Of a stretch of 64,000 nucleotides of DNA, positions 1-64,000 are shown piece after piece (position 1 is the stretch's first letter; each line of letters opens with the position of its first letter). The DNA is from Roseibium aggregatum. Lineage in GTDB: Bacteria > Pseudomonadota > Alphaproteobacteria > Rhizobiales > Stappiaceae. The stretch spans positions 62,001-126,000 of the forward strand of contig NZ_JABFCZ010000020.1 in NCBI RefSeq assembly GCF_014692675.1, in the 5' to 3' direction. Made by a program: the position numbers and the translations under genes. The notes under the pieces were generated by a model that ran no database searches, was not told where the DNA came from, and saw only the letters and a list, made by a program, of their open reading frames with translations.

Positions 1-1
1 G

Positions 2-193
2 AACGCCGGCCACGCGGTCCTGACCGTGCGCACCGATCAGGGAGACATGATCCTCGACAATCAGATCGAAGCGGTCCTGCCCTGGTACTCGACGCCGTAC
101 AGGTACATCAAGCGCCAGTCCACGCGCGCTCCGGCGAAGTGGACAGGTATCGCGGATACCAGGGTCACGACTGTGAGCAGTCTGGGCCAATAG
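2..193 (+). CDS. Transglutaminase-like cysteine protease (BTLCP), C-terminal end
   Basis: The window opens inside this gene; only the last 63 codons are present, in frame from base 2 to a TAG stop. The visible protein has the pattern HAVLTVRTDQGD, then ILDN, VLPW and a YRYIKRQS block, which matches the C-terminal half of the bacterial transglutaminase-like cysteine protease family (BTLCP, formerly DUF920). In that family the His of HAVL and the Asp of ILDN belong to the Cys-His-Asp triad; the Cys would lie upstream, outside the window. Members are usually exported or periplasmic and are often linked to LapD/LapG-type adhesin processing, but nothing here shows the partner. Family call is fairly sure, function is not. 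Confidence 0.7.
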   Translation, partial: NAGHAVLTVRTDQGDMILDNQIEAVLPWYSTPYRYIKRQSTRAPAKWTGIADTRVTTVSSLGQ

Positions 194-322
194 GCCTGAC
201 GCGGACCAGCGGCCCACCGGCCCGGCTCGGCGTCAGTCATGAAATTGGAGGATTGCCCTTCGGGGCAACGGGAAGATCCGGTCGCGTCCCCACCCTCCCC
301 ATCCCTACCACGACCGGATCCA

Positions 323-364
323 GGGAGTCGGCTAGCCCCCGCAAGCCGGCTCCCGTCCTTTTTT
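323..364 (+). terminator. Intrinsic terminator downstream of the protease gene
   Basis: An 11-bp stem (323-333 with 344-354, one G-T wobble) with a 10-nt loop is followed by a run of six T at 359-364. The T-run lies on the + strand side, so it would stop transcripts coming from the protease gene, about 130 bp upstream. The rest of 194-400 shows no gene. Confidence 0.65.
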
Positions 365-400
365 CGGTCGCGTTAAGGCCAAAAACCAATCAGCTGCCGG

Positions 401-928
401 TCAGACCGGCGACAGTCCTGCCTTGAATCGCTGCCAGTTGCGCACATAGCCCTCGGCGGATCTGGTAATGCCCTCAGCGGCGGCGGCGTCGAGCTGGCGG
501 ATCACCTTGCCCGGCATGCCGACGACCAGGGAATTGTCCGGAATAACCTTGCCCTCGGCAATCAGGGCATTCGCCCCGACAATGCAGTTCTCGCCGATCA
601 CCGCCCCGTTCAGGATCGTTGCCCCCATGCCCACCAGCGTGTTCCGCTTGATGGTGCAGCCGTGCAGGATTGTCTTGTGGCCGATGGTGCAGTCCGGACC
701 GATGGTCAGCGGGTATCCCATGTCCGTGTGAAACACGCTGCCGTCCTGGACATTGGAGCGTTCACCGATGTGGATCAGCTCGTTGTCGCCGCGCAGCACC
801 GCACCGAACCAGACGCTTGCATCCCGGTCGAGCCGGACGCGCCCGATCACGCTGGCATCAGGCGCGACCCAGTAGCGGTCGTCTTCGGGAAACTCCGGCT
901 GAACGCCGTCGAGATAATAGACCGGCAT
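401..928 (-). CDS. Gamma carbonic anhydrase family protein
   Basis: This 175-residue protein is built of left-handed beta-helix hexapeptide repeats (about residues 20-145) and belongs to the gamma carbonic anhydrase/YrdA/PaaY family. The three metal-binding histidines are in place: H67 in FHTD, and H84 and H89 in the GHKTILHG segment. Family members are cytoplasmic trimers with zinc or iron at subunit interfaces and can hydrate CO2, but many lack measurable activity. The ATG at 928 follows a good Shine-Dalgarno (GGGAGGG) and the length is typical. It is followed on the same strand by no close gene, and the next one upstream is a small membrane protein. The physiological substrate cannot be told from sequence. 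Confidence 0.88.
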
Positions 929-961
929 GCCTTGCCCTCCCCTTTTTATCCGGAATGCCCG

Positions 962-1288
962 TTAGAAGCTTGCGGCGATCGCCAGGGCGCATTGCATGAC
1001 CAGCAGACCGGAGCAGATGCTCCACATGCCCGCGATGGTCGACGAGGCGACCAGCCAGCCGATCGGCCTGCCTTCGATTCGGCGACCGCGAATGGCGTTC
1101 CGCATGATGATGAAGGGGCCGGCGAGCACGCACACGCCAACGGAGGCGATCGTGCCGATCGCGCTATCCACGGCAAAATTGAACCGCGGCGGCTGATCGG
1201 TCACCAACTGGTAAAAGCTGCCAATTACGCCTGCCGCGACAAACCCCGCACAACCGATGTACAGCGCGATCATAAGCTGGAACAACAT
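962..1288 (-). CDS. Small membrane protein (DUF6949-like)
   Basis: A 108-residue protein with about four hydrophobic segments (roughly residues 2-26, 42-62, 80-100 and a short C-terminal one) and few charged residues, so it should sit in the inner membrane. It resembles small uncharacterised membrane proteins of Hyphomicrobiales (DUF6949-type), a match made from memory and only moderately sure. The first ATG at 1288 is used; the Shine-Dalgarno is weak. It lies 33 bp upstream of the gamma carbonic anhydrase on the same strand, so the two could be co-transcribed. No catalytic motif is visible and no function is assigned. Confidence 0.6.
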   Translation of the reverse strand: MLFQLMIALYIGCAGFVAAGVIGSFYQLVTDQPPRFNFAVDSAIGTIASVGVCVLAGPFIIMRNAIRGRRIEGRPIGWLVASSTIAGMWSICSGLLVMQCALAIAASF

Positions 1289-1523
1289 AACATTAACCCT
1301 TTGTTAACTTTTGCAAGCTGAAGCTGCTTTAGAATTTGTTAAGGGTCAAATGCAAGCGCCGTGCCGTTTTGAGTCCCGGCCAGCCCGCCTGCGAATCCGG
1401 ACAGAAATCCCGGCCCATGCTGGAAATGATTAGCAGAACCCCATCCCGTTTCGGGACAGCCGTCTCCGATAGAGACGGATCAGGCACGCGGTCCGGCCAA
1501 TATGAAACGCCGGGAGCCGGTCG

Positions 1524-2246
1524 TTGACCTTGCTTGTCCTCCCCGCCTCGAGCGGCGTCAGCCCGAGGTATTTCACCTATCTGACCGCGTCCATGGCGGC
1601 TTTGGCCCTGATTTACGTGGCTTATCTGGGGGCGCGCTGGACGGGGTACTGGAATGCGGACATGGAATGGGCCGACGAGCCCGGACGTCGGACCGTTTTC
1701 GTCGGCGACCGGGCCTTCGAAGTCCCCGTAAACATGATCCGGGCACCCTCCCAGCGCCTCGGCCTCAACCGGACCGGCGAACGCCTTTCGACCCTGCACC
1801 TGGGCGTGATGTGGCCCTCCATGTCCGGTTTCGACAAGGACAATGCGGACCAGTTCGCGTCCTTCGGCAAGGGCTCCAACGTGGTGCTTCTGGATATCGG
1901 GCGGAATGCGCGCGGCGAAACCATGCGCGACCGGCTCGAACCGGTCTACAAGCGCCTGGCCAGGGGCGTCGAGGGCCCCGGCCCGGCCGGCCTCAGGATC
2001 CTGACGCTTTCAAGCCCGATCGGCGCCCGCGACCAGATCGTCTACGAGCCGGGCAGCGAGACAGGCTTTATCGCCCGTTGCCGGCAGGCCCTGAGCGATC
2101 CTGTCGCCATCTGCACGGCCCAGAAGGCCCTGCCCGGCAGCCTTCTCCTGACCTATCGCTTCGAAGAGCCGCATCTGGCCAACTGGGGACGATTGGAGCG
2201 GCGGGCCGTGGAACTGGTCCGCACGCTTGAAAGCGGGAAGAAATAA
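1524..2246 (+). CDS. Single-pass membrane protein of unknown function
   Basis: A 240-residue protein with one N-terminal membrane segment (about residues 20-42) and a mostly hydrophilic domain of some 200 residues that would lie outside the cytoplasm. I do not recognise the family. The TTG start is preferred over the internal ATG at 1593 because GGGAG lies 8 bp upstream of it and the longer form keeps the cytoplasmic N-terminus. The gene stands alone between convergent neighbours on the minus strand. Codon use looks like that of the surrounding chromosome. Confidence 0.7.
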   Translation: MTLLVLPASSGVSPRYFTYLTASMAALALIYVAYLGARWTGYWNADMEWADEPGRRTVFVGDRAFEVPVNMIRAPSQRLGLNRTGERLSTLHLGVMWPSMSGFDKDNADQFASFGKGSNVVLLDIGRNARGETMRDRLEPVYKRLARGVEGPGPAGLRILTLSSPIGARDQIVYEPGSETGFIARCRQALSDPVAICTAQKALPGSLLLTYRFEEPHLANWGRLERRAVELVRTLESGKK

Positions 2247-2281
2247 TCCAGGGTCAGGCCCCTGGAGGAACCGAAAACGCC

Positions 2282-2497
2282 TCAGACCTCGTCCAGGTCG
2301 ATCTCCAGGATCGCCATCTGGAAATTCCAGCTCAGATCCTCGTCCTCGTCGTCGCGGAAGATGACGCCGACGAATTCGTCGCCGATATAGACCTCTGCGG
2401 AGTCGTCCTTGCGCGGACGGGCTTTGACCTGAATCCGGTCCAGCTCGAATTTCTGTTTCAGGTAGGCTTCGAGCTTTCGGATTTCATCGGGTTTCAC
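2282..2497 (-). CDS. DUF3126 family protein
   Basis: A 71-residue acidic protein beginning (V/M)KPDEIRKLEAYLKQKF and ending in a cluster of Asp and Glu, which is the DUF3126 family of alphaproteobacteria. The GTG start at 2497 is chosen because AGGAG lies 8 bases upstream and because relatives begin MKPDE; a TTG at 2515 would overlap that ribosome-binding site. Function is unknown. It lies about 80 bp downstream of cysE on the same strand, a neighbourhood common in Hyphomicrobiales. Confidence 0.85.
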   Translation of the reverse strand: MKPDEIRKLEAYLKQKFELDRIQVKARPRKDDSAEVYIGDEFVGVIFRDDEDEDLSWNFQMAILEIDLDEV

Positions 2498-2575
2498 GTC
2501 GCTTCTCCTGCGCAATCAATGGGTGGGGTCTGACGCGGACCCTACAGAACTTTCGCCTCAAGCCAACCTACTTCG

Positions 2576-3436
2576 TCAGCTTTCCCCGTCTTCCTTGACG
2601 GCAGACCTGGTGGCGGCCTCATTCTCGATGAGCTGATCCATCGAGCGCGACGGCTCCGCGCAACCGGCCTTGCCGACGATCTTCGCCGGCACGCCGGCGA
2701 CCGTTGTGTTGGGCGGAACCGGGCTCAGCACCACGGACCCGGCGGCAATGCGCGAGCAATGGCCGATCTCCAGATTGCCGAGAACCTTGGCCCCGGCGCC
2801 GATCAGGACGCCGTTGCGGATCTTCGGATGGCGGTCGCCGCCCTCCTTGCCCGTTCCGCCGAGGGTGACACCCTGCAGGATCGACACATCGTCACCGATG
2901 GAGGCCGTCCCGCCGACGACAACGCCGGTGCCGTGGTCGATGAAGATCCCGCGGCCGACGGGGACCGCCGGATGGATATCGACCTGGAAGACTTCCGAAG
3001 ACCGGCTCTGCAGGTAGAGCGCGAAATCCTCGCGGCCCTGCCGCCACAGCCAGTTGGCCAGCCGGTGGGTCTGAAGCGCATGAAAGCCCTTGAAATAGAG
3101 CACCGGTTCCAGGAGCCGGTGGCATGCCGGATCGCGGTCATAGACGGAGACGATGTCGACCCGGAAGATTTCCGCAAGCTCCGGTTCGGAAGCCAGCGCT
3201 TCCAGATAGGTCTGCCGGATCAGGGACGCGGACACGATATCGCGCCCGAGACGGTCACCGAGACGGTGGACGACCGCCTCTTCCAGCGTTTCGTGGTTCA
3301 GCACGGTCTCGTAGACGAACGAAGACAAGGCCGGCTCGCAGGCGACCATGGCCTGAGCCTCTTCCCGAAGCTGACGCCAGACCGGATCGTGAAGCGCCAG
3401 ATTGGCCGCATTCTGCCGGGGGGACGGGTTCGACAT
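2576..3436 (-). CDS. cysE: Serine O-acetyltransferase
   Basis: CysE transfers acetyl from acetyl-CoA to L-serine, giving O-acetylserine for cysteine synthesis in the cytoplasm. The 286-residue product has the N-terminal SATase domain (about residues 15-120, starting DPVWRQLREEA) and a C-terminal hexapeptide-repeat domain (about 150-250) with FIDHGTGVVVG, LQGVTLGGTG, DRHPKI and AGVPAKIVG, all hallmarks of CysE. A C-terminal tail of about 35 residues follows, where feedback inhibition and cysteine synthase binding normally reside. The ATG at 3436 has AAAGGAG 8 bases upstream and is preferred to the TTG at 3454, which overlaps that site. Confidence 0.95.
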   Translation of the reverse strand: MSNPSPRQNAANLALHDPVWRQLREEAQAMVACEPALSSFVYETVLNHETLEEAVVHRLGDRLGRDIVSASLIRQTYLEALASEPELAEIFRVDIVSVYDRDPACHRLLEPVLYFKGFHALQTHRLANWLWRQGREDFALYLQSRSSEVFQVDIHPAVPVGRGIFIDHGTGVVVGGTASIGDDVSILQGVTLGGTGKEGGDRHPKIRNGVLIGAGAKVLGNLEIGHCSRIAAGSVVLSPVPPNTTVAGVPAKIVGKAGCAEPSRSMDQLIENEAATRSAVKEDGES

Positions 3437-3574
3437 GGCTTGTCTCCTTTTCAAGCCGCAATAAGTGGTTGCCCTAAGATAGGACGCCTGCGGCTAATTC
3501 CAAAGTCAAACTTGCCGGAGCATGATCAGGCTGGTTTCTTTGATCTTAACTCGCACCATCTGAAAGTTCTCTCA

Positions 3575-4393
3575 ATGACCATGCCGACCTTGGAAAACGC
3601 CCCGAAATCATCCGGAACGTTACGGACCGAAGTGACCGGAGCCACAGGCTGGCTGGTGATCGACAACGCGCCGAGGCGCAACGCCATGAGCCTTGCCATG
3701 TGGCAGGACCTGCCGGCGGCAGTCGATGATCTGGTGCGCAACGAACAGGTCCGCGTGATCGTGGTACGCGGCGCCGGCGATACCAGCTTTTGCGCGGGAG
3801 CGGACATCTCCGAATTTGCCGAAACCCGGTCCGACGGCGCCAGGGCACGAAGCTACGACGCCATCAACATCGCCGCCTTCAAGGCGCTCAAGCACGCGGA
3901 GAAACCGGTCGTGGCGATGATCCGCGGCCATTGCCTGGGCGGCGGCCTCGGGATCGCGCTTGCCTGCGATCTGCGCATTGCCGCCGAAGGCGCCCTGTTC
4001 GGCATACCCGCCGCCCGCCTCGGTATTGCCTATCCGCTGGAGGCTATTTCCGACATCATCGAGCCGATCGGTCCCGCCGCCGCCAAGCGGCTCGTTTTCA
4101 CCGCGGAGCGGATCGATACGGCAACCGCCTACCGCATCGGCCTGGTGGACGAGGCCGTTGCCGAAAATGCCCTGGAGGGCCGCATCGAACACCTTGCCCG
4201 AACCCTTGCCGACAATGCACCGCTGACGATCCGCGCCGCCAAACGCGCCATCAACGCTTTCGCCGCCGGGCGCGACAGCGGCGCTCTCGCCCGGGCCGAA
4301 GAAGCCGCGCTGGACTGCTTCGAGAGCGCCGACGTGGTCGAAGGCCGCGACGCCTTTCTGGAGAAACGAGCACCGAGATTTACCGGAAGTTGA
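3575..4393 (+). CDS. Enoyl-CoA hydratase/isomerase family protein
   Basis: A 272-residue crotonase-fold protein. It contains the oxyanion-hole segments FCAGADISEF (about residues 69-78) and GHCLGGGLGIALACD (about 116-130) and the usual C-terminal helices. Such enzymes hydrate trans-2-enoyl-CoA or act on related thioesters. The usual second catalytic Glu position falls in a PAARLGIAYPL segment, so classical hydratase activity is uncertain and an isomerase or other crotonase role is possible. The open frame extends far upstream over the antisense strand of cysE, but similarity begins near the ATG at 3575 (a second ATG lies 6 bp later). It is transcribed divergently from cysE. Confidence 0.88.
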   Translation: MTMPTLENAPKSSGTLRTEVTGATGWLVIDNAPRRNAMSLAMWQDLPAAVDDLVRNEQVRVIVVRGAGDTSFCAGADISEFAETRSDGARARSYDAINIAAFKALKHAEKPVVAMIRGHCLGGGLGIALACDLRIAAEGALFGIPAARLGIAYPLEAISDIIEPIGPAAAKRLVFTAERIDTATAYRIGLVDEAVAENALEGRIEHLARTLADNAPLTIRAAKRAINAFAAGRDSGALARAEEAALDCFESADVVEGRDAFLEKRAPRFTGS

Positions 4394-4663
4394 ATCCATT
4401 TCTCAACGGCACTTGAATCGCCATTTGAGATACACGAATCAAGACCTCAGCCTGCGCAGATAAATTGCTGAAAAAACTTGCGTTTTTCATCGCCACCCCG
4501 AGGAGGCGCAACTTCGTCCTGCTTGAATCAATTTCTGAAGTTACTGTCAAAAATACGGATAATAAAGACAGCCGGGGAAAACCGCCCCTCCTCTCGGCCG
4601 ACCGGCGCCAGATCATCGCCCCGACGTCCAAAACTCGTCACAAGCCACTGATTTCAGGGACTT

Positions 4664-5548
4664 TTACGACGCCTCGGCATTCCTGAAGAGCTTGTCCAGG
4701 AACGACTGGACGGCTTCCGCGAAAATGTCGTTCCGGTCACCCGCAACCATGTGTCCCGCATTCTTGATATCGGTGAAATGCGCATGGGGCACCAGCTCGA
4801 TGAATTCCTTTACATGCTCTTGCGAGACAAGCTCGGAATTCTGTCCGCGCACCAGCAGCACCGGCAGTTTCAGGTTTGCCGCCGCCTTCAGCATGATCTG
4901 CTGGGTCTCGATTGCGTGACCGTTGTCATTGCCATGCTTTGAAGCAATGAACTTCGGATCCCAATGCCAGCGGTAGCGGCCGTCATCATGCAGGCGCAGG
5001 TTCTTCGACAGGCCCGAAAGGTCCTTCGGACGCTTGCGGTTGGGCAGATAGAGCTCGATCGCGTCGGCCGCCTCTTCCACCGTCGCGAAGCCCTCCTCGA
5101 CCCGCTCGGCCATGAAGCCCAGGATCCGGCTGACCCCGCCGAGATCCATGCGCGGGGTGACGTCCACCAGCACGAGTGCCGCCAGCGCGCCGGGCTTGAG
5201 TTCGCCTTCGGCCATCATGCCGGCCAGCCCGCCGAGAGAGGCGCCGACCAGGACGGGCCGCGCCCCGTGGAGCGCCGCCACCCGGTCCGCCACCGCGATC
5301 AGGTCCATGGCGTAATCGTGGAATTCGTAGTTGCCGGACGGCACCCAGTCGCTTTCGCCATGCCCGCGCTGGTCCAGGCAGTAAACCACGTGGCCCTGGC
5401 GGGCGATGCTTTCTGCCGCTGCATCCCAGGAATAGCGGGTCTGGCCGCCGCCGTGAAGCAGGATAACCGGCTGGCCGGTCTCCCCGTGCCGGTCCGCGAC
5501 CAGGCGGTTACCTTCATTTCCGGTGAATTCGATCCGCGTGCCGGTCAT
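4664..5548 (-). CDS. Alpha/beta hydrolase
   Basis: A 294-residue alpha/beta-hydrolase-fold protein. It has the HGGGQ oxyanion segment at residues 32-36, the nucleophile elbow GASLGG with Ser104, and a late His in NAGHMVAGD (His266); the acid is probably the Asp or Glu near residue 235. The substrate cannot be read from sequence. The gene overlaps the upstream hydrolase by 4 bp (ATGA) and has its own Shine-Dalgarno (GGGAG), so the two are translationally coupled in one operon. The 270 bp beyond its end (4394-4663) hold no gene I can support. Confidence 0.85.
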   Translation of the reverse strand: MTGTRIEFTGNEGNRLVADRHGETGQPVILLHGGGQTRYSWDAAAESIARQGHVVYCLDQRGHGESDWVPSGNYEFHDYAMDLIAVADRVAALHGARPVLVGASLGGLAGMMAEGELKPGALAALVLVDVTPRMDLGGVSRILGFMAERVEEGFATVEEAADAIELYLPNRKRPKDLSGLSKNLRLHDDGRYRWHWDPKFIASKHGNDNGHAIETQQIMLKAAANLKLPVLLVRGQNSELVSQEHVKEFIELVPHAHFTDIKNAGHMVAGDRNDIFAEAVQSFLDKLFRNAEAS

Positions 5549-6300
5549 GCCTCACTCCCATCCAGAAATTCCAGAACGCCCTGCTTGTAGACCTTGTCGC
5601 CGACTGCGACCATGTGATCCCGGTTCGGGATTTCCAGGATCCGTGCATCCTGCATCAAATCGGCCAGCCGTTGCGGCGAGCCGGCGATATCGTCCTTGGT
5701 TCCCACCGCGATCAGCGCCGGCCGCGTAATGCCCGCGACATCCGCCTCGGAGATTTTCTGGCGCGAGGAGCGGATACAGGCGGCCAGCGCCAGCCGGTCG
5801 GACCGGGTCTGGTCGGCAAAGGCCCGGAAGGCGCGCCCGGTGCGGTCCGTCACGTCCTGCAGCCGTTCGGCCTCCAAAGCGGTAGCAATCGGCTCCGGAT
5901 CGCCGACGCCGGACACCATGCCGTAGCCCAGCCCGCCGAAAATCACACGATTGACCCGGTCGGGATGATTGAGGGTCAGGAAGGCCGCGATGCGCGCGCC
6001 CATGGAATAGCCCATCACATCCGTGCGCCCGATGCCGAGATGATCCAGCAGCTTGCGCGCATCCTCCGCCATGATCGGCGCGCCATAGGCTGCCGGATCG
6101 TAGAATTTGCTGCTTTCGCCGTGACCGCGATTATCGACGGCGATCACCCGGCGTCCCGATTTCACCAGAAGATCGACCCATCCCGGATAGACCCAGTTGA
6201 TATTCTTGTTGGACGCAAAGCCGTGAATGAGCAGGATCGGCTCGCCCGCGCCCTCGTCGAGATAGGCGATGTCGACTCCGTCCAGGTGAAATTGCGGCAT
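5545..6300 (-). CDS. Alpha/beta hydrolase
   Basis: A 251-residue alpha/beta hydrolase with HGFAS near residue 26, RGHGES at 58-63, the nucleophile elbow GYSMGA with Ser99 and the terminal catalytic His in RDHMVA (His229). It resembles the broad family of esterases and haloalkane/epoxide-type hydrolases; no specific substrate is assigned. It is the first gene of a two-hydrolase operon and overlaps the second by 4 bp. No clear Shine-Dalgarno precedes the ATG at 6300. Two different hydrolases in tandem may act on successive or related esters, which is inference. Confidence 0.85.
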   Translation of the reverse strand: MPQFHLDGVDIAYLDEGAGEPILLIHGFASNKNINWVYPGWVDLLVKSGRRVIAVDNRGHGESSKFYDPAAYGAPIMAEDARKLLDHLGIGRTDVMGYSMGARIAAFLTLNHPDRVNRVIFGGLGYGMVSGVGDPEPIATALEAERLQDVTDRTGRAFRAFADQTRSDRLALAACIRSSRQKISEADVAGITRPALIAVGTKDDIAGSPQRLADLMQDARILEIPNRDHMVAVGDKVYKQGVLEFLDGSEA

Positions 6301-6534
6301 GGTTGAGACTTACTCTTACGTAAAGGGAACCTTTTGTCCCGTTAGCTTATGTCCATTGACGCCGTCTGGTAAAGTCTTCTTCGCGTCTCCGGTTCAGGCG
6401 CCGCATCAACGGCGGTCGAAATGCCGGGGCACGGGACAATCGACAATTCACTTTTCTGCCCCCCTACCCTTTTGCCGAACAAACCAGTATGGTCCGCAGC
6501 GAATTGCCCACTTCTAACGGAATGGATTGAACCC

Positions 6535-6780
6535 ATGGCGGATCAGATCGTCCCGCACTTCCAGAACTCCAGCGGCCACGATTCAATTGCAATCGGCGCA
6601 CGTGAATTCATGTGCATCGGCGCAAATCCCCCCTTCGACCATCCGCATGTCTTTCTGGACATGGGTGACGAGAATGAAGTCGTCTGCCCGTATTGCTCCA
6701 CGCTCTACAAGTACGACGCGACCCTGAAACCCACCGAATCCTCCCCGAACGACTGCATCTGGACCCCGGAAGCAGCCTGA
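6535..6780 (+). CDS. CHCC zinc-finger domain protein (NDUFS6-like)
   Basis: An 81-residue protein carrying the zf-CHCC domain: Cys27 (FMCIGANPPFDHPH), a His at 36 or 38, and Cys51 and Cys54 (VVCPYCSTLY), which together should bind one zinc ion. The same domain forms the C-terminus of mitochondrial complex I subunit NDUFS6, and alphaproteobacterial versions are short stand-alone proteins thought to help complex I assembly. The ATG at 6535 gives the usual length; an upstream in-frame ATG at 6421 adds 38 residues with no family similarity. It lies 21 bp upstream of an FAD monooxygenase gene on the same strand. Confidence 0.9.
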   Translation: MADQIVPHFQNSSGHDSIAIGAREFMCIGANPPFDHPHVFLDMGDENEVVCPYCSTLYKYDATLKPTESSPNDCIWTPEAA

Positions 6781-6801
6781 CCGGAACCTCCGGTACCATT
6801 C

Positions 6802-7986
6802 ATGGACCTTCCAGTCGTCATCGCCGGCGCAGGGATCGGCGGATTAAGCGCGGCACTGGCGCTCGGCGCCGGGGGACATGATGTGCTTGTGGTCGAGAAG
6901 GCCGACGAACTGGCCGAGGTCGGCGCCGGACTGCAATTGTCGCCCAATGCCTGCCGCGTCCTGGACGATCTCGGTGTTCTGGACAGCCTGATGCCGCATG
7001 CGGTCGCCCCCGGCGGGATCCGTATCGGCTCCGGCCGCACGGGTAGGGAAATCGTGAAGATCGAACTGGGAGAGCGGATCGCGGCCCGTCATGGCGCGCC
7101 CTATCTCGTCGTTCACCGCGCCGATCTGCAAAAGGCCCTGTTCGACCGCGCCCTGCACCAGGGACGGATCGATATCCGGCTGGGCAGCGAGATCCTGGAG
7201 GTCGGCGACACCCCCGACGGCACACTGCAGTGCCATGTCCGGTCAGGCGGCGTGATTGCTCAGATAACCGCCAGGGCCCTGATCGGCGCCGACGGCGTCT
7301 GGTCCAGGGTCCGCGAACGGGTTTCCGGTCACGCACAGGCGAAATACACCGGCCTGACGGCCTACCGGGCGACCCTGCCGGCGGAAAAGGTCAATGGCGA
7401 TCTGCTTGCCGACACCGGCCTCTGGCTTGGTCCTGACGCCCATCTCGTACACTATCCCATTCGCGCAGGACGGGAATTCAACCTCGTCGCGCTGGTACCG
7501 GAAAAATGGACCGAGGAAGGCTGGTCGGCGACAGCGGATCGGGAAACCCTGTTGGGCCATTTCCGCGCCTGGGCGCCGAACGTGAGATCCCTGCTGGAAA
7601 AGCCGGACACATGGCTCAAATGGGCATTGTGCGGTGTCGACGCGGAAGGCCCCTGGAGCGACGGCAGGATCGCGCTCCTCGGCGATGCCGCCCACGCCAT
7701 GCTGCCCTTTGCGGCCCAGGGCGCGGCCATGGCGATCGAGGACGCTGCCGTCCTTGCGCATCTCTTCCCGCGGTCCGCAACCGACATCCGCGCCGTTTTC
7801 AGGGCCTACGAGGCCGCCCGCAAGCGGCGGGTGAAGAAGGTGCAGAAAACGGCAGCCGAAAACGGCCGCATCTATCACCTGGGCGGCCCGCTGGCGGTCG
7901 GCCGCGATACGGTGATGAAACTGATGCGCCCGGACCGCCTGTCCGCGCGCCAGGACTGGATCTACGGCTGGACGCCGCCACGCTAG
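6802..7986 (+). CDS. FAD-dependent monooxygenase (salicylate hydroxylase-like)
   Basis: A 394-residue class A flavoprotein monooxygenase. It shows the N-terminal dinucleotide fold GAGIGG at residues 9-14, the DG motif in ALIGADGVWSRVRE (about residues 159-171) and the FAD ribityl-binding GDAAHAMLPFAAQG (about 293-306). Enzymes of this group use NAD(P)H and O2 to hydroxylate aromatic or quinone-like substrates; salicylate hydroxylase and UbiH-like proteins are the nearest named relatives. No aromatic-degradation genes lie nearby, so the substrate is open. It follows the zinc-finger gene by 21 bp and may be co-transcribed with it. Confidence 0.88.
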   Translation: MDLPVVIAGAGIGGLSAALALGAGGHDVLVVEKADELAEVGAGLQLSPNACRVLDDLGVLDSLMPHAVAPGGIRIGSGRTGREIVKIELGERIAARHGAPYLVVHRADLQKALFDRALHQGRIDIRLGSEILEVGDTPDGTLQCHVRSGGVIAQITARALIGADGVWSRVRERVSGHAQAKYTGLTAYRATLPAEKVNGDLLADTGLWLGPDAHLVHYPIRAGREFNLVALVPEKWTEEGWSATADRETLLGHFRAWAPNVRSLLEKPDTWLKWALCGVDAEGPWSDGRIALLGDAAHAMLPFAAQGAAMAIEDAAVLAHLFPRSATDIRAVFRAYEAARKRRVKKVQKTAAENGRIYHLGGPLAVGRDTVMKLMRPDRLSARQDWIYGWTPPR

Positions 7987-8149
7987 GGCCAATCGACATT
8001 CAGGATGCGATGGATGGTTTCCCTCAGCGAAACCTTGAGCCGCGCCTGAGTCTGGGCTAAAGGCTTCCCCCAACCAATTTCCAGCCAACACTGTCTGGCG
8101 ACAATGGTTGGGCCGAAAATGTCTGGCCAAAATATTTGGGAGCTCTGCC

Positions 8150-8896
8150 ATGACGGCGGATAAGGAAGAGGACGCGGTCACCGCCGGGTTCCTCGTCATC
8201 GGCGACGAAATTTTATCCGGTCGGACCAAGGACAAGAACATCGGTTTTCTGGCCGATTACCTGACCGCGATCGGGATCGACCTGTGCGAAGTGCGCATCG
8301 TGCCGGACGTGACTGCCCGGATCGTCGAGGCGGTCAACGCGCTGCGCAGCCGGTATACCTATGTCTTCACCTCCGGCGGAATCGGTCCCACCCATGACGA
8401 CATCACCGCCGATAGCATCGCCGAAGCCTTCGGCGTCGGCATCGATGTCGACCCCAGGGCCAGGGCAATTCTCGAGGCCCACTTCCCCGCCGGTCAGCTC
8501 ACGCCGGCACGGCTGCGCATGGCGCGGATCCCCGACGGCGCGGACCTGATTCAGAACTCCGTTTCCAAGGCCCCGGGCTTCCGGATCGAGAACGTCCACG
8601 TGATGGCAGGCGTTCCCTCCATCATGCAGGCCATGCTCGATGCGATCGCGCCGACCCTGAAGACCGGCCGGAAGATGCTGTCGCGGACCGTCGATGCGGA
8701 CCTTCCGGAAAGCCGGATCGCCGAAGCCCTGCGCGACATTCAGGACGCATTTCCCGAAACGCTGATCGGTTCCTATCCGCGCACGACCGACGGACGTTTC
8801 ACCACCCAGATCGTCGTCCGCTCGCGGGACGAAGCCATTATGAACCGGGCAGCCGATGCCGTGGCGGACGCAGTCCGCGAGGCTGTCGGACAATAG
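8150..8896 (+). CDS. Molybdopterin-binding protein, CinA N-terminal (MoCF) type
   Basis: A 248-residue protein consisting of the MoaB/Mog-like domain: GDEILSGRT at about residues 18-26 and the [11 protein letters not shown] loop at about 73-83 are diagnostic. It lacks the C-terminal amidase domain of full-length CinA, as is usual for the alphaproteobacterial 'competence/damage-inducible protein A' annotation. A role in molybdopterin handling or nucleotide repair is known only for relatives. The ATG at 8150 is preferred over the upstream frame start at 8108 because the family begins there. gpt follows 14 bp downstream, so the two probably form an operon. Confidence 0.9.
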
Positions 8897-8910
8897 TTGA
8901 AGGAAAACCC

Positions 8911-9420
8911 ATGGAATCCAGCCAACAGAACAAAGCCTTCCCGGTCTCCTGGGACATGTTCCACCGGGACGCCCGGGCGCTGGCGTGGCGCCTGTCCGGA
9001 CAAGGCGAGTGGAAGGCCATTGTCTGCATCACCCGCGGCGGCCTAGTGCCCGCGGCCATTGTCGCCCGCGAACTCGGCATCCGCACCATCGAAACCGTGT
9101 GCATCGCCTCCTATCACGACTACGAAAACCAGGGCGAACTCAAGGTGATCAAGCCGATCGACCCCAAGGTGGTCGATCTGGAAGAGGGTCAGGGCAGCGG
9201 CGTTCTGGTGATCGACGATCTGGTCGATACCGGAAAGACGGCCAAGGTCGTCCGCGAGATGCTGCCCAAGGCCCATTTCGCCACCGTCTACGCCAAGCCG
9301 ATCGGCTGTCCGATGGTCGACACCTTCGTGACCGAGGTCTCCCAGGACACCTGGATCTATTTCCCCTGGGACATGGGCTGGCAGTTCCAGCCGCCGTTGG
9401 CAAAGGACAGCGCAGGCTGA
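8911..9420 (+). CDS. gpt: Xanthine-guanine phosphoribosyltransferase
   Basis: Gpt joins xanthine, guanine or hypoxanthine to PRPP, giving the nucleotides in purine salvage. The 169-residue protein has the PRPP-binding signature [13 protein letters not shown] at residues 98-110, a TRGG segment at 41-44, and the C-terminal [11 protein letters not shown] that in relatives frames the base pocket. Length agrees with the E. coli enzyme (152 residues) plus a short extension. The first ATG is used. It lies directly after the CinA-like gene on the same strand. Confidence 0.93.
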
Positions 9421-9485
9421 ACCTCACGCGGATTTGATATCAGCCTGTACACAGACTGGCCACAATTTGAAGCCATTCAGGCAGC

Positions 9486-9869
9486 ATGAAACGTTCGGGA
9501 TTTTTCAGTATTGGCAGAATGATAGCGCGGGCACTGACGCTGACCGCGCTCGTTGTCATGGCCTGCAGCCCTGCCCTGACCGGAACGCAATCCATCAAGA
9601 ACATCGGAAACGCCGCTCAGATCCGGGACGTGCAATCGCCCGGCCTATTCCGTCAGGCCGCCGCCGGCGCCGAACAGCAGCGGCCTGCCAAGACGGCCGC
9701 GAGCCGATGCAAGGGGCGTCTCTGCCTTCAACCGGCGCTTCAACTGGCAATCTTGCCGGACGTAAAAAACCGCACCGAACAGGCACCTGCGAGGGAGCGT
9801 GACGGCCAGGCGGCCAGCGGCGTGATCGTTCGGGTCACTCCACCTCCTCCAAAATCTGCCGTCTCCTGA
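9486..9869 (+). CDS. Putative exported lipoprotein, unknown family
   Basis: A 127-residue protein with a basic N-terminus (MKRSGFF), a hydrophobic stretch at about residues 12-27 and a Cys at 27 (VVMACSPA), which looks like a signal peptide with a poor lipobox. The rest is basic and low in hydrophobic residues, with two further cysteines. I do not recognise a family, and the gene could be spurious; support comes from the plausible signal peptide and its position between gpt and the L,D-transpeptidase. The Shine-Dalgarno is weak. Confidence 0.4.
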   Translation: MKRSGFFSIGRMIARALTLTALVVMACSPALTGTQSIKNIGNAAQIRDVQSPGLFRQAAAGAEQQRPAKTAASRCKGRLCLQPALQLAILPDVKNRTEQAPARERDGQAASGVIVRVTPPPPKSAVS

Positions 9870-9974
9870 ACCAGATCGCGCTTCATGCGTTGAATCTCCT
9901 GGCAAAGCTACGGGAAAGTTTCACGAGCGAAACTTATCCAACGCCCCATGACTTGTTTGGAAGCAGGCACACAT

Positions 9975-10721
9975 ATGCAATTTACCCGACGTTCGTTCCT
10001 GATCGGAGCCGGAAGTTCCATCCTCGCCGGATGCTCCACCGCCAACCGGGAACGCATCCCCTACCCCACGCCCGAGCAAATGGCCCGGTATCCGTCCGAA
10101 AACGGCACCTACCCGGCGCAAGGCTCTTACCCGGTAAACCCGCGCACGGCGCCAGGCACGGTCCGGCGGTATCCGCCGGATGTCCTGCGCATGTACCGCG
10201 CCATGCCGGAAGAACGGTTCCCGATCCCGGCCGTCGATCTCAGCAAGATCGATCCGCGCTACTACCGGCAGATCGTCGACTACACCAGCCCGGAAACGGT
10301 GGGGACGATCATCGTCGACACCCCGAACCGCTTTCTCTACCTGACCATGGAAAACGGCAAGGCGCTGCGTTACGGCGTCGGCATCGGACGGGACGGCTTC
10401 AGATGGGGCGGACGGGCCCGGATCGGACGGAAGCAGGAATGGCCGAAATGGACGCCGCCAGCGGAAATGATCGCCCGCGAACCGGACCTGGAGAAATACC
10501 GCAACGGCATGCCGCCCGGCCTGGGCAACCCGCTCGGCGCCCGGGCGCTCTACATTTTCGAGGGCAATCGCGACACCCTTTACCGCCTGCACGGGACAGC
10601 GGAAGCCTGGTCCATCGGCAATGCGGTGTCATCGGGCTGCGTCCGGCTGCTCAACCAGGACATCATCGACCTCTACGGCCGCGTGCCCGTCGGCACGAAG
10701 ATCGTCGTCCGCCAGAAATAA
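9975..10721 (+). CDS. L,D-transpeptidase (ErfK/YbiS/YcfS/YnhG domain) lipoprotein
   Basis: A 248-residue envelope enzyme. It starts with a twin-arginine-like segment (TRRSFLIGAGSS) followed by the lipobox LAGC (Cys about 19), so it should be exported and lipid-anchored. The catalytic YkuD motif is present as His206 (RLHGT) and SSGCVRL with Cys222. L,D-transpeptidases form 3-3 crosslinks in peptidoglycan or attach proteins to it. The ATG at 9975 is chosen over an upstream frame start at 9948 because the twin-arginine signal then begins the protein. The gene ends 24 bp before the inverted-repeat element at 10746. Confidence 0.9.
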   Translation: MQFTRRSFLIGAGSSILAGCSTANRERIPYPTPEQMARYPSENGTYPAQGSYPVNPRTAPGTVRRYPPDVLRMYRAMPEERFPIPAVDLSKIDPRYYRQIVDYTSPETVGTIIVDTPNRFLYLTMENGKALRYGVGIGRDGFRWGGRARIGRKQEWPKWTPPAEMIAREPDLEKYRNGMPPGLGNPLGARALYIFEGNRDTLYRLHGTAEAWSIGNAVSSGCVRLLNQDIIDLYGRVPVGTKIVVRQK

Positions 10722-10745
10722 TCTGAAAGGACAGCCGTCCGGCGT

Positions 10746-11013
10746 TAGAGCGAGTCGCCTTTAAATTGAGCCATTTGACCGAGGTGCTTTTGTCTGATGA
10801 CAAGACGGATTGCGCGCCGTGGTGTAGTTCCACCACAAGCTCGAGCCAACGCAGTCAGCGGGCAAAAGCACCCGGCCCTTCGGGTGGTGAAAAGCGGCGC
10901 ATCGGCAGCGTTGCGCCGCTTGCCCGATGCGCCGCATCGCGCTTCACGACGCGCCTTGCCGAATGAACCGCTTTTCACCATCAAATGGATCAATTTAAAG
11001 GCGACTCGCTCTA
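10746..11013. repeat. 268-bp inverted-repeat element with nested hairpins (MITE-like)
   Basis: The ends are a perfect 24-bp inverted repeat (10746-10769 and 10990-11013), which continues after one mismatch for 8 more matching bases. Inside are three further perfect palindromic pairs: 10783-10792 with 10863-10872, 10886-10897 with 10968-10979, and 10894-10905 with 10924-10935. No convincing coding frame is present and no clear target-site duplication is seen. It fits a non-autonomous mobile element or a large REP-like extragenic repeat. Its right tip (CTA on the + strand) supplies the stop codon of sfsA. Confidence 0.75.
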
Positions 11014-11715
11014 GTCCAGAATGCGGACGGGCTTGTCGACCTCGATACCCTCGACAGTCACCGAACATCCGACCGCATAGGCCTCCACACCGGCCTTGCG
11101 GGCGGCGTCGAACGCCTTGCCGTAATTCGGATCGATGTCGCGCGCCAGCGCCATCCGCTCGCAATCGGGCCGCTGCACCAGGAACACCATGGCCGCCCGG
11201 TGACCGTCTGCGACCATGTCCGACATTTCAACGAGATGCTTGGCGCCGCGTGCCGTCACGGAATCGGGGAATTCGGCAAGACCCGGTTCGCGCATCAGGT
11301 GGACGTTCTTCACCTCCACATAGGTCAGCCCGCCGTCCCCGCCTTCCAGCAGGATGTCAATCCGCGAGTTCTTGCCGTATTTCACTTCCCTGCGCAGGCT
11401 CGCAAAGCCGTCGAGTTCCGGCACCAGGCCGCCCCTCAGCGCGTCTTCCACCAGTCCGTTCGGATGGGCCGTGTTGATGCCGACGAGCGCGCCGTCCGCC
11501 TCGATCACCTCCCAGGAATACTTGAGCTTGCGGTTGGGATTGTCCGATTTCGACAGCCACACCCGCGATCCGGGCTCCTTCAGGCCGAGCATGGACCCGG
11601 GATTGGCGCAATGGGCGGTGATTTCCGTGCCGTCCTCGTCGAGGAGGACATCGGCCAGAAAGCGCTTGTATCGTTTGACCAGACGGCCGCTGACAAGGGG
11701 GGCTGAAAACTTCAT
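11011..11715 (-). CDS. sfsA: DNA/RNA nuclease SfsA
   Basis: A 234-residue SfsA family protein with an N-terminal OB-like part ([10 protein letters not shown] near residue 12, HCANPGSM near 35) and a nuclease-like C-terminal domain with IDILLEGG and YVEVKNVHL, the PD-(D/E)xK-type core. E. coli SfsA was named for sugar fermentation stimulation; nuclease activity has been proposed. The ATG at 11715 gives the standard family length, while the frame runs open 63 codons further upstream without similarity. Its TAG stop is formed by the terminal bases of the adjacent inverted-repeat element, so the natural C-terminus may have been altered slightly. Confidence 0.92.
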
Positions 11716-11761
11716 GGCACCTGAATAGCGCGAGAACAAAAGGTAAACAAGTCTGTATGTA

Positions 11762-13207
11762 TCAACGTGACCAGAAATCCGGATCGAAGAGCACCAGAAC
11801 CGTGAACAGCTCCAGGCGGCCGAACAGCATGGCCGCGCATAAAAGCCACTTCGCATCGTCGGGCAGCGGCGCGAAATTGCCGGACGGACCGATGACGGAG
11901 CCAAGCCCCGGACCGACGTTCCCGATCGACGTGGCCGCAGCCGACAGGGCCGTGATCAGGTCGAGACCGAAGACGGACAGGCCCAGGGTGACGGCGCCGA
12001 CCGCCCCCATGTAGACGACAAGGAAGGCCAGCACGGAGAAGGAAAGCTCCGTCGTCAGCCGGATCCTGCCATATTCTTCCGACATCACCCGGTTCGGCCG
12101 GACCATGCGGCGGAAATGGGCCCGGACCGTTCCGAAAAACACGAGGAAGCGGAACATCTTGATGCCGCCGGTGGTGGATCCGGTACAACCGCCGACGAAA
12201 CTGAGCAGGAGCACGATCCCGACGACCGGCCCGCCCCATTCGGTGTAGTCCCCGAGCGCATAACCGGTCCCGGTCACGATCGAGACCACATTGAAGGTCG
12301 CCCTGAGCAACGCCTCGTCGAAGGGAAAGCGCATGGTGATGCCGAGGTAAACCGTCATCACAAGGGAGACGACCCCGAGGAACCCGACCAGGGCGCGGAC
12401 CTGCGGATCGCGCCACAACAACAGCGGCTGGCCGCGCAGGGCCTGGACGATCAGCACGAACGGCAGGGCGCCGACGACCATGAAGAAGATGCTGACCCAG
12501 CCGGAGACGGGATTGGTGTAATAGCCGAAAGACGCGTCATGGGTGGAAAAGCCGCCGGTGGAGATCGTCGTCAGCGCGTGGTTGAAGGCGTCGAACAGTT
12601 CAAATCCGGTCGCCAGATAGGCGATGATGCACAGGGCCGTCAAAAGCACGTAAGCCAGTCCGAGCAAGCGGATCAGTTCTATGGACCGGCTGACGATCTT
12701 TTCCGACCGGTCCGAGGCCTCGGTCTGGAACAGCTGCATGCCGCCGATCCGCAGGAACGGCAGGAGCACGATCGCCATGACGATAATGCCGATGCCGCCG
12801 ATCCACTGCAGGAGCGAGCGCCAGACGAGCAGGCCCGGCGGCAGCCCGTCCAGGCCCGACAGCACCGTCGAACCGGTCGTGGTCACGCCGGACACGGCCT
12901 CGAACACCGCATCTGCATAGCCGATGCCGAGCCACATGAACGGCAGCGCGCCAAGGGCGGGCAGCGTCGCCCAGGCAAGCGCCGTCAGAAGGAAGGTCTG
13001 GCGGATATTGAGCCCCTCTTTCAGCGATCCGCCGACCGCGATCGACAGCAGCATGCCCACGAGGCCGGTAAACAGGGCTGAAAACACGAACGCGCGCCAG
13101 TCGGCATTCCTGGCCGCCACATCGACGATGGCAGGCACCAGCATGGCGGTCGCCAGACCGACATAGAGGAACCCGAGCACATTGAGGACTGGGCGCAGCG
13201 AGATCAA
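11762..13207 (-). CDS. trkH: Trk/Ktr-type potassium uptake protein TrkH
   Basis: A 481-residue inner-membrane K+ transporter subunit with about ten membrane spans arranged as four membrane-pore-membrane repeats. The four filter segments are visible: [29 protein letters not shown] and [11 protein letters not shown]. Such channels work with a cytoplasmic TrkA regulator, which is not in the window. The start is a TTG at 13207 with AGGA upstream; no ATG lies nearby. The gene stands alone, ending 47 bp before the sfsA start. Confidence 0.95.
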
Positions 13208-13441
13208 GAAACGTTCCTACCTGTCCAGCGCACGGCCCAAGATACCGGCCGTCAATGCGCATTCCGAATTCTGAAACTTCCTAGACTGTTTCTGAGGCAA
13301 TGCCAATGGCACTGCACCTGCGCCGATGGAGACACAAACCGGAGGCACAATTATCTCCGTCCAGGGTTGTTAATTGCAATTTTGCGCAAACCTGGTGCAC
13401 AATTACACCAAACATACAACATCGAAAGCGGAGTCGCTGGA

Positions 13442-13681
13442 ATGTCGAGGCAAAGTATTTCCCTGACCCGACCGAACGACGAATGGCTCAAGGCGCAGGT
13501 CGAAAGCGAAGAATATTCAAGCAAGAGCGAGGTGATAAACGACCTCATCCGCAAGGCGCGGGAGATGCAGGAAATCCGCAAAAAGCTGATCGCAGCGGAA
13601 GCAAGCGGGTTTTCCAACCGCACGCCGGAACAAATCCGAGCCGACGCCAGGGCAAAGCTCAGGAATGCCGCGGACTTATAA
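13442..13681 (+). CDS. parD: Antitoxin ParD (CC2985 family)
   Basis: A 79-residue ribbon-helix-helix antitoxin. The N-terminal SRQSISLTRPNDEWLKAQVE strand-helix and the SKSEVINDLIRKARE helix are typical of ParD, and the C-terminal half should wrap the toxin. The complex normally represses its own promoter, which would lie in 13300-13441. The frame is open upstream to 13367, but the ATG at 13442 gives family length. It overlaps parE by 17 bp, so translation is coupled. Confidence 0.9.
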   Translation: MSRQSISLTRPNDEWLKAQVESEEYSSKSEVINDLIRKAREMQEIRKKLIAAEASGFSNRTPEQIRADARAKLRNAADL

Positions 13682-13949
13682 ACTCAAAATCAGCGCATCG
13701 GCGGAGCGTGATCTGGCAACCCTCTATGAATACGGATTTGTTCAGTGGGGAGAGGAACGCGCCGACCTTTATTACGATGCGCTGATCGATCATTTTCAGC
13801 ACCTTTGCGACAATCCATTCTTATATGCCACCGTCGATGAAATTCGCCCCGGCTATCGCCGCAGCATCTGCGGCGTTCACAGCATCTATTACAAGGTGAC
13901 GGAAACCGCCGTGGAGGTCATGGCCGTGATCGGACGGCAGAATTTCTAG
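13665..13949 (+). CDS. parE: Toxin ParE (RelE/ParE superfamily)
   Basis: A 94-residue RelE/ParE-fold protein starting YKLKISASAERDLATLYEYG and ending with YYKVTETAVEVMAVIGRQNF. ParE toxins of this type poison DNA gyrase and are held inactive by ParD. The ATG lies inside the 3' end of parD, with GCTCAGGA just upstream. Both genes are complete. The pair sits immediately left of a repeat cluster and tRNA-Leu, a spot that has received other foreign DNA. Confidence 0.9.
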   Translation: MPRTYKLKISASAERDLATLYEYGFVQWGEERADLYYDALIDHFQHLCDNPFLYATVDEIRPGYRRSICGVHSIYYKVTETAVEVMAVIGRQNF

Positions 13950-13957
13950 GAAATATC

Positions 13958-14210
13958 GAGCTCAAGCAGCCGGAAAGCCGGTGGCACATTGAAGCTTGAG
14001 TACAACAACCGGAGCTCAAGTAGCCCGAGGGGCGATAGCTCAATTAAGTTTGAGAGCAGTCCTCCTGCGCCAAGGCTTCGGAGGACACGCCTTCGTCTAA
14101 CGACCTTCAGGTGGCAAGCCACCCGAAGCTCGAAGAGCGAAGGATGGTGCAGGTGAAAGGAGCAACCTGGAACCAAGCCAGCGCTCAAGTAGGCCAACGG
14201 CCGATAGCGC
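13958..14210. repeat. Cluster of REP-like palindromic units
   Basis: Two units share one architecture. Unit 14012-14041 has stem GAGCT/AGCTC, then CAAGTAG, inner stem CCC/GGG and CGAT. Unit 14181-14210 has stem GCGCT/AGCGC, CAAGTAG, inner stem GCC/GGC and CGAT. The stem bases change in compensating pairs while the unpaired parts are conserved. A third, diverged unit begins at 13958. Between them are two more perfect hairpins, 14059-14065 with 14080-14086 and 14110-14115 with 14118-14123. No gene is supported in 13950-14218. Confidence 0.65.
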
Positions 14211-14218
14211 GACAAATA

Positions 14219-14304
14219 TGGTGCGGGCGACGGGACTCGAACCCGTACAGCCTAGGGCCGAGGGATTTTAAGTCCCTTGTGTCTACCAGTTCCACCACGC
14301 CCGC
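14219..14304 (-). tRNA. tRNA-Leu (anticodon UAA), CCA encoded
   Basis: Read on the minus strand, the 7-bp acceptor stem GCGGGCG/CGCCCGC, the anticodon loop CTTAAAA (anticodon TAA), a variable arm and the T-loop GGTTCGAGTCC are all present, followed by discriminator A and CCA at 14219-14222. The sequence is an 83-nt class II tRNA plus CCA. The first 34 nt of the gene are repeated at 15793-15826, and a damaged copy of the 3' half lies at 14462-14495 in the opposite orientation, so the gene seems to be an integration target. Confidence 0.96.
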
Positions 14305-14461
14305 AACCCTAACCGGTTTAGTGGCTCCTGCGGATTTTGCAACTCAACCAGTCCTAATTTCTCCTTCGATCCCAAGCTTTGGACTTAAAAATATATGTGC
14401 CAACAGCGTCGGATGAACTCGTCAAATTTAGGAAGAAACCTTAAACTCCGGTACACTTAAT

Positions 14462-14495
14462 ATCCCTCGGCCTAGGCTGTACGGCTTTCGAGTCC
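14462..14495 (+). repeat. Degenerate fragment of the tRNA-Leu 3' half
   Basis: These 34 bases match the sense strand of tRNA-Leu from the anticodon-stem 3' side through the T-loop, with one deleted base and about two substitutions. The orientation is opposite to the complete tRNA 160 bp to the left. It is best read as a relic of an earlier integration or rearrangement at the tRNA. Confidence 0.7.
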
Positions 14496-14513
14496 CATGG
14501 CCCCGGATCAGAT

Positions 14514-15665
14514 TTGGAGGATATTCCGATCCGCCTATTGCTGACACACGATCTCGACCCTCGATACGCTTGGCAGCGTCTTAGGAGCTTTCATGATACC
14601 GGCTTGACATCAAGCCAAATCATGGCAAGTAGAGAAATTCCCACTGATCAAAAAGATAATGTGGAAAAACAGGCCGATCAGATCCGTTTTTGCCTAATCC
14701 AAGCTGAGGAATACTACAAAGCAGCCTCAGTATCCAACAGCACCACAAAATCGTTGCAGCTATACTACTGTGCGATGTCTCTAGCTCTAGCAGAATCACT
14801 TTGGTTAGGCGACGGGACTATTAGCCTAGACAAGAGAGCACGCTTTCACCACAATCATGGACTCGATTTCATTTTCGACGAAGGGTCCAATGATCGTTTG
14901 GAAGGTCTCGCAGCCAAACCAAAGTACCACCGAGGCGAGCCCTCTGGAACCTTCGGGCTCTGGTGGAGACACTCGCGGAACTTACCCTTCGCGCTGGATC
15001 GAAAAATCATTTACACTGGAGACCGCTACCATAACAATCAAGTGGATTTAGGTGCAATTTCAAACAATATATTTGAAAAAGACAGCCCATTATTCAAGTT
15101 AAATTTATTGGAATGCTTTCAAAATATAAGAGAAATGAAATACATATTAAATAAGTACAACCACGAAATACGATTAGTAAGATGCTCAGCGAGCGCAAAA
15201 ACACAAATAAACCATGAAAAAAGAGAATTTAGAAATGAATATAAGTATATCCTCCATCCGGGGGACGTTAATTATATAAATAAAGCAGTTGAACATTTCT
15301 CATTTCCACCGACCCTAGTTCCATATGTGGACGCAGCAGAAATTAAACCCTCAGGAATAGCGATCGAAGTTTCACCCCCTGCAAATTTTAACGTCCAGTA
15401 TAAAGTCCCCTCAGGTTTCTCAACATCGCAAAATGATACGTTCTTCTATTCTGACGACCATTGCTTGAATGAGTTTGGATACCTCTATATTGGACTTTTC
15501 ATCTGCAGTAATTTGGTCAGGTATTACCCTCACAAATGGATGGAAGAAATCCATAAATCTTCAAAGACTTATGTCATGGTTGATGATTTCATGTCAGCCT
15601 GTGTCAGTCGATTACCCTGGCTGACATTATCCGCCCTGGAAGACACAGTCTTCCTCGAAAAATAA
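14514..15665 (+). CDS. YaaC-like protein on an AT-rich islet
   Basis: A 383-residue protein unlike its neighbours in base composition: much of 15050-15300 is very AT-rich while the chromosome around it is GC-rich, a sign of transfer. Two parts suggest the YaaC-like family: the segment AEEYYKAASVSN with KSLQLYYCAMSLALAESLW (about residues 62-94), and FICSNLVRYYPHKWME (about 330-350), which matches the conserved 'RY-P--W' end of YaaC proteins. Function is unknown; such genes often sit in variable islands, so a defence role is conceivable but not shown. The ORF opens at 14514 (GAGGATATT context), so the start is uncertain. It is flanked by tRNA-Leu fragments on both sides. Confidence 0.55.
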   Translation: MEDIPIRLLLTHDLDPRYAWQRLRSFHDTGLTSSQIMASREIPTDQKDNVEKQADQIRFCLIQAEEYYKAASVSNSTTKSLQLYYCAMSLALAESLWLGDGTISLDKRARFHHNHGLDFIFDEGSNDRLEGLAAKPKYHRGEPSGTFGLWWRHSRNLPFALDRKIIYTGDRYHNNQVDLGAISNNIFEKDSPLFKLNLLECFQNIREMKYILNKYNHEIRLVRCSASAKTQINHEKREFRNEYKYILHPGDVNYINKAVEHFSFPPTLVPYVDAAEIKPSGIAIEVSPPANFNVQYKVPSGFSTSQNDTFFYSDDHCLNEFGYLYIGLFICSNLVRYYPHKWMEEIHKSSKTYVMVDDFMSACVSRLPWLTLSALEDTVFLEK

Positions 15666-16009
15666 TAGCCTTGATTTGGCTTAATTCTCCTACAGCATCT
15701 TGAACCGGAAAGGCGACGCGCAAAGTTATAACCCGGTTTTGGCCATTATGGGCATCGTCGAGCTACTAAGAATATTGCTACGATCGTCCCCTAGTCCCTT
15801 GTGTCTACCAGTTCCACCACGCCCGCGTGTTCCCAAATGCCTATCCGCTGGCGGAAAGCTGCGCAAGCCGGTTTAGCCCTCTTGTTAAGCAGTTTTGCCC
15901 CCGGTCTGGAAAAATTCGGCCGACAAGGTTATGTGAAGCGCAAGACATGAAACGAAAGCCGCGCTAACCTGTGCGCGACAACATAAATTCTAGAGCACAA
16001 GCACCGCCC
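15666..16009. other. Gene-free stretch between the islet and map
   Basis: This 344-bp stretch holds the 34-bp tRNA-Leu copy (15793-15826) and otherwise no gene that I can support. It should contain the map promoter and possibly the original tRNA-Leu promoter region, which would lie just right of 15826, but I cannot point to convincing -35/-10 boxes. Confidence 0.5.
15793..15826 (-). repeat. 34-bp direct repeat of the tRNA-Leu 5' end (att-like)
   Basis: Bases 15793-15826 are identical to 14271-14304, the first 34 nt of tRNA-Leu on the minus strand, in the same orientation; identity stops sharply on both sides. Two direct copies flanking an AT-rich 1.5-kb segment are what a site-specific integration at the tRNA would leave. 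The copy lacks the anticodon and 3' half and cannot be a working tRNA. Confidence 0.85.
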
Positions 16010-16840
16010 ATGGTCACCTATATCGACGCCGCAGACGCCCCCTTGAAAAACACCGGACAGGTCCGCCTTTACGGACCGGAGGATTTCGAGGGCATGCGCA
16101 AGGCGGGACAGCTGACCGCCCGGTGTCTCGACGAACTGGCGGCCATCGTCAAACCCGGCGTAACCACCCAGGAAATCGACGATTTCGTCTTCGAATTCGG
16201 CGAGGCCAACGGCGCCCTGCCGGCAACGCTCAACTACCGCGGCTACACCAAGTCCACCTGCACCTCGGTCAACCATGTGGTCTGCCACGGCATCCCGAAC
16301 GAAAAGCCTCTGCGCGACGGCGACATCGTCAACATCGACGTCACCTACATCCTGGACGGCTGGCACGGCGATTCCAGCCGCATGTATCCGGTCGGCAAGA
16401 TCAAGCGCGCCGCCGAGCGGCTGATCGAGGTGACCTATGAATCGCTCCTGCTCGGCATTGCCGCCGCCAAGCCCGGCAACACCACCGGCGATATCGGCCA
16501 CGCCATCCAGACCTATGTGGAAGGCGAGCGCTGCTCGGTGGTGCGCGATTTCTGCGGCCACGGCGTCGGCCGGCTGTTCCACGACACGCCGAACATCCTG
16601 CACTACGGCCGCCCGGGCGAAGGCATCGAACTGAAGCCCGGCATGATTTTCACCATCGAGCCGATGGTGAACCTGGGCCGCCCCCATGTGAAGGTCCTGA
16701 GCGACGGCTGGACGGCGGTGACCCGGGACCGGTCTCTGTCTGCCCAGTTCGAGCATGCCATCGGCATCACGCCGGACGGCTGCGAGATCTTCACCACCTC
16801 GCCGGGGGGCCTGGACAAGCCCGGCATGACCCCGGCTTAA
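16010..16840 (+). CDS. map: Type I methionine aminopeptidase
   Basis: Map removes the initiator methionine from new proteins in the cytoplasm. The 276-residue protein has all expected parts: the substrate His in VCHGIPNE, metal ligands Asp in [18 protein letters not shown], His in [11 protein letters not shown], Glu in FTIEPMV and Glu in QFEHAIGI. The ATG at 16010 begins the usual MVTYIDA-type N-terminus of alphaproteobacterial Map; the frame also has a GTG at 15971. radC follows 10 bp downstream, a conserved gene order in this group. Confidence 0.96.
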
Positions 16841-16850
16841 GATCGGACTC

Positions 16851-17495
16851 ATGGGAGCGGACCGGAAAAAGCCCGAGGACAAGACGCCGTCCCCGGACCA
16901 TTCCGAACACCGCAAACGTGTGAGAAACCGGTTCCAAAAGACCGGCGAAGCCGGGTTCGAAGACTACGAACTGCTCGAGCTCCTGCTGTTTTCCGCCATA
17001 CCGCGCCAGGACACCAAGCCGATCGCCAAGGCCCTGCTCCGCCGTTTCGGTTCTTTTGCCGGCGTGCTTGCCGCACCCCGTAATCTTCTGGTGGAAATTC
17101 CCGGTGTCGGCGAGAAGGTCGCCGAGCACCTGAAGGTCGTCCAGGCAAGCGCGGTCCGCTACACCAAGGGCCAGGTCAACGAGCGGGCTGTGCTGTCGTC
17201 GTGGTCTGAGGTGGTCGATTACGTGAAATCGGCGATGGCCCACTCCGATATCGAAGAATTCCGCATTCTGTTTCTCGACAGGAAAAACGGGCTGATTGCA
17301 GACGAGGTGCAACAACGGGGAACGGTCGACCACACCCCGGTCTACCCGCGGGAGGTGATCCGCCGCGCGCTGGAGCTGTCCGCGACCGCGCTCGTCCTGG
17401 TCCACAATCACCCCACTCATTCATTTAGATCCCGCAGGATCACGCTCAAACACATTGAAACACTAGAAAATCCCTCAATTTTTAGCATTGCGTAG
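16851..17495 (+). pseudogene. radC: RadC family protein, 3'-truncated by the conjugative element
   Basis: The first 188 codons encode a normal RadC (UPF0758): a helix-hairpin-helix segment [13 protein letters not shown] (about residues 82-94) and most of the JAB1/MPN metalloprotease-like domain, up to LVHNHP at residues 183-188. In intact RadC this continues as HNHP-S-G-D with a later Asp that completes the metal site. Here it changes to THSFRSRR and ends 26 codons later in unrelated, AT-richer sequence. The break coincides with the left edge of the element whose integrase starts at 17612. The product lacks part of its metal site and the C-terminal fold. The missing 3' end should be found beyond the right end of the element. 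Confidence 0.9.
17400..17420. other. Probable left attachment site (attL) in radC
   Basis: RadC similarity stops within these bases, right after the codons for His-Asn-His-Pro, so the crossover core should lie here. The matching attR copy is not in the window. The exact core cannot be defined from one side only. Confidence 0.55.
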
Positions 17496-17611
17496 TGGGG
17501 ACGGTTTTGGCAAATTGGGGGTGGTTGAAGGGATAGAAAACGGCTTTCCGCTCCCAGTAAACGATCCCCGTTTCTCCTCGACCGATCCCAGTTTCAGGCA
17601 AGGAGGAACGC

Positions 17612-18853
17612 ATGCCAGCCCTGACCGACACCGCGATCCGACACGCGCTGAAGCGCGTTGAGATCAGCCGCAAGCAAGAGAACCTCGCCGATGGCGACGG
17701 GCGAGGCACCGGCCGACTCGTCCTCGTTCTCAAGCCCATGCCGAAGCGCGTCACGGCCGACTGGATGGCGCAACAATGGCGTGACGGCAAACGTACCAAG
17801 AAGAAGATCGGCGCTTACCCCTCGATGTCGCTCGCCCAGGCCCGCGAGGTTTTCAAGCGCGACTATGCCGACGTGATCCAGAAAGGTCGCAGCATCAAGA
17901 TCGCAAGCGACACCCGCCCCGGCACTGTAGCGGACCTCTTCGAGGGGTACGTCGCTTCACTAAAGGCCGCCAGCAAGCCCTCCTGGAAGGAGACGGAGAA
18001 GGGCCTTAACAAGATCGCCGACACTCTTGGGCGGAACCGCCTAGCCCGCGAGATCGAGGCCGAGGAAATCGTCGAACTGATCCGCCCGATCTATGAGCGC
18101 GGCGCCAAGTCGATGGCAGACCATGTGCGTTCCTACATGCACGCGGCTTTCGGCTGGGGCATGAAGTCCGACAACGACTATCGGCAACAATCGGCTCGCC
18201 GCTTTCGCATCCCCTTCAATCCAGCGACAGGTATTCCGACCGAACCGAAGGTCAAAGGCACCCGCTGGCTCGACGAGGACGAATTCGTACAGCTTTATCG
18301 TTGGCTGGAATGTCCCGACACGCCGGTTCATCCGCCCTATACCCGTGCCGTCAGGATCATCATGCTGACCGGCCAGCGCGTCCAGGAGATCGCCAGCCTT
18401 CACATCGACCAGTGGGACGCCAAGGAAAAGATCATCGACTGGTCGAAGACCAAGAACGACCAGCCCCATGCTGTTCCGGTGCCGGAACTGGCCGCAGAGC
18501 TACTCGCGTCCATCAACGTCAACGAATACGGCTGGTTCTTCCCGTCTGCCACGGACCCGTCCAAGCCTGTCAGCCACGGCACGCTTTACTCGTTCATGTG
18601 GCGCCAGAGGGACCGCGGCGTGATCCCCTATGTGACGAACCGCGACCTGCGCCGGACCTTCAAGACGCTTACCGGCAAGGCGGGGATCTCGAAGGAGATC
18701 CGCGACCGCCTCCAGAACCATGCGTTGCAGGACGTCAGTTCCAAGCACTACGACCGCTGGCACTACATGGTGGAAAAGCGTGCCGGCATGGCGAAATGGG
18801 ACAAGTTCGTCCGCGCCATGCTCGCAAAAAAGCGACTGAAAGCGGCAGCATGA
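17612..18853 (+). CDS. int: Tyrosine-type site-specific integrase
   Basis: A 413-residue integrase of the phage P4/ICE type: an N-terminal DUF4102-like arm-binding part (about residues 1-90), a core-binding SAM-like domain (about 105-215) and the catalytic domain (about 230-390). The first catalytic Arg is Arg256 (GQRVQEI), the second is Arg347 in RDLRRT, and the nucleophile is Tyr380 in KHYDRW. The usual His at the start of the second box (HDLRRT) is Arg344 here. A strong Shine-Dalgarno (AAGGAGG) precedes the ATG. It lies 120 bp inside the element edge and should act on radC. The excisionase partner is probably the RdfS-like protein at 42701. Confidence 0.95.
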   Translation: MPALTDTAIRHALKRVEISRKQENLADGDGRGTGRLVLVLKPMPKRVTADWMAQQWRDGKRTKKKIGAYPSMSLAQAREVFKRDYADVIQKGRSIKIASDTRPGTVADLFEGYVASLKAASKPSWKETEKGLNKIADTLGRNRLAREIEAEEIVELIRPIYERGAKSMADHVRSYMHAAFGWGMKSDNDYRQQSARRFRIPFNPATGIPTEPKVKGTRWLDEDEFVQLYRWLECPDTPVHPPYTRAVRIIMLTGQRVQEIASLHIDQWDAKEKIIDWSKTKNDQPHAVPVPELAAELLASINVNEYGWFFPSATDPSKPVSHGTLYSFMWRQRDRGVIPYVTNRDLRRTFKTLTGKAGISKEIRDRLQNHALQDVSSKHYDRWHYMVEKRAGMAKWDKFVRAMLAKKRLKAAA

Positions 18854-18987
18854 GCCTCGGGTGCCCCATAAGGCGGAAGTGAGAACAAAACGATGCGTAT
18901 CGTAATCAGCTTGGCGGACGCTCCATCGGAGATATTCTAAGAACAGCCGGAAATGTCGGGGCGACGGATACGATCAAACAAGTAGCA

Positions 18988-21807
18988 TTATACGGCTTTT
19001 ACCCGTTTTACGGTTTCAACGACAACGCCCTCGCCCGTTCGCTCACGATGAAGCACCGCTGGAGCTGACTGCTGGGTGTGGCGGCACTCAGGAAATTGAT
19101 TGCAGCCGAAAAAGCTGGTGTCGTTCCGCCCTTTGCGCTCAACCAGCTCCCCCACCAAGCAACTGGGGCATTGATCGAGTTCCCTCCCATCGATGGTTTC
19201 AAACCGGACTTCGTTGCCGGCGATCTCGCAAAGCTCGCGAATGTAGCGTGAAGGCTTGCGTCTATTACAGAGGATAAACGTCCCTCTGCTGGCGCGGGTC
19301 ATTGCGACATAGAAAAGTCGGCGCTCCTCCGCATAGGCAAACCTCTCCGGACGCGGGATAACGAGATTTAGCAGCTCGTCATCTTCGATCCGGCTGGGGA
19401 CGCCATAGTCGCCCTCGCTGACATCGAGCAGGATCGTGTAGTCGGCCTCCAGGCCCTTCGACCGATGAAACGACATGCCGGCGACCTCGATCGCCGAAAA
19501 TTCGGGGTGGCGACCGTGAAATGGATCTAACAAGTTGTAACGCCACAAGACCAGTACCTTCAGCTTTTGCCCCGCCTCACGGCGCCACTGTCCTGAAATT
19601 CCTTCAAGAAAGGTGTTCAGGCGATCGAGTAGTTGGAAGCAGGCTTTCGGGAAGCTTGGCTTGCGCCACTCCACGCTGACCGGAATGATCCGGATTGATC
19701 GCGGTATGGCGGCGCGCGTCGATCGCACCGTCTTCGTGATCTGCTCGGGATTGCGCTGGACAAAGCGTGCCGCGGTGTCAGCGAGAAGCTGGTTACAGCG
19801 GTACGTCTGTTCCAGCCGACCTTGCCAGCAGGCACCAAAGTTCGCTTCGAACTGGGTGAAGATCGTAATGTCCGACCCGGCAAAGCGGTAGATCGACTGC
19901 CAATCGTCTCCGACAGCAAAGACTTTTGTGAAAGCCTTCTGGTGTTTTAGCGCCTTGATCAGATTGGCCCTCGGGTCCGAAATATCCTGAAATTCATCCA
20001 CCAAGATCAGCGAATAAGGGCTCTGATAGCGCCCCGTCTCAACGAGGCGCACTGCGTCGCCGATCATTGAATCGAAGTCGATACGCTTTGCCTCGTCGAG
20101 CTTGCGCGAATAGGCTTCGGTGATCAGCCAGACAGCACGCGCGAAATACTGCGCGCGCGGTTTGTCATGCAGGGACTTTGCACGTTCCAGCAGCATCTCC
20201 AGCGTAAGCTGGCTCGCTCGAATGTGTTTGATGCACACGCCGATCAGCTTCTGGTAATGCGTGATCACCACTGGTTCGACCGCTTTGAGGATCTCGTCGA
20301 CACTTTTCTCAGTCAGGGGAATTTTGCGTTTGATCAGCTCAGCCTCGAGATGTGGCAACAACGTTCCCTCGTGCGCCTGTGCGGAGGTTGTCTCGAAGAA
20401 ATCCAACTCTTTGCGCTTGTACCCAGCGCGTTTACCCTTGGTATGCTCAGCATAGTTCGCAAAGGGCGAGGAGCCATCCGCGTTGATCGCGAAATGCTCG
20501 TGGAACGTGTCGGTGAGAGGGTAATGAAAGTCCGGCTGGACAAAACGTTCGCTCCCGTCCTCCTCTTCGAATGAGATCTGCTTTTCATATTCGAACTCGA
20601 CAGAGTGGACCCACAACCAGTTCGCGATCCGCTGCTCCTGAAGGGATTTCACATACACGTTTGCAAGCGTACCGATGGTGCTGCCGCCCTTATCGTTGCG
20701 ATCGGCGATGTAGCGATTGTAGTCTGCCTCCGAGTCAAAGACCTCTGCGGGGATGTCGGCCTTCGGCAAAATCGAGAGGAGGTCGATCCACAGACGGCGA
20801 AACTCTTCATTTACCTCCATCAACTCGCGTATGATCTTGTCGATCACACGGGCTTCGCCGGCGGGATGCTCGACCCAGTTTGCGAGTTGAGGTGGGCGAC
20901 CTTCCGTCTCTTCGATGATCCCCCGACCGAGTGCATGAAACGTCGTCACCCGGCTCTCCAGAGCATCTTCATCGACGTTCAGCTGCCTGGCGATCCGTTC
21001 CTTTAATTCGTCGGCTGCACTCTTGTTAAATGCCAGGACGAGGATCTCGCTCGGATGGTAAAGTCCCTTCTCGAGGACATAGGCAACTTTCCCGACCATG
21101 GTCGCGGACTTGCCCGATCCAGCGGATGCGACGAGCAGGTTGTTGTCTTCGAGGCGGATGCAAGCCTCGCGCTGCTCCTGGGAAAGCGAAAATCCCCCAA
21201 GGTCGGCGAAGAATTCCTCGAACTTCTGCATCTCGTGAAAAACGAAATTTTCATTGTAGCGACTGCGGACGCCGGGGTCAGTGAGCATCGCAAAAGAGGT
21301 TGGCAGATAGCCTCTTAGGGTGTCGGGGATCAGAGAGGCATCAAACAACGGGTGCGCCAATGCCAGTGACGCATTTCCCGGGACACTCGCGATCGCCCGG
21401 CCGACGTCGGCATGAGCAAGATATTGCCTGTTGCTGTCGGTCATCGCGCGAATCTTGCTATCGACCTCGCGCAAGCGTTCCTTGTCGGAATCGATGAGAT
21501 TCGCGAGATGCTGGTTCACGAAAGCCAGCAAATCGTCGCGTAAAGTCTGAGACGCCTTGGCGGTCAGGCCGGAAAGAGCATCGATACGGCCCTTCGACCG
21601 GATCTCGACCGTGTGCCAAAGCAGGGCCTTGGTTGACGAAACCGACGAGATATCAAGGCACTGAATTTCATCCTCGCCTGTCGATGTCAGGCTAACTCGG
21701 TCCTGCGAAGATGGGCTGAGAGCCAGTTTCCACTTCTCCGACAAGAAAATGCGCGCCCAAAGGCTGGGCCGGTATATGCGGGATCGTCCAAGCATTGGCA
21801 GTTTCAT
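18988..21807 (-). CDS. UvrD/helicase IV-like superfamily 1 helicase
   Basis: A 939-residue SF1A helicase. Motif I is SAGSGKSAT (about residue 231), followed by LAFNKSAADEL; motif II is LVDEFQDIS, motif III GDDWQSIYRFAG, motif V SFHRSKGLEADY and motif VI RRLFYVAMTRA. The last 50 residues hold a topoisomerase-type zinc finger, C-x2-C and C-x8-C-like (CPSC ... GCNQFPECRHT), as in helicase IV (HelD). The N-terminal 200 residues are less conserved, again like HelD. It probably unwinds DNA during recombination or repair. The ATG at 21807 begins the MKLPML N-terminus; a TTG at 21855 would add 16 arginine-rich residues. It lies next to abiE genes and looks like element cargo, perhaps defence-related. 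Confidence 0.85.
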   Translation of the reverse strand: MKLPMLGRSRIYRPSLWARIFLSEKWKLALSPSSQDRVSLTSTGEDEIQCLDISSVSSTKALLWHTVEIRSKGRIDALSGLTAKASQTLRDDLLAFVNQHLANLIDSDKERLREVDSKIRAMTDSNRQYLAHADVGRAIASVPGNASLALAHPLFDASLIPDTLRGYLPTSFAMLTDPGVRSRYNENFVFHEMQKFEEFFADLGGFSLSQEQREACIRLEDNNLLVASAGSGKSATMVGKVAYVLEKGLYHPSEILVLAFNKSAADELKERIARQLNVDEDALESRVTTFHALGRGIIEETEGRPPQLANWVEHPAGEARVIDKIIRELMEVNEEFRRLWIDLLSILPKADIPAEVFDSEADYNRYIADRNDKGGSTIGTLANVYVKSLQEQRIANWLWVHSVEFEYEKQISFEEEDGSERFVQPDFHYPLTDTFHEHFAINADGSSPFANYAEHTKGKRAGYKRKELDFFETTSAQAHEGTLLPHLEAELIKRKIPLTEKSVDEILKAVEPVVITHYQKLIGVCIKHIRASQLTLEMLLERAKSLHDKPRAQYFARAVWLITEAYSRKLDEAKRIDFDSMIGDAVRLVETGRYQSPYSLILVDEFQDISDPRANLIKALKHQKAFTKVFAVGDDWQSIYRFAGSDITIFTQFEANFGACWQGRLEQTYRCNQLLADTAARFVQRNPEQITKTVRSTRAAIPRSIRIIPVSVEWRKPSFPKACFQLLDRLNTFLEGISGQWRREAGQKLKVLVLWRYNLLDPFHGRHPEFSAIEVAGMSFHRSKGLEADYTILLDVSEGDYGVPSRIEDDELLNLVIPRPERFAYAEERRLFYVAMTRASRGTFILCNRRKPSRYIRELCEIAGNEVRFETIDGRELDQCPSCLVGELVERKGRNDTSFFGCNQFPECRHTQQSAPAVLHRERTGEGVVVETVKRVKAV

Positions 21808-21981
21808 CGAGCCGCCCGGTCTGCGCCTGCGACGTTCTTGTTCATGATCTCGCAAATCGTCTGGTGGGCGCTCTCGATCTCCTTGTTCCAGTCGGGTTCC
21901 GATGAATCGGCATCGTCACTCCCTACAAACCGAGATTTTCGCACCTCTTCGACGTCGCGCATATTCCCCCGCCCCCGTTTC

Positions 21982-22998
21982 TTATTTGACTGCGCCGTTC
22001 GCGCGCGCGACTATATCGGCGCACTGCGCCATAAGCGCCTCGAACGGCTCAGCGTCATCGAAGAGCAGCCCATCCTCAACCATGCGGGCATAGTCGTCCT
22101 CCAACGCCTTCGCGCCATCGCCGACCGGCACGAGTTGCAAGCCGCCGCTGACAGCCGCTGCATAGTCGATCGGCGTGCGGTCGGCGGCTTTCTCCGCGAA
22201 GAACATCGACTTGTGCCGGGCGACAGCGTTGGCCAGCTCGCGATCGGCGAAAGCAGCTTCCGCAAAGCCGGCTTCATCCAGCCGGACAACATCGTGCCAG
22301 TGTCGTGCGAAGCGGTCGCCGCGAAGCCGCTCCTGAAGGCAAAAGACGTGGATGGCGGTCGCCTTCTCCCAGAAGGTCCGCTCCGCGTGCATGACGCGCG
22401 GACGCGCCGTCGGGAATACCAGCCCGTCGATCAGGCCGGCGGCGTCGCAGGAGACATCGCGCAGGCTCGCCGGTTCGCCCGTCGAGCGCGCGCCGAACTC
22501 CAGCATGACGCTGGGCGCGACATAGCCGGACCCGGCCGCGGTCGCCTCGTAGTCGATGAAGAGCTTGTCATCCTCGACGCGGATGGCCGCAGCCAGACCT
22601 TCGGCGGCGAGTGCGTTCGCGATCACGGGCTGCACGGTTTCCGCGACCCATGCCGGCAACCGCCGACGGACCTCGCTGGACCAGCGCTTTTCCTCGCTTC
22701 GCGTTTTCGGCAAGCCCTCGCCATTGTCCCCGACCAGATCGGGCGCGATCGCCCGAATGTCATAGGTCAGATCCACATCCTCCGAAAACCGGCGAATGAC
22801 GTGATAAGCTTTCGACAGCGACGTGCCGCCCTTGAACACTAGATGTTCGCCGAGCGGCGCAGCGTAGAGGGTCGCCAGCGCCCACACCACCCACACATCC
22901 TTTTCGAGAAGATGGGTGGGACGACCCGAACGGTCGGCCGCGACACCCAGCGCGTCGCGCCGGTCCTCGGCCGAAAGCTGGAGAAAGACATCAGCCAT
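21982..22998 (-). CDS. abiEii: AbiEii/AbiGii family nucleotidyltransferase toxin
   Basis: A 338-residue toxin of a type IV toxin-antitoxin abortive-infection system. It carries the DUF1814 nucleotidyltransferase core: LVFKGGTSLSKAYHVI (about residues 53-68) followed by FSEDVDLTYDI (about 71-81), where the Asp pair binds metal. AbiEii-type toxins transfer nucleotides, in studied cases to tRNA acceptor ends, and stop growth. The start overlaps the end of the antitoxin gene by 8 bp, so both are in one minus-strand operon. It is complete. Confidence 0.9.
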   Translation of the reverse strand: MADVFLQLSAEDRRDALGVAADRSGRPTHLLEKDVWVVWALATLYAAPLGEHLVFKGGTSLSKAYHVIRRFSEDVDLTYDIRAIAPDLVGDNGEGLPKTRSEEKRWSSEVRRRLPAWVAETVQPVIANALAAEGLAAAIRVEDDKLFIDYEATAAGSGYVAPSVMLEFGARSTGEPASLRDVSCDAAGLIDGLVFPTARPRVMHAERTFWEKATAIHVFCLQERLRGDRFARHWHDVVRLDEAGFAEAAFADRELANAVARHKSMFFAEKAADRTPIDYAAAVSGGLQLVPVGDGAKALEDDYARMVEDGLLFDDAEPFEALMAQCADIVARANGAVK

Positions 22999-23584
22999 AC
23001 GCCGCCTTTCCGACGCTCTGCGCGAGCCATGTCGGAAGCTGCGGCGCGGCGGCGACCAGTTCGCCGAACACGCCGGGCGGCATCTTCCGCTTCAATGTCG
23101 TGAGCGCGGCCTCTGCCTTTTCCGGGCCGAGCCAGGCCAGCGCCCGCACGGCCTCCCCCGCCGGCCGGTTGGCCAGGGCCAGTTGCCAGCGCGGTGCATG
23201 CCGCAATTCCACGATCTGCTTGCCGAGGTGCACCTTTCGGCTGCGCCCGGAGGTCAGATAGACCGAGCGGACGGGCACCTGCGTCGTCAAGCCAAGGGCG
23301 TTCGCCGCGGCAGCGCCGTTCGAGACGATGACCTCCCCCTTTTGGGTTGCAAGAGCCTCGACAGCCTGCTCGACCGAAGGCGTGCGCGTGCCGAACCGGC
23401 TGGCGATGGGACGCAGATAGACGCCACGACCGGCGCGGATGAGTTGCCCGCGCTCCGTCAGGCGCGACAACGCCTGATCCACGGCGGCCCGGTTTCCGAG
23501 GTGCAGCAGGCTCTTGGCGGACACAGGAGCGCCTTCGGGCAGGCCCGTCGCATGCGACAAAATCTGTTCGGTCAGCCGTGTCAT
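22991..23584 (-). CDS. abiEi: AbiEi-type antitoxin (DUF6088)
   Basis: A 197-residue antitoxin and transcriptional regulator. The N-terminal winged helix (about residues 15-65, LSRLTERGQLIRAGRGVYLRP) fits an AbiEi DNA-binding domain, and the rest matches the DUF6088 antitoxin type (ANALGLTTQVPVRSVYLTSG). AbiEi proteins bind inverted repeats in their own promoter, and such a repeat lies 11 bp upstream (23595-23624). It precedes and overlaps abiEii. Confidence 0.9.
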   Translation of the reverse strand: MTRLTEQILSHATGLPEGAPVSAKSLLHLGNRAAVDQALSRLTERGQLIRAGRGVYLRPIASRFGTRTPSVEQAVEALATQKGEVIVSNGAAAANALGLTTQVPVRSVYLTSGRSRKVHLGKQIVELRHAPRWQLALANRPAGEAVRALAWLGPEKAEAALTTLKRKMPPGVFGELVAAAPQLPTWLAQSVGKAAYG

Positions 23585-23594
23585 CGTCTTTCTC

Positions 23595-23624
23595 CTGTCG
23601 GAAATATATGCGAGTTTCTGACAG
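23595..23624 (-). promoter_or_regulatory. Inverted-repeat operator of abiE
   Basis: Two 10-bp arms (CTGTCGGAAA at 23595 and TTTCTGACAG at 23615) match at 9 of 10 positions with a 10-bp AT-rich spacer. The repeat sits just upstream of the abiEi start at 23584, where AbiEi antitoxins are known to bind and autoregulate. Confidence 0.6.
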
Positions 23625-23644
23625 TTTTCAAGGAAGTCCGGATA

Positions 23645-23709
23645 GGGGAAAGCCTTCCCCTGAGGCCGAGCCTTGGTCTCGGCCTACCCCTTCTGCGGGG
23701 AATCCCCGC
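23645..23709 (+). repeat. Three successive perfect hairpins upstream of the ardC leader
   Basis: Stem 1 is 23645-23650 with 23655-23660 (6 bp), stem 2 is 23663-23670 with 23678-23685 (8 bp), and stem 3 is 23695-23700 with 23704-23709 (6 bp). None is followed by a T-run on the + strand, so they are unlikely to be ordinary terminators. Placed before an antirestriction gene, they could form a single-strand promoter of the Frpo kind used when plasmid DNA enters a cell; this is inference. Confidence 0.55.
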
Positions 23710-23720
23710 AACGCCCCCTT

Positions 23721-23801
23721 CAGAGTGAGAGTGCGGACGGGTTTTCCGTGACGGGTTGAGGGCTGGAAGAGAGGCTTCCGGCGCCCGTCGCGGAGATCAT
23801 C
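23721..23801 (+). promoter_or_regulatory. Structured leader, copy A (upstream of ardC)
   Basis: The conserved start CAGAG-GAGAGTGCGG is followed by hairpin P1 (ACGG 23737-23740 with CCGT 23746-23749) and by P2: outer stem GACGGG 23750-23755 with CCCGTC 23784-23789, a 6-nt internal loop, inner stem 23762-23768 with 23776-23782 and loop GAGAGGC. GGAG of the Shine-Dalgarno starts 3 nt after P2. The same layout recurs at copies B and C. Confidence 0.7.
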
Positions 23802-23804
23802 CCG

Positions 23805-24767
23805 ATGGCCAGACACGATCGCAGCCCCGCAGAAGGTGGCGCGCGCAGCAACCTTTACGACGACATCACCAACAAGATCATCGCCGAGTTGGAGCAAGGG
23901 CGGCTGCCCTGGGTCCAGCCCTGGGGCGCGTCACCCAATACCGCCCCTCTGGGCCTGCCGAGAAATGCTTCAACCGGCCGTAGCTATTCCGGCATCAATA
24001 TTCTGATCCTTTGGGGCGCTGTCATCCAGCACGGCTTCCCCGGTCAGGCGTGGCTGACTTTCCGCCAAGCCCTTTCGCTTGGCGGCAATGTCAGAAAGGG
24101 CGAGCGTGGCACCACTGTTGTCTATGCCGACCGTTTCACTCCCGAGGACGAGAAACGCCGTGCCCGCGAGACTGGCGAGGATGCGCATGCCATACCGTTC
24201 CTGAAGCGGTTCACGGTCTTCAATGCCGCACAATGCGATGGCTTGCCCGATGACATCACGGCAGTCACGCCGCAACCGCCGCCGGGCCTGATCGAACCTC
24301 AGGTCGAGGCGCTGATCCGGGCCACCGGCATCGACTTCCGAATTGGCGGCGATCGCGCCTTCTACATGCCCTCGCTCGACTATGTGCAGGTGCCGCCTCC
24401 GCAAGCCTATTTCGAGCCTATCAACTGGCACCGGACGGCCCTGCACGAGCTGGGTCACGCCAGCGGCCATCACAGCCGCCTCAGCCGCGATCTGACCGGC
24501 TCGTTCGGCTCGAAGAAATACGCTTTCGAGGAGATGATTGCCGAACAGGCCGCAGCTTTCAGTTGCGCTGCGCTCGGGATCGTGCCGACCGTCCGCCATG
24601 CCGATTACATCGGGTCGTGGCTGGAGGTCATGCGCGAGGATTCCCGCGCCATTGTCCGCGCAGCCTCGCAGGCCAGCAAGGCGGCGGACTGGCTGCTGTC
24701 GCATCTGCCTGTCGAGGAGATCGAGGAGCCGGATGCGAGCGTAACCGACCGGAGGGCCGCGGCATGA
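23805..24767 (+). CDS. ardC: ArdC family antirestriction protein
   Basis: A 320-residue protein with an N-terminal ArdC ssDNA-binding domain (DUF1738; NLYDDITNKIIAELEQG near residue 16 and NASTGRSYSGINILIL near 53) and a C-terminal zinc-metalloprotease-like domain with HELGH at residues 214-218 and a downstream Glu in EEMIAEQ. ArdC proteins bind incoming single-stranded DNA and shield it from restriction in the recipient. The ATG at 23805 follows the structured leader and its GGAG. DUF2958 overlaps the stop by 4 bp. Its position after a run of hairpins suggests early expression after transfer. Confidence 0.92.
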   Translation: MARHDRSPAEGGARSNLYDDITNKIIAELEQGRLPWVQPWGASPNTAPLGLPRNASTGRSYSGINILILWGAVIQHGFPGQAWLTFRQALSLGGNVRKGERGTTVVYADRFTPEDEKRRARETGEDAHAIPFLKRFTVFNAAQCDGLPDDITAVTPQPPPGLIEPQVEALIRATGIDFRIGGDRAFYMPSLDYVQVPPPQAYFEPINWHRTALHELGHASGHHSRLSRDLTGSFGSKKYAFEEMIAEQAAAFSCAALGIVPTVRHADYIGSWLEVMREDSRAIVRAASQASKAADWLLSHLPVEEIEEPDASVTDRRAAA

Positions 24768-25159
24768 TCCTCCTCACCGGCACACAGCGCGACCGCCTGC
24801 TGGCAAATGGCCGCCAGCGCGATCAGGATCACATCCCGGTCGTGAAGTTCTTCAACCCCCTTGGCGAGGGCGTCTGGCTCGCCACCGAACTGGACGAGGA
24901 CGGCGACATCATGTTCGGCCTGGCTGATCTCGGCTATCCCGAACTGGGGTCGTGGAGCCTTACCGAAATGCAGTCAGTCCGGCTGCCCTTCGGAATGGGC
25001 ATCGAGCGCGATCTGCTGTTCACCGGGGATTTCCCGATCTCGGTCTGGGCCGAGGCCGCCCGTGAGAGCGGCAGTATCCGCGCCGCTGAGCGCCTGCTCT
25101 ACCGCGTCGGGGCGAGCTATTCCCGTACATCCGCCGATACAGAAAGCCGGAGTGCCTGA
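24764..25159 (+). CDS. DUF2958 family protein
   Basis: A 131-residue protein beginning MILLTGTQRDRLLANGR and carrying the conserved segments VVKFFNPLG, WLATELDEDGDIMFGLADLG and ERDLLF, which define DUF2958, a family common on alphaproteobacterial plasmids and integrative elements. Function is unknown. It overlaps ardC by 4 bp (ATGA), so translation is coupled and a joint role in establishment is likely but unproven. Confidence 0.9.
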   Translation: MILLTGTQRDRLLANGRQRDQDHIPVVKFFNPLGEGVWLATELDEDGDIMFGLADLGYPELGSWSLTEMQSVRLPFGMGIERDLLFTGDFPISVWAEAARESGSIRAAERLLYRVGASYSRTSADTESRSA

Positions 25160-25198
25160 TTTCCGGGTTTCAGGTTCTACGGCTCGCGTCGCTCTCTT

Positions 25199-25275
25199 CA
25201 GAGGAAGAGGGCGGCGCTTCGCTTCGTGACGGGCTGATAGCCGGAGAGAGAGGCTCACCGGCGTCCGTCATGGAG
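25199..25275 (+). promoter_or_regulatory. Structured leader, copy B (upstream of parB)
   Basis: CAGAGGAAGAGGGCGG is followed by a weak P1 (GCG/CGC around 25214-25222) and P2: outer stem 25228-25233 with 25264-25269 (one G-U), 6-nt internal loop CTGATA, inner stem GCCGG 25240-25244 with CCGGC 25258-25262, loop AGAGAGAGGCTCA. Relative to copies A and C, the U-G pair in the inner stem is C-G here, a compensating change. GGAG starts 2 nt after P2. Confidence 0.7.
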
Positions 25276-25283
25276 CAACTGAC

Positions 25284-27422
25284 ATGGCCACTGCCGTTCA
25301 GAAGATCACCCTGTCGTCCTCGCGCGACATTCCCTTCAACAAGCTGGTGCTCAGCCAGTCCAACGTCCGGCGCGTCAAGGCCGGGATCTCGGTCGAGGAA
25401 CTGGCCGAGTCTATCGCCCGTCGCGGCCTGATCCAGTCCCTGCATGTCCGCCCGGTCGTGGATGCCGAGGGCAAGGAAACCGGCATGTTCGAAGTGCCCG
25501 CCGGCGGTCGCCGCTTCAGCGCGCTGGAACTGCTGGTCAAGCAGAAGCGCCTCGCCAAGGTCGCGCCGGTCCCGTGTGTTGTTTCGGAGGCCAGCGCCGA
25601 TGTGCTGATCGACGAGGTATCGCTCGCCGAGAATATCGAGCGCGCACCGCTGCATCCGCTCGATCAGTTCCGCGCCTTCCAGACCATGCGCGAAAAGGGC
25701 ATGACCGAGGAAGCCATCGCCGCCGCCTTCTTCGTGGATGCGAAGGTGGTGAAACAGCGCCTGCGTCTGGTTTCCGTCTCACCGACATTGCTCGACGTCT
25801 ATGCCGAGGATGGCATGACGCTGGAACAGCTCATGGCCTTCAGCGTCAGTTCTGACCATGCCCGTCAGGAGCAGGTCTGGGAAGCGATCAAGGACGGCTG
25901 GCAGAAGGAACCTTACCTCATCCGACGCCTGCTGACCGAAACCACGGTCCGCGCCGCCGACAAGCGGGCAGTGTTTGTCGGCATTACCGCCTATGAGGAG
26001 GCTGGCGGCTGCGTGCTGCGCGATCTCTTCCAGCAGGACGATGGTGGCTGGTTGCAAGACCCGGTGCTGCTCGACCGGTTGGTGGGCGAAAAACTCAAGG
26101 CCGAGGCCGAGGCCATCGCCGCCGAGGGCTGGAAGTGGATCGAGGTCGCCATCACCTTTCCCTATGGTCACGATCATGGCCTTCGCCAGATTGTCGGCAC
26201 CACAGTCGATCTGACCGAAGAGGAACGCGCCACCCGCGAGGCATTGCGCGACGAATATGACCGGCTTGAAGCCGAATATGGCGAGGCTGATGAACTGCCA
26301 GACGAGATCGACGCCCGGCTGGGTGAAATCGAACAGGCGCTGGAAACCTTCGAGCGCCGCCCGATGACCTTCGACCCCGTCCAGATCGGCACGGCAGGCG
26401 TCTTCATCAGCATCGACGCCGATGGCGCATTGCTGGTCGAGCGCGGCTATGTTCGCGCCGAGGATGAAACGCCTGCGGAACCGGAGGCTGAGATCGTTGA
26501 CCCGGAAACCGGCGAGGTGATCCAGCGGGCAGAACCGGAGGTGAGCCGCATGCGTGCGGTTATCACGCTGGGCGGTCAGCCGGTCGAACCGGAGGAGGAT
26601 GACGAGACCGAGACCATCAAGCCGCTGCCTGATCGTCTGGTCAGCGAGTTGACTGCACATCGCACCCTGGCGCTGCGGGATGCGGTGGCGGTGAACCCGC
26701 ATGTCGCCATGACGGCACTGTTGCACCGGCTGGTCATGGATTGCTTCATGCCGCGTTCCAGCCGCGGATGCCTGGAAGCACAGGTCCGGGAGGTTCATCT
26801 GCCCGCACAGGCCGAGGATCTGCGCGATAGCGCGTCAGCCAAGGCCATCGCTGACCGCCACGAACGCTGGGGCGATCATGTCCCGGCAGACGATGCCGCC
26901 CTCTGGGATTGGCTGACCGATCTGGACGATGGATCGCGCATGGATCTGCTCGCCCATTGCGTCAGCTTCGGTGTCAACGCGCTCTATGAGAAGCCGAATC
27001 CTTACAGCGGAACGGGCGTCAGCCAGCACGGGCTGGACGTTCGCCTGTCGCAGGCTGATCGGCTGGCGCGTTCAACCGGCCTCGACATGGTGGCCGTGGG
27101 CTGGCGGCCGACGGTTGGCAATTATCTCGGCCGCGTGACCAAGCCGCGCATCCTTGAAGCTGTACGTGAAGGCGCTGGAGATCGAGCCGCTGAACTGATC
27201 GGGCACCTCAAGAAGGGAGACATGGCCAAGGAAGCCGAACGCCTCCTGGCGGAATCCGGCTGGCTGCCTGAGCCGCTGCGCATGGTGGATGATGGTGTCG
27301 AAGTCGATCCGGCATCGGGCGCTGCGGCAGAAGCCGACGATCTGCCCGATTTCCTCTCCGGCGATGGCGAGGACGACCCGGCTGACGACGAGGAAGAACA
27401 GCACATGGTCGCTGCTGAATAG
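25284..27422 (+). CDS. parB: ParB/RepB/Spo0J family protein (long ICE-type)
   Basis: A 712-residue protein. The N-terminal ParB/sulfiredoxin-like domain (about residues 10-105) shows PFNKLVLSQSNVRR, VEELAESIARRGLIQSL and VPAGGRRFSALELL; a KorB/HTH-like domain follows (about 110-190, EEAIAAAFFVDAKVVKQRLRL). The remaining 500 residues, with an acidic centre and acidic C-terminal tail, are characteristic of the long ParB-like proteins of alphaproteobacterial integrative elements and plasmids. It should bind centromere-like sites and may serve partition of the excised circle with ParA (44144), or regulation. It has structured leader B and a terminator directly downstream. Confidence 0.88.
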   Translation: MATAVQKITLSSSRDIPFNKLVLSQSNVRRVKAGISVEELAESIARRGLIQSLHVRPVVDAEGKETGMFEVPAGGRRFSALELLVKQKRLAKVAPVPCVVSEASADVLIDEVSLAENIERAPLHPLDQFRAFQTMREKGMTEEAIAAAFFVDAKVVKQRLRLVSVSPTLLDVYAEDGMTLEQLMAFSVSSDHARQEQVWEAIKDGWQKEPYLIRRLLTETTVRAADKRAVFVGITAYEEAGGCVLRDLFQQDDGGWLQDPVLLDRLVGEKLKAEAEAIAAEGWKWIEVAITFPYGHDHGLRQIVGTTVDLTEEERATREALRDEYDRLEAEYGEADELPDEIDARLGEIEQALETFERRPMTFDPVQIGTAGVFISIDADGALLVERGYVRAEDETPAEPEAEIVDPETGEVIQRAEPEVSRMRAVITLGGQPVEPEEDDETETIKPLPDRLVSELTAHRTLALRDAVAVNPHVAMTALLHRLVMDCFMPRSSRGCLEAQVREVHLPAQAEDLRDSASAKAIADRHERWGDHVPADDAALWDWLTDLDDGSRMDLLAHCVSFGVNALYEKPNPYSGTGVSQHGLDVRLSQADRLARSTGLDMVAVGWRPTVGNYLGRVTKPRILEAVREGAGDRAAELIGHLKKGDMAKEAERLLAESGWLPEPLRMVDDGVEVDPASGAAAEADDLPDFLSGDGEDDPADDEEEQHMVAAE

Positions 27423-27477
27423 TTCTCAGGCGGGGTGGCTTCGGCTGTCCCGTTTGCACCCTCCGTTTCCGCAACTC

Positions 27478-27503
27478 GCCCGGTCCTTGTGATCGGGCTT
27501 TTT
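27478..27503 (+). terminator. Intrinsic terminator after parB
   Basis: Stem GCCCGGTC/GATCGGGC (one G-T) with loop CTTGT at 27478-27498 runs into TTTTT at 27499-27503. It ends only 15 bp before the next ATG, so it may also act as an attenuator for the 101-residue gene. Confidence 0.7.
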
Positions 27504-27518
27504 CATTGGAGCGCTTCC

Positions 27519-27824
27519 ATGCCCGCCATCATCGACGTCGATCAAATCTTTCTTGAGGATCGCGAACATTCCCTATCGGAGCGCACCCTGCCCTGGGAGG
27601 AAAGCCGCGACGGCATGACCGTTGTTGTGGAGCCAAAGCCCCATTGGGCCGAAGACATGCGCGTCTTCCGGCTCGATGCCCGTGAATATTGCCGCTACGC
27701 CGAATGGACAGCTCATGGCGCTCGTGCCCGTTTCTTCGGTCATATCGACACCTCAGGCGATGATCTGATGATGAAGGCGCGCGCGATGATTGCCCGCGAG
27801 ATTGCCGATGGGCTTTGGAGCTGA
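27519..27824 (+). CDS. Small conserved-element protein, unknown function
   Basis: A 101-residue acidic protein (MPAIIDVDQIFLED ... SLSERTLPWEE). I do not recognise a domain; similar short proteins accompany ParB in related elements as far as I can judge from context. The ATG at 27519 has TTGGAGCG 8 bp upstream and directly follows a terminator hairpin. The frame is open upstream to 27435, but the terminator in between argues for the shorter form. Confidence 0.6.
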   Translation: MPAIIDVDQIFLEDREHSLSERTLPWEESRDGMTVVVEPKPHWAEDMRVFRLDAREYCRYAEWTAHGARARFFGHIDTSGDDLMMKARAMIAREIADGLWS

Positions 27825-28241
27825 AGACCCGATCGCAGGGTGTTGGGCCGTGAAGGTGGGAGGTCTGCACCGGACGGGTCCAATCCGGCTTCACCATACA
27901 ATCCGCCGTCCCCATCAGGGCAAGCGGCAGCCATCTCTGGCCTGAACGGAACACGATCCTGATGCCAGCATGGTGGCAAGGCTGGCGCGGCAGAGCATCT
28001 GCGACGGGTATCCGGCATCCTGTCAGATGCGAAAAACCACCCCCGCTTCCATTCGCAAACCTTGGTCCGATCCGTCTCTTTGACATTCAACCCCGAAGGG
28101 GTCGGCTTACGCGCGCGTGCCGCCCTCGGGGATTCGGAAAAAGTCCGAACGCCCGAGGGTGATTGCAGATCCGGTCAGACACTTCGGGCGCCTGTCGCGC
28201 GGGGGATGGTCCCCCGCCTCCAAAGACAGGAGCCGGAACCC
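27825..28241 (+). other. Gene-free leader with a nested double hairpin
   Basis: No gene is supported in these 417 bp. The stretch 28123-28159 forms CCCTCGGG/CCCGAGGG closing a second stem TTCGGA/TCCGAA with loop AAAAG, separated by only GA and CG; it is perfect throughout. A further perfect hairpin is 28199-28205 with 28211-28217. None has a T-tail. They lie 80 and 25 bp before the 54-residue gene and may be a regulatory leader or a small RNA. Confidence 0.5.
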
Positions 28242-28406
28242 ATGTCCTATGCAGATGCCACCGCCTTCGCCGCCAGCCTTGCCGCCACGCTGATGGTTTC
28301 GATTGTCGTGTTTCAGGCCGGAGACGGCACCCACGCCGCTTGCCCCGCCGCCGAGTTCGACGGCGACGACGACATGGTGAAGCTGGAGCTGGACCCGTGG
28401 GAGTAA
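28242..28406 (+). CDS. Small single-pass protein, 54 residues
   Basis: The 54-residue frame begins MSYADATAFAASLAATLMVSI, has a hydrophobic segment of about 15 residues and ends in an acidic tail (FDGDDDMVKLELDPWE). ACAGGAG lies 9 bp upstream of the ATG at 28242. The mixture of a short hydrophobic helix and acidic tail, the good ribosome-binding site and the structured leader support a real gene. Function and family are unknown. Confidence 0.55.
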   Translation: MSYADATAFAASLAATLMVSIVVFQAGDGTHAACPAAEFDGDDDMVKLELDPWE

Positions 28407-28518
28407 GGCGCGAAAGCGCCTCATCCCCGACGGCCCGAGCGCGGAGACCCGCGCTTCGGGCCTTCATTGCCTCAAGATGGCCCCCCATCGTCGGCAGCGG
28501 AACCGGGAACAAGCCCGG

Positions 28519-28598
28519 TCAGAGAGGAAGAGTGCGGGCCGTTCGGCCGTGACGGGTTGATGGCTGGAGAGAGAGGCTTTTCGGCGCCCGTCATGGAG
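28519..28598 (+). promoter_or_regulatory. Structured leader, copy C (upstream of the 182-residue gene)
   Basis: TCAGAG-GAAGAGTGCGG is followed by P1 (GGCC 28537-28540 with GGCC 28545-28548) and P2: outer stem GACGGG 28551-28556 with CCCGTC 28587-28592, internal loop TTGATG, inner stem GCTGG 28563-28567 with TCGGC 28581-28585, loop AGAGAGAGGCTTT. GGAG starts 2 nt after P2. P1 is ACGG/CCGT in copy A and GGCC/GGCC here, so pairing is kept while sequence changes. Confidence 0.7.
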
Positions 28599-28606
28599 TG
28601 ATGCCG

Positions 28607-29155
28607 ATGACCTTTGCCCGTTCCGAAACCTTCCGTTCCATCGGTCAGATTCTGGCTGCCGATGTTCTGCCCGCGCTTTATCGGTCGCAAAAGCTGCCGT
28701 TGCGCATCTCATGCCTCGGCGCGGCCAGCTATGACGCCAGTGACGCGGCGAACAGCTTTGACCGCGTGATCCCGCTTGGGGAATGCCCATCACTGGACGA
28801 GGCCATACAGACCGCAGCCTTGCGCGTGGCGCGCGGTAATATTTGCACGGGGCCGGACAGCTTCCCGTTTTTTCAGCCGCGCATCATGCTCATTCAGGAC
28901 CGAGATCAGCGCCTGGTCCTCGCCGGCGAAATCCGCGCCGGCATTATCCTCTGGCAACAGCCAGTCGCGTCCGATGCCGAGGCACGCAGGATCGTGACCG
29001 AGGCCAGCCGCCTGCGCGGTATGGCGTTCCGGGCTTCGGACCCCGGCGATGCGAGACGGCTGCGTTACCGCGCCGCTGCGCTGGAGGCCCGATTGGTCGA
29101 TCCCTTCTGGCGCGAAACCTCGGCCGATCTGCTCCGCCTGCCGCAGGCCGCCTGA
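28607..29155 (+). CDS. Conserved-element protein of unknown function (182 aa)
   Basis: A 182-residue soluble protein (MTFARSETFRSIGQILAADV ...). No known motif is visible; a helical C-terminal part is rich in Arg and Ala. The ATG at 28607 is chosen because GGAG of the structured leader lies 9 bp upstream; two earlier in-frame starts (28598 GTG, 28601 ATG) fall inside that site. It is the first gene of a group of three unknown proteins ending at a strong terminator (30294). Confidence 0.65.
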   Translation: MTFARSETFRSIGQILAADVLPALYRSQKLPLRISCLGAASYDASDAANSFDRVIPLGECPSLDEAIQTAALRVARGNICTGPDSFPFFQPRIMLIQDRDQRLVLAGEIRAGIILWQQPVASDAEARRIVTEASRLRGMAFRASDPGDARRLRYRAAALEARLVDPFWRETSADLLRLPQAA

Positions 29156-29220
29156 GCTTCACCCATTCCATCCCATTCGGCTCGGCCATACGCCGGGCCA
29201 TGTCATGTCCGGAGACCGTC

Positions 29221-29637
29221 ATGGCCGATTATTACACGCACTTTTCCTGCCTGCTTGACGTGGGCACCCCCGAAAACGCCGCCCGCGCGCTTGATCTCTA
29301 CAACGCTCTGGCGGATGACAATGCCGTTGAGGATCCGCCTTCAGATGGCTTCCTGCTTTCCATCCAGCCAGAACATGGCAGCACGCAACTCTGGATGCGC
29401 GATGATGTCACCGGCGATCCCGAGCATGTCGTTCAGTTTGTCAAACGCTGCGCTGCCGAATTTGGCCTCAGCGGATTATGGGGTTTCCAGTACGCAAACA
29501 GCTGCTCGAAACCGCGTATCGACGGATTTGGTGGCGGGGCGCATGTCCTCGATCTTGCCACCGGCGAAACGGTGGACTGGATCTATACCGACGGCTGGCT
29601 TTCCACCGTGCTGGAGGGAGGCGATCCCTATGCCTGA
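29221..29637 (+). CDS. Conserved-element protein of unknown function (138 aa)
   Basis: A 138-residue protein starting MADYYTHFSCLLDVGTPENA, with later segments STQLWMRDDVTGDPEHVVQF and LSGLWGFQYANSC. It resembles short hypothetical proteins carried by alphaproteobacterial plasmids and elements. The ATG at 29221 is the likely start although the frame is open further upstream. It overlaps the following gene by 8 bp, so the two are translationally coupled. Confidence 0.65.
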   Translation: MADYYTHFSCLLDVGTPENAARALDLYNALADDNAVEDPPSDGFLLSIQPEHGSTQLWMRDDVTGDPEHVVQFVKRCAAEFGLSGLWGFQYANSCSKPRIDGFGGGAHVLDLATGETVDWIYTDGWLSTVLEGGDPYA

Positions 29638-30274
29638 GATCATCGAAACCACCGTCTATCGTCTCGATGAGCTGTCCGATGCAGCGAAGGACAAGGCCCG
29701 CGCCTGGTATCGCGAAGGCGGCTTCGATTATGACTGGTACGATGCCGTCTACGAGGATTTCCAGCGCATCACGGAAATCCTCGGATTGAAGCTCAAGACC
29801 CGTGCCGTCCGGTTGATGGGCGGCGGCACACGGCAGGAACCCTGCATCTGGTTCCGCGGCTTCTGTTCACAAGGTGACGGTGCCTGCTTTGAATCCTGGT
29901 ACTCCTACCAGAAACATGGGCCGCGCCGGATCAGAGAATACGCCCCGCAGGACACCGAACTGCACCGCATCGCCGATGCCCTTCAGGCGATCCAGCGCCG
30001 CAATTTCTATCAGCTTCGCGCCGATGCCAGCCATCGCGGCCATTATTATCACGAATACTGCATGTCGATCACGGTCGAGCGCGACAGCCCGACCTGGCAG
30101 GACATGACCGCTGATGCCGAGGAGGCGGTCATCGAGGCGCTGCGCGATCTGGCCCGCTGGCTCTACCGCCAGCTTGAGCGCGAGTATGATTATCTGTCCT
30201 CGGACGAGGCTGTCGATGAAACCATTGCCGCCAATGAATACACCTTCACCGCAGCTGGTCGCCGCTTCGGATGA
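29630..30274 (+). CDS. Conserved-element protein, sometimes called 'antitoxin of stability system'
   Basis: A 214-residue protein that begins MPEIIETTVYRLDELSDAAK and is rich in Tyr, Trp and acidic residues (RAWYREGGFDYDWYDAVYED). Relatives on plasmids and integrative elements are sometimes annotated as an antitoxin, but I see no DNA-binding motif and no toxin partner, so that name is doubtful. GGAGG lies 8 bp upstream of the ATG, inside the end of the previous gene. A strong terminator follows 20 bp after the stop. Confidence 0.65.
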   Translation: MPEIIETTVYRLDELSDAAKDKARAWYREGGFDYDWYDAVYEDFQRITEILGLKLKTRAVRLMGGGTRQEPCIWFRGFCSQGDGACFESWYSYQKHGPRRIREYAPQDTELHRIADALQAIQRRNFYQLRADASHRGHYYHEYCMSITVERDSPTWQDMTADAEEAVIEALRDLARWLYRQLEREYDYLSSDEAVDETIAANEYTFTAAGRRFG

Positions 30275-30293
30275 TCCCGAGAAGACACTGACA

Positions 30294-30327
30294 AGCGCCC
30301 CACCGTCCGGTCGGGGCGCTTTTTTTT
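30294..30327 (+). terminator. Strong intrinsic terminator
   Basis: A perfect 8-bp GC-rich stem (AGCGCCCC 30294-30301 with GGGGCGCT 30313-30320) runs into eight T. It closes the three-gene unit 28607-30274 and separates it from the methyltransferase-helicase gene. Confidence 0.85.
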
Positions 30328-30368
30328 AGCTGCGCTTTGAGAGTCAGAGGCGGGCCGGAAGGGGTTAA

Positions 30369-30424
30369 GTCCGGGCGGTCGAGAGAGAGCGCTGTTCGGA
30401 CCTGTCCTTTTCGCTCTCCTGAGG
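30369..30424 (+). promoter_or_regulatory. Structured leader, diverged copy D (upstream of the methyltransferase-helicase)
   Basis: A GTCAGAG start (near 30341) is followed by stem GTCCG 30369-30373 with CGGAC 30397-30401, whose loop carries GAGAGAGAGCG. A CGCTCTC run at 30412-30418, next to the ribosome-binding GAGG (30421-30424), can pair with that loop. It shares the GA-rich loop and placement with copies A-C but not the rest of the sequence. Confidence 0.4.
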
Positions 30425-30432
30425 TTCCAGAC

Positions 30433-33400
30433 ATGAACATGGTGTTCCCCGTGACCGATCCGGTCACGCCAATGGCGGCTGCGCCCGCCATTCTGGCTGC
30501 GGCCAATCATCTGCTCCCCCATCTCGAACGCGGTCAGCGCGTCGATGCTGCCATCCTGCGCGGTGTGATGGAAACGGCCTTCGGCGCATCTGACGCTACC
30601 GGCGTCTGGGACTGGAAGCTTGCCTATGAGGCCTGCGAGGTCGCCACGGTCCTCTTCCTGCGCAAATACGGAAAGGCGCTTTTCCGTAAAGCCGCGTCTC
30701 CGGCTGCACGGATTTCCGTGCTGGCAAAGGTCGCGGGGCTGCTGCCCACGCAGACCCGACGTTCCGAGGAAAGCCAGAACTTCCAGCAATTTTCGACGCC
30801 GATCCCGCTCGGCCTTACCGCTCTGACGGCTGCCGCGATTACGCCCGATGACAGGGTGCTGGAACCATCGGCGGGCACCGGCCTTCTGGCGATCTTGGCG
30901 CAGACCATCGGCGGCTCGCTGATCCTCAACGAACTGGCCGAGACCCGGGCCGATCTGCTTGCCCAGATCTTTCCGGCTTTTGCCGTCACCCGCTTCGACG
31001 CCGCCCAGATCGATGATCATCTGGCTCCGGATGCTGTCCCCTCCGTGGTGCTGATGAACCCGCCATTCTCGGTCATGGCCAATGTCAGCGGGCGTGTCGC
31101 GGATGCGGCCTATCGCCATGTTGCCGCGGCACTGGCCCGTCTTGCTCCCGGCGGTCGGTTGGTGACGATCACCGGCGCTGGCTTTGGCCCCGAAGCTCCG
31201 GCATGGCGGGACGCCTTCATCCGCTTGCAGGCCCGTGGCCGCGTGGTGTTCAGCGCTGCCGTCGATGGTGCGGTCTATGCAAAGCACGGCACCACGATCG
31301 ACACGCGGCTGACCGTTATCGACAAACTGCCCGCCGACGATCCCGCCAGTTTGCCGGCTTCGCCGGGGATCGCGCCTGATGTTGCCACGCTGATCGGATG
31401 GATCGAGGAACAGGTTCCGCCGCGCCTGCCAGTGTCATTGCCGAAGATCGTGGTTTCCGCTTCGGCCACCGCGCCGAAGACCGTGCGGGGCTATCTCGCT
31501 CGCTCGGCGGCTACGCGATCTGTCGCTGCTTCGGCCAATGATCCTGATGGCGTCGAACTCGCCTATGAGACCGTGGACTGGACGCCACCGGAAGGCGCTC
31601 GCCTGTCCGACGCGATCTATGAGGAATATGCGCTGCAATCGCTGCGTATCGCTGGTGCACAGCCGCATCCGACCAAGCTGGTGCAATCCGCCGCCATGGC
31701 CTCGGTCGCACCGCCCAAGCCTTCCTACCAGCCCATGCTGCCGCCCGACATCTGCGCGCGTCTGTCGGACGCCCAGCTTGAAACGGTGATCTATGCCGGT
31801 GAAGCCCACGCCGATCATCTCGCCGGCGCCTGGACCGTGGACGAGCATTTCGACAATGTGAGCGCCGCGCCCGAGGATGCTGCCGGATCGATCCGCTTTC
31901 GCCGGGGCTTCATGCTCGGTGATGGAACCGGCGCTGGCAAGGGTCGCCAGTCCGCCGCCATCATTCTCGACAACTGGCTGCGAGGGCGCCGCAAGGCGAT
32001 CTGGATCTCCAAATCCGACAAGCTGATCGAGGACGCGCAACGCGACTGGTCGGCGCTCGGCATGGAGCGGCTGCTTGTCACACCTCTGTCACGCTTCCCG
32101 CAGGGCAAGCCGATCACGCTATCGGAAGGCATCCTGTTTACCACCTATGCCACGCTGCGCTCCGATGACCGGGGCGAGAAGGTTTCCCGCGTCAAGCAGA
32201 TCGTCGAATGGTTGGGGTCCGATTTCGATGGAGCCATTATCTTCGACGAGAGCCATTCCATGCAGAATGCCGGTGGCGGAAAAGGTGAACGCGGTGATGT
32301 CGCCGCCTCGCAGCAGGGACGTGCGGGCCTGCGGCTTCAGCACGCGCTGCCCGACGCCCGCGTCGTCTATGTCTCGGCGACTGGCGCCACCACCGTCCAC
32401 AATCTCGCCTATGCTCAGCGCCTCGGCCTCTGGGGCGGTGAGGACTTTCCGTTCCAGACCCGCGCCGAGTTCGTCGAGGCGATCGAATCCGGTGGCGTTG
32501 CGGCCATGGAGGTCCTGGCCCGCGACCTGCGATCTCTCGGCCTCTATACCGCCCGCTCACTCTCCTATGATGGCGTCGAATATGAACTGATCGAGCATCA
32601 GCTCACGGACGAACAGCGGCACATCTACGACTCATATGCTGCCGCCTTCGCTGTCATTCATGGGAACCTGGACGCGGCGATGGAAGCCGCCAACATCACC
32701 GGCAGCGAGGGGACGCTGAACCGGCAGGCCAAATCCGCCGCCCGTTCGGCCTTTGAAAGCACCAAGCAGCGCTTCTTTGGCCATCTGCTGACCTCCATGA
32801 AAACCCCGACCCTGATCCGGTCCATTGATGCCGATCTTGAAGCGGGCCATGCGGCCGTCATCCAGATCGTCTCGACCGGCGAAGCGCTGATGGAACGGCG
32901 GCTATCCGAGATCCCCACCGAGGAATGGAATGATATTTCCGTCGATGTCACTCCGAGGGAATATGTCGGCTCGTATTTGCAGCATTCCTTTCCGGTGCAG
33001 CTCTATGAACCTTTCAGCGATGGCGAGGGCAACCTGTCGTCACGCCCCGTCTTCCGCGATGGTCAGCCGGTGGAATGCCGCGAAGCGGTGGCGCGGCGCG
33101 ACGAGATGCTGGAGCAGCTGGGTTCGCTTCCGCCTGTCCCCGGTGCGCTCGACCAGATCGTGCAGCGCTTCGGCACGGATATTGTGGCGGAGGTCACGGG
33201 CCGCTCACGCCGGATCGTGCGCAAGGGTATTGGAGCAGCGGCCCACCTAGCCGTCGAGAACCGTGCGCCTTCTGCCAATCTTGCCGAGACTTCGGCCTTC
33301 ATGGATGATCAGAAGCGCATTCTGGTCTTCTCGGATGCCGGTGGCACGGGGCGCAGCTATCACGCCGAACTCTCGGCGCGAAACCAGCGGCTGCGCGTGC

Positions 33401-34755
33401 ATTACCTGCTGGAGCCAGGCTGGAAGGCAGATGCCGCCATTCAGGGGCTGGGCCGCACCAACCGGACCAATCAGGCGCAGCCGCCGCTCTTCCGCCCCAT
33501 CGCTACGGATGTCAAAGCCGAGAAGCGCTTCCTCTCGACCATCGCCCGCCGTCTCGACACGCTGGGCGCGATCACGCGCGGCCAGCGCCAGACCGGCGGT
33601 CAGGGGCTGTTCCGTCCGGAGGATAATCTGGAATCCGCCTATGCCCGCGACGCGCTGCGCCAGCTCTATCTGCTGATCGTGCGCGGCAAGGTCGAGGGCT
33701 GCTCGCTCGAACGGTTTGAATCCGCCACCGGCCTGAAGCTGATGGACAGCACCGGTGTGAAGGACGAACTGCCGCCGATCACCACCTTCCTCAACCGCCT
33801 GCTGGCGCTGACCATCGAATTGCAGGGCATCCTGTTCTCGGCCTTCGAGCAGCTTCTGCAGGCACGGATCGACGGAGCAATCGCATCCGGCACCTATGAC
33901 ATGGGGCTGGAGACGCTGAAGGCCGAAAGCTTCATCGTCACAGACCGGCAGGTCATCCACACCCATCCGGGCACCGGCGCGGAAACCCGGCTCCTGACGC
34001 TCACCGAGCGCAAACGCAATCAGCCGGTTACGCTCAATGCCGCCCTGGCGGAACTGGATGATCCCCGCGCAAGATTGCTCATCAACGAGCGATCCGGTCG
34101 CGCTGCCGTTCAGGTCCCGACCACCAGCGTCATGCTGGATGATGGTGAGATCGAAAGGCGCGTGCGGCTGATCCGGCCGATGGAAGCGATGAACATTCCG
34201 GTGCGGGCGATGGGCGAGACCCATTGGATCGAGGCTGACCGTGCCGCCTTCACCACAGCCTGGAAGGCGGAACTGGCCCAGGTGCCGGAGTTCACCGACA
34301 GCATCCTGCATATGGTGTCAGGGCTGCTTCTGCCGATCTGGAAACGCCTGCCGCAGGACTCCGCCCGCGTCTATCGGCTCCAGACCGACGAGGGCGAACG
34401 CATCATCGGTCGCCGGGTATCGCCGGCCTGGGCCGCCAATGCTTCGACCAGTGGCGTCACCAACAACCTGACACCGGATGCCGCCTATGCCGCGCTGATC
34501 GAAGGTCGCACGATCCTTGATCTCGCCGAAGGGCTGAAACTGCGCCGCGTCCGCGTCATGGGCGCCAACCGGATCGAACTGACCGGCTTTACTGATGCGA
34601 TGCGTGACCGGCTGCGAGCCTATGGCCTCTTCAGTGAGATCATCTCGTGGAAACTGCGCTTCTTCGTGCCCGTCGATGCAACGGGGCCGGAGATCATCGG
34701 CAAACTGCTTGACCGCTTCCCGGTTGAGCGCATCGGTGAGCGGGAGGCCGCATAA
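30433..34755 (+). CDS. Methyltransferase-helicase fusion (strawberry-notch-like)
   Basis: A 1,440-residue protein. The N-terminal third is a class I SAM-dependent DNA methyltransferase with VLEPSAGTGLLA (motif I, about residue 138) and NPPF at 209-212, the catalytic motif of N6-adenine methyltransferases. The rest is a superfamily 2 helicase-like engine of the strawberry-notch/SNF2 type: GTGAGKG at about 498-504, DESH at 605-608, and a C-terminal helicase domain with LGRTNRTNQ. Such fusions recur on proteobacterial plasmids and integrative elements, where antirestriction or transfer-DNA processing has been suggested. The ATG at 30433 has GAGG 9 bp upstream. It overlaps the Toprim gene by one base. 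Confidence 0.9.
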   Translation: MNMVFPVTDPVTPMAAAPAILAAANHLLPHLERGQRVDAAILRGVMETAFGASDATGVWDWKLAYEACEVATVLFLRKYGKALFRKAASPAARISVLAKVAGLLPTQTRRSEESQNFQQFSTPIPLGLTALTAAAITPDDRVLEPSAGTGLLAILAQTIGGSLILNELAETRADLLAQIFPAFAVTRFDAAQIDDHLAPDAVPSVVLMNPPFSVMANVSGRVADAAYRHVAAALARLAPGGRLVTITGAGFGPEAPAWRDAFIRLQARGRVVFSAAVDGAVYAKHGTTIDTRLTVIDKLPADDPASLPASPGIAPDVATLIGWIEEQVPPRLPVSLPKIVVSASATAPKTVRGYLARSAATRSVAASANDPDGVELAYETVDWTPPEGARLSDAIYEEYALQSLRIAGAQPHPTKLVQSAAMASVAPPKPSYQPMLPPDICARLSDAQLETVIYAGEAHADHLAGAWTVDEHFDNVSAAPEDAAGSIRFRRGFMLGDGTGAGKGRQSAAIILDNWLRGRRKAIWISKSDKLIEDAQRDWSALGMERLLVTPLSRFPQGKPITLSEGILFTTYATLRSDDRGEKVSRVKQIVEWLGSDFDGAIIFDESHSMQNAGGGKGERGDVAASQQGRAGLRLQHALPDARVVYVSATGATTVHNLAYAQRLGLWGGEDFPFQTRAEFVEAIESGGVAAMEVLARDLRSLGLYTARSLSYDGVEYELIEHQLTDEQRHIYDSYAAAFAVIHGNLDAAMEAANITGSEGTLNRQAKSAARSAFESTKQRFFGHLLTSMKTPTLIRSIDADLEAGHAAVIQIVSTGEALMERRLSEIPTEEWNDISVDVTPREYVGSYLQHSFPVQLYEPFSDGEGNLSSRPVFRDGQPVECREAVARRDEMLEQLGSLPPVPGALDQIVQRFGTDIVAEVTGRSRRIVRKGIGAAAHLAVENRAPSANLAETSAFMDDQKRILVFSDAGGTGRSYHAELSARNQRLRVHYLLEPGWKADAAIQGLGRTNRTNQAQPPLFRPIATDVKAEKRFLSTIARRLDTLGAITRGQRQTGGQGLFRPEDNLESAYARDALRQLYLLIVRGKVEGCSLERFESATGLKLMDSTGVKDELPPITTFLNRLLALTIELQGILFSAFEQLLQARIDGAIASGTYDMGLETLKAESFIVTDRQVIHTHPGTGAETRLLTLTERKRNQPVTLNAALAELDDPRARLLINERSGRAAVQVPTTSVMLDDGEIERRVRLIRPMEAMNIPVRAMGETHWIEADRAAFTTAWKAELAQVPEFTDSILHMVSGLLLPIWKRLPQDSARVYRLQTDEGERIIGRRVSPAWAANASTSGVTNNLTPDAAYAALIEGRTILDLAEGLKLRRVRVMGANRIELTGFTDAMRDRLRAYGLFSEIISWKLRFFVPVDATGPEIIGKLLDRFPVERIGEREAA

Positions 34756-35792
34756 TGGCGCGTCTCAACGCTTCCGAACTGGCGCAGCGTCTCGGCCGAC
34801 AGGCCGAGGCGGTGTGCCGCCACTATCTCTCCAATGGCCGCAAACAGGGCAATTACTGGCAGGTTGGCGATGTCCGAAACACGGCTGGCCGCTCCATGTT
34901 CGTCCGGTTGCACGACAGCGTGAAAGGCATTGCCGGTAAATGGCAGGACTCGGCCACGGGGGAATATGGCGATCTGCTGGACGTGATCCGGGACTCGCTC
35001 GGTCTGATCGATTTCACAGACGTTGCCGAAGAAGCCCGGCGCTTCCTCAGCCTGCCGCATCCTGAACCGCAGCCGCCATCCCGTCAGTCCCGCCCGCCAG
35101 CACCATCGGGATCATCGGAGGCCGCACGCCGACTCTGGCGCATGACACAGCCGCTGATCGGCAGTACCGCAGAAGCGTATTTACGCGGACGCGGGATGAC
35201 GGATATACGCCAAACCGCAAATCTGCGTTTCCATCCCAACTGCTACTGGCGGCCCGAGGACGATGCCCCGACGCAAGCCTGGCCCGCCATGATCGCCGCC
35301 GTCACCGACTTCGATGGCAGGATCACCGGCGCGCACCGCACCTGGCTGGCCCCGGACGGTTCCGGCAAGGCACCTGTCGATCCGCCAAGGAAGGCAATGG
35401 GCGACCTGCTCGGACATGCGGTTCGTTTCGGTGATGCGCACGATGTCATGGCAGCAGGGGAAGGTATCGAAACCATCCTGTCACTGCGTCAGGCTCTGCC
35501 CACCATGCCGATGGTTTCCGCACTCTCGGCCGGACATCTCGCCGCTATTCTGTTCCCGCCACAACTGCGCAGGCTCTATATCGTCCGTGATAACGATCCG
35601 GCAGGGAACAGCGCCCGCGATAGCCTGGTGGACCGGGCGCACGAGGTCGGAATCGAGACCATCACGCTCTCGCCCATGATGGGGGACTTCAACGAAGATC
35701 TCGTAACTCATGGGCTGGATGCCGTTCGAGCAGAGATCCGGGTGCAAATCGCCCCCGAGGACGTCAGCCGCTTCATGGCTTCAATAGCATAG
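34755..35792 (+). CDS. Toprim-domain (primase-like) protein
   Basis: A 345-residue protein. The N-terminal part (about 1-105) resembles the DUF7146/CHC2-like region of plasmid primases (QGNYWQVGDVRNT, FVRLHDSVKGIAGKWQD), and the C-terminal part is a Toprim_3 domain with GEG at 235-237 and DNDPAG at 279-284, which bind Mg2+. No polymerase domain of the usual primase type is seen, so it may be a primase accessory or a nicking/priming enzyme for the transferred strand. It starts on the last base of the helicase gene (TAATG), so the two are coupled. Confidence 0.85.
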   Translation: MARLNASELAQRLGRQAEAVCRHYLSNGRKQGNYWQVGDVRNTAGRSMFVRLHDSVKGIAGKWQDSATGEYGDLLDVIRDSLGLIDFTDVAEEARRFLSLPHPEPQPPSRQSRPPAPSGSSEAARRLWRMTQPLIGSTAEAYLRGRGMTDIRQTANLRFHPNCYWRPEDDAPTQAWPAMIAAVTDFDGRITGAHRTWLAPDGSGKAPVDPPRKAMGDLLGHAVRFGDAHDVMAAGEGIETILSLRQALPTMPMVSALSAGHLAAILFPPQLRRLYIVRDNDPAGNSARDSLVDRAHEVGIETITLSPMMGDFNEDLVTHGLDAVRAEIRVQIAPEDVSRFMASIA

Positions 35793-36097
35793 CCGGTATG
35801 GGGCCGTGATCGGGGGCGTTCCGATCCGGTCATGCGCGCAGGCTGCCTGTCATCAGAAGAGGACCGCGCCTTGGCCTTCCGAGAGGGCGATCGGCCCACA
35901 AACGCTCCGGTCAGGCAATGGCGGCGCCCGACTGATTTCCGTCGGCGGGCAAGCCCGCCTTTACAGCGCGAAACAAATCAGTCGGGCTTTGCCATCAAGG
36001 CCCTCGCCAGAGGCTCGTGCTGCCAGACCGGAGTGCCCGTGGGCGTGTCTCGCCATGAAGGCCGCGACGGTCGCGGTCCAACTGACGGAAGCATCCC
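35793..36097 (+). other. Leader with a nested hairpin upstream of the DUF2493 gene
   Basis: No gene is supported in this 305-bp gap. A perfect 13-bp stem (35926-35938 with 35975-35987) encloses a second perfect 7-bp stem (35944-35950 with 35953-35959, loop AA) and a single-stranded part of about 15 nt. TTTG follows, too few T for a clear terminator. The ribosome-binding site of the next gene lies 110 nt downstream. Confidence 0.55.
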
Positions 36098-37024
36098 ATG
36101 TACGCACACGACGATTTCGAACCCGATCACAGCACGTCCCCGACCGGCCATGCCATCGAAGAACTCGAACTCTACGGCTACCGCCCCTCCGAAGACGAGG
36201 CCGATCCCCGGATCACACCCGAAGATCACGTCATCCAGGGGGCAGTCTCCGACATCTTCGACGCCCTGATTTCCACCATGGCCGACACCAGCCTCGATTT
36301 CGACCTCGACGAAATCCTCTGGTCCACCGTCAACACCTTCCACCGCGCTGTCGAACGGATCGAGCGCAAGCTTGACGATAACGAGCAGACGCAGAAACGC
36401 CTTCAACGCGAACAGGACGGCAGCGAGGTTAAATCCGTCCAGTTGGAAACCCTGATCGGCGCGGGACAAAGCCTGATCGAGCGCCGTGACAGCATGGAAA
36501 TCTTCCGCGAGACTGCCGCGGACATCTATCTGCGCACCACCGGAACGCCCTGGTCGCAACGCTCCGGTTCACGGGTCAACCATCGCCAGATGACCTCGGC
36601 CATGATCGACAGCCGCGACTTCATCGCCGCCAAACGCCGGGCCGACAACGAGGTGCTGTTGCCCGCCGGGCCAAAGATCGCCTTCTCGGGCGGAGACACG
36701 ACTGATCACCGGACGATCTGGGCCAAGCTCGATCAGGTCCATGCCAAGCACCCGGACATGGTTCTGATGCACGGTGGATCGCCCAAGGGCGCGGAATGCA
36801 TCGCGGCCACCTGGGCCAGCAATCGCAAAGTCGCGCAGGTCGCCTTCAAACCTGACTGGGCTAAACATGCCAAGGCGGCGCCGTTCAAGCGCAACGACCA
36901 GATGCTCGGCATCATGCCGATCGGGGTCATCATCTTCCCCGGCACGGGCATTCAGGACAATCTGGCCGACAAGGCTCGCAAGATGGGTATCCCGGTTTAT
37001 CGCTTCGGGACCGGCAGCGCGTGA
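36098..37024 (+). CDS. DUF2493 (SLOG-family) protein
   Basis: A 308-residue protein. An acidic helical N-terminal part (about 1-150) precedes the DUF2493/YspA-type SLOG domain (about 175-300), recognised by KIAFSGGDTTDHRTIWAKLD, MVLMHGGSPKGAECIAATWA and QVAFKPDWAKHAKAAPFKRN. SLOG domains bind nucleotide-derived ligands and occur in some signalling and defence proteins; the ligand here is unknown. It is very common on alphaproteobacterial plasmids. The gene is preceded by a structured 305-bp leader and stands alone. Confidence 0.88.
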   Translation: MYAHDDFEPDHSTSPTGHAIEELELYGYRPSEDEADPRITPEDHVIQGAVSDIFDALISTMADTSLDFDLDEILWSTVNTFHRAVERIERKLDDNEQTQKRLQREQDGSEVKSVQLETLIGAGQSLIERRDSMEIFRETAADIYLRTTGTPWSQRSGSRVNHRQMTSAMIDSRDFIAAKRRADNEVLLPAGPKIAFSGGDTTDHRTIWAKLDQVHAKHPDMVLMHGGSPKGAECIAATWASNRKVAQVAFKPDWAKHAKAAPFKRNDQMLGIMPIGVIIFPGTGIQDNLADKARKMGIPVYRFGTGSA

Positions 37025-37047
37025 GCGCTGCCTGTTCAGCATAAGCA

Positions 37048-37587
37048 CTACTGCAATAGCGCCAGGTCGTCCCAACGAATTCGGACATAACGGCCTGAGC
37101 GCTTTGGCAATTGCTTGCGGCTGACCATTCGCCCGGAGACCTGGAATTCCGCATTAATTTTGACCACGAGCAGCTTGCTGAAATGCCTTGATGTATCCAC
37201 CATCACCACGTCTTTGCTCTTGAAAGGAGTGATGGTTTTGATCTCGACATGATCATTTTCGAGCTTGCCGTCCGAACCTTGCGCGTAGGTCTTGTTCAAC
37301 TTGATGCCGTAGGTGATGGCACCGAACAGCTCACCGATGTCGCCATACACCGATAAATGCAGGCCCGTCTCCAGATGGTAGCTCTCGGCGAGTGAGATCA
37401 GGTCCTCAAAATACGGGATCATTGATCGGATGGCGTTTGGATACTTCGCTCCCCATTCCTTGTGACGAAGCTGTTCGTCAATGTCTGACCATGTCACCCA
37501 TTCGCCGTCATCATAAAATGCCCGATCTGACCAATCGACTTCTGCCATAGCTTTAACCCGCATCCTTCCGCCCAACGATATGGTCAT
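37048..37587 (-). CDS. PD-(D/E)xK nuclease-like protein (DUF6998-like), minus-strand islet
   Basis: A 179-residue protein with the pattern GDIGELFGAITYGIKLNK (about residues 82-99), then GSDGKLEN and HVEIKTITPF (about 112-121). The Glu, an Asp and the E-I-K triad would match a PD-(D/E)xK restriction-type nuclease core; DUF6998 is the closest family I can name, with moderate confidence. It stands alone and reversed among plus-strand element genes and has a less GC-rich look, so it is probably a later insertion, perhaps a defence nuclease. Three starts are possible (37587, 37566 and 37548); the longest is given and none has a well-spaced ribosome-binding site. Confidence 0.6.
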   Translation of the reverse strand: MTISLGGRMRVKAMAEVDWSDRAFYDDGEWVTWSDIDEQLRHKEWGAKYPNAIRSMIPYFEDLISLAESYHLETGLHLSVYGDIGELFGAITYGIKLNKTYAQGSDGKLENDHVEIKTITPFKSKDVVMVDTSRHFSKLLVVKINAEFQVSGRMVSRKQLPKRSGRYVRIRWDDLALLQ

Positions 37588-37776
37588 CGTAGAGGTGCAG
37601 CAGATACTGGTCCACCAGACGCATAAGCTTTCTCATTCAAACTGCGAGTTTTCGGACAGGCCTGGCCTCGAAAGCCATCGCTTCTCGCGCGGTGAGAGGA
37701 ATGCTGCTATGCTGTGATTGCGCCATGGTGGTGGTGGAAGGCGCAACCGTCCAACCTTTTGCACGGAGACACCACC

Positions 37777-38217
37777 ATGATCGTTCTCGGAATCCTCGTT
37801 TCCATCGCAGCCATCGGCACCATGTGCTGGCTGCTGTTCAATCTCGCCGTATTCGCTTTGCCGTTCTTTATTGGCCTGAATGCAGGCGCCTTGGCCTATG
37901 ATACTGGGGCTGGCTGGCTCGGCGGCATCGTCGTTGGTCTTCTCGCCGCCGGTCTGACGCTGGCTGTTGGTCAGGGCCTGCTCATGCTGATCCGCCCGAT
38001 GTGGGCGCGTCTGCTGATTGCTCTGGCCTTCGTCGCTCCGGCGGGAATGGCCGGATTTTACGCCACGCTCGGTATTGTCAAGCACATGATGCCCTCGGAG
38101 ATATGGCAACTCATCTTCTCGGTGATCGGAGCGGTTGCGGTGGGCGTGACGGCGTTCCTGCGCGTTGCGGGCATGGCGGCAACCGACCACGCGGACGGCG
38201 GCTTTGCACGAACCTGA
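37777..38217 (+). CDS. Element-borne integral membrane protein
   Basis: A 146-residue hydrophobic protein with about four membrane segments (roughly residues 2-26, 28-48, 52-75, 82-104 and perhaps a fifth near 112-132). No motif or charged catalytic residue is visible. CACGGAGAC precedes the ATG at 37777 by 7 bp. Related small membrane proteins occur at this place, upstream of DUF736, in similar elements, but the role is unknown. Confidence 0.65.
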   Translation: MIVLGILVSIAAIGTMCWLLFNLAVFALPFFIGLNAGALAYDTGAGWLGGIVVGLLAAGLTLAVGQGLLMLIRPMWARLLIALAFVAPAGMAGFYATLGIVKHMMPSEIWQLIFSVIGAVAVGVTAFLRVAGMAATDHADGGFART

Positions 38218-38786
38218 ACCGCAATGATCCGTTGATGGCGACCAGAAGCGGATGCTGATCGTCTTCCGTCTTCGTCAGGAAAATGGTGACAGACAGCGGC
38301 CAATCACCGGATCAACCTGGGGCACAGACGCGGCCCATAGGAGCGCAGGACGGTCGGCACCAGCGCGTGCAGACTGACGGGAACCCGCGGGTGGTGGCAT
38401 GCCGGTGGAACAGGCCGGAAGCAGAGATGCGCATGATCTGAGACGCAGGGTGACAGGAAAGGCCGGTGTTGCCGGTCAGGTCATCCTGATGGAGCCTCAA
38501 GGTTGCCACATCTCCGTTCAGCCCCCGTGTCTCGACCACTCCAAACGGCCTCTTCAATGGCCTGATCTGGCCGAAGAGCAGCGCGATGCGCTTCGACCGC
38601 TTTAGCGCAACGGCGTCGTCACAACTTTCTTCCCCTGACGGCAGAGCCGCCATTCCGCGCGGAACAAGAAAGTTCCTCCTGTGCTGTCCAGCCCCCGAGG
38701 GGGTGCGCCAGCGTTCGTCTCCGGCCGGTCGATCGCCATAGAGGCCGCAATGGTGCGGGCTCGGAAACGGAAAACGGAGACTTAAA
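38218..38786 (+). other. Long gene-free leader upstream of DUF736
   Basis: I find no credible gene in these 569 bp; the open frame on the opposite strand has the look of a shadow. Structure is present: 38623-38631 pairs perfectly with 38666-38674 around a self-complementary TTCCGCGCGGAA, and a CCCCCGAGGGGG palindrome follows near 38690. The leader could hold a promoter region, an antisense RNA or a regulatory RNA. Confidence 0.45.
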
Positions 38787-39113
38787 ATGGCAACCATCGG
38801 CACCTTCAAGAAGACCGGCTCGAACGAATTCACCGGCGACATCGTCACCCTCAGCGTCCAGGCCAAGGGCGTGCGCATCATCCCCGACCTGCGCGCTACC
38901 GGCGAAAACGCCCCCAGCCACCGGGTTCTGGTCGGCCGCGCCGAGATCGGCGCCGCCTGGTCCAAGCGCTCCAACGAGGGCCGCGACTATCTCGGCCTCA
39001 AGCTGGACGATCCGAGCTTCAACGCTCCGATCTACGCCAACCTCTTCGATGACGAAGAAGGCGAAACCTTCTCCCTCATCTGGTCCCGCCCCAACGGTCG
39101 CCGCGGCGACTAA
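38787..39113 (+). CDS. DUF736 family protein
   Basis: A 108-residue protein (MATIGTFKKTGSNEFTGDIV ... GRAEIGAAWSKRS ... YLGLKLDDPSFNAPIYANLF) that is a textbook DUF736 member. The family is nearly confined to proteobacterial plasmids and integrative elements, and its function is unknown. AACGGAGAC precedes the ATG by 7 bp. A bidirectional terminator follows. A second, diverged DUF736 gene lies at 46141. Confidence 0.93.
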   Translation: MATIGTFKKTGSNEFTGDIVTLSVQAKGVRIIPDLRATGENAPSHRVLVGRAEIGAAWSKRSNEGRDYLGLKLDDPSFNAPIYANLFDDEEGETFSLIWSRPNGRRGD

Positions 39114-39126
39114 GGCGCGGCACAAA

Positions 39127-39153
39127 GGCCCCGACCGCAAGGTCGGGGCCTTT
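39127..39153. terminator. Bidirectional terminator between DUF736 and hipA
   Basis: A perfect 10-bp stem (39127-39136 with 39141-39150) with loop GCAA is flanked by AAA and TTT, so it can serve the plus-strand DUF736 transcript and the convergent minus-strand hipA transcript. Confidence 0.75.
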
Positions 39154-39208
39154 CTCATGTCCGCGGGAAAGTCGTCACGCCACCGCGCCCTGTCGTGTCT
39201 GGCACGGA

Positions 39209-40450
39209 TCAGGCGCTTAGGATCGGGATGATGGTTTTGACATGGGCGTCGATGCGCTCCAGCACGGGCGGCGGGACCACTTCGCGCTCCGGCAGTGTCC
39301 ACCATTTCGTATCAATGCGTTTCACCGTCTCGACAACGGCCTTGAGCACGGCTGGCTCGGGAAGCCTTGCCCGATTGGCAAACGTCTTCCAGCGGGCCGG
39401 GGCCAAGCCCTTGAAGGCCCGCTCGCCGCCCAGAGACAGCGCCAGCCCATCTGCCGGAATATAGGGCACGGTCGAAAGCATGTCGTAGATCGGTGCTAGA
39501 GCGGGCGTGTCGCCGTCGCCCGGGTAGATCAGCGACCAGTTCTTGAGGTGCATGTCGCCATTGCCCATGACCACCGAGAAGGTCAGCCGCCGGACAAACT
39601 CCAGCGCGGCGAACGGCGAGATCGCAACATTCAGCACAGAGGCGATGTCGTGGGAGGCGGCGCCATCATATTTGCGCGCCGGGTACAGGCCGAAAACCTG
39701 CGCGAAATCCTCGATATGGATGCGCTGCCCGTCTGCCCCGCGATCAAAACGCCGCACGAGCAGGACAAGCCCCTCGGCAAGTGTTTCAAACTCTTCGGGA
39801 ATGCCCTCGAACTGGTCTCGGCTGACCAGTTCCCGCTCGGGCACATTCATGCCGATGGCTTCGGCAAGCGCGAGGTTCGCGAACTCGTTCTCCGACACGC
39901 CCGGAAAGGCGGTCGAGGGGAATTTCGCAATATATTGGCCCTCGTCATCCCCGAGCGGCAAGGTCAGCCCGCCGCCCTTGCCGGTGTTCTTCATCACCGA
40001 GAGCTTCATCTGCACGCCTGCCAGCGAGAAGCGGGCCTTGGGCCGTCCTTGGGTTGGCGCCGCCCCGATGCCGGGTTGACCGTCACTGGGCAGCACCCGA
40101 ACGGCCCCCGGCAAATCCGCACCAAGGGTGGCCAGGAGATCGAAATCATTCCCCGACCGCACATTACCCGCATGGTGCTTTTCCATCGCCTCGCGCAGCC
40201 GGTCTTCGGGCAGCAGGTTGGCAAAGAAGGGCGGCAGGCTGCCTGCGACGGGTCGCGGATCCTTGCGCAAGCCCCCTGATGCCGCGCGAAGGGATAGGCT
40301 CAGAACCGGATGGCCTCCAGTCGCGCGATAGGCCGGATCAAGGCTGAAGGCGTTGAAATCACCCGGCGTCCTGACGATCGTGCCAACCTTCGCACTGTTC
40401 AGGAACACGTCCAGCGCGGTGATGGTCTCAGCGGTACGGACGGCTGTCAT
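39209..40450 (-). CDS. hipA: HipA-family serine/threonine kinase toxin
   Basis: A 413-residue HipA. The N-terminal Couple_hipA domain is present (about residues 10-110, FLNSAKVGTIV ... LPPFFANLLPEDRL), followed by the kinase fold with the activation-type GVQMKLSV segment (about 155) and the catalytic VMGNGDMHLKNWSLIY (Asp in NGD, about residue 300). HipA phosphorylates glutamyl-tRNA synthetase or other targets and promotes dormancy. The ATG at 40450 overlaps the end of hipB by 23 bp; an upstream frame start inside hipB is less likely. It would stabilise the element in the host. Confidence 0.92.
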   Translation of the reverse strand: MTAVRTAETITALDVFLNSAKVGTIVRTPGDFNAFSLDPAYRATGGHPVLSLSLRAASGGLRKDPRPVAGSLPPFFANLLPEDRLREAMEKHHAGNVRSGNDFDLLATLGADLPGAVRVLPSDGQPGIGAAPTQGRPKARFSLAGVQMKLSVMKNTGKGGGLTLPLGDDEGQYIAKFPSTAFPGVSENEFANLALAEAIGMNVPERELVSRDQFEGIPEEFETLAEGLVLLVRRFDRGADGQRIHIEDFAQVFGLYPARKYDGAASHDIASVLNVAISPFAALEFVRRLTFSVVMGNGDMHLKNWSLIYPGDGDTPALAPIYDMLSTVPYIPADGLALSLGGERAFKGLAPARWKTFANRARLPEPAVLKAVVETVKRIDTKWWTLPEREVVPPPVLERIDAHVKTIIPILSA

Positions 40451-40748
40451 CGTCGCTCTCCGGTTGCGGGCTGAAGGCCGGATGATCATCCTCGGCCTCG
40501 GGGCGCAAAAGCGCCTCGATGGCGGGCACCATTGCCTGCGGGACCAGCATCATTTCCAGCCCAAGCGCCCTGGCAATGTTGATCAATGTCGTGGTGCGCG
40601 CAGCCGCCGCCCCCGTCTCGATGTCGCGGTAGCGCGGGCGCGAAATGCCCGCAAGATCGGCCACCTGCTCCTGCGTCAACCCCGCTGCAAGACGCGCGCG
40701 GCGAAAATGGTCGCCGATCAGCCTCAGTGTTTCTTCTTCCGCCTTCAT
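40428..40748 (-). CDS. hipB: HipB-type antitoxin (Cro/CI family)
   Basis: A 106-residue helix-turn-helix protein with the XRE core LTQEQVADLAGISRPRYRDIET (about residues 24-45), and a C-terminal acidic, disordered tail of the kind that binds HipA. It should repress its own promoter, where inverted repeats are present (40763-40827). It is the first gene of the hipBA operon and overlaps hipA. Confidence 0.9.
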   Translation of the reverse strand: MKAEEETLRLIGDHFRRARLAAGLTQEQVADLAGISRPRYRDIETGAAAARTTTLINIARALGLEMMLVPQAMVPAIEALLRPEAEDDHPAFSPQPESDDDSRPYR

Positions 40749-40762
40749 GCGATGCCTTTACG

Positions 40763-40827
40763 GATCATTTTTGCTGCACTGATCTGGATGGGTACCATAT
40801 CCAGCGCAAAACGCAAAGAAAATGATC
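40763..40827 (-). promoter_or_regulatory. hipBA promoter/operator inverted repeats
   Basis: A perfect 9-bp inverted repeat GATCATTTT/AAAATGATC (40763-40771 with 40819-40827) brackets a second one, CTGGAT/ATCCAG (40784-40789 with 40799-40804). HipB operators elsewhere consist of TATCC-type half sites 8 bp apart, and GGAT-N8-TATCC is found here in inverted order. The rest of the 319-bp gap to 41067 shows no gene. Confidence 0.45.
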
Positions 40828-41067
40828 TCCAAACATATCGCTATCATTTCCCATGGAGCGTTTAGGGATCATTCTGCGCTGGTCGGCGTTACGGCCAGCA
40901 CAAGTGCTGCAATTGCGGCATACAGGCGAATCAGTCGGGCTGCATGCTCAGCCGTGCAGATAACGCCCTGACCAGATTCGACGATTTCGTATGGCGTATC
41001 GGGCGAAGACGACTAAAATAGCCGTAGTTCTGGAATGCGCGCCGGTCGCGATGGGAGGTGATCATGC

Positions 41068-41334
41068 ATGATCACCGCTCGACAGTCGCGGGCCGCACGC
41101 GCGTTGCTGGGTTGGACGCAGGAGACGCTCGCTGACAAGGCCCGAATATCGCTGACTGCCCTGAAACGCCTTGAGTCCGAGAACCGGCTCGAGGTGTATG
41201 AGACAACGCGGGATCAGGTGCGCCGGGCGCTTGAAGCAGCAGGGATTGTTCTCCTGTCCACGGATCGCGGGCAAGGAGTGTTGCTGGTACATGGCCAAGA
41301 CGAGAAGAGACACCGACAGATCCATGACGCCTGA
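41068..41334 (+). CDS. Cro/CI-type regulator (QseC-like position)
   Basis: An 88-residue XRE-family protein, ITARQSRAARALLGWTQETL at the start and ISLTALKRLESEN as recognition helix region, with a short dimerisation tail (RALEAAGIVLLSTDRGQGVLL). GGAGGTG lies 8 bp upstream of the ATG. In ICEMlSym of Mesorhizobium a small Cro/CI-type regulator (QseC) controls the antiactivator gene qseM; here the following gene is QseM-like, so a matching role is reasonable but inferred from position and size. Confidence 0.75.
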   Translation: MITARQSRAARALLGWTQETLADKARISLTALKRLESENRLEVYETTRDQVRRALEAAGIVLLSTDRGQGVLLVHGQDEKRHRQIHDA

Positions 41335-41394
41335 CGGGCGCGGGCGGAATCATCGATCCGCTGCGGCGGCCTGTGCTCTGTGGCGACCCGCGAC

Positions 41395-41670
41395 ATGACA
41401 TCTCCGCTTCCCCCCTTCGACGATATTGCACCTGTTAGCGACGAGCTGACCGAATATGACCGCGCGCATATCAAGCTCTATATGCGGCTGCTCGATGCCG
41501 CCGATGATGGGGCGGAATGGGCCGAAGCCGTCAATGTGCTGTTCGGAATTGATCCTGTTCGGGAACCGGAACGCGCCCGGCAGGTCCATGACAGCCATCT
41601 GGGACGGGCGCGCTGGATGACACAGAGCGGCTATCGTCAGCTGCTGCGTCATCCGACAGATCGGACCTGA
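41395..41670 (+). CDS. QseM-like small DUF2285-type antiactivator
   Basis: A 91-residue protein with the pattern YDRAHIKLYMRLLDAADDGAEW followed by PERARQVHDSHLGRARWMTQ and GYRQLL, which is the compact HTH-like fold related to the DUF2285 domain. QseM of ICEMlSym is a small protein of this fold that binds and blocks TraR and FseA. Its place directly before the fseA-like gene supports that role. The ATG at 41395 is used; a GTG at 41380 is possible, and the Shine-Dalgarno is poor, so weak translation or coupling to the gene before it is likely. Confidence 0.65.
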   Translation: MTSPLPPFDDIAPVSDELTEYDRAHIKLYMRLLDAADDGAEWAEAVNVLFGIDPVREPERARQVHDSHLGRARWMTQSGYRQLLRHPTDRT

Positions 41671-41689
41671 CCTCGCCGCCGTCGCACCA

Positions 41690-41710
41690 GTGATGCCTTC
41701 AGAGCATCAC
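41690..41710. promoter_or_regulatory. Perfect palindrome upstream of the fseA-like gene
   Basis: GTGATGC (41690-41696) and GCATCAC (41704-41710) form a perfect 7-bp stem around CTTCAGA. It lies 89 bp upstream of the fseA-like start and may be a regulator site or a hairpin in the leader. Confidence 0.35.
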
Positions 41711-41798
41711 CCCATGTCTTTGTTCTGGCTTCCATCTCGGTAGAGGCACCGCAATTCTTTCACGCTCCACCTGTGCAGTTTCAACCAGGAGCGGAGCA

Positions 41799-42564
41799 AT
41801 GAAGCCGGATACATCCCGCTGGCGAGACCAGGACCAGTATGAATTCTACGATGCGCTGCCCGTTGAGGGCGTCGCCTGGGAATGCCTGCGCCGTAACGCG
41901 TCCTATCAGGCCTGTTTCGATGACCTTGTAGCGCAAGGCGCCGGGCATCTTCCCCTTGCGGATCACGTCCAACATCGCTGGGGGTTGCGATTTCCCGGCA
42001 GACCCCGGCTTTTCCGCGCTCGACCAACCGGTCATCTGGTCGCCTGTTGCCAATCCGGACATGCTGATGCTCGGGGCAGCGCCCGATTTTCTTCCGCCTT
42101 CTCCGTCCGCCTTATCGGTCGATCTTGCTGATGCCATCTGCGGACCAGAGGGGACATATGGTGTCTGTGATGCCAGAGACGGCGTTCAATATCTGACCCT
42201 CACCGGCACCGATGCCAATTCGCAGCCGGCGATCATCCTGCCACTTGACGAAAATCTGCCGGATCGGCTCGAAGCCATTCTCAGGCTCTGGCACATGCTG
42301 GCCGGGAAACCCGCGCGCCGCGACCCCAGGATGACGCCGTATCAGCGCCGGCGGTTTCGCCTGATGATGCAAGCTGCCGACGGAAACGCCAACCACGCGA
42401 CCTATCGTGAGATTGCCATCGCCATCTACGGAGAGGCGCGCGTTCGCGCTGAGCCGTGGAAGACATCGGCTTTGCGCGCCTCTGTCATCGCCCTTGTCCG
42501 ATCTGCCGCCGCGCTGATCGACGGCGGTTATCAGGACCTTTTGCGCCATCGTCGCAAACCCTGA
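41799..42564 (+). CDS. FseA-like excision activator, encoded across a +1 frameshift
   Basis: Two overlapping frames together encode one protein of about 254 residues. The first (41799 onward) gives MKPDTSRWRDQDQYEFYDAL and an EFLRRN-like WECLRRNASYQ segment; the second (to 42564) gives FPADPGFSALDQPVIW and a C-terminal DUF2285 domain (ILRLWHMLAGKPARRDPRMT, FRLMMQAADG, THR-like YREIAIAIYGE). Joining at RWG|CDFPA through TGG-GGG with one base skipped restores the family sequence. FseA of ICEMlSym R7A is made in just this way, by +1 programmed frameshifting of two genes, and turns on the excisionase gene rdfS. An RdfS-like gene lies next here. A simple inactivating indel is the alternative. CAGGAGCGGAG precedes the ATG. 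Confidence 0.8.
41979..41987 (+). other. Putative +1 programmed ribosomal frameshift site
   Basis: The frame-0 codons are TGG GGG TTG. A tRNA-Gly on GGG (41982-41984) can slip one base to pair with GGT (41983-41985) while the ribosome waits on TTG, so reading resumes at TGC (41986). This gives Trp-Gly-Cys-Asp, which is the sequence expected for an uninterrupted protein. Confidence 0.6.
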
Positions 42565-42575
42565 CACTGACGTCT

Positions 42576-42606
42576 GATCGAGGGTGAGGATTCTACCCCT
42601 TCGATC
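42576..42606 (+). promoter_or_regulatory. Imperfect inverted repeat upstream of rdfS
   Basis: GATCGAGGGT (42576-42585) faces ACCCCTTCGATC (42595-42606), with a GATCGA/TCGATC core. It lies between the fseA-like gene and the RdfS-like gene and is a candidate binding site for the activator. Confidence 0.35.
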
Positions 42607-42700
42607 TTCCTCATCCCCCATGCCGCCGCGCCTTCGCCACCGTGCGCATGTCATGCCGTTGATCGTCAGCGGCATCCTGCACAACCACGGAGGCCACCCC

Positions 42701-42982
42701 ATGCGACCTGATCTCGCCGCCTTGCCGCCACGCTACCTGCGCACCAAGGAAGCCGCCGATTTCCTCAGTCTGTCCGCGCGCACGCTGGAAAAGCACAGAA
42801 CCTACGGAACGGGACCTGCCTATCACAAGCTCGGCGGCCGCGTTGTCTATTCGGTCGAGGATCTCGCAGCCTGGGTTGCGCGCGGATCGGTTACCTCCAC
42901 GTCGGACCCACGCGGACAGGTTCTCCCGGCGAAACCTCTACCGCCGACCGCATTCACCTCGCCCAAGCGCATTACGCGCTGA
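42701..42982 (+). CDS. RdfS-like excisionase (AlpA/HTH_17 type)
   Basis: A 93-residue protein with a winged helix-turn-helix of the AlpA/excisionase class: YLRTKEAADFLSLSARTLEKHR, then YHKLGGRVVYSVEDLAAWVA. The C-terminal tail is basic and proline-rich. RdfS of ICEMlSym has this form and directs the integrase towards excision. CACGGAGG lies 8 bp upstream of the ATG at 42701. The gene lies between the FseA-like activator and repA, the order expected for an excision-transfer operon. Confidence 0.8.
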   Translation: MRPDLAALPPRYLRTKEAADFLSLSARTLEKHRTYGTGPAYHKLGGRVVYSVEDLAAWVARGSVTSTSDPRGQVLPAKPLPPTAFTSPKRITR

Positions 42983-43001
42983 ACACGGCGGTCAGCCCTC
43001 T

Positions 43002-44147
43002 ATGGCAGCGCAGCACCCATCCGCCTCGGAACGCGGGCAACTCGATCTGTTTCGGGCGCTTCCCGGTGAACTCGCGCCACGAGACGCGCAGGATCTCATG
43101 GCCTATCCTTTCTTTTCCCTTTCCAAATCGCACCGTATCCGCCCGATTGACTTTGCCTTGGGCAACGTCTCGATCCGTGTCGAAGCTGTTCCCGATCACG
43201 GTATGGCGACGATCTGGGACGCCGATATACTGATCTGGGCGGCCAGCCAGATCGTGGAAGCGCGGGACGCCGGTCTGCGCACGTCGCGCCTGATGGCGGC
43301 AACGCCTTATGAAATCCTGACATTCACAGGGCGCGGAACCTCCCTGAGGGACTATCAGCGTCTGAAGGCGGCGCTGGACCGGCTGCAATCGACCACGGTT
43401 GCAACCTCGATCCGCCAGCGCGCGAATGGACGGCGACATCGTTTTTCGTGGATCAACGAATGGCACGAGCTGACCGATGCCAATGGCCGCCCGGACGGCA
43501 TCGAGATGATCGTGCCTGACTGGTTCTACAGTGCGGTTCTGGATGACGCCCTGATCCTCACCATCGACCGGGCCTATTTCAATCTGACCGGCGGGTTGGA
43601 TCGCTGGCTCTATCGCCTGGTGCGCAAGCATGGTGGGCGGCAGAAAAACGGTTGGCGGTTCGACTTCCGTCACCTGCACCAGAAATCGGGCAGTCTGTCG
43701 CCGTTCAAGCGCTTCGCCTTCGAGCTGCGCGACATTATCCGCCGCCAGCCACTGCCCGGCTACACCCTGTTCGCCGAGGTCGAAACCGGCGGCCGGATGC
43801 TGCTCGCTTTCGAGCCTGTCCCGGCCTGTGGAAAACCTGTGGATAGTCTCGTGCTATCGGGAACCCGGACTATCGTGCCATCAGGAACCGGAGGCTCGTG
43901 CTATCGGGAACCCAAACACCTCCTATCCTTCGGTAACAAAAGCGAAAATCGCGCCCTTAACTTAGAGTCTAACACAGAATCTAACTTTGAAGAGCGGCGG
44001 CGCGATGTGGAAAAGCTCATCGCGAAGGCTGGTGCGGCCCTCAGATCGGGTGCCCATAAAGGCAAGCTGACACCCCCAAAGCAAGGATCGCCCGCGTCAA
44101 CAAGCACGCCTGAACTTCCTCTCGGCAAACCGGGAGGACGGCGATGA
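43002..44147 (+). CDS. repA: Replication initiator protein RepA
   Basis: A 381-residue plasmid-type replication initiator (RPA/RepA family): QLDLFRALPGELAPRDAQDLM near the start, PFFSLSKSHRIRPIDF, WDADILIWAASQI, LKAALDRLQSTTVATSIRQ, and SPFKRFAFELRDI define two winged-helix-like parts (about residues 25-260). The C-terminal 100 residues are unlike the core because this DNA also carries three iterons and DnaA boxes (43827-43913). Its presence on an integrated element suggests rolling or theta replication of the excised circle. The ATG at 43002 is 19 bp after rdfS; the open frame extends upstream in shadow. Confidence 0.9.
   Translation: MAAQHPSASERGQLDLFRALPGELAPRDAQDLMAYPFFSLSKSHRIRPIDFALGNVSIRVEAVPDHGMATIWDADILIWAASQIVEARDAGLRTSRLMAATPYEILTFTGRGTSLRDYQRLKAALDRLQSTTVATSIRQRANGRRHRFSWINEWHELTDANGRPDGIEMIVPDWFYSAVLDDALILTIDRAYFNLTGGLDRWLYRLVRKHGGRQKNGWRFDFRHLHQKSGSLSPFKRFAFELRDIIRRQPLPGYTLFAEVETGGRMLLAFEPVPACGKPVDSLVLSGTRTIVPSGTGGSCYREPKHLLSFGNKSENRALNLESNTESNFEERRRDVEKLIAKAGAALRSGAHKGKLTPPKQGSPASTSTPELPLGKPGGRR
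43827..43913 (+). repeat. Iterons and DnaA boxes inside repA (candidate oriV)
   Basis: Three 19-bp direct repeats start at 43848, 43872 and 43895 (24 and 23 bp apart). Copies 1 and 3 are identical (CTCGTGCTATCGGGAACCC); copy 2 differs at a few positions. Just upstream, 43827-43835 reads TTTTCCACA on the minus strand, a consensus DnaA box, and 43838-43846 is a one-mismatch box. This is the layout of an iteron-type plasmid origin, placed within the coding sequence of its own initiator. Confidence 0.7.
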
Positions 44148-44797
44148 TTGTCGCGCTCCTCAATCAGAAAGGCGGCGTGGGCAAGACGACGCTGGCGCTG
44201 CATCTCGCCGGAGCTTGGGCCGCGGAAGGCAAGCGCGTCATCCTGATCGATGCCGACCCGCAAGGCTCCGCACTCGACTGGTCGGAGCGGCGCAGCCATG
44301 AAGGGCTGCCAAGGCTGTTCACCGTCATCGGACTTGCCCGCGATACCCTGCACAGGGAGGCGCCGGAACTGGCGCGTGACGCGGATCATGTCGTCATTGA
44401 TGGTCCGCCCCGTGTCGCTGGTCTGATGCGCTCTGCGCTGCTTGCAGCTGATCTGGTGCTGATCCCGGTGCAGCCATCCCCCTTTGACGGCTGGGCATCA
44501 GCCGAAATGCTGGCGCTTCTGAGCGAAGCACGCATCTATCGTCCCGAGCTTGCCGCCCGCTTTCTGCTGAACCGATGTGGGGCGCGCACAGTCATCGCCC
44601 GCGAAACGGCCCAAACACTGGCGGACCAAGATCCGCCGTTGCTGGCCACAACGGTCGGCCAGCGTGTCGCCTTTGCAGACGCCGCACAGACCGGACGGCT
44701 GGTCTCCGAAACCGATGGCGGCGAACGGGCCGCACAGGAGGTCACAGCGCTGGTGGCCGAGATCGATGGCCTCGGTATCAGGAAGATCGTGCCATGA
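44144..44797 (+). CDS. parA: ParA family partition ATPase
   Basis: A 217-residue Walker-type ATPase with the deviant Walker A KGGVGKTT at residues 9-16, IDADPQGS at about 36-43 and the Walker B-like VVIDGPP (about 83-89). It is of the short ParA/MinD-like type without N-terminal DNA-binding domain. It should segregate the excised circle, with ParB (25284) or the small ribbon-helix-helix protein that follows as partner. It overlaps repA by 4 bp and the next gene by 4 bp. Confidence 0.93.
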   Translation: MIVALLNQKGGVGKTTLALHLAGAWAAEGKRVILIDADPQGSALDWSERRSHEGLPRLFTVIGLARDTLHREAPELARDADHVVIDGPPRVAGLMRSALLAADLVLIPVQPSPFDGWASAEMLALLSEARIYRPELAARFLLNRCGARTVIARETAQTLADQDPPLLATTVGQRVAFADAAQTGRLVSETDGGERAAQEVTALVAEIDGLGIRKIVP

Positions 44798-45048
44798 CAC
44801 GTCTGCCCGTCAAATCCGGCTTCGCATCGCGTCCGGGCAATCCCGATAGCTGGGTCAGAGCCGCCGATGCGCCGGCAACACACAAGACGGCGGCGGAGGC
44901 GTTCACCGCCCGTCTGACCATCGACATCACGCCCGAACTGCGCGGGCGCATCAAGGTTACCGCTTTCCGGCGCGGCGTCACCGTCGCCGTGATGCTGCGC
45001 GAGCTGCTGGCTCGCGAGTTTCCACCCACCGAAGGAGATAAGCCATGA
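44794..45048 (+). CDS. Small ribbon-helix-helix protein, possible ParA partner
   Basis: An 84-residue protein whose C-terminal half (FTARLTIDITPELRGRIKVTAF then GVTVAVMLRELLAREF) fits a ribbon-helix-helix DNA-binding domain. The N-terminal 40 residues are basic and probably flexible, as in the small centromere-binding proteins that accompany short ParA ATPases. It overlaps parA and the DUF2840 gene by 4 bp each. Partition partner is the likely role, inferred from fold and place. Confidence 0.7.
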   Translation: MTRLPVKSGFASRPGNPDSWVRAADAPATHKTAAEAFTARLTIDITPELRGRIKVTAFRRGVTVAVMLRELLAREFPPTEGDKP

Positions 45049-45563
45049 CCGGCAAAACCGCGCGCGCTGCGCATGAACACCCGCTGGCGAACGGGCCTGC
45101 CCCGTTCACCACAATGGTCGAACTGACCTTCCAGAAGAAGAAGGTCGAGCGCTGGATACGCTTCGGCCGCAAGAGCTTTGAGCAGATCATCGACCGCCGC
45201 CGCAGTCTGATCGGTTTTGCGCCCGAAAGCATCTTCGCCTTCGTCCGCTGGGCCTCCAACGATTACGGCACCATCGTTTCGCGGCTCGACATCCTGCGCG
45301 CCGCCGGGCGTGGCGAACCGTACCAGACCGTGCCCTTCGTTCGTCCCGGCGGCGCGATTTTGCTGCGTATCGATGGCTGGCCGAAGGTCCAGCGGGTGCT
45401 GGCCCTGATTGATGCCGTGGACGCGCTTGGCGTCGATCCGGCGGATGTTGCGCCGGACCATTGGCGGCACGTCCACAACCATTTGAGTGCCGGTCAGGAA
45501 CCCAATCCCTACACCCCGGAGCGCCATGCCGCATGGGTCAGCCGCGAGAGAATCGCGCCATGA
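45045..45563 (+). CDS. DUF2840 family protein
   Basis: A 172-residue protein that matches DUF2840: MVELTFQKKKVERWIRFG, FAFVRWASNDYGT, SRLDILRA, and VPFVRPGGAILLRIDGW. The family occurs almost only between parA and the TraF peptidase on alphaproteobacterial elements; function is unknown. It overlaps both neighbours by 4 bp, so it belongs to the repA-parA-traF operon. Confidence 0.9.
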   Translation: MTGKTARAAHEHPLANGPAPFTTMVELTFQKKKVERWIRFGRKSFEQIIDRRRSLIGFAPESIFAFVRWASNDYGTIVSRLDILRAAGRGEPYQTVPFVRPGGAILLRIDGWPKVQRVLALIDAVDALGVDPADVAPDHWRHVHNHLSAGQEPNPYTPERHAAWVSRERIAP

Positions 45564-46105
45564 GCCGCCGTCATATACTCGCCGTGTCCATGCTGGCCGT
45601 CGGTACGCTTGTCGCCACGGCGGTTGCCGATCAGCCAACCCGGCTGATCTGGAATGCAACCGCCAGCGCGCCCATCGGCTTCTACATAGTTGCTCCCGCC
45701 GATGCGCTCGAAGTTCCCGAACTCGTCGTCATCGCGCCGCCCGAACCGCTGCAGCGGTTCATGGTCGAGCGCGGCTATATCGGGCGGGGCGTGCCGCTGC
45801 TGAAGCGCGTCCTCGGCTTGCCGGGACAGCGCGTCTGCCGCAGCGGTGCGACGATCACCGTCGATAACGTCGAGATGGGCGATGCGCTGGAGCACGACCG
45901 CATGGGCCGCGATCTGCCGGTCTGGCAGGGCTGCCGCATCATCCGCGACGGCGAACTCTTCCTCATGAATTGGGACATCCGGGACAGCCTCGACGGCCGT
46001 TACTTCGGACCTGTTCCCGCCAGTTCCGTCATCGGCCGGGCGCTCCCGCTCTGGACCGATGAGGAAGGCGATGGCCGCTACGAATGGCGGGCGGCCACGC
46101 ATTGA
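45560..46105 (+). CDS. traF: Conjugative transfer S26-type signal peptidase TraF
   Basis: A 181-residue S26 family peptidase. It has an N-terminal membrane helix (about residues 5-23), the catalytic Ser36 in ATASAPIGFY, and Lys82 in LLKRVLGLPGQRVC, the Ser-Lys dyad of TraF from RP4. TraF processes and cyclises the pilin TrbC, which is encoded at 53353. The active site should face the periplasm. It overlaps DUF2840 by 4 bp; a short gap then leads to DUF736. Confidence 0.92.
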   Translation: MSRRHILAVSMLAVGTLVATAVADQPTRLIWNATASAPIGFYIVAPADALEVPELVVIAPPEPLQRFMVERGYIGRGVPLLKRVLGLPGQRVCRSGATITVDNVEMGDALEHDRMGRDLPVWQGCRIIRDGELFLMNWDIRDSLDGRYFGPVPASSVIGRALPLWTDEEGDGRYEWRAATH

Positions 46106-46140
46106 ACCCACGCCAAATCCACCAACACAGGAGACACACC

Positions 46141-46476
46141 ATGCCACAGATCGGTCAATTCGCGCGTGACGCATCCGGCTTCGCCGGTCAGCTCGTCACG
46201 CTCACCATGAAGCGCGATCTCGTCATCGTGCCCGCTGAACATTCCGATGCGGAGAATGCGCCGGACTATCGCGTCCATTACATTGAACATGACGGGCCGG
46301 AGGTCGGCGCTGCATGGAAACGCACCGGCGAAAAGGCTGGCGAATATCTCTCGGTGCTGCTCGACGATCCCGCCTTGCCGCAGCCGATCCGCGCCAATCT
46401 GTTCCGCGATGACGACACCGGCTCGTCATGGTCACTGCACTGGAGCCGCCCGCGGCCCCGCGAAGATCGGGACTGA
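46141..46476 (+). CDS. DUF736 family protein, second copy
   Basis: A 111-residue DUF736 protein (MPQIGQFARDASGFAGQLVT ... GAAWKRTGEKAGEYLSVLLDDP ... IRANLFRDDD). It is clearly diverged from the copy at 38787. Its place between traF and the transglycosylase ties this copy to the transfer genes. CAGGAGAC lies 7 bp upstream of the ATG at 46141. Confidence 0.9.
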   Translation: MPQIGQFARDASGFAGQLVTLTMKRDLVIVPAEHSDAENAPDYRVHYIEHDGPEVGAAWKRTGEKAGEYLSVLLDDPALPQPIRANLFRDDDTGSSWSLHWSRPRPREDRD

Positions 46477-46480
46477 GATC

Positions 46481-47191
46481 ATGCGATCCCTCGCCCTTCT
46501 TCTCTTCACGGCCCTTCTGTCGGCTGGCAGCGGCTCGATGCCGGCCATGGCGCAGGTCACGCCGCAACCCGCGCCTGTTACCGCGCATCCCCATGCTGCT
46601 TTCATTGCAGAGGCGTCACAGCGTTTCAGCATTCCAGAGCAGTGGATTCGGGCCGTGCTGCGTGTGGAAAGCGCGGGCGATGTGCGCGCCATTTCATCGG
46701 CAGGCGCGATGGGACTGATGCAGGTCATGCCCGATACCTGGGCGGGCCTGCGCAGCCGCCATGGCCTCGGGCGCGATCCTTACGATCCGCGTGACAACAT
46801 CCTCGCAGGTACGGCGTATCTGCGGGAGATGTGGGACCGCTATGGCAATGTCGCGGCCATGCTTGCCGCCTACAATGCCGGTCCCGGTCGCTATGACGAG
46901 CATCTGGCGACAGGTCGCACTTTGCCCGCAGAAACACGCGCCTATGTCGCCACGCTCGCACCTGTTCTCGGCAGTGCGACTGCGCCTGATGTGCCGACGA
47001 TCGTGCCGCCGCCGCCACCGGATTGGCGCGAAGCCCCGCTCTTCGTTGCGCAATCCGGCGGCATTTCAGCGGCGGTTAATCAGCCATCGAGCGACATCCA
47101 CGCAACCGCTTCTCTGCGCGATCCCGCCGTTCAGGAGCCGCAGGACAGCGGCATATTCGTGGCCCTTGCGAGCGATGGCGACAAGCCATGA
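46481..47191 (+). CDS. Lytic transglycosylase (VirB1/SLT type)
   Basis: A 236-residue exported enzyme with a signal peptide (residues 1-24, ending AMA) and a soluble lytic transglycosylase domain (about 38-160): catalytic Glu in VLRVESAGD (about residue 67), GAMGLMQVMPDTW and YNAGPGRYDEH. It opens peptidoglycan so that the Trb channel can be built. A proline-rich C-terminal tail of some 70 residues may anchor it or interact with the channel. It begins 5 bp after the DUF736 stop. Confidence 0.92.
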   Translation: MRSLALLLFTALLSAGSGSMPAMAQVTPQPAPVTAHPHAAFIAEASQRFSIPEQWIRAVLRVESAGDVRAISSAGAMGLMQVMPDTWAGLRSRHGLGRDPYDPRDNILAGTAYLREMWDRYGNVAAMLAAYNAGPGRYDEHLATGRTLPAETRAYVATLAPVLGSATAPDVPTIVPPPPPDWREAPLFVAQSGGISAAVNQPSSDIHATASLRDPAVQEPQDSGIFVALASDGDKP

Positions 47192-47501
47192 GCATGGCGT
47201 TTACGCGCTCGTTCGGTCCATTTCCGGTGTGCAGTCAGGCTTGGGTGCGCCTGGCAGCATTCCCGGCAGGAAGGGCAAAAAGGGAAGGAAAGGCGGAGGG
47301 CAAGATAAAGGAAACCGGCACCCTGTCGGGGCGGTTTCTGGGCAAGCCCTTGTCTGCACACTGTTTTGGGACGCGGCGCACGGCACCATGCTTTTGGGCC
47401 TCGCGTGCCGCGATATGGCGCAAAGCCATGGCGTTGCTGGGTTTTGACCGGCACTCTAACCGAATATCGGCCGATTTTCCGCCGTCACGGCTTCGGATAC
47501 G
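47192..47501 (+). other. Gap before the relaxase gene, candidate oriT
   Basis: This 310-bp stretch has an open frame (47188-47505) overlapping the previous stop, but its product is rich in Arg, Ser and Cys without order and I do not accept it as a gene. Relaxase genes usually lie next to their oriT. A repeat GAAACCG/CGGTTTC (about 47309-47340) and a run AAAAAGGGAAGGAAAGG on its left are the only visible structures. The nick site cannot be identified by eye. Confidence 0.35.
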
Positions 47502-49577
47502 ATGATGAGTGGCGACGACGAGAACCGCTTTCTCCCGAAGCCTGGCCGCATCAGGTCGGACGTGCCGAAGGCGGGCAAGGCGAAGAGCTTTCTGACGCAG
47601 GCAAAGAAGCTGGCGCGTCAGCATAGCAACCGCCCCGGCAGATCATCATCATTCGCATCACGGACCTACTCGTCGCCTTCATCTGGTTCGGCTGGAAAGA
47701 GTGGGAAGGCATCGCGGGCCGGCAAAGGTCCGGGCGTCAAGCGTGGCCGTGGTGCGGCCTTTGTCCGCGTCCGAACGCTGTCGGGCGGCTGGCGGCACAG
47801 TGCGGCCGGCGTGCGCCGCGTCGTCGTCAAGACCCGTTATGCCCAGAGCGCGTGGAAGAATGGCAAAGGGGCTGCCCATCTGCGCTACATCCAGCGCGAC
47901 GGCACCTCGCGCGATGGCGAACGTGGCCAGCTCTATTCGGCGACCGAGGACCGCGCTGATGGAGATGCCTTCCTTGATCGCGGCAAGGATGATCGCCACC
48001 AGTTCCGCTTCATCGTCTCGCCCGAGGATGCCGCCGATCTTTCCGATCTCACCGACCACACCCGCGATCTGATGAGCCGCATCGAGGCCGACCTTGGCAC
48101 GAAACTCGATTGGGTGGCGGTCAATCACCACAATACCGGCCATCCCCATGTCCATGTCATTGTTCGGGGGAAGGACGATCTGGGCGAGAACCTGGTTATC
48201 AATGGCGACTATCTCGCCAATGGTATTCGTGAGCGGGCGAGCGAACTGACCACGCTGGAACTCGGCCCCGTGACCGAGATCGAGCAGAGCCGCAAGCTGT
48301 CTGCCGAAATCGATCAGGACCGCTTCACGCGCATCGACCGCGCCATGACCGAGGAAGCCGAAGAAAGGTTCCTCGATCTGCGCCACGAACCGGCAGATGC
48401 ACGCCGCCAGTTCAACCGCACACTTCGCCTGCGCCGTCTCGCCAAGCTGGAAAAGATGGGGCTGGCTACGGAACATGCACCCGGCGTCTGGGAGCTTGGC
48501 GCGAAGATGGAACCGGCGCTGCGTGAACTCGGTGAGCGCGGTGACATCATCCGCAACATGCACAAGGCGCTGAAGGCCGATGGGCAGGAACGTGATCCGA
48601 TGACCTTCCAGCTTCACGATGCCGCACCCGCGGCGCCCATCACCGGCCGCGTCGTGGACAAATATCCCACCGACGAGATGGGCGAGAACCTGACGCTCGT
48701 GGTGGACGGCATCGACGGGCGAACACACCATCTTCCCGGCATTGATCCGGCCCGCGTCGAAGATGCCCGGATCGGCAGCATCGTGGAAGTCGGTCCCGCC
48801 GATACAGCACAACGTCCCTCTGATCGCACCATCGCTGCGATCTCGGAAAATGGTATCTACCGACCGAGCCGCCACCTCGAACAGGCGAAGTTCGAGGGAC
48901 GTGTGCCGGGTGGCGATTATGAGGGCTATGTCGATGCCCATGTCCGGCGATTGGAATCGCTACGCCGGGCCGGGATTGCCGAGCGGATCGACGCCGACCA
49001 GTGGCACATCCCCGAAGACTTCGAGAGCCGCGCCACCGCCTATGATGCCGGTCGCAACCGGCAGGCCAGCATCCGTGTCGTCTCGACCTTCGATCTGGAA
49101 AAGCAGATTGGGTCCGATGGCGCGACCTGGCTCGACCGGCGATTGGTCACACCGGACGCCTCGGACCTTACCCCGGCAGGGTTCGGCCAGCAGGTGCGCG
49201 AGGCTATGGACCAGCGGCGTGAACACCATATCGCACAGGGCGATGCCACGCGGCAGCAGAATGGACGCATCCTCTATCGGCGCAACCTGCTCGCCAATCT
49301 GCGAGAAAGGGAAGTGGCCCGCGTCGGTGCGGAAATGGCCAGCAGCAAAGGCTTGCCGTTCCGGGCGGCTGCCGATGGCGAAAATATCAGCGGCAAGTTC
49401 ACCGGGACCGCACATCTATCGAGCGGCAAGTTCGCCATTGTCGAAAAGAGCCACGAGTTCACTCTTGTCCCATGGCGGCCAGTGATCGACCGCCAGCTCG
49501 GCCGCGAGATTGCGGGCATCGTGCAGGGTGGATCGGTATCGTGGCAAATGGGGCGAACACGAGGGCTCGGGATTTGA
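47502..49577 (+). CDS. rlxS: VirD2/RlxS-type relaxase with DUF3363 domain
   Basis: A 691-residue relaxase that should nick oriT and lead the DNA strand into the recipient. The first 90 residues are basic and serine-rich. The relaxase domain (about 100-290) has KNGKGAAHLRYIQRDG, the metal-binding histidine cluster HHNTGHPHVHV at about residues 209-219, and possible active Tyr residues upstream. The DUF3363 domain fills the rest. RlxS of Mesorhizobium ICEs has the same build and is expressed from the rdfS operon. Two adjacent ATGs (47502, 47505) are possible starts. Confidence 0.9.
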   Translation: MMSGDDENRFLPKPGRIRSDVPKAGKAKSFLTQAKKLARQHSNRPGRSSSFASRTYSSPSSGSAGKSGKASRAGKGPGVKRGRGAAFVRVRTLSGGWRHSAAGVRRVVVKTRYAQSAWKNGKGAAHLRYIQRDGTSRDGERGQLYSATEDRADGDAFLDRGKDDRHQFRFIVSPEDAADLSDLTDHTRDLMSRIEADLGTKLDWVAVNHHNTGHPHVHVIVRGKDDLGENLVINGDYLANGIRERASELTTLELGPVTEIEQSRKLSAEIDQDRFTRIDRAMTEEAEERFLDLRHEPADARRQFNRTLRLRRLAKLEKMGLATEHAPGVWELGAKMEPALRELGERGDIIRNMHKALKADGQERDPMTFQLHDAAPAAPITGRVVDKYPTDEMGENLTLVVDGIDGRTHHLPGIDPARVEDARIGSIVEVGPADTAQRPSDRTIAAISENGIYRPSRHLEQAKFEGRVPGGDYEGYVDAHVRRLESLRRAGIAERIDADQWHIPEDFESRATAYDAGRNRQASIRVVSTFDLEKQIGSDGATWLDRRLVTPDASDLTPAGFGQQVREAMDQRREHHIAQGDATRQQNGRILYRRNLLANLREREVARVGAEMASSKGLPFRAAADGENISGKFTGTAHLSSGKFAIVEKSHEFTLVPWRPVIDRQLGREIAGIVQGGSVSWQMGRTRGLGI

Positions 49578-49752
49578 GCCTTTGCCGATCTGGCACCTCG
49601 CAAATTGTTCTGTCGACATCGGCATCTGAAAGGGCCTGTCCGATGTGCCGCCGATAGTATCCGGCAACACGGCACCCCTGCTTTTCCTATTGCCGCTTTC
49701 GAAAACGTCTATTCTTTGATCGGCTCCGACTCTCTTGCCGATTGGAGCCTGT

Positions 49753-51741
49753 ATGCGTGGTGGCCGAATACTCTGGGGCCAGATCATTGTCGTATTCACC
49801 ATTGTCCTGGTGATGGTCTGGACTTCGACACAATGGGTGGCCTTCCGCCTTGGCTTTCAGCCCCAGCTCGGCAATCCATGGTTCGATGTTGCGGGATGGC
49901 CGGTCTATTATCCTCCGGCCTTCTTCTGGTGGTGGTTTTCCTATGACGCCTATGCGCCCGGTATTTTCACCGAGGGCGCGTTCATCGCCACGTCCGGGGC
50001 GTTGTTCGCTATCGCCGCCGCTTTTTTCATGTCGATCATCCGGGCGCGCGAGGCGCGCAACGTCGCCACCTACGGTTCGGCGCGATGGGCCGAAGACAAG
50101 GAAATCCATGCTGCCGGACTGCTCGGTCCCGATGGCGTGGTCCTTGGCAGGCACAGCAAGGACTATCTCCGGCACGACGGCCCCGAGCATGTCCTTTGTT
50201 TCGCGCCCACCCGATCAGGCAAAGGCGTCGGTCTCGTTGTGCCGACGCTGCTGACCTGGCCGGGAAGTTGCATCGTGCACGACATCAAGGGTGAGAACTG
50301 GAATCTGACGGCCGGCTTCCGGTCCCATCACGGCCGCGTCCTGCTGTTCGATCCGACCAATGTGCATTCCGCAGCTTACAACCCGCTGCTGGAAGTCCGT
50401 CAGGGGGAGTGGGAAGTCCGCGATGTCCAGAACATCGCGGATATTCTGGTCGATCCCGAGGGCAGTCTCGACAAGCGCAACCACTGGGAAAAGACCAGCC
50501 ATTCGCTACTGGTCGGCGCCATCCTGCATGTACTCTATGCCGAGAAGGACAAGACGCTGGCCGGCGTCGCGAGTTTTCTGTCCGATCCCCGCCGTCCGGT
50601 CGAGGCAACCTTGCGCGCCATGATGGACACACCGCATCTGGGCGAAGCCGGTGTGCATCCCGTCATCGCTTCGTCGGCACGCGAGCTGTTGAACAAATCC
50701 GAGAACGAACGCTCCGGTGTGCTGTCCACGGCGATGTCCTTTCTCGGCCTCTACCGAGATCCGGTCGTGGCCCGCGTGACGGCCCGCTGCGACTGGCGCA
50801 TTGCTGATCTGGTCGGAGCAAAAAAAACCGTCAGCCTCTACCTCGTCGTACCGCCCTCGGACATCAACCGGACCAAACCGCTGATCCGTCTGATCCTCAA
50901 TCAGGTCGGGCGGCGGCTGACCGAGGAGCTGGAAACCACCGAAAAACGCCACCGTCTCCTGTTGATGCTGGACGAGTTCCCCGCGCTCGGGCGGCTTGAT
51001 TTCTTTGAATCGGCGCTCGCCTTCATGGCCGGCTACGGCCTCAAAGCGTTCCTGATCGCGCAGTCGCTCAACCAGATCGAGCGGGCCTATGGACAGAACA
51101 ACGCCATTCTCGACAACTGCCATGTGCGTGTCGCCTTTGCTGCCAATGATGAACGCACCGCCAAACGGATCAGTGATGCGCTCGGCACGGCGACAGAAAT
51201 GCGCGATTCCACCAACTATGCCGGTCATCGCCTCGCGCCATGGCTCGGGCATCTCATGGTTTCACGGCAGGAAACGGCGCGGCCACTCCTGACGCCCGGC
51301 GAAATCATGCAGCTTCCGCCAACCGACGAGATCGTCATGGTGGCGGGCGTGCCGCCGATCCGCGCGGCTAAGGCGCGCTATTACGCCGATACGCGGTTTC
51401 AGGAACGGGTGTTGCCGCCGCCCGATCTGCGCAAGCCGTCGGTGAAGATGGTAACATCGGCGCCAGACGACTGGACGAGCCGTGTTGTTGCGGCCGCGGC
51501 CGGCCACGGCCCCACGTCGAACACGTCCGACGACGATCCTGCCAATGCCGGTATCCGTCGTGAGCCGGAGCTTCCCGAGCATGAGGAAATCATCCCGCCA
51601 CCACCGCCGCCATCGCAGGAGTTTGATTTTCTCGATGATGAGCCCGACGTCGATGCCGCCAAAGCCCGCGCCATGCGTCAGCGGATGCGCATGGTCGCGC
51701 GGCAGGCGTCACTCGACCCAAATGACGGCATCGAGCTTTGA
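49753..51741 (+). CDS. traG: Coupling protein TraG/VirD4
   Basis: A 662-residue type IV coupling protein with two N-terminal membrane helices (about 7-29 and 72-95), Walker A APTRSGKGVG (about residue 150) and Walker B LLLMLDEFPALG (Asp407, Glu408). It is a hexameric ATPase at the inner membrane that hands the relaxosome to the Trb channel. The C-terminal 80 residues are acidic with a proline run, a usual place for substrate contacts. The ATG at 49753 has TTGGAG 5 bp upstream and is preferred to a TTG at 49735. The 175 bp before it hold nothing evident. Confidence 0.95.
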   Translation: MRGGRILWGQIIVVFTIVLVMVWTSTQWVAFRLGFQPQLGNPWFDVAGWPVYYPPAFFWWWFSYDAYAPGIFTEGAFIATSGALFAIAAAFFMSIIRAREARNVATYGSARWAEDKEIHAAGLLGPDGVVLGRHSKDYLRHDGPEHVLCFAPTRSGKGVGLVVPTLLTWPGSCIVHDIKGENWNLTAGFRSHHGRVLLFDPTNVHSAAYNPLLEVRQGEWEVRDVQNIADILVDPEGSLDKRNHWEKTSHSLLVGAILHVLYAEKDKTLAGVASFLSDPRRPVEATLRAMMDTPHLGEAGVHPVIASSARELLNKSENERSGVLSTAMSFLGLYRDPVVARVTARCDWRIADLVGAKKTVSLYLVVPPSDINRTKPLIRLILNQVGRRLTEELETTEKRHRLLLMLDEFPALGRLDFFESALAFMAGYGLKAFLIAQSLNQIERAYGQNNAILDNCHVRVAFAANDERTAKRISDALGTATEMRDSTNYAGHRLAPWLGHLMVSRQETARPLLTPGEIMQLPPTDEIVMVAGVPPIRAAKARYYADTRFQERVLPPPDLRKPSVKMVTSAPDDWTSRVVAAAAGHGPTSNTSDDDPANAGIRREPELPEHEEIIPPPPPPSQEFDFLDDEPDVDAAKARAMRQRMRMVARQASLDPNDGIEL

Positions 51742-51755
51742 GAAGGAAGACAGGC

Positions 51756-52217
51756 ATGACGAGTCGCACCCGCATGAATGTCTACTTCTCCTCGGATCTG
51801 CTGAAGCAGGTCGAGGGTCTGGCGCTGCGTCGCAATGTTTCAAAATCCGCAGTGATCGAGGCTGCGGTCGCATCCTTCCTGTCCGGTGACACGACCGAAC
51901 GGCTAGAAGCCGCAATGTCGCGACGCCTGGATAAGCTTGGCCGCCAGTTCGATATGCTGGACGAAGATGTCGCCATCCTCGGCGAGACGCTTTCGCTGTT
52001 CGTACAATTCTGGCTCACCATGACGCCGCCGCTGTCAGATAGCGCGAAACAATCGGCGCGCATCAAGGGCAACGAGCGCTTCGAAGGCTTCATGCAGACG
52101 CTGGGCAAGCGCCTGGCTTCCGGCGACAGGTTCCTGAAAGAGTTGTCGCGGGATATGGATTCGCTTCCCGATCTTTCGTCGCAAGGCCAGTCTGAAGCCG
52201 ATGGAAACCAGCCCTGA
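51756..52217 (+). CDS. CopG-type ribbon-helix-helix regulator of the transfer operon
   Basis: A 153-residue protein with an N-terminal ribbon-helix-helix (RMNVYFSSDLLKQVEGLALRR then SKSAVIEAAVASFL, residues 5-45), followed by a helical part with a coiled-coil look. Similar CopG proteins stand between traG and trbB in Tn4371-like elements and are thought to regulate transfer genes. AAGGAAGAC lies 7 bp upstream of the ATG at 51756. It follows traG by 14 bp. Confidence 0.8.
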   Translation: MTSRTRMNVYFSSDLLKQVEGLALRRNVSKSAVIEAAVASFLSGDTTERLEAAMSRRLDKLGRQFDMLDEDVAILGETLSLFVQFWLTMTPPLSDSAKQSARIKGNERFEGFMQTLGKRLASGDRFLKELSRDMDSLPDLSSQGQSEADGNQP

Positions 52218-52311
52218 ACGTTCGATCCATCCGATTTGCCGCCGTCAGCCGCCGATGCCCGCACGCGCACAAACATCTGTTGAAACGGCCCTAAATCAGG
52301 TTCTTTTAATC

Positions 52312-52336
52312 GACCCCAATCCGGGGTCCGTCTTTT
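52312..52336 (+). terminator. Weak terminator or attenuator before trbB
   Basis: GACCCC (52312-52317) pairs with GGGGTC (52323-52328) over loop AATCC, followed after two bases by TCTTTT. It lies 13 bp before the trbB start and could partly separate traG-copG transcription from trb. Confidence 0.45.
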
Positions 52337-52348
52337 GCGCGTCCCGCC

Positions 52349-53356
52349 ATGAACGGGGCCGCCATGACCGCATCACATCAGAAACCCGAGACGATTGCGC
52401 GTGGTGCGCGGATGCTGCGCACCGCGCTCGGGGCATCGATTGCCCGGTTTCTGGAAGATCCCGGTGTGGTCGAGGTGATGCTGAATCCCGATGGCCGCAT
52501 CTGGGTGGATCGGCTCTCCGAAGGTCTGGCCGATACGGGAGAGAGGCTGTCTGCGGCTGATGGCGAGCGGATCGTCAGGCTGGTCGCCCATCATGTTGGC
52601 GTCGAAGTTCATACCCGAAGTCCGCGTGTATCGGCCGAACTGCCTGAGACCGGAGAGCGCTTCGAAGGGTTGCTGCCGCCTGTCGTCACGGCGCCGACCT
52701 TTGCCATCCGCAAGCCCGCCGTCGCGGTGTTCACGCTCGACGACTATGTAAACGCCGGGATCATGACCAGCCATCAGGCCGAGGTGTTGCGCCTGAACGT
52801 CGCCACGCGGGCCAATATCCTCGTCGCGGGCGGCACCTCCACTGGCAAGACCACGCTGACCAACGCGCTGCTGGCAGAAGTCGCCAAGACTTCGGATCGC
52901 GTCGTGATCATTGAAGACACGCGCGAACTGCAATGCGCCGCGCCCAATCTGGTCGCGATGCGCACCAAAGATGGCGTGGCGACGCTCTCCGATCTGGTGC
53001 GTTCGTCGCTACGCCTGCGCCCGGATCGCATCCCGGTCGGCGAGGTGCGCGGGTCCGAAGCTCTCGACCTCCTTAAAGCCTGGGGCACCGGCCATCCGGG
53101 CGGGATCGGCACCATCCATGCCGGTTCCGGCATTGGCGCGCTGCGACGCCTCGAGCAGCTCATCCAGGAAGCCGTCGTCACCGTCCCGCGCGCCCTGATC
53201 GCCGAGACCATCGACCTTGTCGCCGTTCTTGCCGGACGTGGATCGTCCCGCCGCCTGGTCGAACTCGCCCGCGTCGATGGGCTGGGAGCGGACGGCGACT
53301 ACGCCATCACGCATCCCATTACTTTGGCAACCACCCCGAAAGGAAACCCTTCATGA
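52349..53356 (+). CDS. trbB: Conjugative transfer ATPase TrbB (VirB11 family)
   Basis: A 335-residue VirB11-type secretion ATPase: Walker A GGTSTGKT at residues 161-168, an Asp box IIEDTRELQ (about 190-198), Walker B-like [16 protein letters not shown] and the His box [12 protein letters not shown]. It forms a hexamer at the inner face of the membrane and powers pilus assembly. The ATG at 52349 is used; another at 52364 is possible and neither has a strong Shine-Dalgarno. It overlaps trbC by 4 bp and opens the trb operon. Confidence 0.95.
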
Positions 53357-53685
53357 TCCGCACGATTTCACGCGGCTGCCGCATCATGGCAACCGCCGCT
53401 GCCACTGTTTCCATCAGTCTGATGCTGGCGCCTGCCGCACACGCCTCCGGCTCCTCCATGCCCTGGGAGGCCCCGCTTCAGTCGATCCTCCAGTCGATAG
53501 AAGGTCCTGTCGCCAAGATCATCGCCGTCATCGTCATCATCGCCACCGGCCTGGCGTTGGCCTTTGGCGATACCTCCGGCGGCTTCCGCCGCCTGATCCA
53601 GATCGTCTTCGGCCTGTCCATCGCCTTCGCTGCGTCGAGCTTCTTCCTGTCGTTCTTCTCGTTCGGCGGCGGGGCGCTCATCTGA
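53353..53685 (+). CDS. trbC: Conjugal transfer pilin TrbC
   Basis: A 110-residue VirB2-like prepilin with a long signal peptide (to about residue 31, PAAHASG) and two hydrophobic helices (about 55-72 and 83-105) joined by a short polar loop (GDTSGGFRR). TraF should cleave and cyclise it to make the pilus subunit. It overlaps trbB by 4 bp and trbD by one base. Confidence 0.92.
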   Translation: MIRTISRGCRIMATAAATVSISLMLAPAAHASGSSMPWEAPLQSILQSIEGPVAKIIAVIVIIATGLALAFGDTSGGFRRLIQIVFGLSIAFAASSFFLSFFSFGGGALI

Positions 53686-53966
53686 TGGCGGGCGGGTTTG
53701 AACAGCTCGATGCGGTGCCGGGCTTCTCCATCCCGGTTCACCGGGCGCTGACCGAGCATATCCTGCTCGGCGGCGCACCGCGTTCGATTGCCATCGTCAA
53801 CGGCACGCTGGCCGGCGCCGTCGGCCTCGGCCTTCGTCTCTGGCTGGTTGGCATCGCCATCTGGGCGGTCGGACATTTCCTCGCGGTATGGGCTGCCAAA
53901 CGCGATCCGCTTTTTGTCGAGGTGGGCCGCAGGCATCTGCGCATCCCCGGTCATCTGTCGGTGTGA
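53685..53966 (+). CDS. trbD: Conjugal transfer protein TrbD (VirB3-like)
   Basis: A 93-residue inner-membrane protein with one or two membrane helices (about 37-70) and the typical VPGFSIPVHRALTEHILLGG start and DPLFVEVGRRHLRIP end. VirB3-like proteins work next to the VirB4/TrbE ATPase. The ATG at 53685 overlaps the trbC stop (TGATG). A longer shadow frame begins upstream and is ignored. Confidence 0.92.
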   Translation: MAGGFEQLDAVPGFSIPVHRALTEHILLGGAPRSIAIVNGTLAGAVGLGLRLWLVGIAIWAVGHFLAVWAAKRDPLFVEVGRRHLRIPGHLSV

Positions 53967-53976
53967 AGGCGCGCCC

Positions 53977-56484
53977 ATGATGAACCTCACCGAATATCGC
54001 CGTACCGCCACCCGCCTCGCGGATTTCCTGCCCTGGGCCGCGCTCGTTGGCTCGGGCGTCGTGCTGAACAAGGACGGCAGTTTCCAGAGGACAGCGAAGT
54101 TTCGCGGGCCGGATCTGGATTCCGCTGTCGCCGCCGAGCTGGTCGCGGTCGCCGGGCGCATCAACAACGCCGTGCGCCGCCTCGGCTCCGGCTGGTCGAT
54201 CTTTGTTGAGGCTCAACGAAGCGAAGCCGCGATCTATCCCGGCAGCCAATTTCCTGATCCGGCTTCCGCTCTGGTCGATGCCGAGCGCAAGGCTGCCTTT
54301 GAGGAAGCGGGCACGCATTTCGTGTCAGGTTACTTCCTGACCTTCCTCTGGCTGCCACCCGCCGAAGATGCAGCTCGCGCCGAGACCTGGCTCTACGAGG
54401 GCCGTGAGCAATCCGGCGTCAATCCATGGGAGCTGATGCGCGGCTTCATCGACCGCACCGACCGCGTGCTGGCGCTGCTCGACGGCTTCATGCCCGAATG
54501 CCACTGGATCGATGACGCGGGCACGCTGACCTATCTCCATTCCACGATTTCCACGAACCGCCATCGTGTCCGCGTACCCGAAGTGCCCATGCACCTCGAT
54601 GCGCTGCTGGCCGATCAGCCGCTGACTGGCGGTCTGGAACCGCGCCTTGGTGACAAGCATCTGCGCGTCCTGACCATTATCGGCTTTCCGACAGCGACCA
54701 CGCCCGGCCTGCTCGACGAGATGAACCGGCTCGCGTTCCCGTATCGCTGGTCCACCCGCGCCATCCTGATGGACAAGACGGACGCGACGAAACTCCTCAC
54801 CAAAATCCGCCGTCAATGGTTCGCCAAGAGAAAATCCATCGCCGCGATCCTCAAGGAGGTGATGACCAACGAGCAATCGGCGCTGGTGGACACCGATGCG
54901 TCCAACAAGGCGCTCGATGCCGACATGGCCTTGCAGGAACTGGGCGCTGACGTCGCCGGCATGGCCTATGTCACAGCAACCGTCACCGTCTGGGACGCCG
55001 ACCCCCGTATCGCCGACGAGAAGCTGCGTCTGGTCGAGAAGATCATTCAGGGCCGTGACTTCACGGCCATGCCGGAAACTGTCAATGCCGTCGATGCCTG
55101 GCTAGGCTCGATCCCCGGACATGCCTACGCCAATGTCCGGCAGCCGCCGATCTCGACGCTCAACCTCGCCCACATGATCCCTCTATCGGCCGTGTGGGCG
55201 GGGCCGGAACGGAACGAACATCTCGGAGCGCCCCCCTTGCTGTACGGCAAGACCGAAGGTTCGACTCCGTTCCGGCTTTCCCTTCATGTCGGCGACGTGG
55301 GCCATACCCTCGTCGTCGGCCCGACCGGCGCGGGCAAGTCCGTGCTGCTGGCGCTGATGGCGTTGCAATTTCGCCGCTATGATCGCAGCCAGATTTTCGC
55401 TTTCGATTTCGGGGGATCGATCCGGGCATCCGCGCTCGCCATGGGGGGCGACTGGCATGATCTCGGCGGTGGGTTGACCGAGGGATCGGAGGTTTCCGTT
55501 TCCCTGCAACCGCTGGCGCAGATCGATGATGCCTATGAGCGGTCATGGGCCGCTGACTGGATCGCCGCGATCCTGATGCGTGAAGGCATGACCATCACGC
55601 CGGAGGTGAAGGAGCACATCTGGACGGCACTGACATCGCTGGCATCCGCCCCGGCGGGGGAACGGACCATCACCGGCCTTGCCGTGCTGCTGCAATCCAA
55701 CGATCTGAAACAGGCGTTGCGCCCATACTGCATTGGCGGCGCCTATGGCCGGTTGCTCGACGCCGAGGCCGAACATCTCGGATCAGCCGATGTACAGGCC
55801 TTCGAGATCGAGGGGCTGGTCGGCACTGGGGCTGCGCCTGCCGTCCTGTCCTATCTGTTTCATCGGATCGGCGACCGGCTCGACGGTCGGCCAACCCTGC
55901 TCATCATCGACGAAGGCTGGCTGGCGCTCGATGATGAGGGGTTCGCCAATCAGCTCCGCGAATGGCTGAAGACACTCAGGAAGAAGAACGCTTCCGTCAT
56001 CTTCGCCACGCAGTCGCTCTCGGACATTGACGGCAGCAATATCGCGCCCGCCATCATCGAAAGCTGCCCGACGCGGCTGCTTCTCCCGAATGAACGCGCC
56101 ATCGAGCCGCAGATCACGGCAATCTACCGCCGCTTCGGCCTCAATGACCGGCAAATCGAGATCCTCGCGCGGGCCACGCCCAAGCGGGACTACTACTGCC
56201 AATCGCGGCGCGGCAATCGCCTGTTCGAGCTTGGCCTCAGCGAAGTCGGTCTCGCGCTCTGCGCCGCATCATCCAAATCCGATCAGACCCGTATCGCCGA
56301 ACTCGTCGCCGAGCATGGGCAGGACGGTTTTCTCGCGGCCTGGCTGCGCGATCGCGGCGTCGAATGGGCCGTCGATCTGATCCCGAACCTTACCAATCTT
56401 GTCGAACGGACAGAGCCTGCTCGGCCGGTCGCGCCGGATCAAATCCATCCAGATGACAGCCAAGAAAAGGAGACCCTGCCATGA
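53977..56484 (+). CDS. trbE: Conjugal transfer ATPase TrbE (VirB4 family)
   Basis: An 835-residue VirB4-type ATPase. The N-terminal CagE/TrbE domain (about 1-400) is followed by the motor domain with Walker A GPTGAGKSVLL (about residues 448-458) and Walker B LLIIDEGW (about 641-648), then FATQSLSDIDGS. It drives pilin extraction and substrate transfer. The ATG at 53977 (with a second at 53980) follows trbD by 10 bp; the longer open frame runs over trbD. It overlaps trbJ by 4 bp. Confidence 0.95.
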   Translation: MMNLTEYRRTATRLADFLPWAALVGSGVVLNKDGSFQRTAKFRGPDLDSAVAAELVAVAGRINNAVRRLGSGWSIFVEAQRSEAAIYPGSQFPDPASALVDAERKAAFEEAGTHFVSGYFLTFLWLPPAEDAARAETWLYEGREQSGVNPWELMRGFIDRTDRVLALLDGFMPECHWIDDAGTLTYLHSTISTNRHRVRVPEVPMHLDALLADQPLTGGLEPRLGDKHLRVLTIIGFPTATTPGLLDEMNRLAFPYRWSTRAILMDKTDATKLLTKIRRQWFAKRKSIAAILKEVMTNEQSALVDTDASNKALDADMALQELGADVAGMAYVTATVTVWDADPRIADEKLRLVEKIIQGRDFTAMPETVNAVDAWLGSIPGHAYANVRQPPISTLNLAHMIPLSAVWAGPERNEHLGAPPLLYGKTEGSTPFRLSLHVGDVGHTLVVGPTGAGKSVLLALMALQFRRYDRSQIFAFDFGGSIRASALAMGGDWHDLGGGLTEGSEVSVSLQPLAQIDDAYERSWAADWIAAILMREGMTITPEVKEHIWTALTSLASAPAGERTITGLAVLLQSNDLKQALRPYCIGGAYGRLLDAEAEHLGSADVQAFEIEGLVGTGAAPAVLSYLFHRIGDRLDGRPTLLIIDEGWLALDDEGFANQLREWLKTLRKKNASVIFATQSLSDIDGSNIAPAIIESCPTRLLLPNERAIEPQITAIYRRFGLNDRQIEILARATPKRDYYCQSRRGNRLFELGLSEVGLALCAASSKSDQTRIAELVAEHGQDGFLAAWLRDRGVEWAVDLIPNLTNLVERTEPARPVAPDQIHPDDSQEKETLP

Positions 56485-57263
56485 TCCGTATCCCCGTTTC
56501 CCGATATGTCAGTGCATCCGTGCTGGCGCTGACGCTCGCCATGCCTGTTGCACTGTCGCCCATGCTGACAAGCCCCGCTCACGCTTTTGGCTTCGGCCGC
56601 ATCGTCTATGATCCGACCAACTATGCCCAGAACCTTCTAACCGCCGCCCGTACGCTGGAGCAGATCAACCACCAGATCACCTCGCTTCAGAATGAAGCGC
56701 AGATGCTCATCAATCAGGCGAAGAATCTTGCCAATCTGCCGTATTCCTCGCTCCAGACTTTGCAGCAGAACGTCCAGCGCACGCAGCAGCTTCTGGCTCA
56801 GGCGCAGAACATTGCCTTCGACGTGCAGAACGTCGACCAGGTGTTCCAACAGAAATACGGCAAGGTTTCGCTGTCCGCGACCGACGCCCAGCTCGTCGCC
56901 GATGCGCGGTCCCGCTGGCAGAATACGGTCGGCGGCTTGCAGGACGCCATGCGCGTGCAGGCCGGTGTCGTCGGAAATATTGACACCAACCGCGCTGAAA
57001 TGTCCGCCCTTGTCGGGCAGAGCCAGAACGCGACCGGCGCGTTGCAGGCGACACAGGCGGGCAATCAGCTTCTCGCGCTCCAGTCGCAGCAGCTTTCCGA
57101 CCTGATCGCGCTGATGTCCGCCAATGGTCGCTCCGAAGCCCTGATCGAGGCCGAGCGTGCCACCGCCGCCGAACAGGGCCGCATCCTGCGCGAGCGCTTT
57201 CTGACGCCGGGATCGGGCTATCAGCCTGGCAATGCCCGGATGTTCGGCAACGGCAACAACTGA
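56481..57263 (+). CDS. trbJ: Conjugal transfer protein TrbJ (VirB5-like)
   Basis: A 260-residue periplasmic protein with a signal peptide (about residues 1-35, ending AHAFG) and a long, coiled-coil-rich body full of Gln, Asn and Ala (LEQINHQITSLQNEAQMLIN). It is the VirB5-like pilus-tip or assembly protein of the Trb system. It overlaps trbE by 4 bp and is followed 20 bp later by the TrbK-like gene. Confidence 0.92.
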   Translation: MIRIPVSRYVSASVLALTLAMPVALSPMLTSPAHAFGFGRIVYDPTNYAQNLLTAARTLEQINHQITSLQNEAQMLINQAKNLANLPYSSLQTLQQNVQRTQQLLAQAQNIAFDVQNVDQVFQQKYGKVSLSATDAQLVADARSRWQNTVGGLQDAMRVQAGVVGNIDTNRAEMSALVGQSQNATGALQATQAGNQLLALQSQQLSDLIALMSANGRSEALIEAERATAAEQGRILRERFLTPGSGYQPGNARMFGNGNN

Positions 57264-57283
57264 CCGGACAGGAGGGGCGCGAC

Positions 57284-57571
57284 ATGGACGGCAAGATGCT
57301 GGCGCGGCTGGGCGCGATCATATTCGTGGCCATCGCCATCACCGCGACGGTGATCGAAATGACACGCGAGGACGAACCAGCCCAGCCCCGTCCGGCCCCG
57401 GCGCTTCAGGCGCCTGCCGATCCACTGCGCCAGAGCCTGCGCCACTGCCAGCAACTTGGCGAGGCAGCCGTGAACGATCCCGACTGCCTCGCCATCTGGG
57501 CCGAGAACCGCGACCGGTTCCTCGGCCGGACGCCGGTGCCCGCCGCCCCGCATCAGAACGGGGGTCAGTGA
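57284..57571 (+). CDS. trbK: Putative entry-exclusion protein TrbK-alt
   Basis: A 95-residue protein with one N-terminal membrane helix (about residues 6-23, LGAIIFVAIAITATVIEM) and a periplasmic part with the pair of cysteines C-x12-C (RHCQQLGEAAVNDPDCLAIW), the signature of the TrbK-alt family. Members lie between trbJ and trbL and are thought to block entry of a second copy of the element. GGAGGGG precedes the ATG by about 7 bp. Confidence 0.85.
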   Translation: MDGKMLARLGAIIFVAIAITATVIEMTREDEPAQPRPAPALQAPADPLRQSLRHCQQLGEAAVNDPDCLAIWAENRDRFLGRTPVPAAPHQNGGQ

Positions 57572-57574
57572 ACC

Positions 57575-58942
57575 ATGGGCGGCACCGGCGTCATCGACAA
57601 TTTCCTGGGCGTCTTCACCAGCTATATCGACAGCGGCTTCGGCCTGCTTGGCGGCGAGGTCGCCTTCATCGCCACCACGCTAATCGTCATCGACGTGACG
57701 CTGGCCGCACTCTTCTGGTCCTGGGGTGCGGATGACGACATCATCGCACGCCTCGTCAAGAAGACGCTTTTTGTCGGTGTCTTCGCATACCTGATCGGCA
57801 ACTGGAACAATCTCGCCCAGATCATCTTCGACAGCTTCGCTGGTCTTGGCCTGAAAGGTTCGGGCACCAGCTTTTCCGCCGCCGATCTACTGCGGCCCGG
57901 CAAGGTGGCGCAGACCGGCCTCGATGCCGGTCGCCCGCTGCTCGAATCCATCTCGGATATGATGGGCTACTGGTCCTTCTTCGAGAACTTCATCCAGATC
58001 GCCTGCCTGATGTTCGCCTGGGCGCTGGTGCTGCTCGCCTTCTTCATTCTCGCCGTGCAGCTCTTTGTCACCCTGATTGAGTTCAAGCTGACCACGCTGG
58101 CCGGTTTTGTGCTGATCCCCTTTGGTCTCTTCGGCAAGACTGCCTTCATTGCCGAGCGCGTTCTTGGCAATGTCGTTTCCTCCGGCATCAAGGTGCTGGT
58201 CCTGGCCGTCATCATCGGCATCGGATCAACCCTATTTAGCCAATTCACGGCAGGCTTCGGCGGCGTGACGCCGACCATCGACGACGCCATGGCGATCGTG
58301 CTGGCCGCCCTTTCCCTTCTCGGCCTCGGCATCTTCGGTCCTGGCATCGCGTCCGGTCTGGTTTCTGGCGGCCCGCAGCTTGGCGCAGGTGCGGCTGTTG
58401 GAACCGGCCTTGCCGCTGGCGGCATGATGCTTGCCGGCGGCGCTGCCGCAGGCATGGCCGCGAAGGGAGGGACAGCGGCGCTGTCGGGTGGAGCTGCGGC
58501 TGTCCGTGGTGGTGCTGCCGCCGCAGGTGCGGCGAGCGCCGCCTACAGTGTCGGCTCGCTTGGCCAGTCCGGCGCTGCCGGTGTTGCCTCCGGTCTGGGC
58601 GGTGTTGCCCGTGCCGCAGGCTCTGCTGCCGCATCGCCCCTGAAGCGCGCCGCCTCGAAGGCATCGGAAAGCGTCACGTCCAGCTTTTCCGATGGAGCGC
58701 GTGCCGGCTTCGGCGTCACTGGTGGCTCTTCCACGGCTGGAACTGTCGGAGGTGCCAGCGAGGCCGCGAGTGCTGGCCCATCGCCCGCCGCGCAGGCTGG
58801 CGGCTCTCCGGCATGGGCAAAGCAGATGCAGCGCAAGCAGACACTCAGTCACGGCACGTCGATGGCCGCCCATGCCGTGCGCGCTGGCGACAGCCATGGC
58901 GGCGGCTCCTCCATCAATCTTTCTGAAAGTGACCGCTCATGA
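57575..58942 (+). CDS. trbL: Conjugal transfer protein TrbL (VirB6-like)
   Basis: A 455-residue inner-membrane protein with about six to seven helices between residues 20 and 300 and a long Gly/Ala/Ser-rich C-terminal tail (about 270-430), then a basic end (KQMQRKQTL). VirB6-like proteins form part of the channel. It begins 3 bp after trbK and overlaps trbF by 4 bp. Confidence 0.93.
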   Translation: MGGTGVIDNFLGVFTSYIDSGFGLLGGEVAFIATTLIVIDVTLAALFWSWGADDDIIARLVKKTLFVGVFAYLIGNWNNLAQIIFDSFAGLGLKGSGTSFSAADLLRPGKVAQTGLDAGRPLLESISDMMGYWSFFENFIQIACLMFAWALVLLAFFILAVQLFVTLIEFKLTTLAGFVLIPFGLFGKTAFIAERVLGNVVSSGIKVLVLAVIIGIGSTLFSQFTAGFGGVTPTIDDAMAIVLAALSLLGLGIFGPGIASGLVSGGPQLGAGAAVGTGLAAGGMMLAGGAAAGMAAKGGTAALSGGAAAVRGGAAAAGAASAAYSVGSLGQSGAAGVASGLGGVARAAGSAAASPLKRAASKASESVTSSFSDGARAGFGVTGGSSTAGTVGGASEAASAGPSPAAQAGGSPAWAKQMQRKQTLSHGTSMAAHAVRAGDSHGGGSSINLSESDRS

Positions 58943-59628
58943 ACATCTTCAAACGTCCATCGGCCCATTACGGCAAATCGCCCGAACCCGAGACGCCCTA
59001 TCAGAAAGCTGCCCAGGCCTGGGACGAGCGTATCGGTTCGGCTCGCGTGCAGGCTAAGAACTGGCGCATCATGGCCTTCGGCTCACTGATCCTCTCGGCC
59101 GGTTTCGCCTCTGCTCTGGTCTGGCAATCGGCGCGCGGGACGGTCGTGCCCTGGGTGGTGCAGGTCGATAATCTCGGCCAGGCCCAGGCCATCACCGCAG
59201 CCACGGCCGATTACCGCCCGACCGATCCGCAGATCGCCTTCCATCTTGGCCGTTTCATCGAGCAGACGCGCTCGATCCCGGCGGATGCCATCATCGTGCG
59301 CCAGAACTGGCTGCGCGCCTATGAGTTCACCACAGATAGGGGAGCGGCCGCGCTCAACGACTATGCCCGCGCCAACGATCCGTTCACCCGTGTCGGCCGC
59401 CAGCAGATCGCAGTCGAAGTTTCCAGCGTCATCCGCGCCTCGAACGACAGTTTCCGCGTCGCCTGGACCGAGCGCCATTACGAGAACGGGCAGCTTTCCA
59501 CGACCGAGCGCTGGACCGCGATCCTGACCATCGTGATCCAGACCCCGCGCGATGCCGAGCGTCTGCGCGCCAATCCGCTCGGCATCTACGTCAATGCAAT
59601 TTCATGGTCGCGGGAGATGAGCCAATGA
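58939..59628 (+). CDS. trbF: Conjugal transfer protein TrbF (VirB8-like)
   Basis: A 229-residue VirB8-like protein: cytoplasmic N-terminus with TPYQKAAQAWDERIGSAR, one membrane helix (about residues 35-55) and a periplasmic NTF2-like domain (about 65-229) ending NPLGIYVNAISWSRE. It nucleates assembly of the channel. It overlaps trbL and trbG by 4 bp each. Confidence 0.94.
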   Translation: MNIFKRPSAHYGKSPEPETPYQKAAQAWDERIGSARVQAKNWRIMAFGSLILSAGFASALVWQSARGTVVPWVVQVDNLGQAQAITAATADYRPTDPQIAFHLGRFIEQTRSIPADAIIVRQNWLRAYEFTTDRGAAALNDYARANDPFTRVGRQQIAVEVSSVIRASNDSFRVAWTERHYENGQLSTTERWTAILTIVIQTPRDAERLRANPLGIYVNAISWSREMSQ

Positions 59629-60638
59629 CCATCGCGTCTTCCCGCAATTCCGCCTTGCCGGTTTTCCGTAAACCCGCCTTCGCGGCTTTGTTGCTTTCGG
59701 CCACCATGCTCGCCGGCTGCGCCACCAACAAAGCGCCGCAGTTCAGCTATGATGCCGATGTGCCGGCGTTGCCCGTCGTGCCGACCGCTGTCACGGATGA
59801 CCGGCCTCGGCCGCTTCACACGCCGCCGGCCTGGACGGTCGCACGCGGCGGCACTGCTGCCGGAACACCGGCAGGCCGCGTCGAGAACGCCAATGCCGCC
59901 GCCCGCGTCGAGCCGCGCCGCGAGGGTTACTATAACGCCATCCAGATCTATCCCTGGTCGGAAGGCGCGCTCTATCAGGTCTATGCAGCACCAGGACAGA
60001 TCACCAATGTAGCGCTGGAGCCGGGCGAAAGCCTGACCGGCGCGGGACCAATCGCGGCGGGAGACACCGCCCGCTGGATCATTGGCGATACCGAGAGCGG
60101 GAGCGGTACGTCGCGCCGGGTCCATATTCTCGTCAAACCATCCCGATCCGACATCTCAACCAATCTCGTGGTGACGACCGATCGGCGCACCTACATGATC
60201 GAGCTGCGCGCCCGTGAGGCGCTCTACATGCCGTCCGTATCCTGGTCTTATCCGGCGCTGCCTGCCGGTCAGCGCCAGACCGTTCCGGCAGCACCCATCA
60301 TCCCGGTCGAGGCGGCACGCAACTATCGTTACAGCCTGACTGGAGATACGCCGCCATGGCGGCCGATTTCCGTCTTCGATGATGGCCGCCGTGTCTATGT
60401 CGTTTTCCCGCGCGGCATCGTGCAGGGAGAGATGCCACCGATTTTCGTCATCGGTTCCGAGGGCGAGACCCAGATCGTCAATTCCCGTGTTCACCAGAAC
60501 ATCTTGATCGTCGATCGGCTGTTCGGAGCGGCTGAGCTGCGTCTTGGTAGCGGCAAGCAGCAGCAGACGGTCAGGATCGTTCGCATCGAGCAAAGACAAG
60601 CTGCCCAGCCCGCTAAAGCCGGAGAGCAACCGTCATGA
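59625..60638 (+). CDS. trbG: Conjugal transfer protein TrbG (VirB9-like)
   Basis: A 337-residue periplasmic/outer-membrane core protein with a lipoprotein signal (LAGC, Cys near residue 32) and a VirB9 domain (about 105-320): YPWSEGALYQVYAAPGQITNV, LVVTTDRRTYMIELR, PISVFDDGRRVYVVFP. The ATG at 59625 overlaps the trbF stop and has GGGAGATG upstream; the frame is open a few codons further. It overlaps trbI by 4 bp. Confidence 0.94.
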   Translation: MTIASSRNSALPVFRKPAFAALLLSATMLAGCATNKAPQFSYDADVPALPVVPTAVTDDRPRPLHTPPAWTVARGGTAAGTPAGRVENANAAARVEPRREGYYNAIQIYPWSEGALYQVYAAPGQITNVALEPGESLTGAGPIAAGDTARWIIGDTESGSGTSRRVHILVKPSRSDISTNLVVTTDRRTYMIELRAREALYMPSVSWSYPALPAGQRQTVPAAPIIPVEAARNYRYSLTGDTPPWRPISVFDDGRRVYVVFPRGIVQGEMPPIFVIGSEGETQIVNSRVHQNILIVDRLFGAAELRLGSGKQQQTVRIVRIEQRQAAQPAKAGEQPS

Positions 60639-61768
60639 GTGAAGAGGCTACCACCAACCCAACGCCGATGCGTCTGCGTGCCGAGCCGCCGCGCGTCACG
60701 CGCCTGTCGCGCAAGATGCTGGCCGGTGCCGGAGCTGTTGCGCTCCTCGGCATCGGCGGGGCGCTGATCTATGCGCTCCAGACGCGCGATATGAGCGGAA
60801 ACGGTGAAGAACTCTATTCGACCGAGAACCGCGCCACGGCAGATGGACTGGCAGGTCTGCCGAAGGATTATACCGGGCCGGTCCTGGGGCCGGCATTGCC
60901 GGGCGATCTCGGTGGCCCGATCCTGGATGCCCAGAACCGGGGTCAGCCCGTCACGCCGCCCGCCATGGCGACGCCTGCCCGCGATCCTGCCGAAGAGCGC
61001 CGGCTTGCCGAGGAAGAAGCCGCACGTCTTAGCACCGTGTTCTTCCAGTCCGGGCCAAGAGTGGCGACGACAGCTGGCTCAACGATTCCGGGGCTTGTGG
61101 GGCCGGACCTTGGTGCCCAACCTGAAACGCAGGACCGGCACACAGCTTTCCTCAATGGTCCTGTGGATCGGCAGACCGTTGCCATGGATCGGATCATGGC
61201 GCCTGCCTCGCCCTACATCCTGCAGGCCGGGGCAGTGATTCCGGCGGCGATGATTACCGGCATCCGCTCTGATCTGCCGGGGCAGATCACCGCGCAGGTG
61301 ACGGAGAGTGTCTATGACAGTCCGACCGGCAGTCTGCTGCTGATCCCGCAAGGAACCCGCATCATCGGCCAGTATGATGCGGGCGTGCAATTCGGTCAGC
61401 GCCGCGTGCTGCTGGTCTGGAACCGCCTGATCCTGCCCAACGGCCGCTCCATCGTGCTGGAGCGCCAGCCCGGTGCGGACGCTTCCGGCAATGCCGGGCT
61501 GGAAGATGGCGTTGATTACCACTGGTGGGATCTGATGAAAGCGGCGGGGCTGTCCACGCTGCTCGGCATCGGCACGGAACTGGCGACCGACGACGAGGAT
61601 CGCCTGATCCGCGCCATCCGCGACGGAGCGCAGGATACCATCAATCAGGCCGGGCAACAGATCGTCCAGCGCCAGTTGCAGGTCGCGCCGACCCTGACGA
61701 TCCGGCCGGGCTACCCGGTCAGGGTCATCGTTACCCGCGATCTCGTACTCGAACCTTACAGGAACTGA
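60635..61768 (+). CDS. trbI: Conjugal transfer protein TrbI (VirB10-like)
   Basis: A 377-residue VirB10-like protein with a cytoplasmic N-terminus, one membrane helix (about residues 31-49), a proline-rich periplasmic stretch and the TrbI barrel domain (about 190-370): ILQAGAVIPAAMITGIRSDLPG, SLLLIPQGTRIIGQYDAG, LPNGRSIVLERQPGADASG. It links inner and outer membrane parts of the channel. It overlaps trbG by 4 bp. Confidence 0.95.
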   Translation: MSEEATTNPTPMRLRAEPPRVTRLSRKMLAGAGAVALLGIGGALIYALQTRDMSGNGEELYSTENRATADGLAGLPKDYTGPVLGPALPGDLGGPILDAQNRGQPVTPPAMATPARDPAEERRLAEEEAARLSTVFFQSGPRVATTAGSTIPGLVGPDLGAQPETQDRHTAFLNGPVDRQTVAMDRIMAPASPYILQAGAVIPAAMITGIRSDLPGQITAQVTESVYDSPTGSLLLIPQGTRIIGQYDAGVQFGQRRVLLVWNRLILPNGRSIVLERQPGADASGNAGLEDGVDYHWWDLMKAAGLSTLLGIGTELATDDEDRLIRAIRDGAQDTINQAGQQIVQRQLQVAPTLTIRPGYPVRVIVTRDLVLEPYRN

Positions 61769-61770
61769 CC

Positions 61771-61992
61771 ATGACGAAGCTGAAACTCGGCCCCCTCATC
61801 GAAGACAAGCCCGTGAAGGTGACGGTGGAACTGCCGGGGCCGCTGCACCGCGATCTTGCCGCCTATGCCGAAGTGCTGGCTCGCGAAACCGGCCAGCCCG
61901 CTGCCGATCCTGTCAGGCTGATTGTGCCGATGCTGGAACGGTTCATTGCGACAGATCGGGGCTTTGCCAGCGCCAGAAGATCTCGCTCATGA
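61771..61992 (+). CDS. DUF2274 family protein
   Basis: A 73-residue protein (KLKLGPLIEDKPVKVTVELP then HRDLAAYAEVLARETGQ, VRLIVPMLERFIATDRGF) of the DUF2274 family, which closes trb operons in many proteobacterial elements. The strand-helix-helix look suggests a ribbon-helix-helix DNA-binding fold. It starts 3 bp after trbI, with CAGGAAC upstream of the ATG, and overlaps the convergent tetR gene by 6 bp. Confidence 0.88.
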   Translation: MTKLKLGPLIEDKPVKVTVELPGPLHRDLAAYAEVLARETGQPAADPVRLIVPMLERFIATDRGFASARRSRS

Positions 61993-62616
61993 GGTGCCGC
62001 GCGAGTCATGGCGCGTCGCGGCGATGATTTCCATCAACGTATCGACGGCCTTTCGTGTCGCATCCCATTTGGCGGACTGGTCCATTTCCCGGTTCTGAAG
62101 GGTGAGGCTCACCGCGCCGTGTACCGTTGACCAGAACATGAAGCTGTAGCGCCTCAGATCCATGCCGGGCAAAAAGCCTTGGCCCTGAGAGCAGCGAAGT
62201 CCCGTCAGCAATAGATTTAGTATCTGTCTTCCAGCTTCGCCCGACCATGGATCATCGCTGACTCCGAGCCGTGGCGGCGGTGTGAACATCAGCCGGTACA
62301 GCGTGGGGTTTTCCAGGGCAAAGCGGACATAGGCATAGCTGCCATCACGCAAATAGCCGAATGGATTGCCGCGCATCTGCTGGAAGACGGCCAGCTTTTC
62401 TCTGTAGAGCTGGTTGAAACCTTCGTCCCGAACGGCGCGCAATAAGGCGCTTTTGTTGCGGAAATGGCCGTAAAGCGCTGGCGCTGTGCATCCGATGGCA
62501 TGCGCGACCGCAGTCAGCGGTACGTCGAGGTCGCCACGCTCCGACAGCAGCCGGATCGTTGCGTCGATTGTACGACGAGCAATATCAAGTTCTTGCTCTT
62601 TCCGGGGACGGGCCAT
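61987..62616 (-). CDS. TetR/AcrR family regulator
   Basis: A 209-residue TetR-type repressor with an N-terminal helix-turn-helix (residues about 12-58; VPLTAVAHAIGCTAPALYGHF is the core) and the TetR_C_33-like ligand domain. It is transcribed towards the trb operon end, opposite to it. Its start at 62616 is 28 bp from a set of AACTAAACGAC sites, which it probably binds. The regulated gene could be itself or the divergent LysR gene; no transporter or enzyme lies beside it. Confidence 0.88.
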   Translation of the reverse strand: MARPRKEQELDIARRTIDATIRLLSERGDLDVPLTAVAHAIGCTAPALYGHFRNKSALLRAVRDEGFNQLYREKLAVFQQMRGNPFGYLRDGSYAYVRFALENPTLYRLMFTPPPRLGVSDDPWSGEAGRQILNLLLTGLRCSQGQGFLPGMDLRRYSFMFWSTVHGAVSLTLQNREMDQSAKWDATRKAVDTLMEIIAATRHDSRGTS

Positions 62617-62643
62617 TCCGATGCCTGTTGCAACTTGTCGTGA

Positions 62644-62723
62644 AAACTAAACGACATTTACTTTTTTCGTTGACGGGCCGGAAGTCAAGAAGCAGCATTC
62701 GGTAACTGAACGTCGTTTAGTTT
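62644..62723. promoter_or_regulatory. TetR operator sites in the tetR-lysR gap
   Basis: A perfect 12-bp inverted repeat, AAACTAAACGAC at 62644-62655 and GTCGTTTAGTTT at 62712-62723, spans the gap. The right copy is itself part of a 19-bp palindrome (62704-62722, 8 of 9 pairs matching), the size of a TetR operator. A T-rich run at 62661-62667 between them may belong to a promoter. Confidence 0.65.
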
Positions 62724-62823
62724 GAGGATGTGCGGAGAGCCGATGAACGCACATAGATCGATTTTCGCGTTGATGATGGCGGGGTGCCCGTCAGAAACCG
62801 AACGCTGTTTCGGATGATGCACC

Positions 62824-63795
62824 ATGGCTGTGATCGGGAACAATCAGACCTCGCCTGATGATAGCCTCACGAAGGTCGTTGAGGGGAAACCTGGCACATC
62901 TGCGGTCCGGCTGAACCAGTTGCGATATTTTGTTGCCGCCGTCGATTATGGGAGTTTTCGCAAGGCTGCTGCCGCGCTTTCGGTGCAGGAATCCTCCATC
63001 AGCCGACGAATCCGTGATCTCGAAGATGAACTCGGGGCGTCGCTTTTTATGCGAAATGCTGGCGGGGTGCGGTTGACCGTTGCCGGGCGGGAATTCCTGC
63101 GCAACGCTCGCCATGCTCTTCGCCAGATCGATATCGGGGTGACAAAGGTGGCAGCGGTTGGCCGGGCGGAGCAAGGGCTGATCAAGGTCGGGATATTCTC
63201 GTCCCTCGCATCCGGTTTTCTGTTCGATTTGCTTCGAGATTTTGGGTCACGCCATCCGAAGGTGCAGGTCGACATTATTGATGGAAATTCGCCCGAGCAT
63301 GTCGCCGCTGTCCGCAAGCTTTATCTGGACGTCGCATTCATCACGGGAACGACAGCATGGGACGGATGCGAGACGGAGCATATGTGGTGCGAAAAGGTTT
63401 ACGTGGTGCTGCCTGATGAACATCCTTTGGCGGGCAAGCCCGAACTTGGATGGGCCGATTTGGCTTCCGAGCGGTTCATCGTGAGCGATGTCGCGCCGGG
63501 ACAAGAGATCCACGACTATTTGGTCGCTCACCTTGCTGGTCTCGGCCGCCACCTCGATATTCAGTCTCAGCAGGTCGGCCGCGACAATATCCTATCTCTG
63601 GTCGCTCTCGGTCGGGGCCTCACTCTGACGAGTGAAGCGACGACCGTCGCGCAGTTTCCGGGGGTCGTTTATCGGAAGCTTGCCGGTGAGGTGCTGCCGT
63701 TCAGCATGGTCTGGTCCGCGCAAAACGACAATCCAGCATGTCGGCGGTTATTAAGCTTGGCCCGGTCGATGGCGGGACCGGCCGGGAGAAAGTAG
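62824..63795 (+). CDS. LysR family regulator
   Basis: A 323-residue LysR-type regulator: N-terminal winged helix (about residues 24-82, LRYFVAAVDYGSFRKAAAAL, VQESSISRRIRDLEDELG) and a periplasmic-binding-protein-like effector domain (about 110-310). Compared with usual members it has about 23 extra residues before the helix-turn-helix. LysR genes lie next to trb operons in Tn4371-like elements, where one (TraR) is believed to regulate transfer, but this one could equally be cargo. It is divergent from tetR. Confidence 0.88.
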   Translation: MAVIGNNQTSPDDSLTKVVEGKPGTSAVRLNQLRYFVAAVDYGSFRKAAAALSVQESSISRRIRDLEDELGASLFMRNAGGVRLTVAGREFLRNARHALRQIDIGVTKVAAVGRAEQGLIKVGIFSSLASGFLFDLLRDFGSRHPKVQVDIIDGNSPEHVAAVRKLYLDVAFITGTTAWDGCETEHMWCEKVYVVLPDEHPLAGKPELGWADLASERFIVSDVAPGQEIHDYLVAHLAGLGRHLDIQSQQVGRDNILSLVALGRGLTLTSEATTVAQFPGVVYRKLAGEVLPFSMVWSAQNDNPACRRLLSLARSMAGPAGRK

Positions 63796-63800
63796 GATTT

Positions 63801-63824
63801 GTCGGCACATGCGATTGTGCCGAC
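63801..63824. terminator. Perfect hairpin after lysR, possible terminator
   Basis: GTCGGCACA (63801-63809) pairs with TGTGCCGAC (63816-63824) over loop TGCGAT. There is no T-run on either strand, so a factor-dependent terminator, a processing site or a regulator site remain possible. It lies between lysR and the convergent gene at the window edge. Confidence 0.4.
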
Positions 63825-63855
63825 GTGTAAGGCTACCCCAAGTTGCGCCCATCGG

Positions 63856-64000
63856 CTATTCCAGCGACTTTTCGATGAAGCCGAGCGTATTGGCGTTCTC
63901 GACCAAGGTTCGCACCTTGGAGCGCTCGAGTCCTTCAGGCACTTCCGCCTCGATCTCGAGCCTGAGTTTCACCTGACTGCCCGGAAGCGTGGTGAGCTGT
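63856..64000 (-). CDS. C-terminal end of a DUF499-like AAA ATPase (partial)
   Basis: Only the last 47 codons of a minus-strand gene are in the window, ending at a TAG (63856-63858). The visible end, VKLRLEIEAEVPEGLE then VRTLVENANTLGFIE, fits the C-terminus of DUF499-type ATPases, which usually read EIEAEIP and VVRTVTENARTL. DUF499 genes commonly travel with DUF1156 methyltransferase genes in phage-defence gene clusters. The match is short, so the call is tentative; the gene would begin outside the window. Confidence 0.4.
   Translation of the reverse strand, partial: QLTTLPGSQVKLRLEIEAEVPEGLERSKVRTLVENANTLGFIEKSLE

Follow-up and report, generated by a model that had tools for sequence, protein, structure and literature searches.

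In front of several unrelated genes on plasmids and integrative elements of alphaproteobacteria stands a short leader predicted to fold over its own Shine-Dalgarno sequence (SD), and we consider it probable, if by no means certain, that these leaders are a sense-strand 5′ family controlling the translation of establishment genes. Comparison of related sequences establishes the structure, the conserved pairing of the SD, the RNA strand, a near-fixed spacing from the start codon, the recurrence of the element before unrelated gene families and a second architecture with the same 5′ motif. The best reading of these features is a shared translational switch, the regulation and trigger of which are inferred. 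The window, that is, the whole 64-kb stretch of DNA analysed, contains the following features:

23645..23717, forward strand: three-hairpin block directly 5′ of leader A (alignment of relatives and pair tallies)
23721..23798, forward strand: type I leader A, 5′ of ardC (cmsearch 93.7 bits; RNAfold folds); 5′ AGAGUGAGAG, apical loop AGAGG at 23770-23774, SD at 23792-23795 with its partner at 23744-23747 in the centroid fold
23805..24767, forward strand: ardC, ArdcN and MPTase-PolyVal (Pfam PF08401, PF18818)
24764..25159, forward strand: DUF2958 gene (Pfam PF11171)
25199..25278, forward strand: type I leader B, 5′ of the ParB-like gene (cmsearch 78.4 bits); SD at 25272-25275, wholly paired in the fold
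25284..27422, forward strand: ParB-like gene, 712 aa (Pfam PF02195)
28522..28601, forward strand: type I leader C, 5′ of the 182-aa gene (cmsearch 80.1 bits); SD at 28595-28598, its GG paired in the fold
28607..29155, forward strand: conserved 182-aa gene (503 relatives; in-frame second ATG at 28601)
30340..30425, forward strand: type II leader D, 5′ of the helicase gene (80.1 bits with a model that includes copy D itself)
30433..34755, forward strand: strawberry-notch-like helicase, 1440 aa when counted from the ATG that follows leader D (Pfam PF13872, PF13871, searched from an in-frame TTG further upstream)

The first-pass annotation had placed leaders at three sites, and A, B and C are indeed found there; the core pattern has three exact matches in the window, and a covariance model (built from 22 sequences, copies A, B and C among them) returns the three at E-values of 1.8e-22 to 1.6e-18, the next match in the window having 0.51. 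The three leaders are not chance matches. No further type I copy was detected by the model in the window or in the genome to which it belongs, and upstream of the DUF2958 gene, for which no leader of its own was found, the model has no match. The 182-aa protein could be assigned to no recognised family (no Pfam match above cut-off, none in NCBIfam), and its predicted structure (mean pLDDT 60.5) is too weak for a structure search.

A type I leader begins with an unpaired, near-invariant AGAGNNAGAG segment, followed by a single long hairpin in which a GC-rich clamp (GACGGG/CCCGUC) leads through an asymmetric internal loop, UUGAN, to an upper stem whose sequence varies and to a loop of AGAGG; beneath the clamp lie four to six weaker, G·U-rich pairs that include the SD. 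This hairpin had been drawn correctly in the first-pass annotation except for the outer stem, which does not end 2–3 nt before the SD but extends into it, GGAG pairing with an upstream YUYC, so that the SD comes to lie inside a helix. RNAfold and, on a structure-blind alignment, RNAalifold both carry the outer stem into the SD and pair its GG; copies A and B have their entire GGAG paired as folded by RNAfold. The mean probability of an unpaired SD is 0.174 versus 0.434 with shuffled leaders (102 sequences), and in 39 of the 102 it falls below all 20 shuffles. By folding and by comparison of relatives the SD is held in a conserved helix, except that in the eight leaders of the 182-aa gene it is not predicted to be hidden (0.461 versus 0.381 shuffled). 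The base facing the A of the SD is unpaired in 35 of 102 rows (G in 23 of those), and the helix thus frequently covers GG alone; the SD itself is changed in 4 of 277 distinct matches.

A small variable hairpin (ACGG/CCGT or GGCC/GGCC), to which the first-pass annotation had given a fixed place in the leader, is not generally kept: the mean competitor helix measures 4.08 bp versus 3.73 bp in shuffles (101 sequences), and since it shares bases that pair with the SD it can be an alternative fold at most. As a conserved anti-sequestrator it was rejected, because it barely exceeds the shuffles. Also rejected was a leader peptide ending at the conserved UGA of GUGACGGG; this UGA, 28–30 nt from the 5′ end and variable in spacing, closes an open frame that starts four or more codons before it in 77 of 98 cases and a second frame likewise in 55 of 98, and no single conserved start codon appears in the alignment columns.

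When substitutions are mapped on a tree, pairing is kept in 225 of 285 events (110.5 expected); for the SD-covering pairs it is kept in 58 of 69 (26.7 expected), a value reached in none of 20,000 simulations, and for the two partners of the SD's GG alone in 17 of 23 (9.8 expected; reached in 40 of 20,000 simulations). For its null this test takes the element's other columns, and it uses parsimony on the element's own tree. Alignments A3 and A4 were fitted to the covariance model, while A2 is a product of MAFFT only; on A2, RNAalifold recovers the SD pairing, 94.3% of cells are paired versus 40–49% with slid partners, and double changes occur in seven pairs versus 2.3 in shuffles (0 of 500). 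An R-scape-like test of all pairs gave one significant pair under one null and none under a null keeping column rates; confined to the structure, it gave two. The covariation that the first-pass annotation had proposed is strong as pair-keeping substitution and modest in its classical form, with few significant pairs, because the changes are mostly one-sided exchanges between G-C and G-U.

By this comparative evidence the SD pairing is itself under selection, which speaks against a reading of the leader as an RNA element that serves antitermination of transcription or the stability of the mRNA, with SD pairing as a by-product. Recurrence before several genes on one strand of an element resembles the placement of antitermination signals, and the unpaired conserved 5′ AGAG segment could load a factor; but the leader abuts the SD and copy B sits between co-directed genes, and we regard this reading as improbable. 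Little chance is likewise given to a small-molecule riboswitch or an RNA thermometer which opens the SD helix directly. Conserved internal and apical loops on a short SD-covering stem, and weak G·U-rich pairs near the SD, would suit such a device, as would the lone copy of the leader on a 6.5-kb plasmid, which fits an intrinsic switch and would also mean that a putative trans factor need not be encoded on that replicon. Against it stand the lack of a metabolic theme common to the downstream genes, a 5′ AGAG segment that lies outside the fold and is conserved as strongly as the loops and, for a thermometer, the very stable fold (−35 to −41 kcal/mol by RNAfold).

Among 102 non-redundant rows, G·U pairs number 347 and A·C mismatches 22; as every G·U is an A·C mismatch on the template strand, the folding molecule is the sense RNA and not the antisense DNA strand. 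This has to be weighed against a reading in which the hairpins fold in single-stranded DNA of the transferred strand (as a promoter or initiation site like Frpo), the RNA fold being incidental. Elsewhere, ssDNA promoters do stand before comparable genes: the Frpo/ssi elements, structured and repeated, precede anti-defence genes of the leading region and act as DNA (PMC11541004). The leaders likewise are structured, repeated and placed before anti-defence genes, but their pairing is of the RNA type, they include the SD at a near-fixed distance from the start codon, and no −35/−10-like sequence was seen by eye in the stems; a resemblance to DNA-level hairpins is confined to the block 5′ of copy A. 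Its three hairpins (GGGGAA/UUCCCC, GGCCGAG/CUCGGCC and GCGGGG/CCCCGC) have compensatory changes and, in hairpins 2 and 3, an un-RNA-like 16 A·C to 7 G·U, a balance differing from that of the leader with a Fisher p of 3e-13. To judge from these tallies the block looks DNA-level and may act as DNA; it is often common to members within the ArdC group and within the DUF932 group, and with it the leader of copy A extends from about 80 to about 150 nt. For the leaders themselves, we hold the DNA reading to be quite improbable. No convincing oriT was found near the relaxase by nic consensus, so that a leading-region position is an assumption. No conserved promoter was seen just upstream of the leaders, where information content is low in ungapped columns, a measure that masks the three-hairpin block as well.

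Among 385 genomes sampled from the class, 27 have a type I leader by the covariance model; five further genomes with E-values of 0.001–0.006, about chance level over 385 genomes, were left uncounted. By blastn it occurs in 58 plasmid records, 57 of them bearing alphaproteobacterial genus names. The start codon follows GGAG by 7–10 nt in 251 of 253 leaders (ATG in 250); in a wider set, an open reading frame lies behind 264 of 277 distinct matches, with a start codon 6–10 nt after the SD in 261 of the 264. The downstream genes are unrelated, as the first-pass annotation had recognised: ParB-like (102), ArdC (97), DUF932 (36), the 182-aa family (15), a 131-aa family (3) and single cases (8), three of the 264 reading frames being too short for assignment. 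A gene annotated as RadC behind one leader (locus L024) belongs by BLAST to the 182-aa family and was not counted as RadC. Adjacent leader pairs are co-oriented in 154 of 154 cases across 113 loci, some of which overlap.

That the leader is a functionless repeat, spread by recent duplication or as a mobile repeat, is very improbable. Multiple copies per element, and the three-hairpin block of some copies which is also found by itself, would agree with it; but duplication of DNA with its flanks, which the first-pass annotation had named as a possible refutation, is not the case, as A, B and C cannot be aligned upstream of the element and have counterparts in many genera; moreover, the leader consensus differs from one downstream gene family to the next, substitutions keep pairs, and the element is positioned before a start codon. 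Binding by CsrA/RsmA could use the GGA sequences of the SD and the stem-loop, but AGAGG forms the apical loop and no CsrA match was obtained in 13 of 15 leader-bearing genomes (CsrA in 2 of 15), which leaves this idea a practically negligible chance.

The second architecture is represented in the window by leader D, a fourth leader that was absent from the first-pass annotation, related to the other three but built differently. Its 5′ AGAGNNAGAG is that of type I; the hairpin is longer and has a GAGAGAGAGCGC loop, and GCUCUCC stands beside an SD of GAGG. Type II leaders precede helicase and KlcA/ArdB antirestriction genes, and occur in 12 of 318 genomes, all 12 within the 27 of 385 that carry type I.

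The leaders match no Rfam family, in agreement with the first-pass annotation: at gathering level, the only Rfam 15 match in the window is a tRNA (14222-14304), six sub-threshold matches at E up to 10 within 23600-28700 all lie off the leaders, and 12 loci of relatives gave a cobalamin riboswitch and tRNA only. Literature searches, in sources available in part and with a 2017 survey of 224 candidate RNAs not covered, yielded no recognisable description of this leader. Translational leaders that sequester the SD (thermometers, ribosomal protein leaders, phage coat operators) place the ribosome site in a hairpin with a recognisable loop; the present leaders are alike in having the SD inside a hairpin, and differ in that a single type of leader is used by several mobile-element gene families unrelated to each other.

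A close parallel is found in the pLS20 family, where a structured conserved region (EGeRS1, EGeRS2) recurs on a conjugative plasmid in front of ardC and further establishment operons, and transient expression in the recipient was proposed; EGeRS1 comprises 400–600 bp in Bacillus plasmids with a mechanism yet unknown, and EGeRS2 is a repressor-controlled promoter (PMC8708921). Here too a conserved region recurs before ardC and other establishment genes, with four leaders in the window; the leader differs from EGeRS1, by description and not by sequence, in its length of about 80 nt, its alphaproteobacterial hosts, its end in an SD and its RNA fold. STAXI is likewise structured and lies close to genes for ssb, topoisomerase, antirestriction and integrase; its authors considered both ssDNA and RNA and preferred the latter. 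It has tandem pseudoknots, often with UUCG loops, and is absent from the Rfam matches here; the radC RNA motif (RF01754), a candidate cis-regulatory RNA of Proteobacteria from the same source, has 149 positions (PMC2864571). None of nine leader-bearing genomes has an RF01754 match above 40 bits; the best reaches 23.9 bits, and none lies at a leader.

A hairpin over the ribosome-landing site probably provides a common on/off control, and the downstream genes probably help mobile DNA to settle in a new bacterium. In the translational switch that we favour, the fold would keep translation low, and a putative factor, recognising the common AGAG segment and the AGAGG and UUGA loops, would open or lock the SD helix; the genes would be switched together, most usefully just after arrival of the element in a new cell. 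No such trans-acting factor turned up in the analysis. A more specific form is possible but doubtful: a post-transcriptional establishment regulon, in which one RNA operator with two architectures and the shared AGAGNNAGAG would close the anti-restriction, ParB-like, DUF932 and helicase mRNAs in settled cells and open them jointly on entry, because the hairpin-locking factor is absent from the new cell, while before ardC and DUF932 genes the DNA-level three-hairpin block would supply a single-strand entry signal.

How anti-defence genes are switched on soon after a plasmid has entered a cell is known in the case of F-like ssDNA promoters, in part also for the pLS20 family, and is open for many others. 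The leader is short and widespread, and thus testable by reporter, probing and pull-down for an entire bacterial class; it is at the same time a searchable signature for more establishment and anti-defence genes. If the translational switch holds, mobile elements would have in it a regulon at the RNA level, of which there are few.

The three leaders lie where the first-pass annotation had placed them; a covariance model that was itself built with these copies (A, B and C) scores them at 93.7 (A), 78.4 (B) and 80.1 (C) bits, with E between 1.8e-22 and 1.6e-18, and it finds no fourth type I copy in the window, the next-best match having an E of 0.51. The features concerned are:

17612-18853, integrase near the leaders
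23645-23717, three-hairpin block upstream of leader A
23721-23798, type I leader, copy A, before ardC
25199-25278, type I leader, copy B, before a ParB-like gene
28522-28601, type I leader, copy C, before a 182-aa gene
30340-30425, type II leader, before a strawberry-notch-like helicase (1440 aa) whose ATG comes 7 nt later
52349, T2SSE-family ATPase gene

Each copy folds into the two-stem hairpin described earlier, but the outer stem, thought to end before the Shine-Dalgarno sequence (SD) GGAG, extends into it: the entire GGAG is paired in copy B (with CUUC) and in copy A's centroid fold (with UUCC), and in copy C the GG of the SD pairs with CC. The small upstream hairpin, also proposed then, is not generally conserved among relatives and uses the same bases as the SD helix. 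The predicted mean probability of the SD being unpaired is 0.174, versus 0.434 in shuffled leaders; the exception is the leaders of 182-aa genes, predicted at 0.461 versus 0.381 (n=8).

Copy C as blastn query found 99 places in 58 plasmid records, 57 of them under alphaproteobacterial genus names (e.g., Bradyrhizobium, Paracoccus, Mesorhizobium) and one named arsenite-oxidising bacterium NT-25; PLSDB lists 32 as conjugative, 23 as non-mobilizable and 3 as mobilizable. The type I model R1, derived from a structure-blind MAFFT alignment (A2) of 22 diverse copies, matches in 27 of 385 genomes sampled from the class and in 34 of 398 from the phylum, all 34 belonging to the same class, though the out-of-class number in that sample is not stated. 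A pattern scan of GTDB genomes gave at least 119 stretches, and R1 gave 176 + 103 matches in the loci searched, of which 150 + 103 form a 253-row alignment.

In A2, 94.3% of pair cells hold standard pairs, versus 40–49% with partners slid by 1–3 columns, and both sides have changed in 7 pairs (shuffles 2.3; 0/500 as high); RNAalifold without a given structure recovers the same hairpin, pairs with the SD GG included. Substitutions from the paired state, placed on a 165-row tree and compared with the substitution spectrum of unpaired columns, kept pairing in 225 of 285 cases (110.5 expected; 0/20,000 simulations). For the four pairs at the SD GG and two neighbouring bases the count is 58 of 69 (26.7 expected; 0/20,000), and for the two bases opposite the GG alone 17 of 23 (9.8 expected; 40/20,000 as high). 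The covariation once claimed for the stems thus holds as a strong excess of pair-keeping substitutions, but is weaker in an R-scape-like test with phylogenetic nulls: over all pairs, 46-58 is significant under one null (E 0.015) and no pair under the null keeping column rates, while the structure-only test finds 43-61 and 46-58 significant under both. Changes are mostly one-sided exchanges between G-C and G-U, for which this statistic gives no credit. The stem cells of 102 non-redundant rows comprise 1600 Watson-Crick, 347 G.U, 22 A.C and 67 other combinations and 4 gaps. The folded molecule is, as judged from sequence, the sense RNA and not the antisense strand, because a sense A.C corresponds to an antisense G.T wobble and an antisense structure would not give this G.U excess.

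A start codon follows GGAG by 7–10 nt in 251 of the 253 leaders (250 ATG, 1 GTG). In a wider set of 310 matches, 277 of them distinct, a reading frame stands behind 264 (263 open with ATG; 261 at 6–10 nt); the other 13, inspected by eye, comprise 5 contig ends, 4 altered SDs, 3 type II leaders and 1 script miss. The 264 frames are ParB-like (102), ArdC (97), DUF932 (36), 182-aa (15) and 131-aa (3) proteins, 8 singles, among them by Pfam an AlpA-like protein and RadC (the latter with a weak leader, 22.5 bits), and 3 too short for classing. The leader occurs at 12 of 55 ArdC domains in the 385 genomes, the two result sets being matched by eye, and is therefore limited to a subset of ArdC genes. 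Adjacent leaders are on the same strand in 154/154 pairs (113 loci; median spacing 1472 nt). The leader consensus differs from one gene family to the next, which speaks for copies that are old and evolving separately. Within families, conservation of the leader (0.73–0.81) about equals that of the first 300 nt of coding sequence (0.67–0.77, with at most 60 pairs compared per family). The stretch of 60 nt upstream is at random level (0.28–0.31) in an ungapped comparison that conceals the gapped three-hairpin block of ArdC and DUF932 leaders.

The 182-aa protein (28607-29155) has 503 relatives, no Pfam or NCBIfam family above cut-off, and a structure model too weak for use. At four loci (L094 4386, L175 3680, L046 1972, L049 1946) small genes, three of them of one family, carry their own leader some 445–530 nt ahead of the next; the two tested, of L094 and L175, have no Pfam match. 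A 78-kb Pukyongiella plasmid (L024) has leaders at 1909, 6655, 8538, 9142 and 15369: three are of type I, before ParB, DUF932 and a RadC-annotated gene (this last of the 182-aa family by BLAST). The two others are divergent type II leaders, one preceding a DUF6878-annotated gene, the other a helicase-like frame.

The type II leader was found via weak matches to a further model, R2. It shares the 5' AGAGNNAGAG with type I; the hairpin that follows is longer and has a GAGAGAGAGCGC loop, and a well-conserved GCUCUCC stands directly 5' of the SD. Across 25 sequences its helices are 85.2% paired, versus 45–58% when slid, and both sides have changed in 9 pairs (shuffles 5.7; 4/500 as high). GCUCUC has two candidate partners, the loop and the 5' segment; RNAalifold picked the loop, a pairing that would be a pseudoknot inside the long hairpin. 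The type II model R3 matches 12 of 318 genomes, all 12 among the 27 type I carriers, and the 40 places examined lie before the helicase (33), a KlcA/ArdB antirestriction gene (2) or other frames (3), or are cut off by a contig end (2).

Behind the integrase the window carries UvrD and AbiE cargo, ardC, DUF2958, the parB-like and 182-aa genes, helicase, toprim, RepA, ParA-like, SLT transglycosylase, DUF3363 relaxase, TraG and the T2SSE-family ATPase, an order that agrees with a named trb-bearing plasmid of Ketogulonicigenium. The establishment module is flanked by AbiE and HipA toxin-antitoxin-like genes (21982-23584 and 39209-40489). In a Tardibacter plasmid (L227 8657-12009) the annotation divides ArdC and zincin parts into two genes on either side of a reverse transcriptase/maturase gene, as if split by a group II intron.

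By a crude pattern, the three-hairpin block stands directly 5' of 60 of 105 ArdC and 17 of 33 DUF932 leaders; of 63 non-redundant cases, 53 show its left end, GGGGAA, beyond which the sequence mostly becomes unrelated abruptly. Hairpin 2 occurs in two pairing-keeping versions, GGCCGAG/CUCGGCC in 38 sequences and GCCGGCA/UGCCGGC or variants of it in 14. Non-Watson-Crick cells of hairpins 2 and 3 number 16 A.C, 7 G.U and 29 other, an A.C to G.U ratio that differs from that of the leader (Fisher p 3e-13) and not from 1:1 (p 0.09); by these counts the block looks like a DNA-level element, a folded single strand or recombination target, and it may be a recombination site or a single-strand initiation site. 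The block can also stand where no intact leader is present, for instance on plasmids of Agrobacterium and Caulobacter and, as a weak match (E 1e-3), on one of Treponema; searches with leader models gave no match at these sites. Leader-less blocks (L223, L225, L226 near 4001) adjoin defence-like cargo or integrases, and in L223 an apparent remnant of the leader's 5' end follows. Hairpin 3 is broken at the same point in L079 near 352(-) and L165 near 2547(+) by sequence beginning CAGGCTGTGC, and the reverse complement of such sequence adjoins its right half in L079 and L112 (in L112 upstream of the leader); this looks like one element inserted into the hairpin.

The anatomy of the leader is, from its sequence, that of a translational operator: the GC clamp is rigid, the loops are conserved, and a weak extension spans the SD. 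Since the 5' AGAGNNAGAG is found in both types and the AGAGG loop is near-invariant, one common ligand is suggested. The most useful logic for establishment genes would be a donor-made factor that is missing in the recipient, where the leader would be released; the repressor logic described for p576 (PMC8708921) agrees with this. PMC5512222 discusses ArdC and strawberry-notch helicases among early effectors of invading elements, and R388 ArdC is reported to be required in the recipient, not the donor (PMC7213743). That a 6.5-kb plasmid has a single leader hints instead at an intrinsic switch or at a factor of the host. CsrA, for which 13 of 15 leader carriers have no match, is an unlikely general ligand.

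The leaders are without any Rfam match, radC RNA fails when tested against the leader genomes, and no description of this leader was recognised in the literature searched. A leader covering the SD is, as a general kind, known; one leader common to establishment genes of mobile elements across the class appears to be new.
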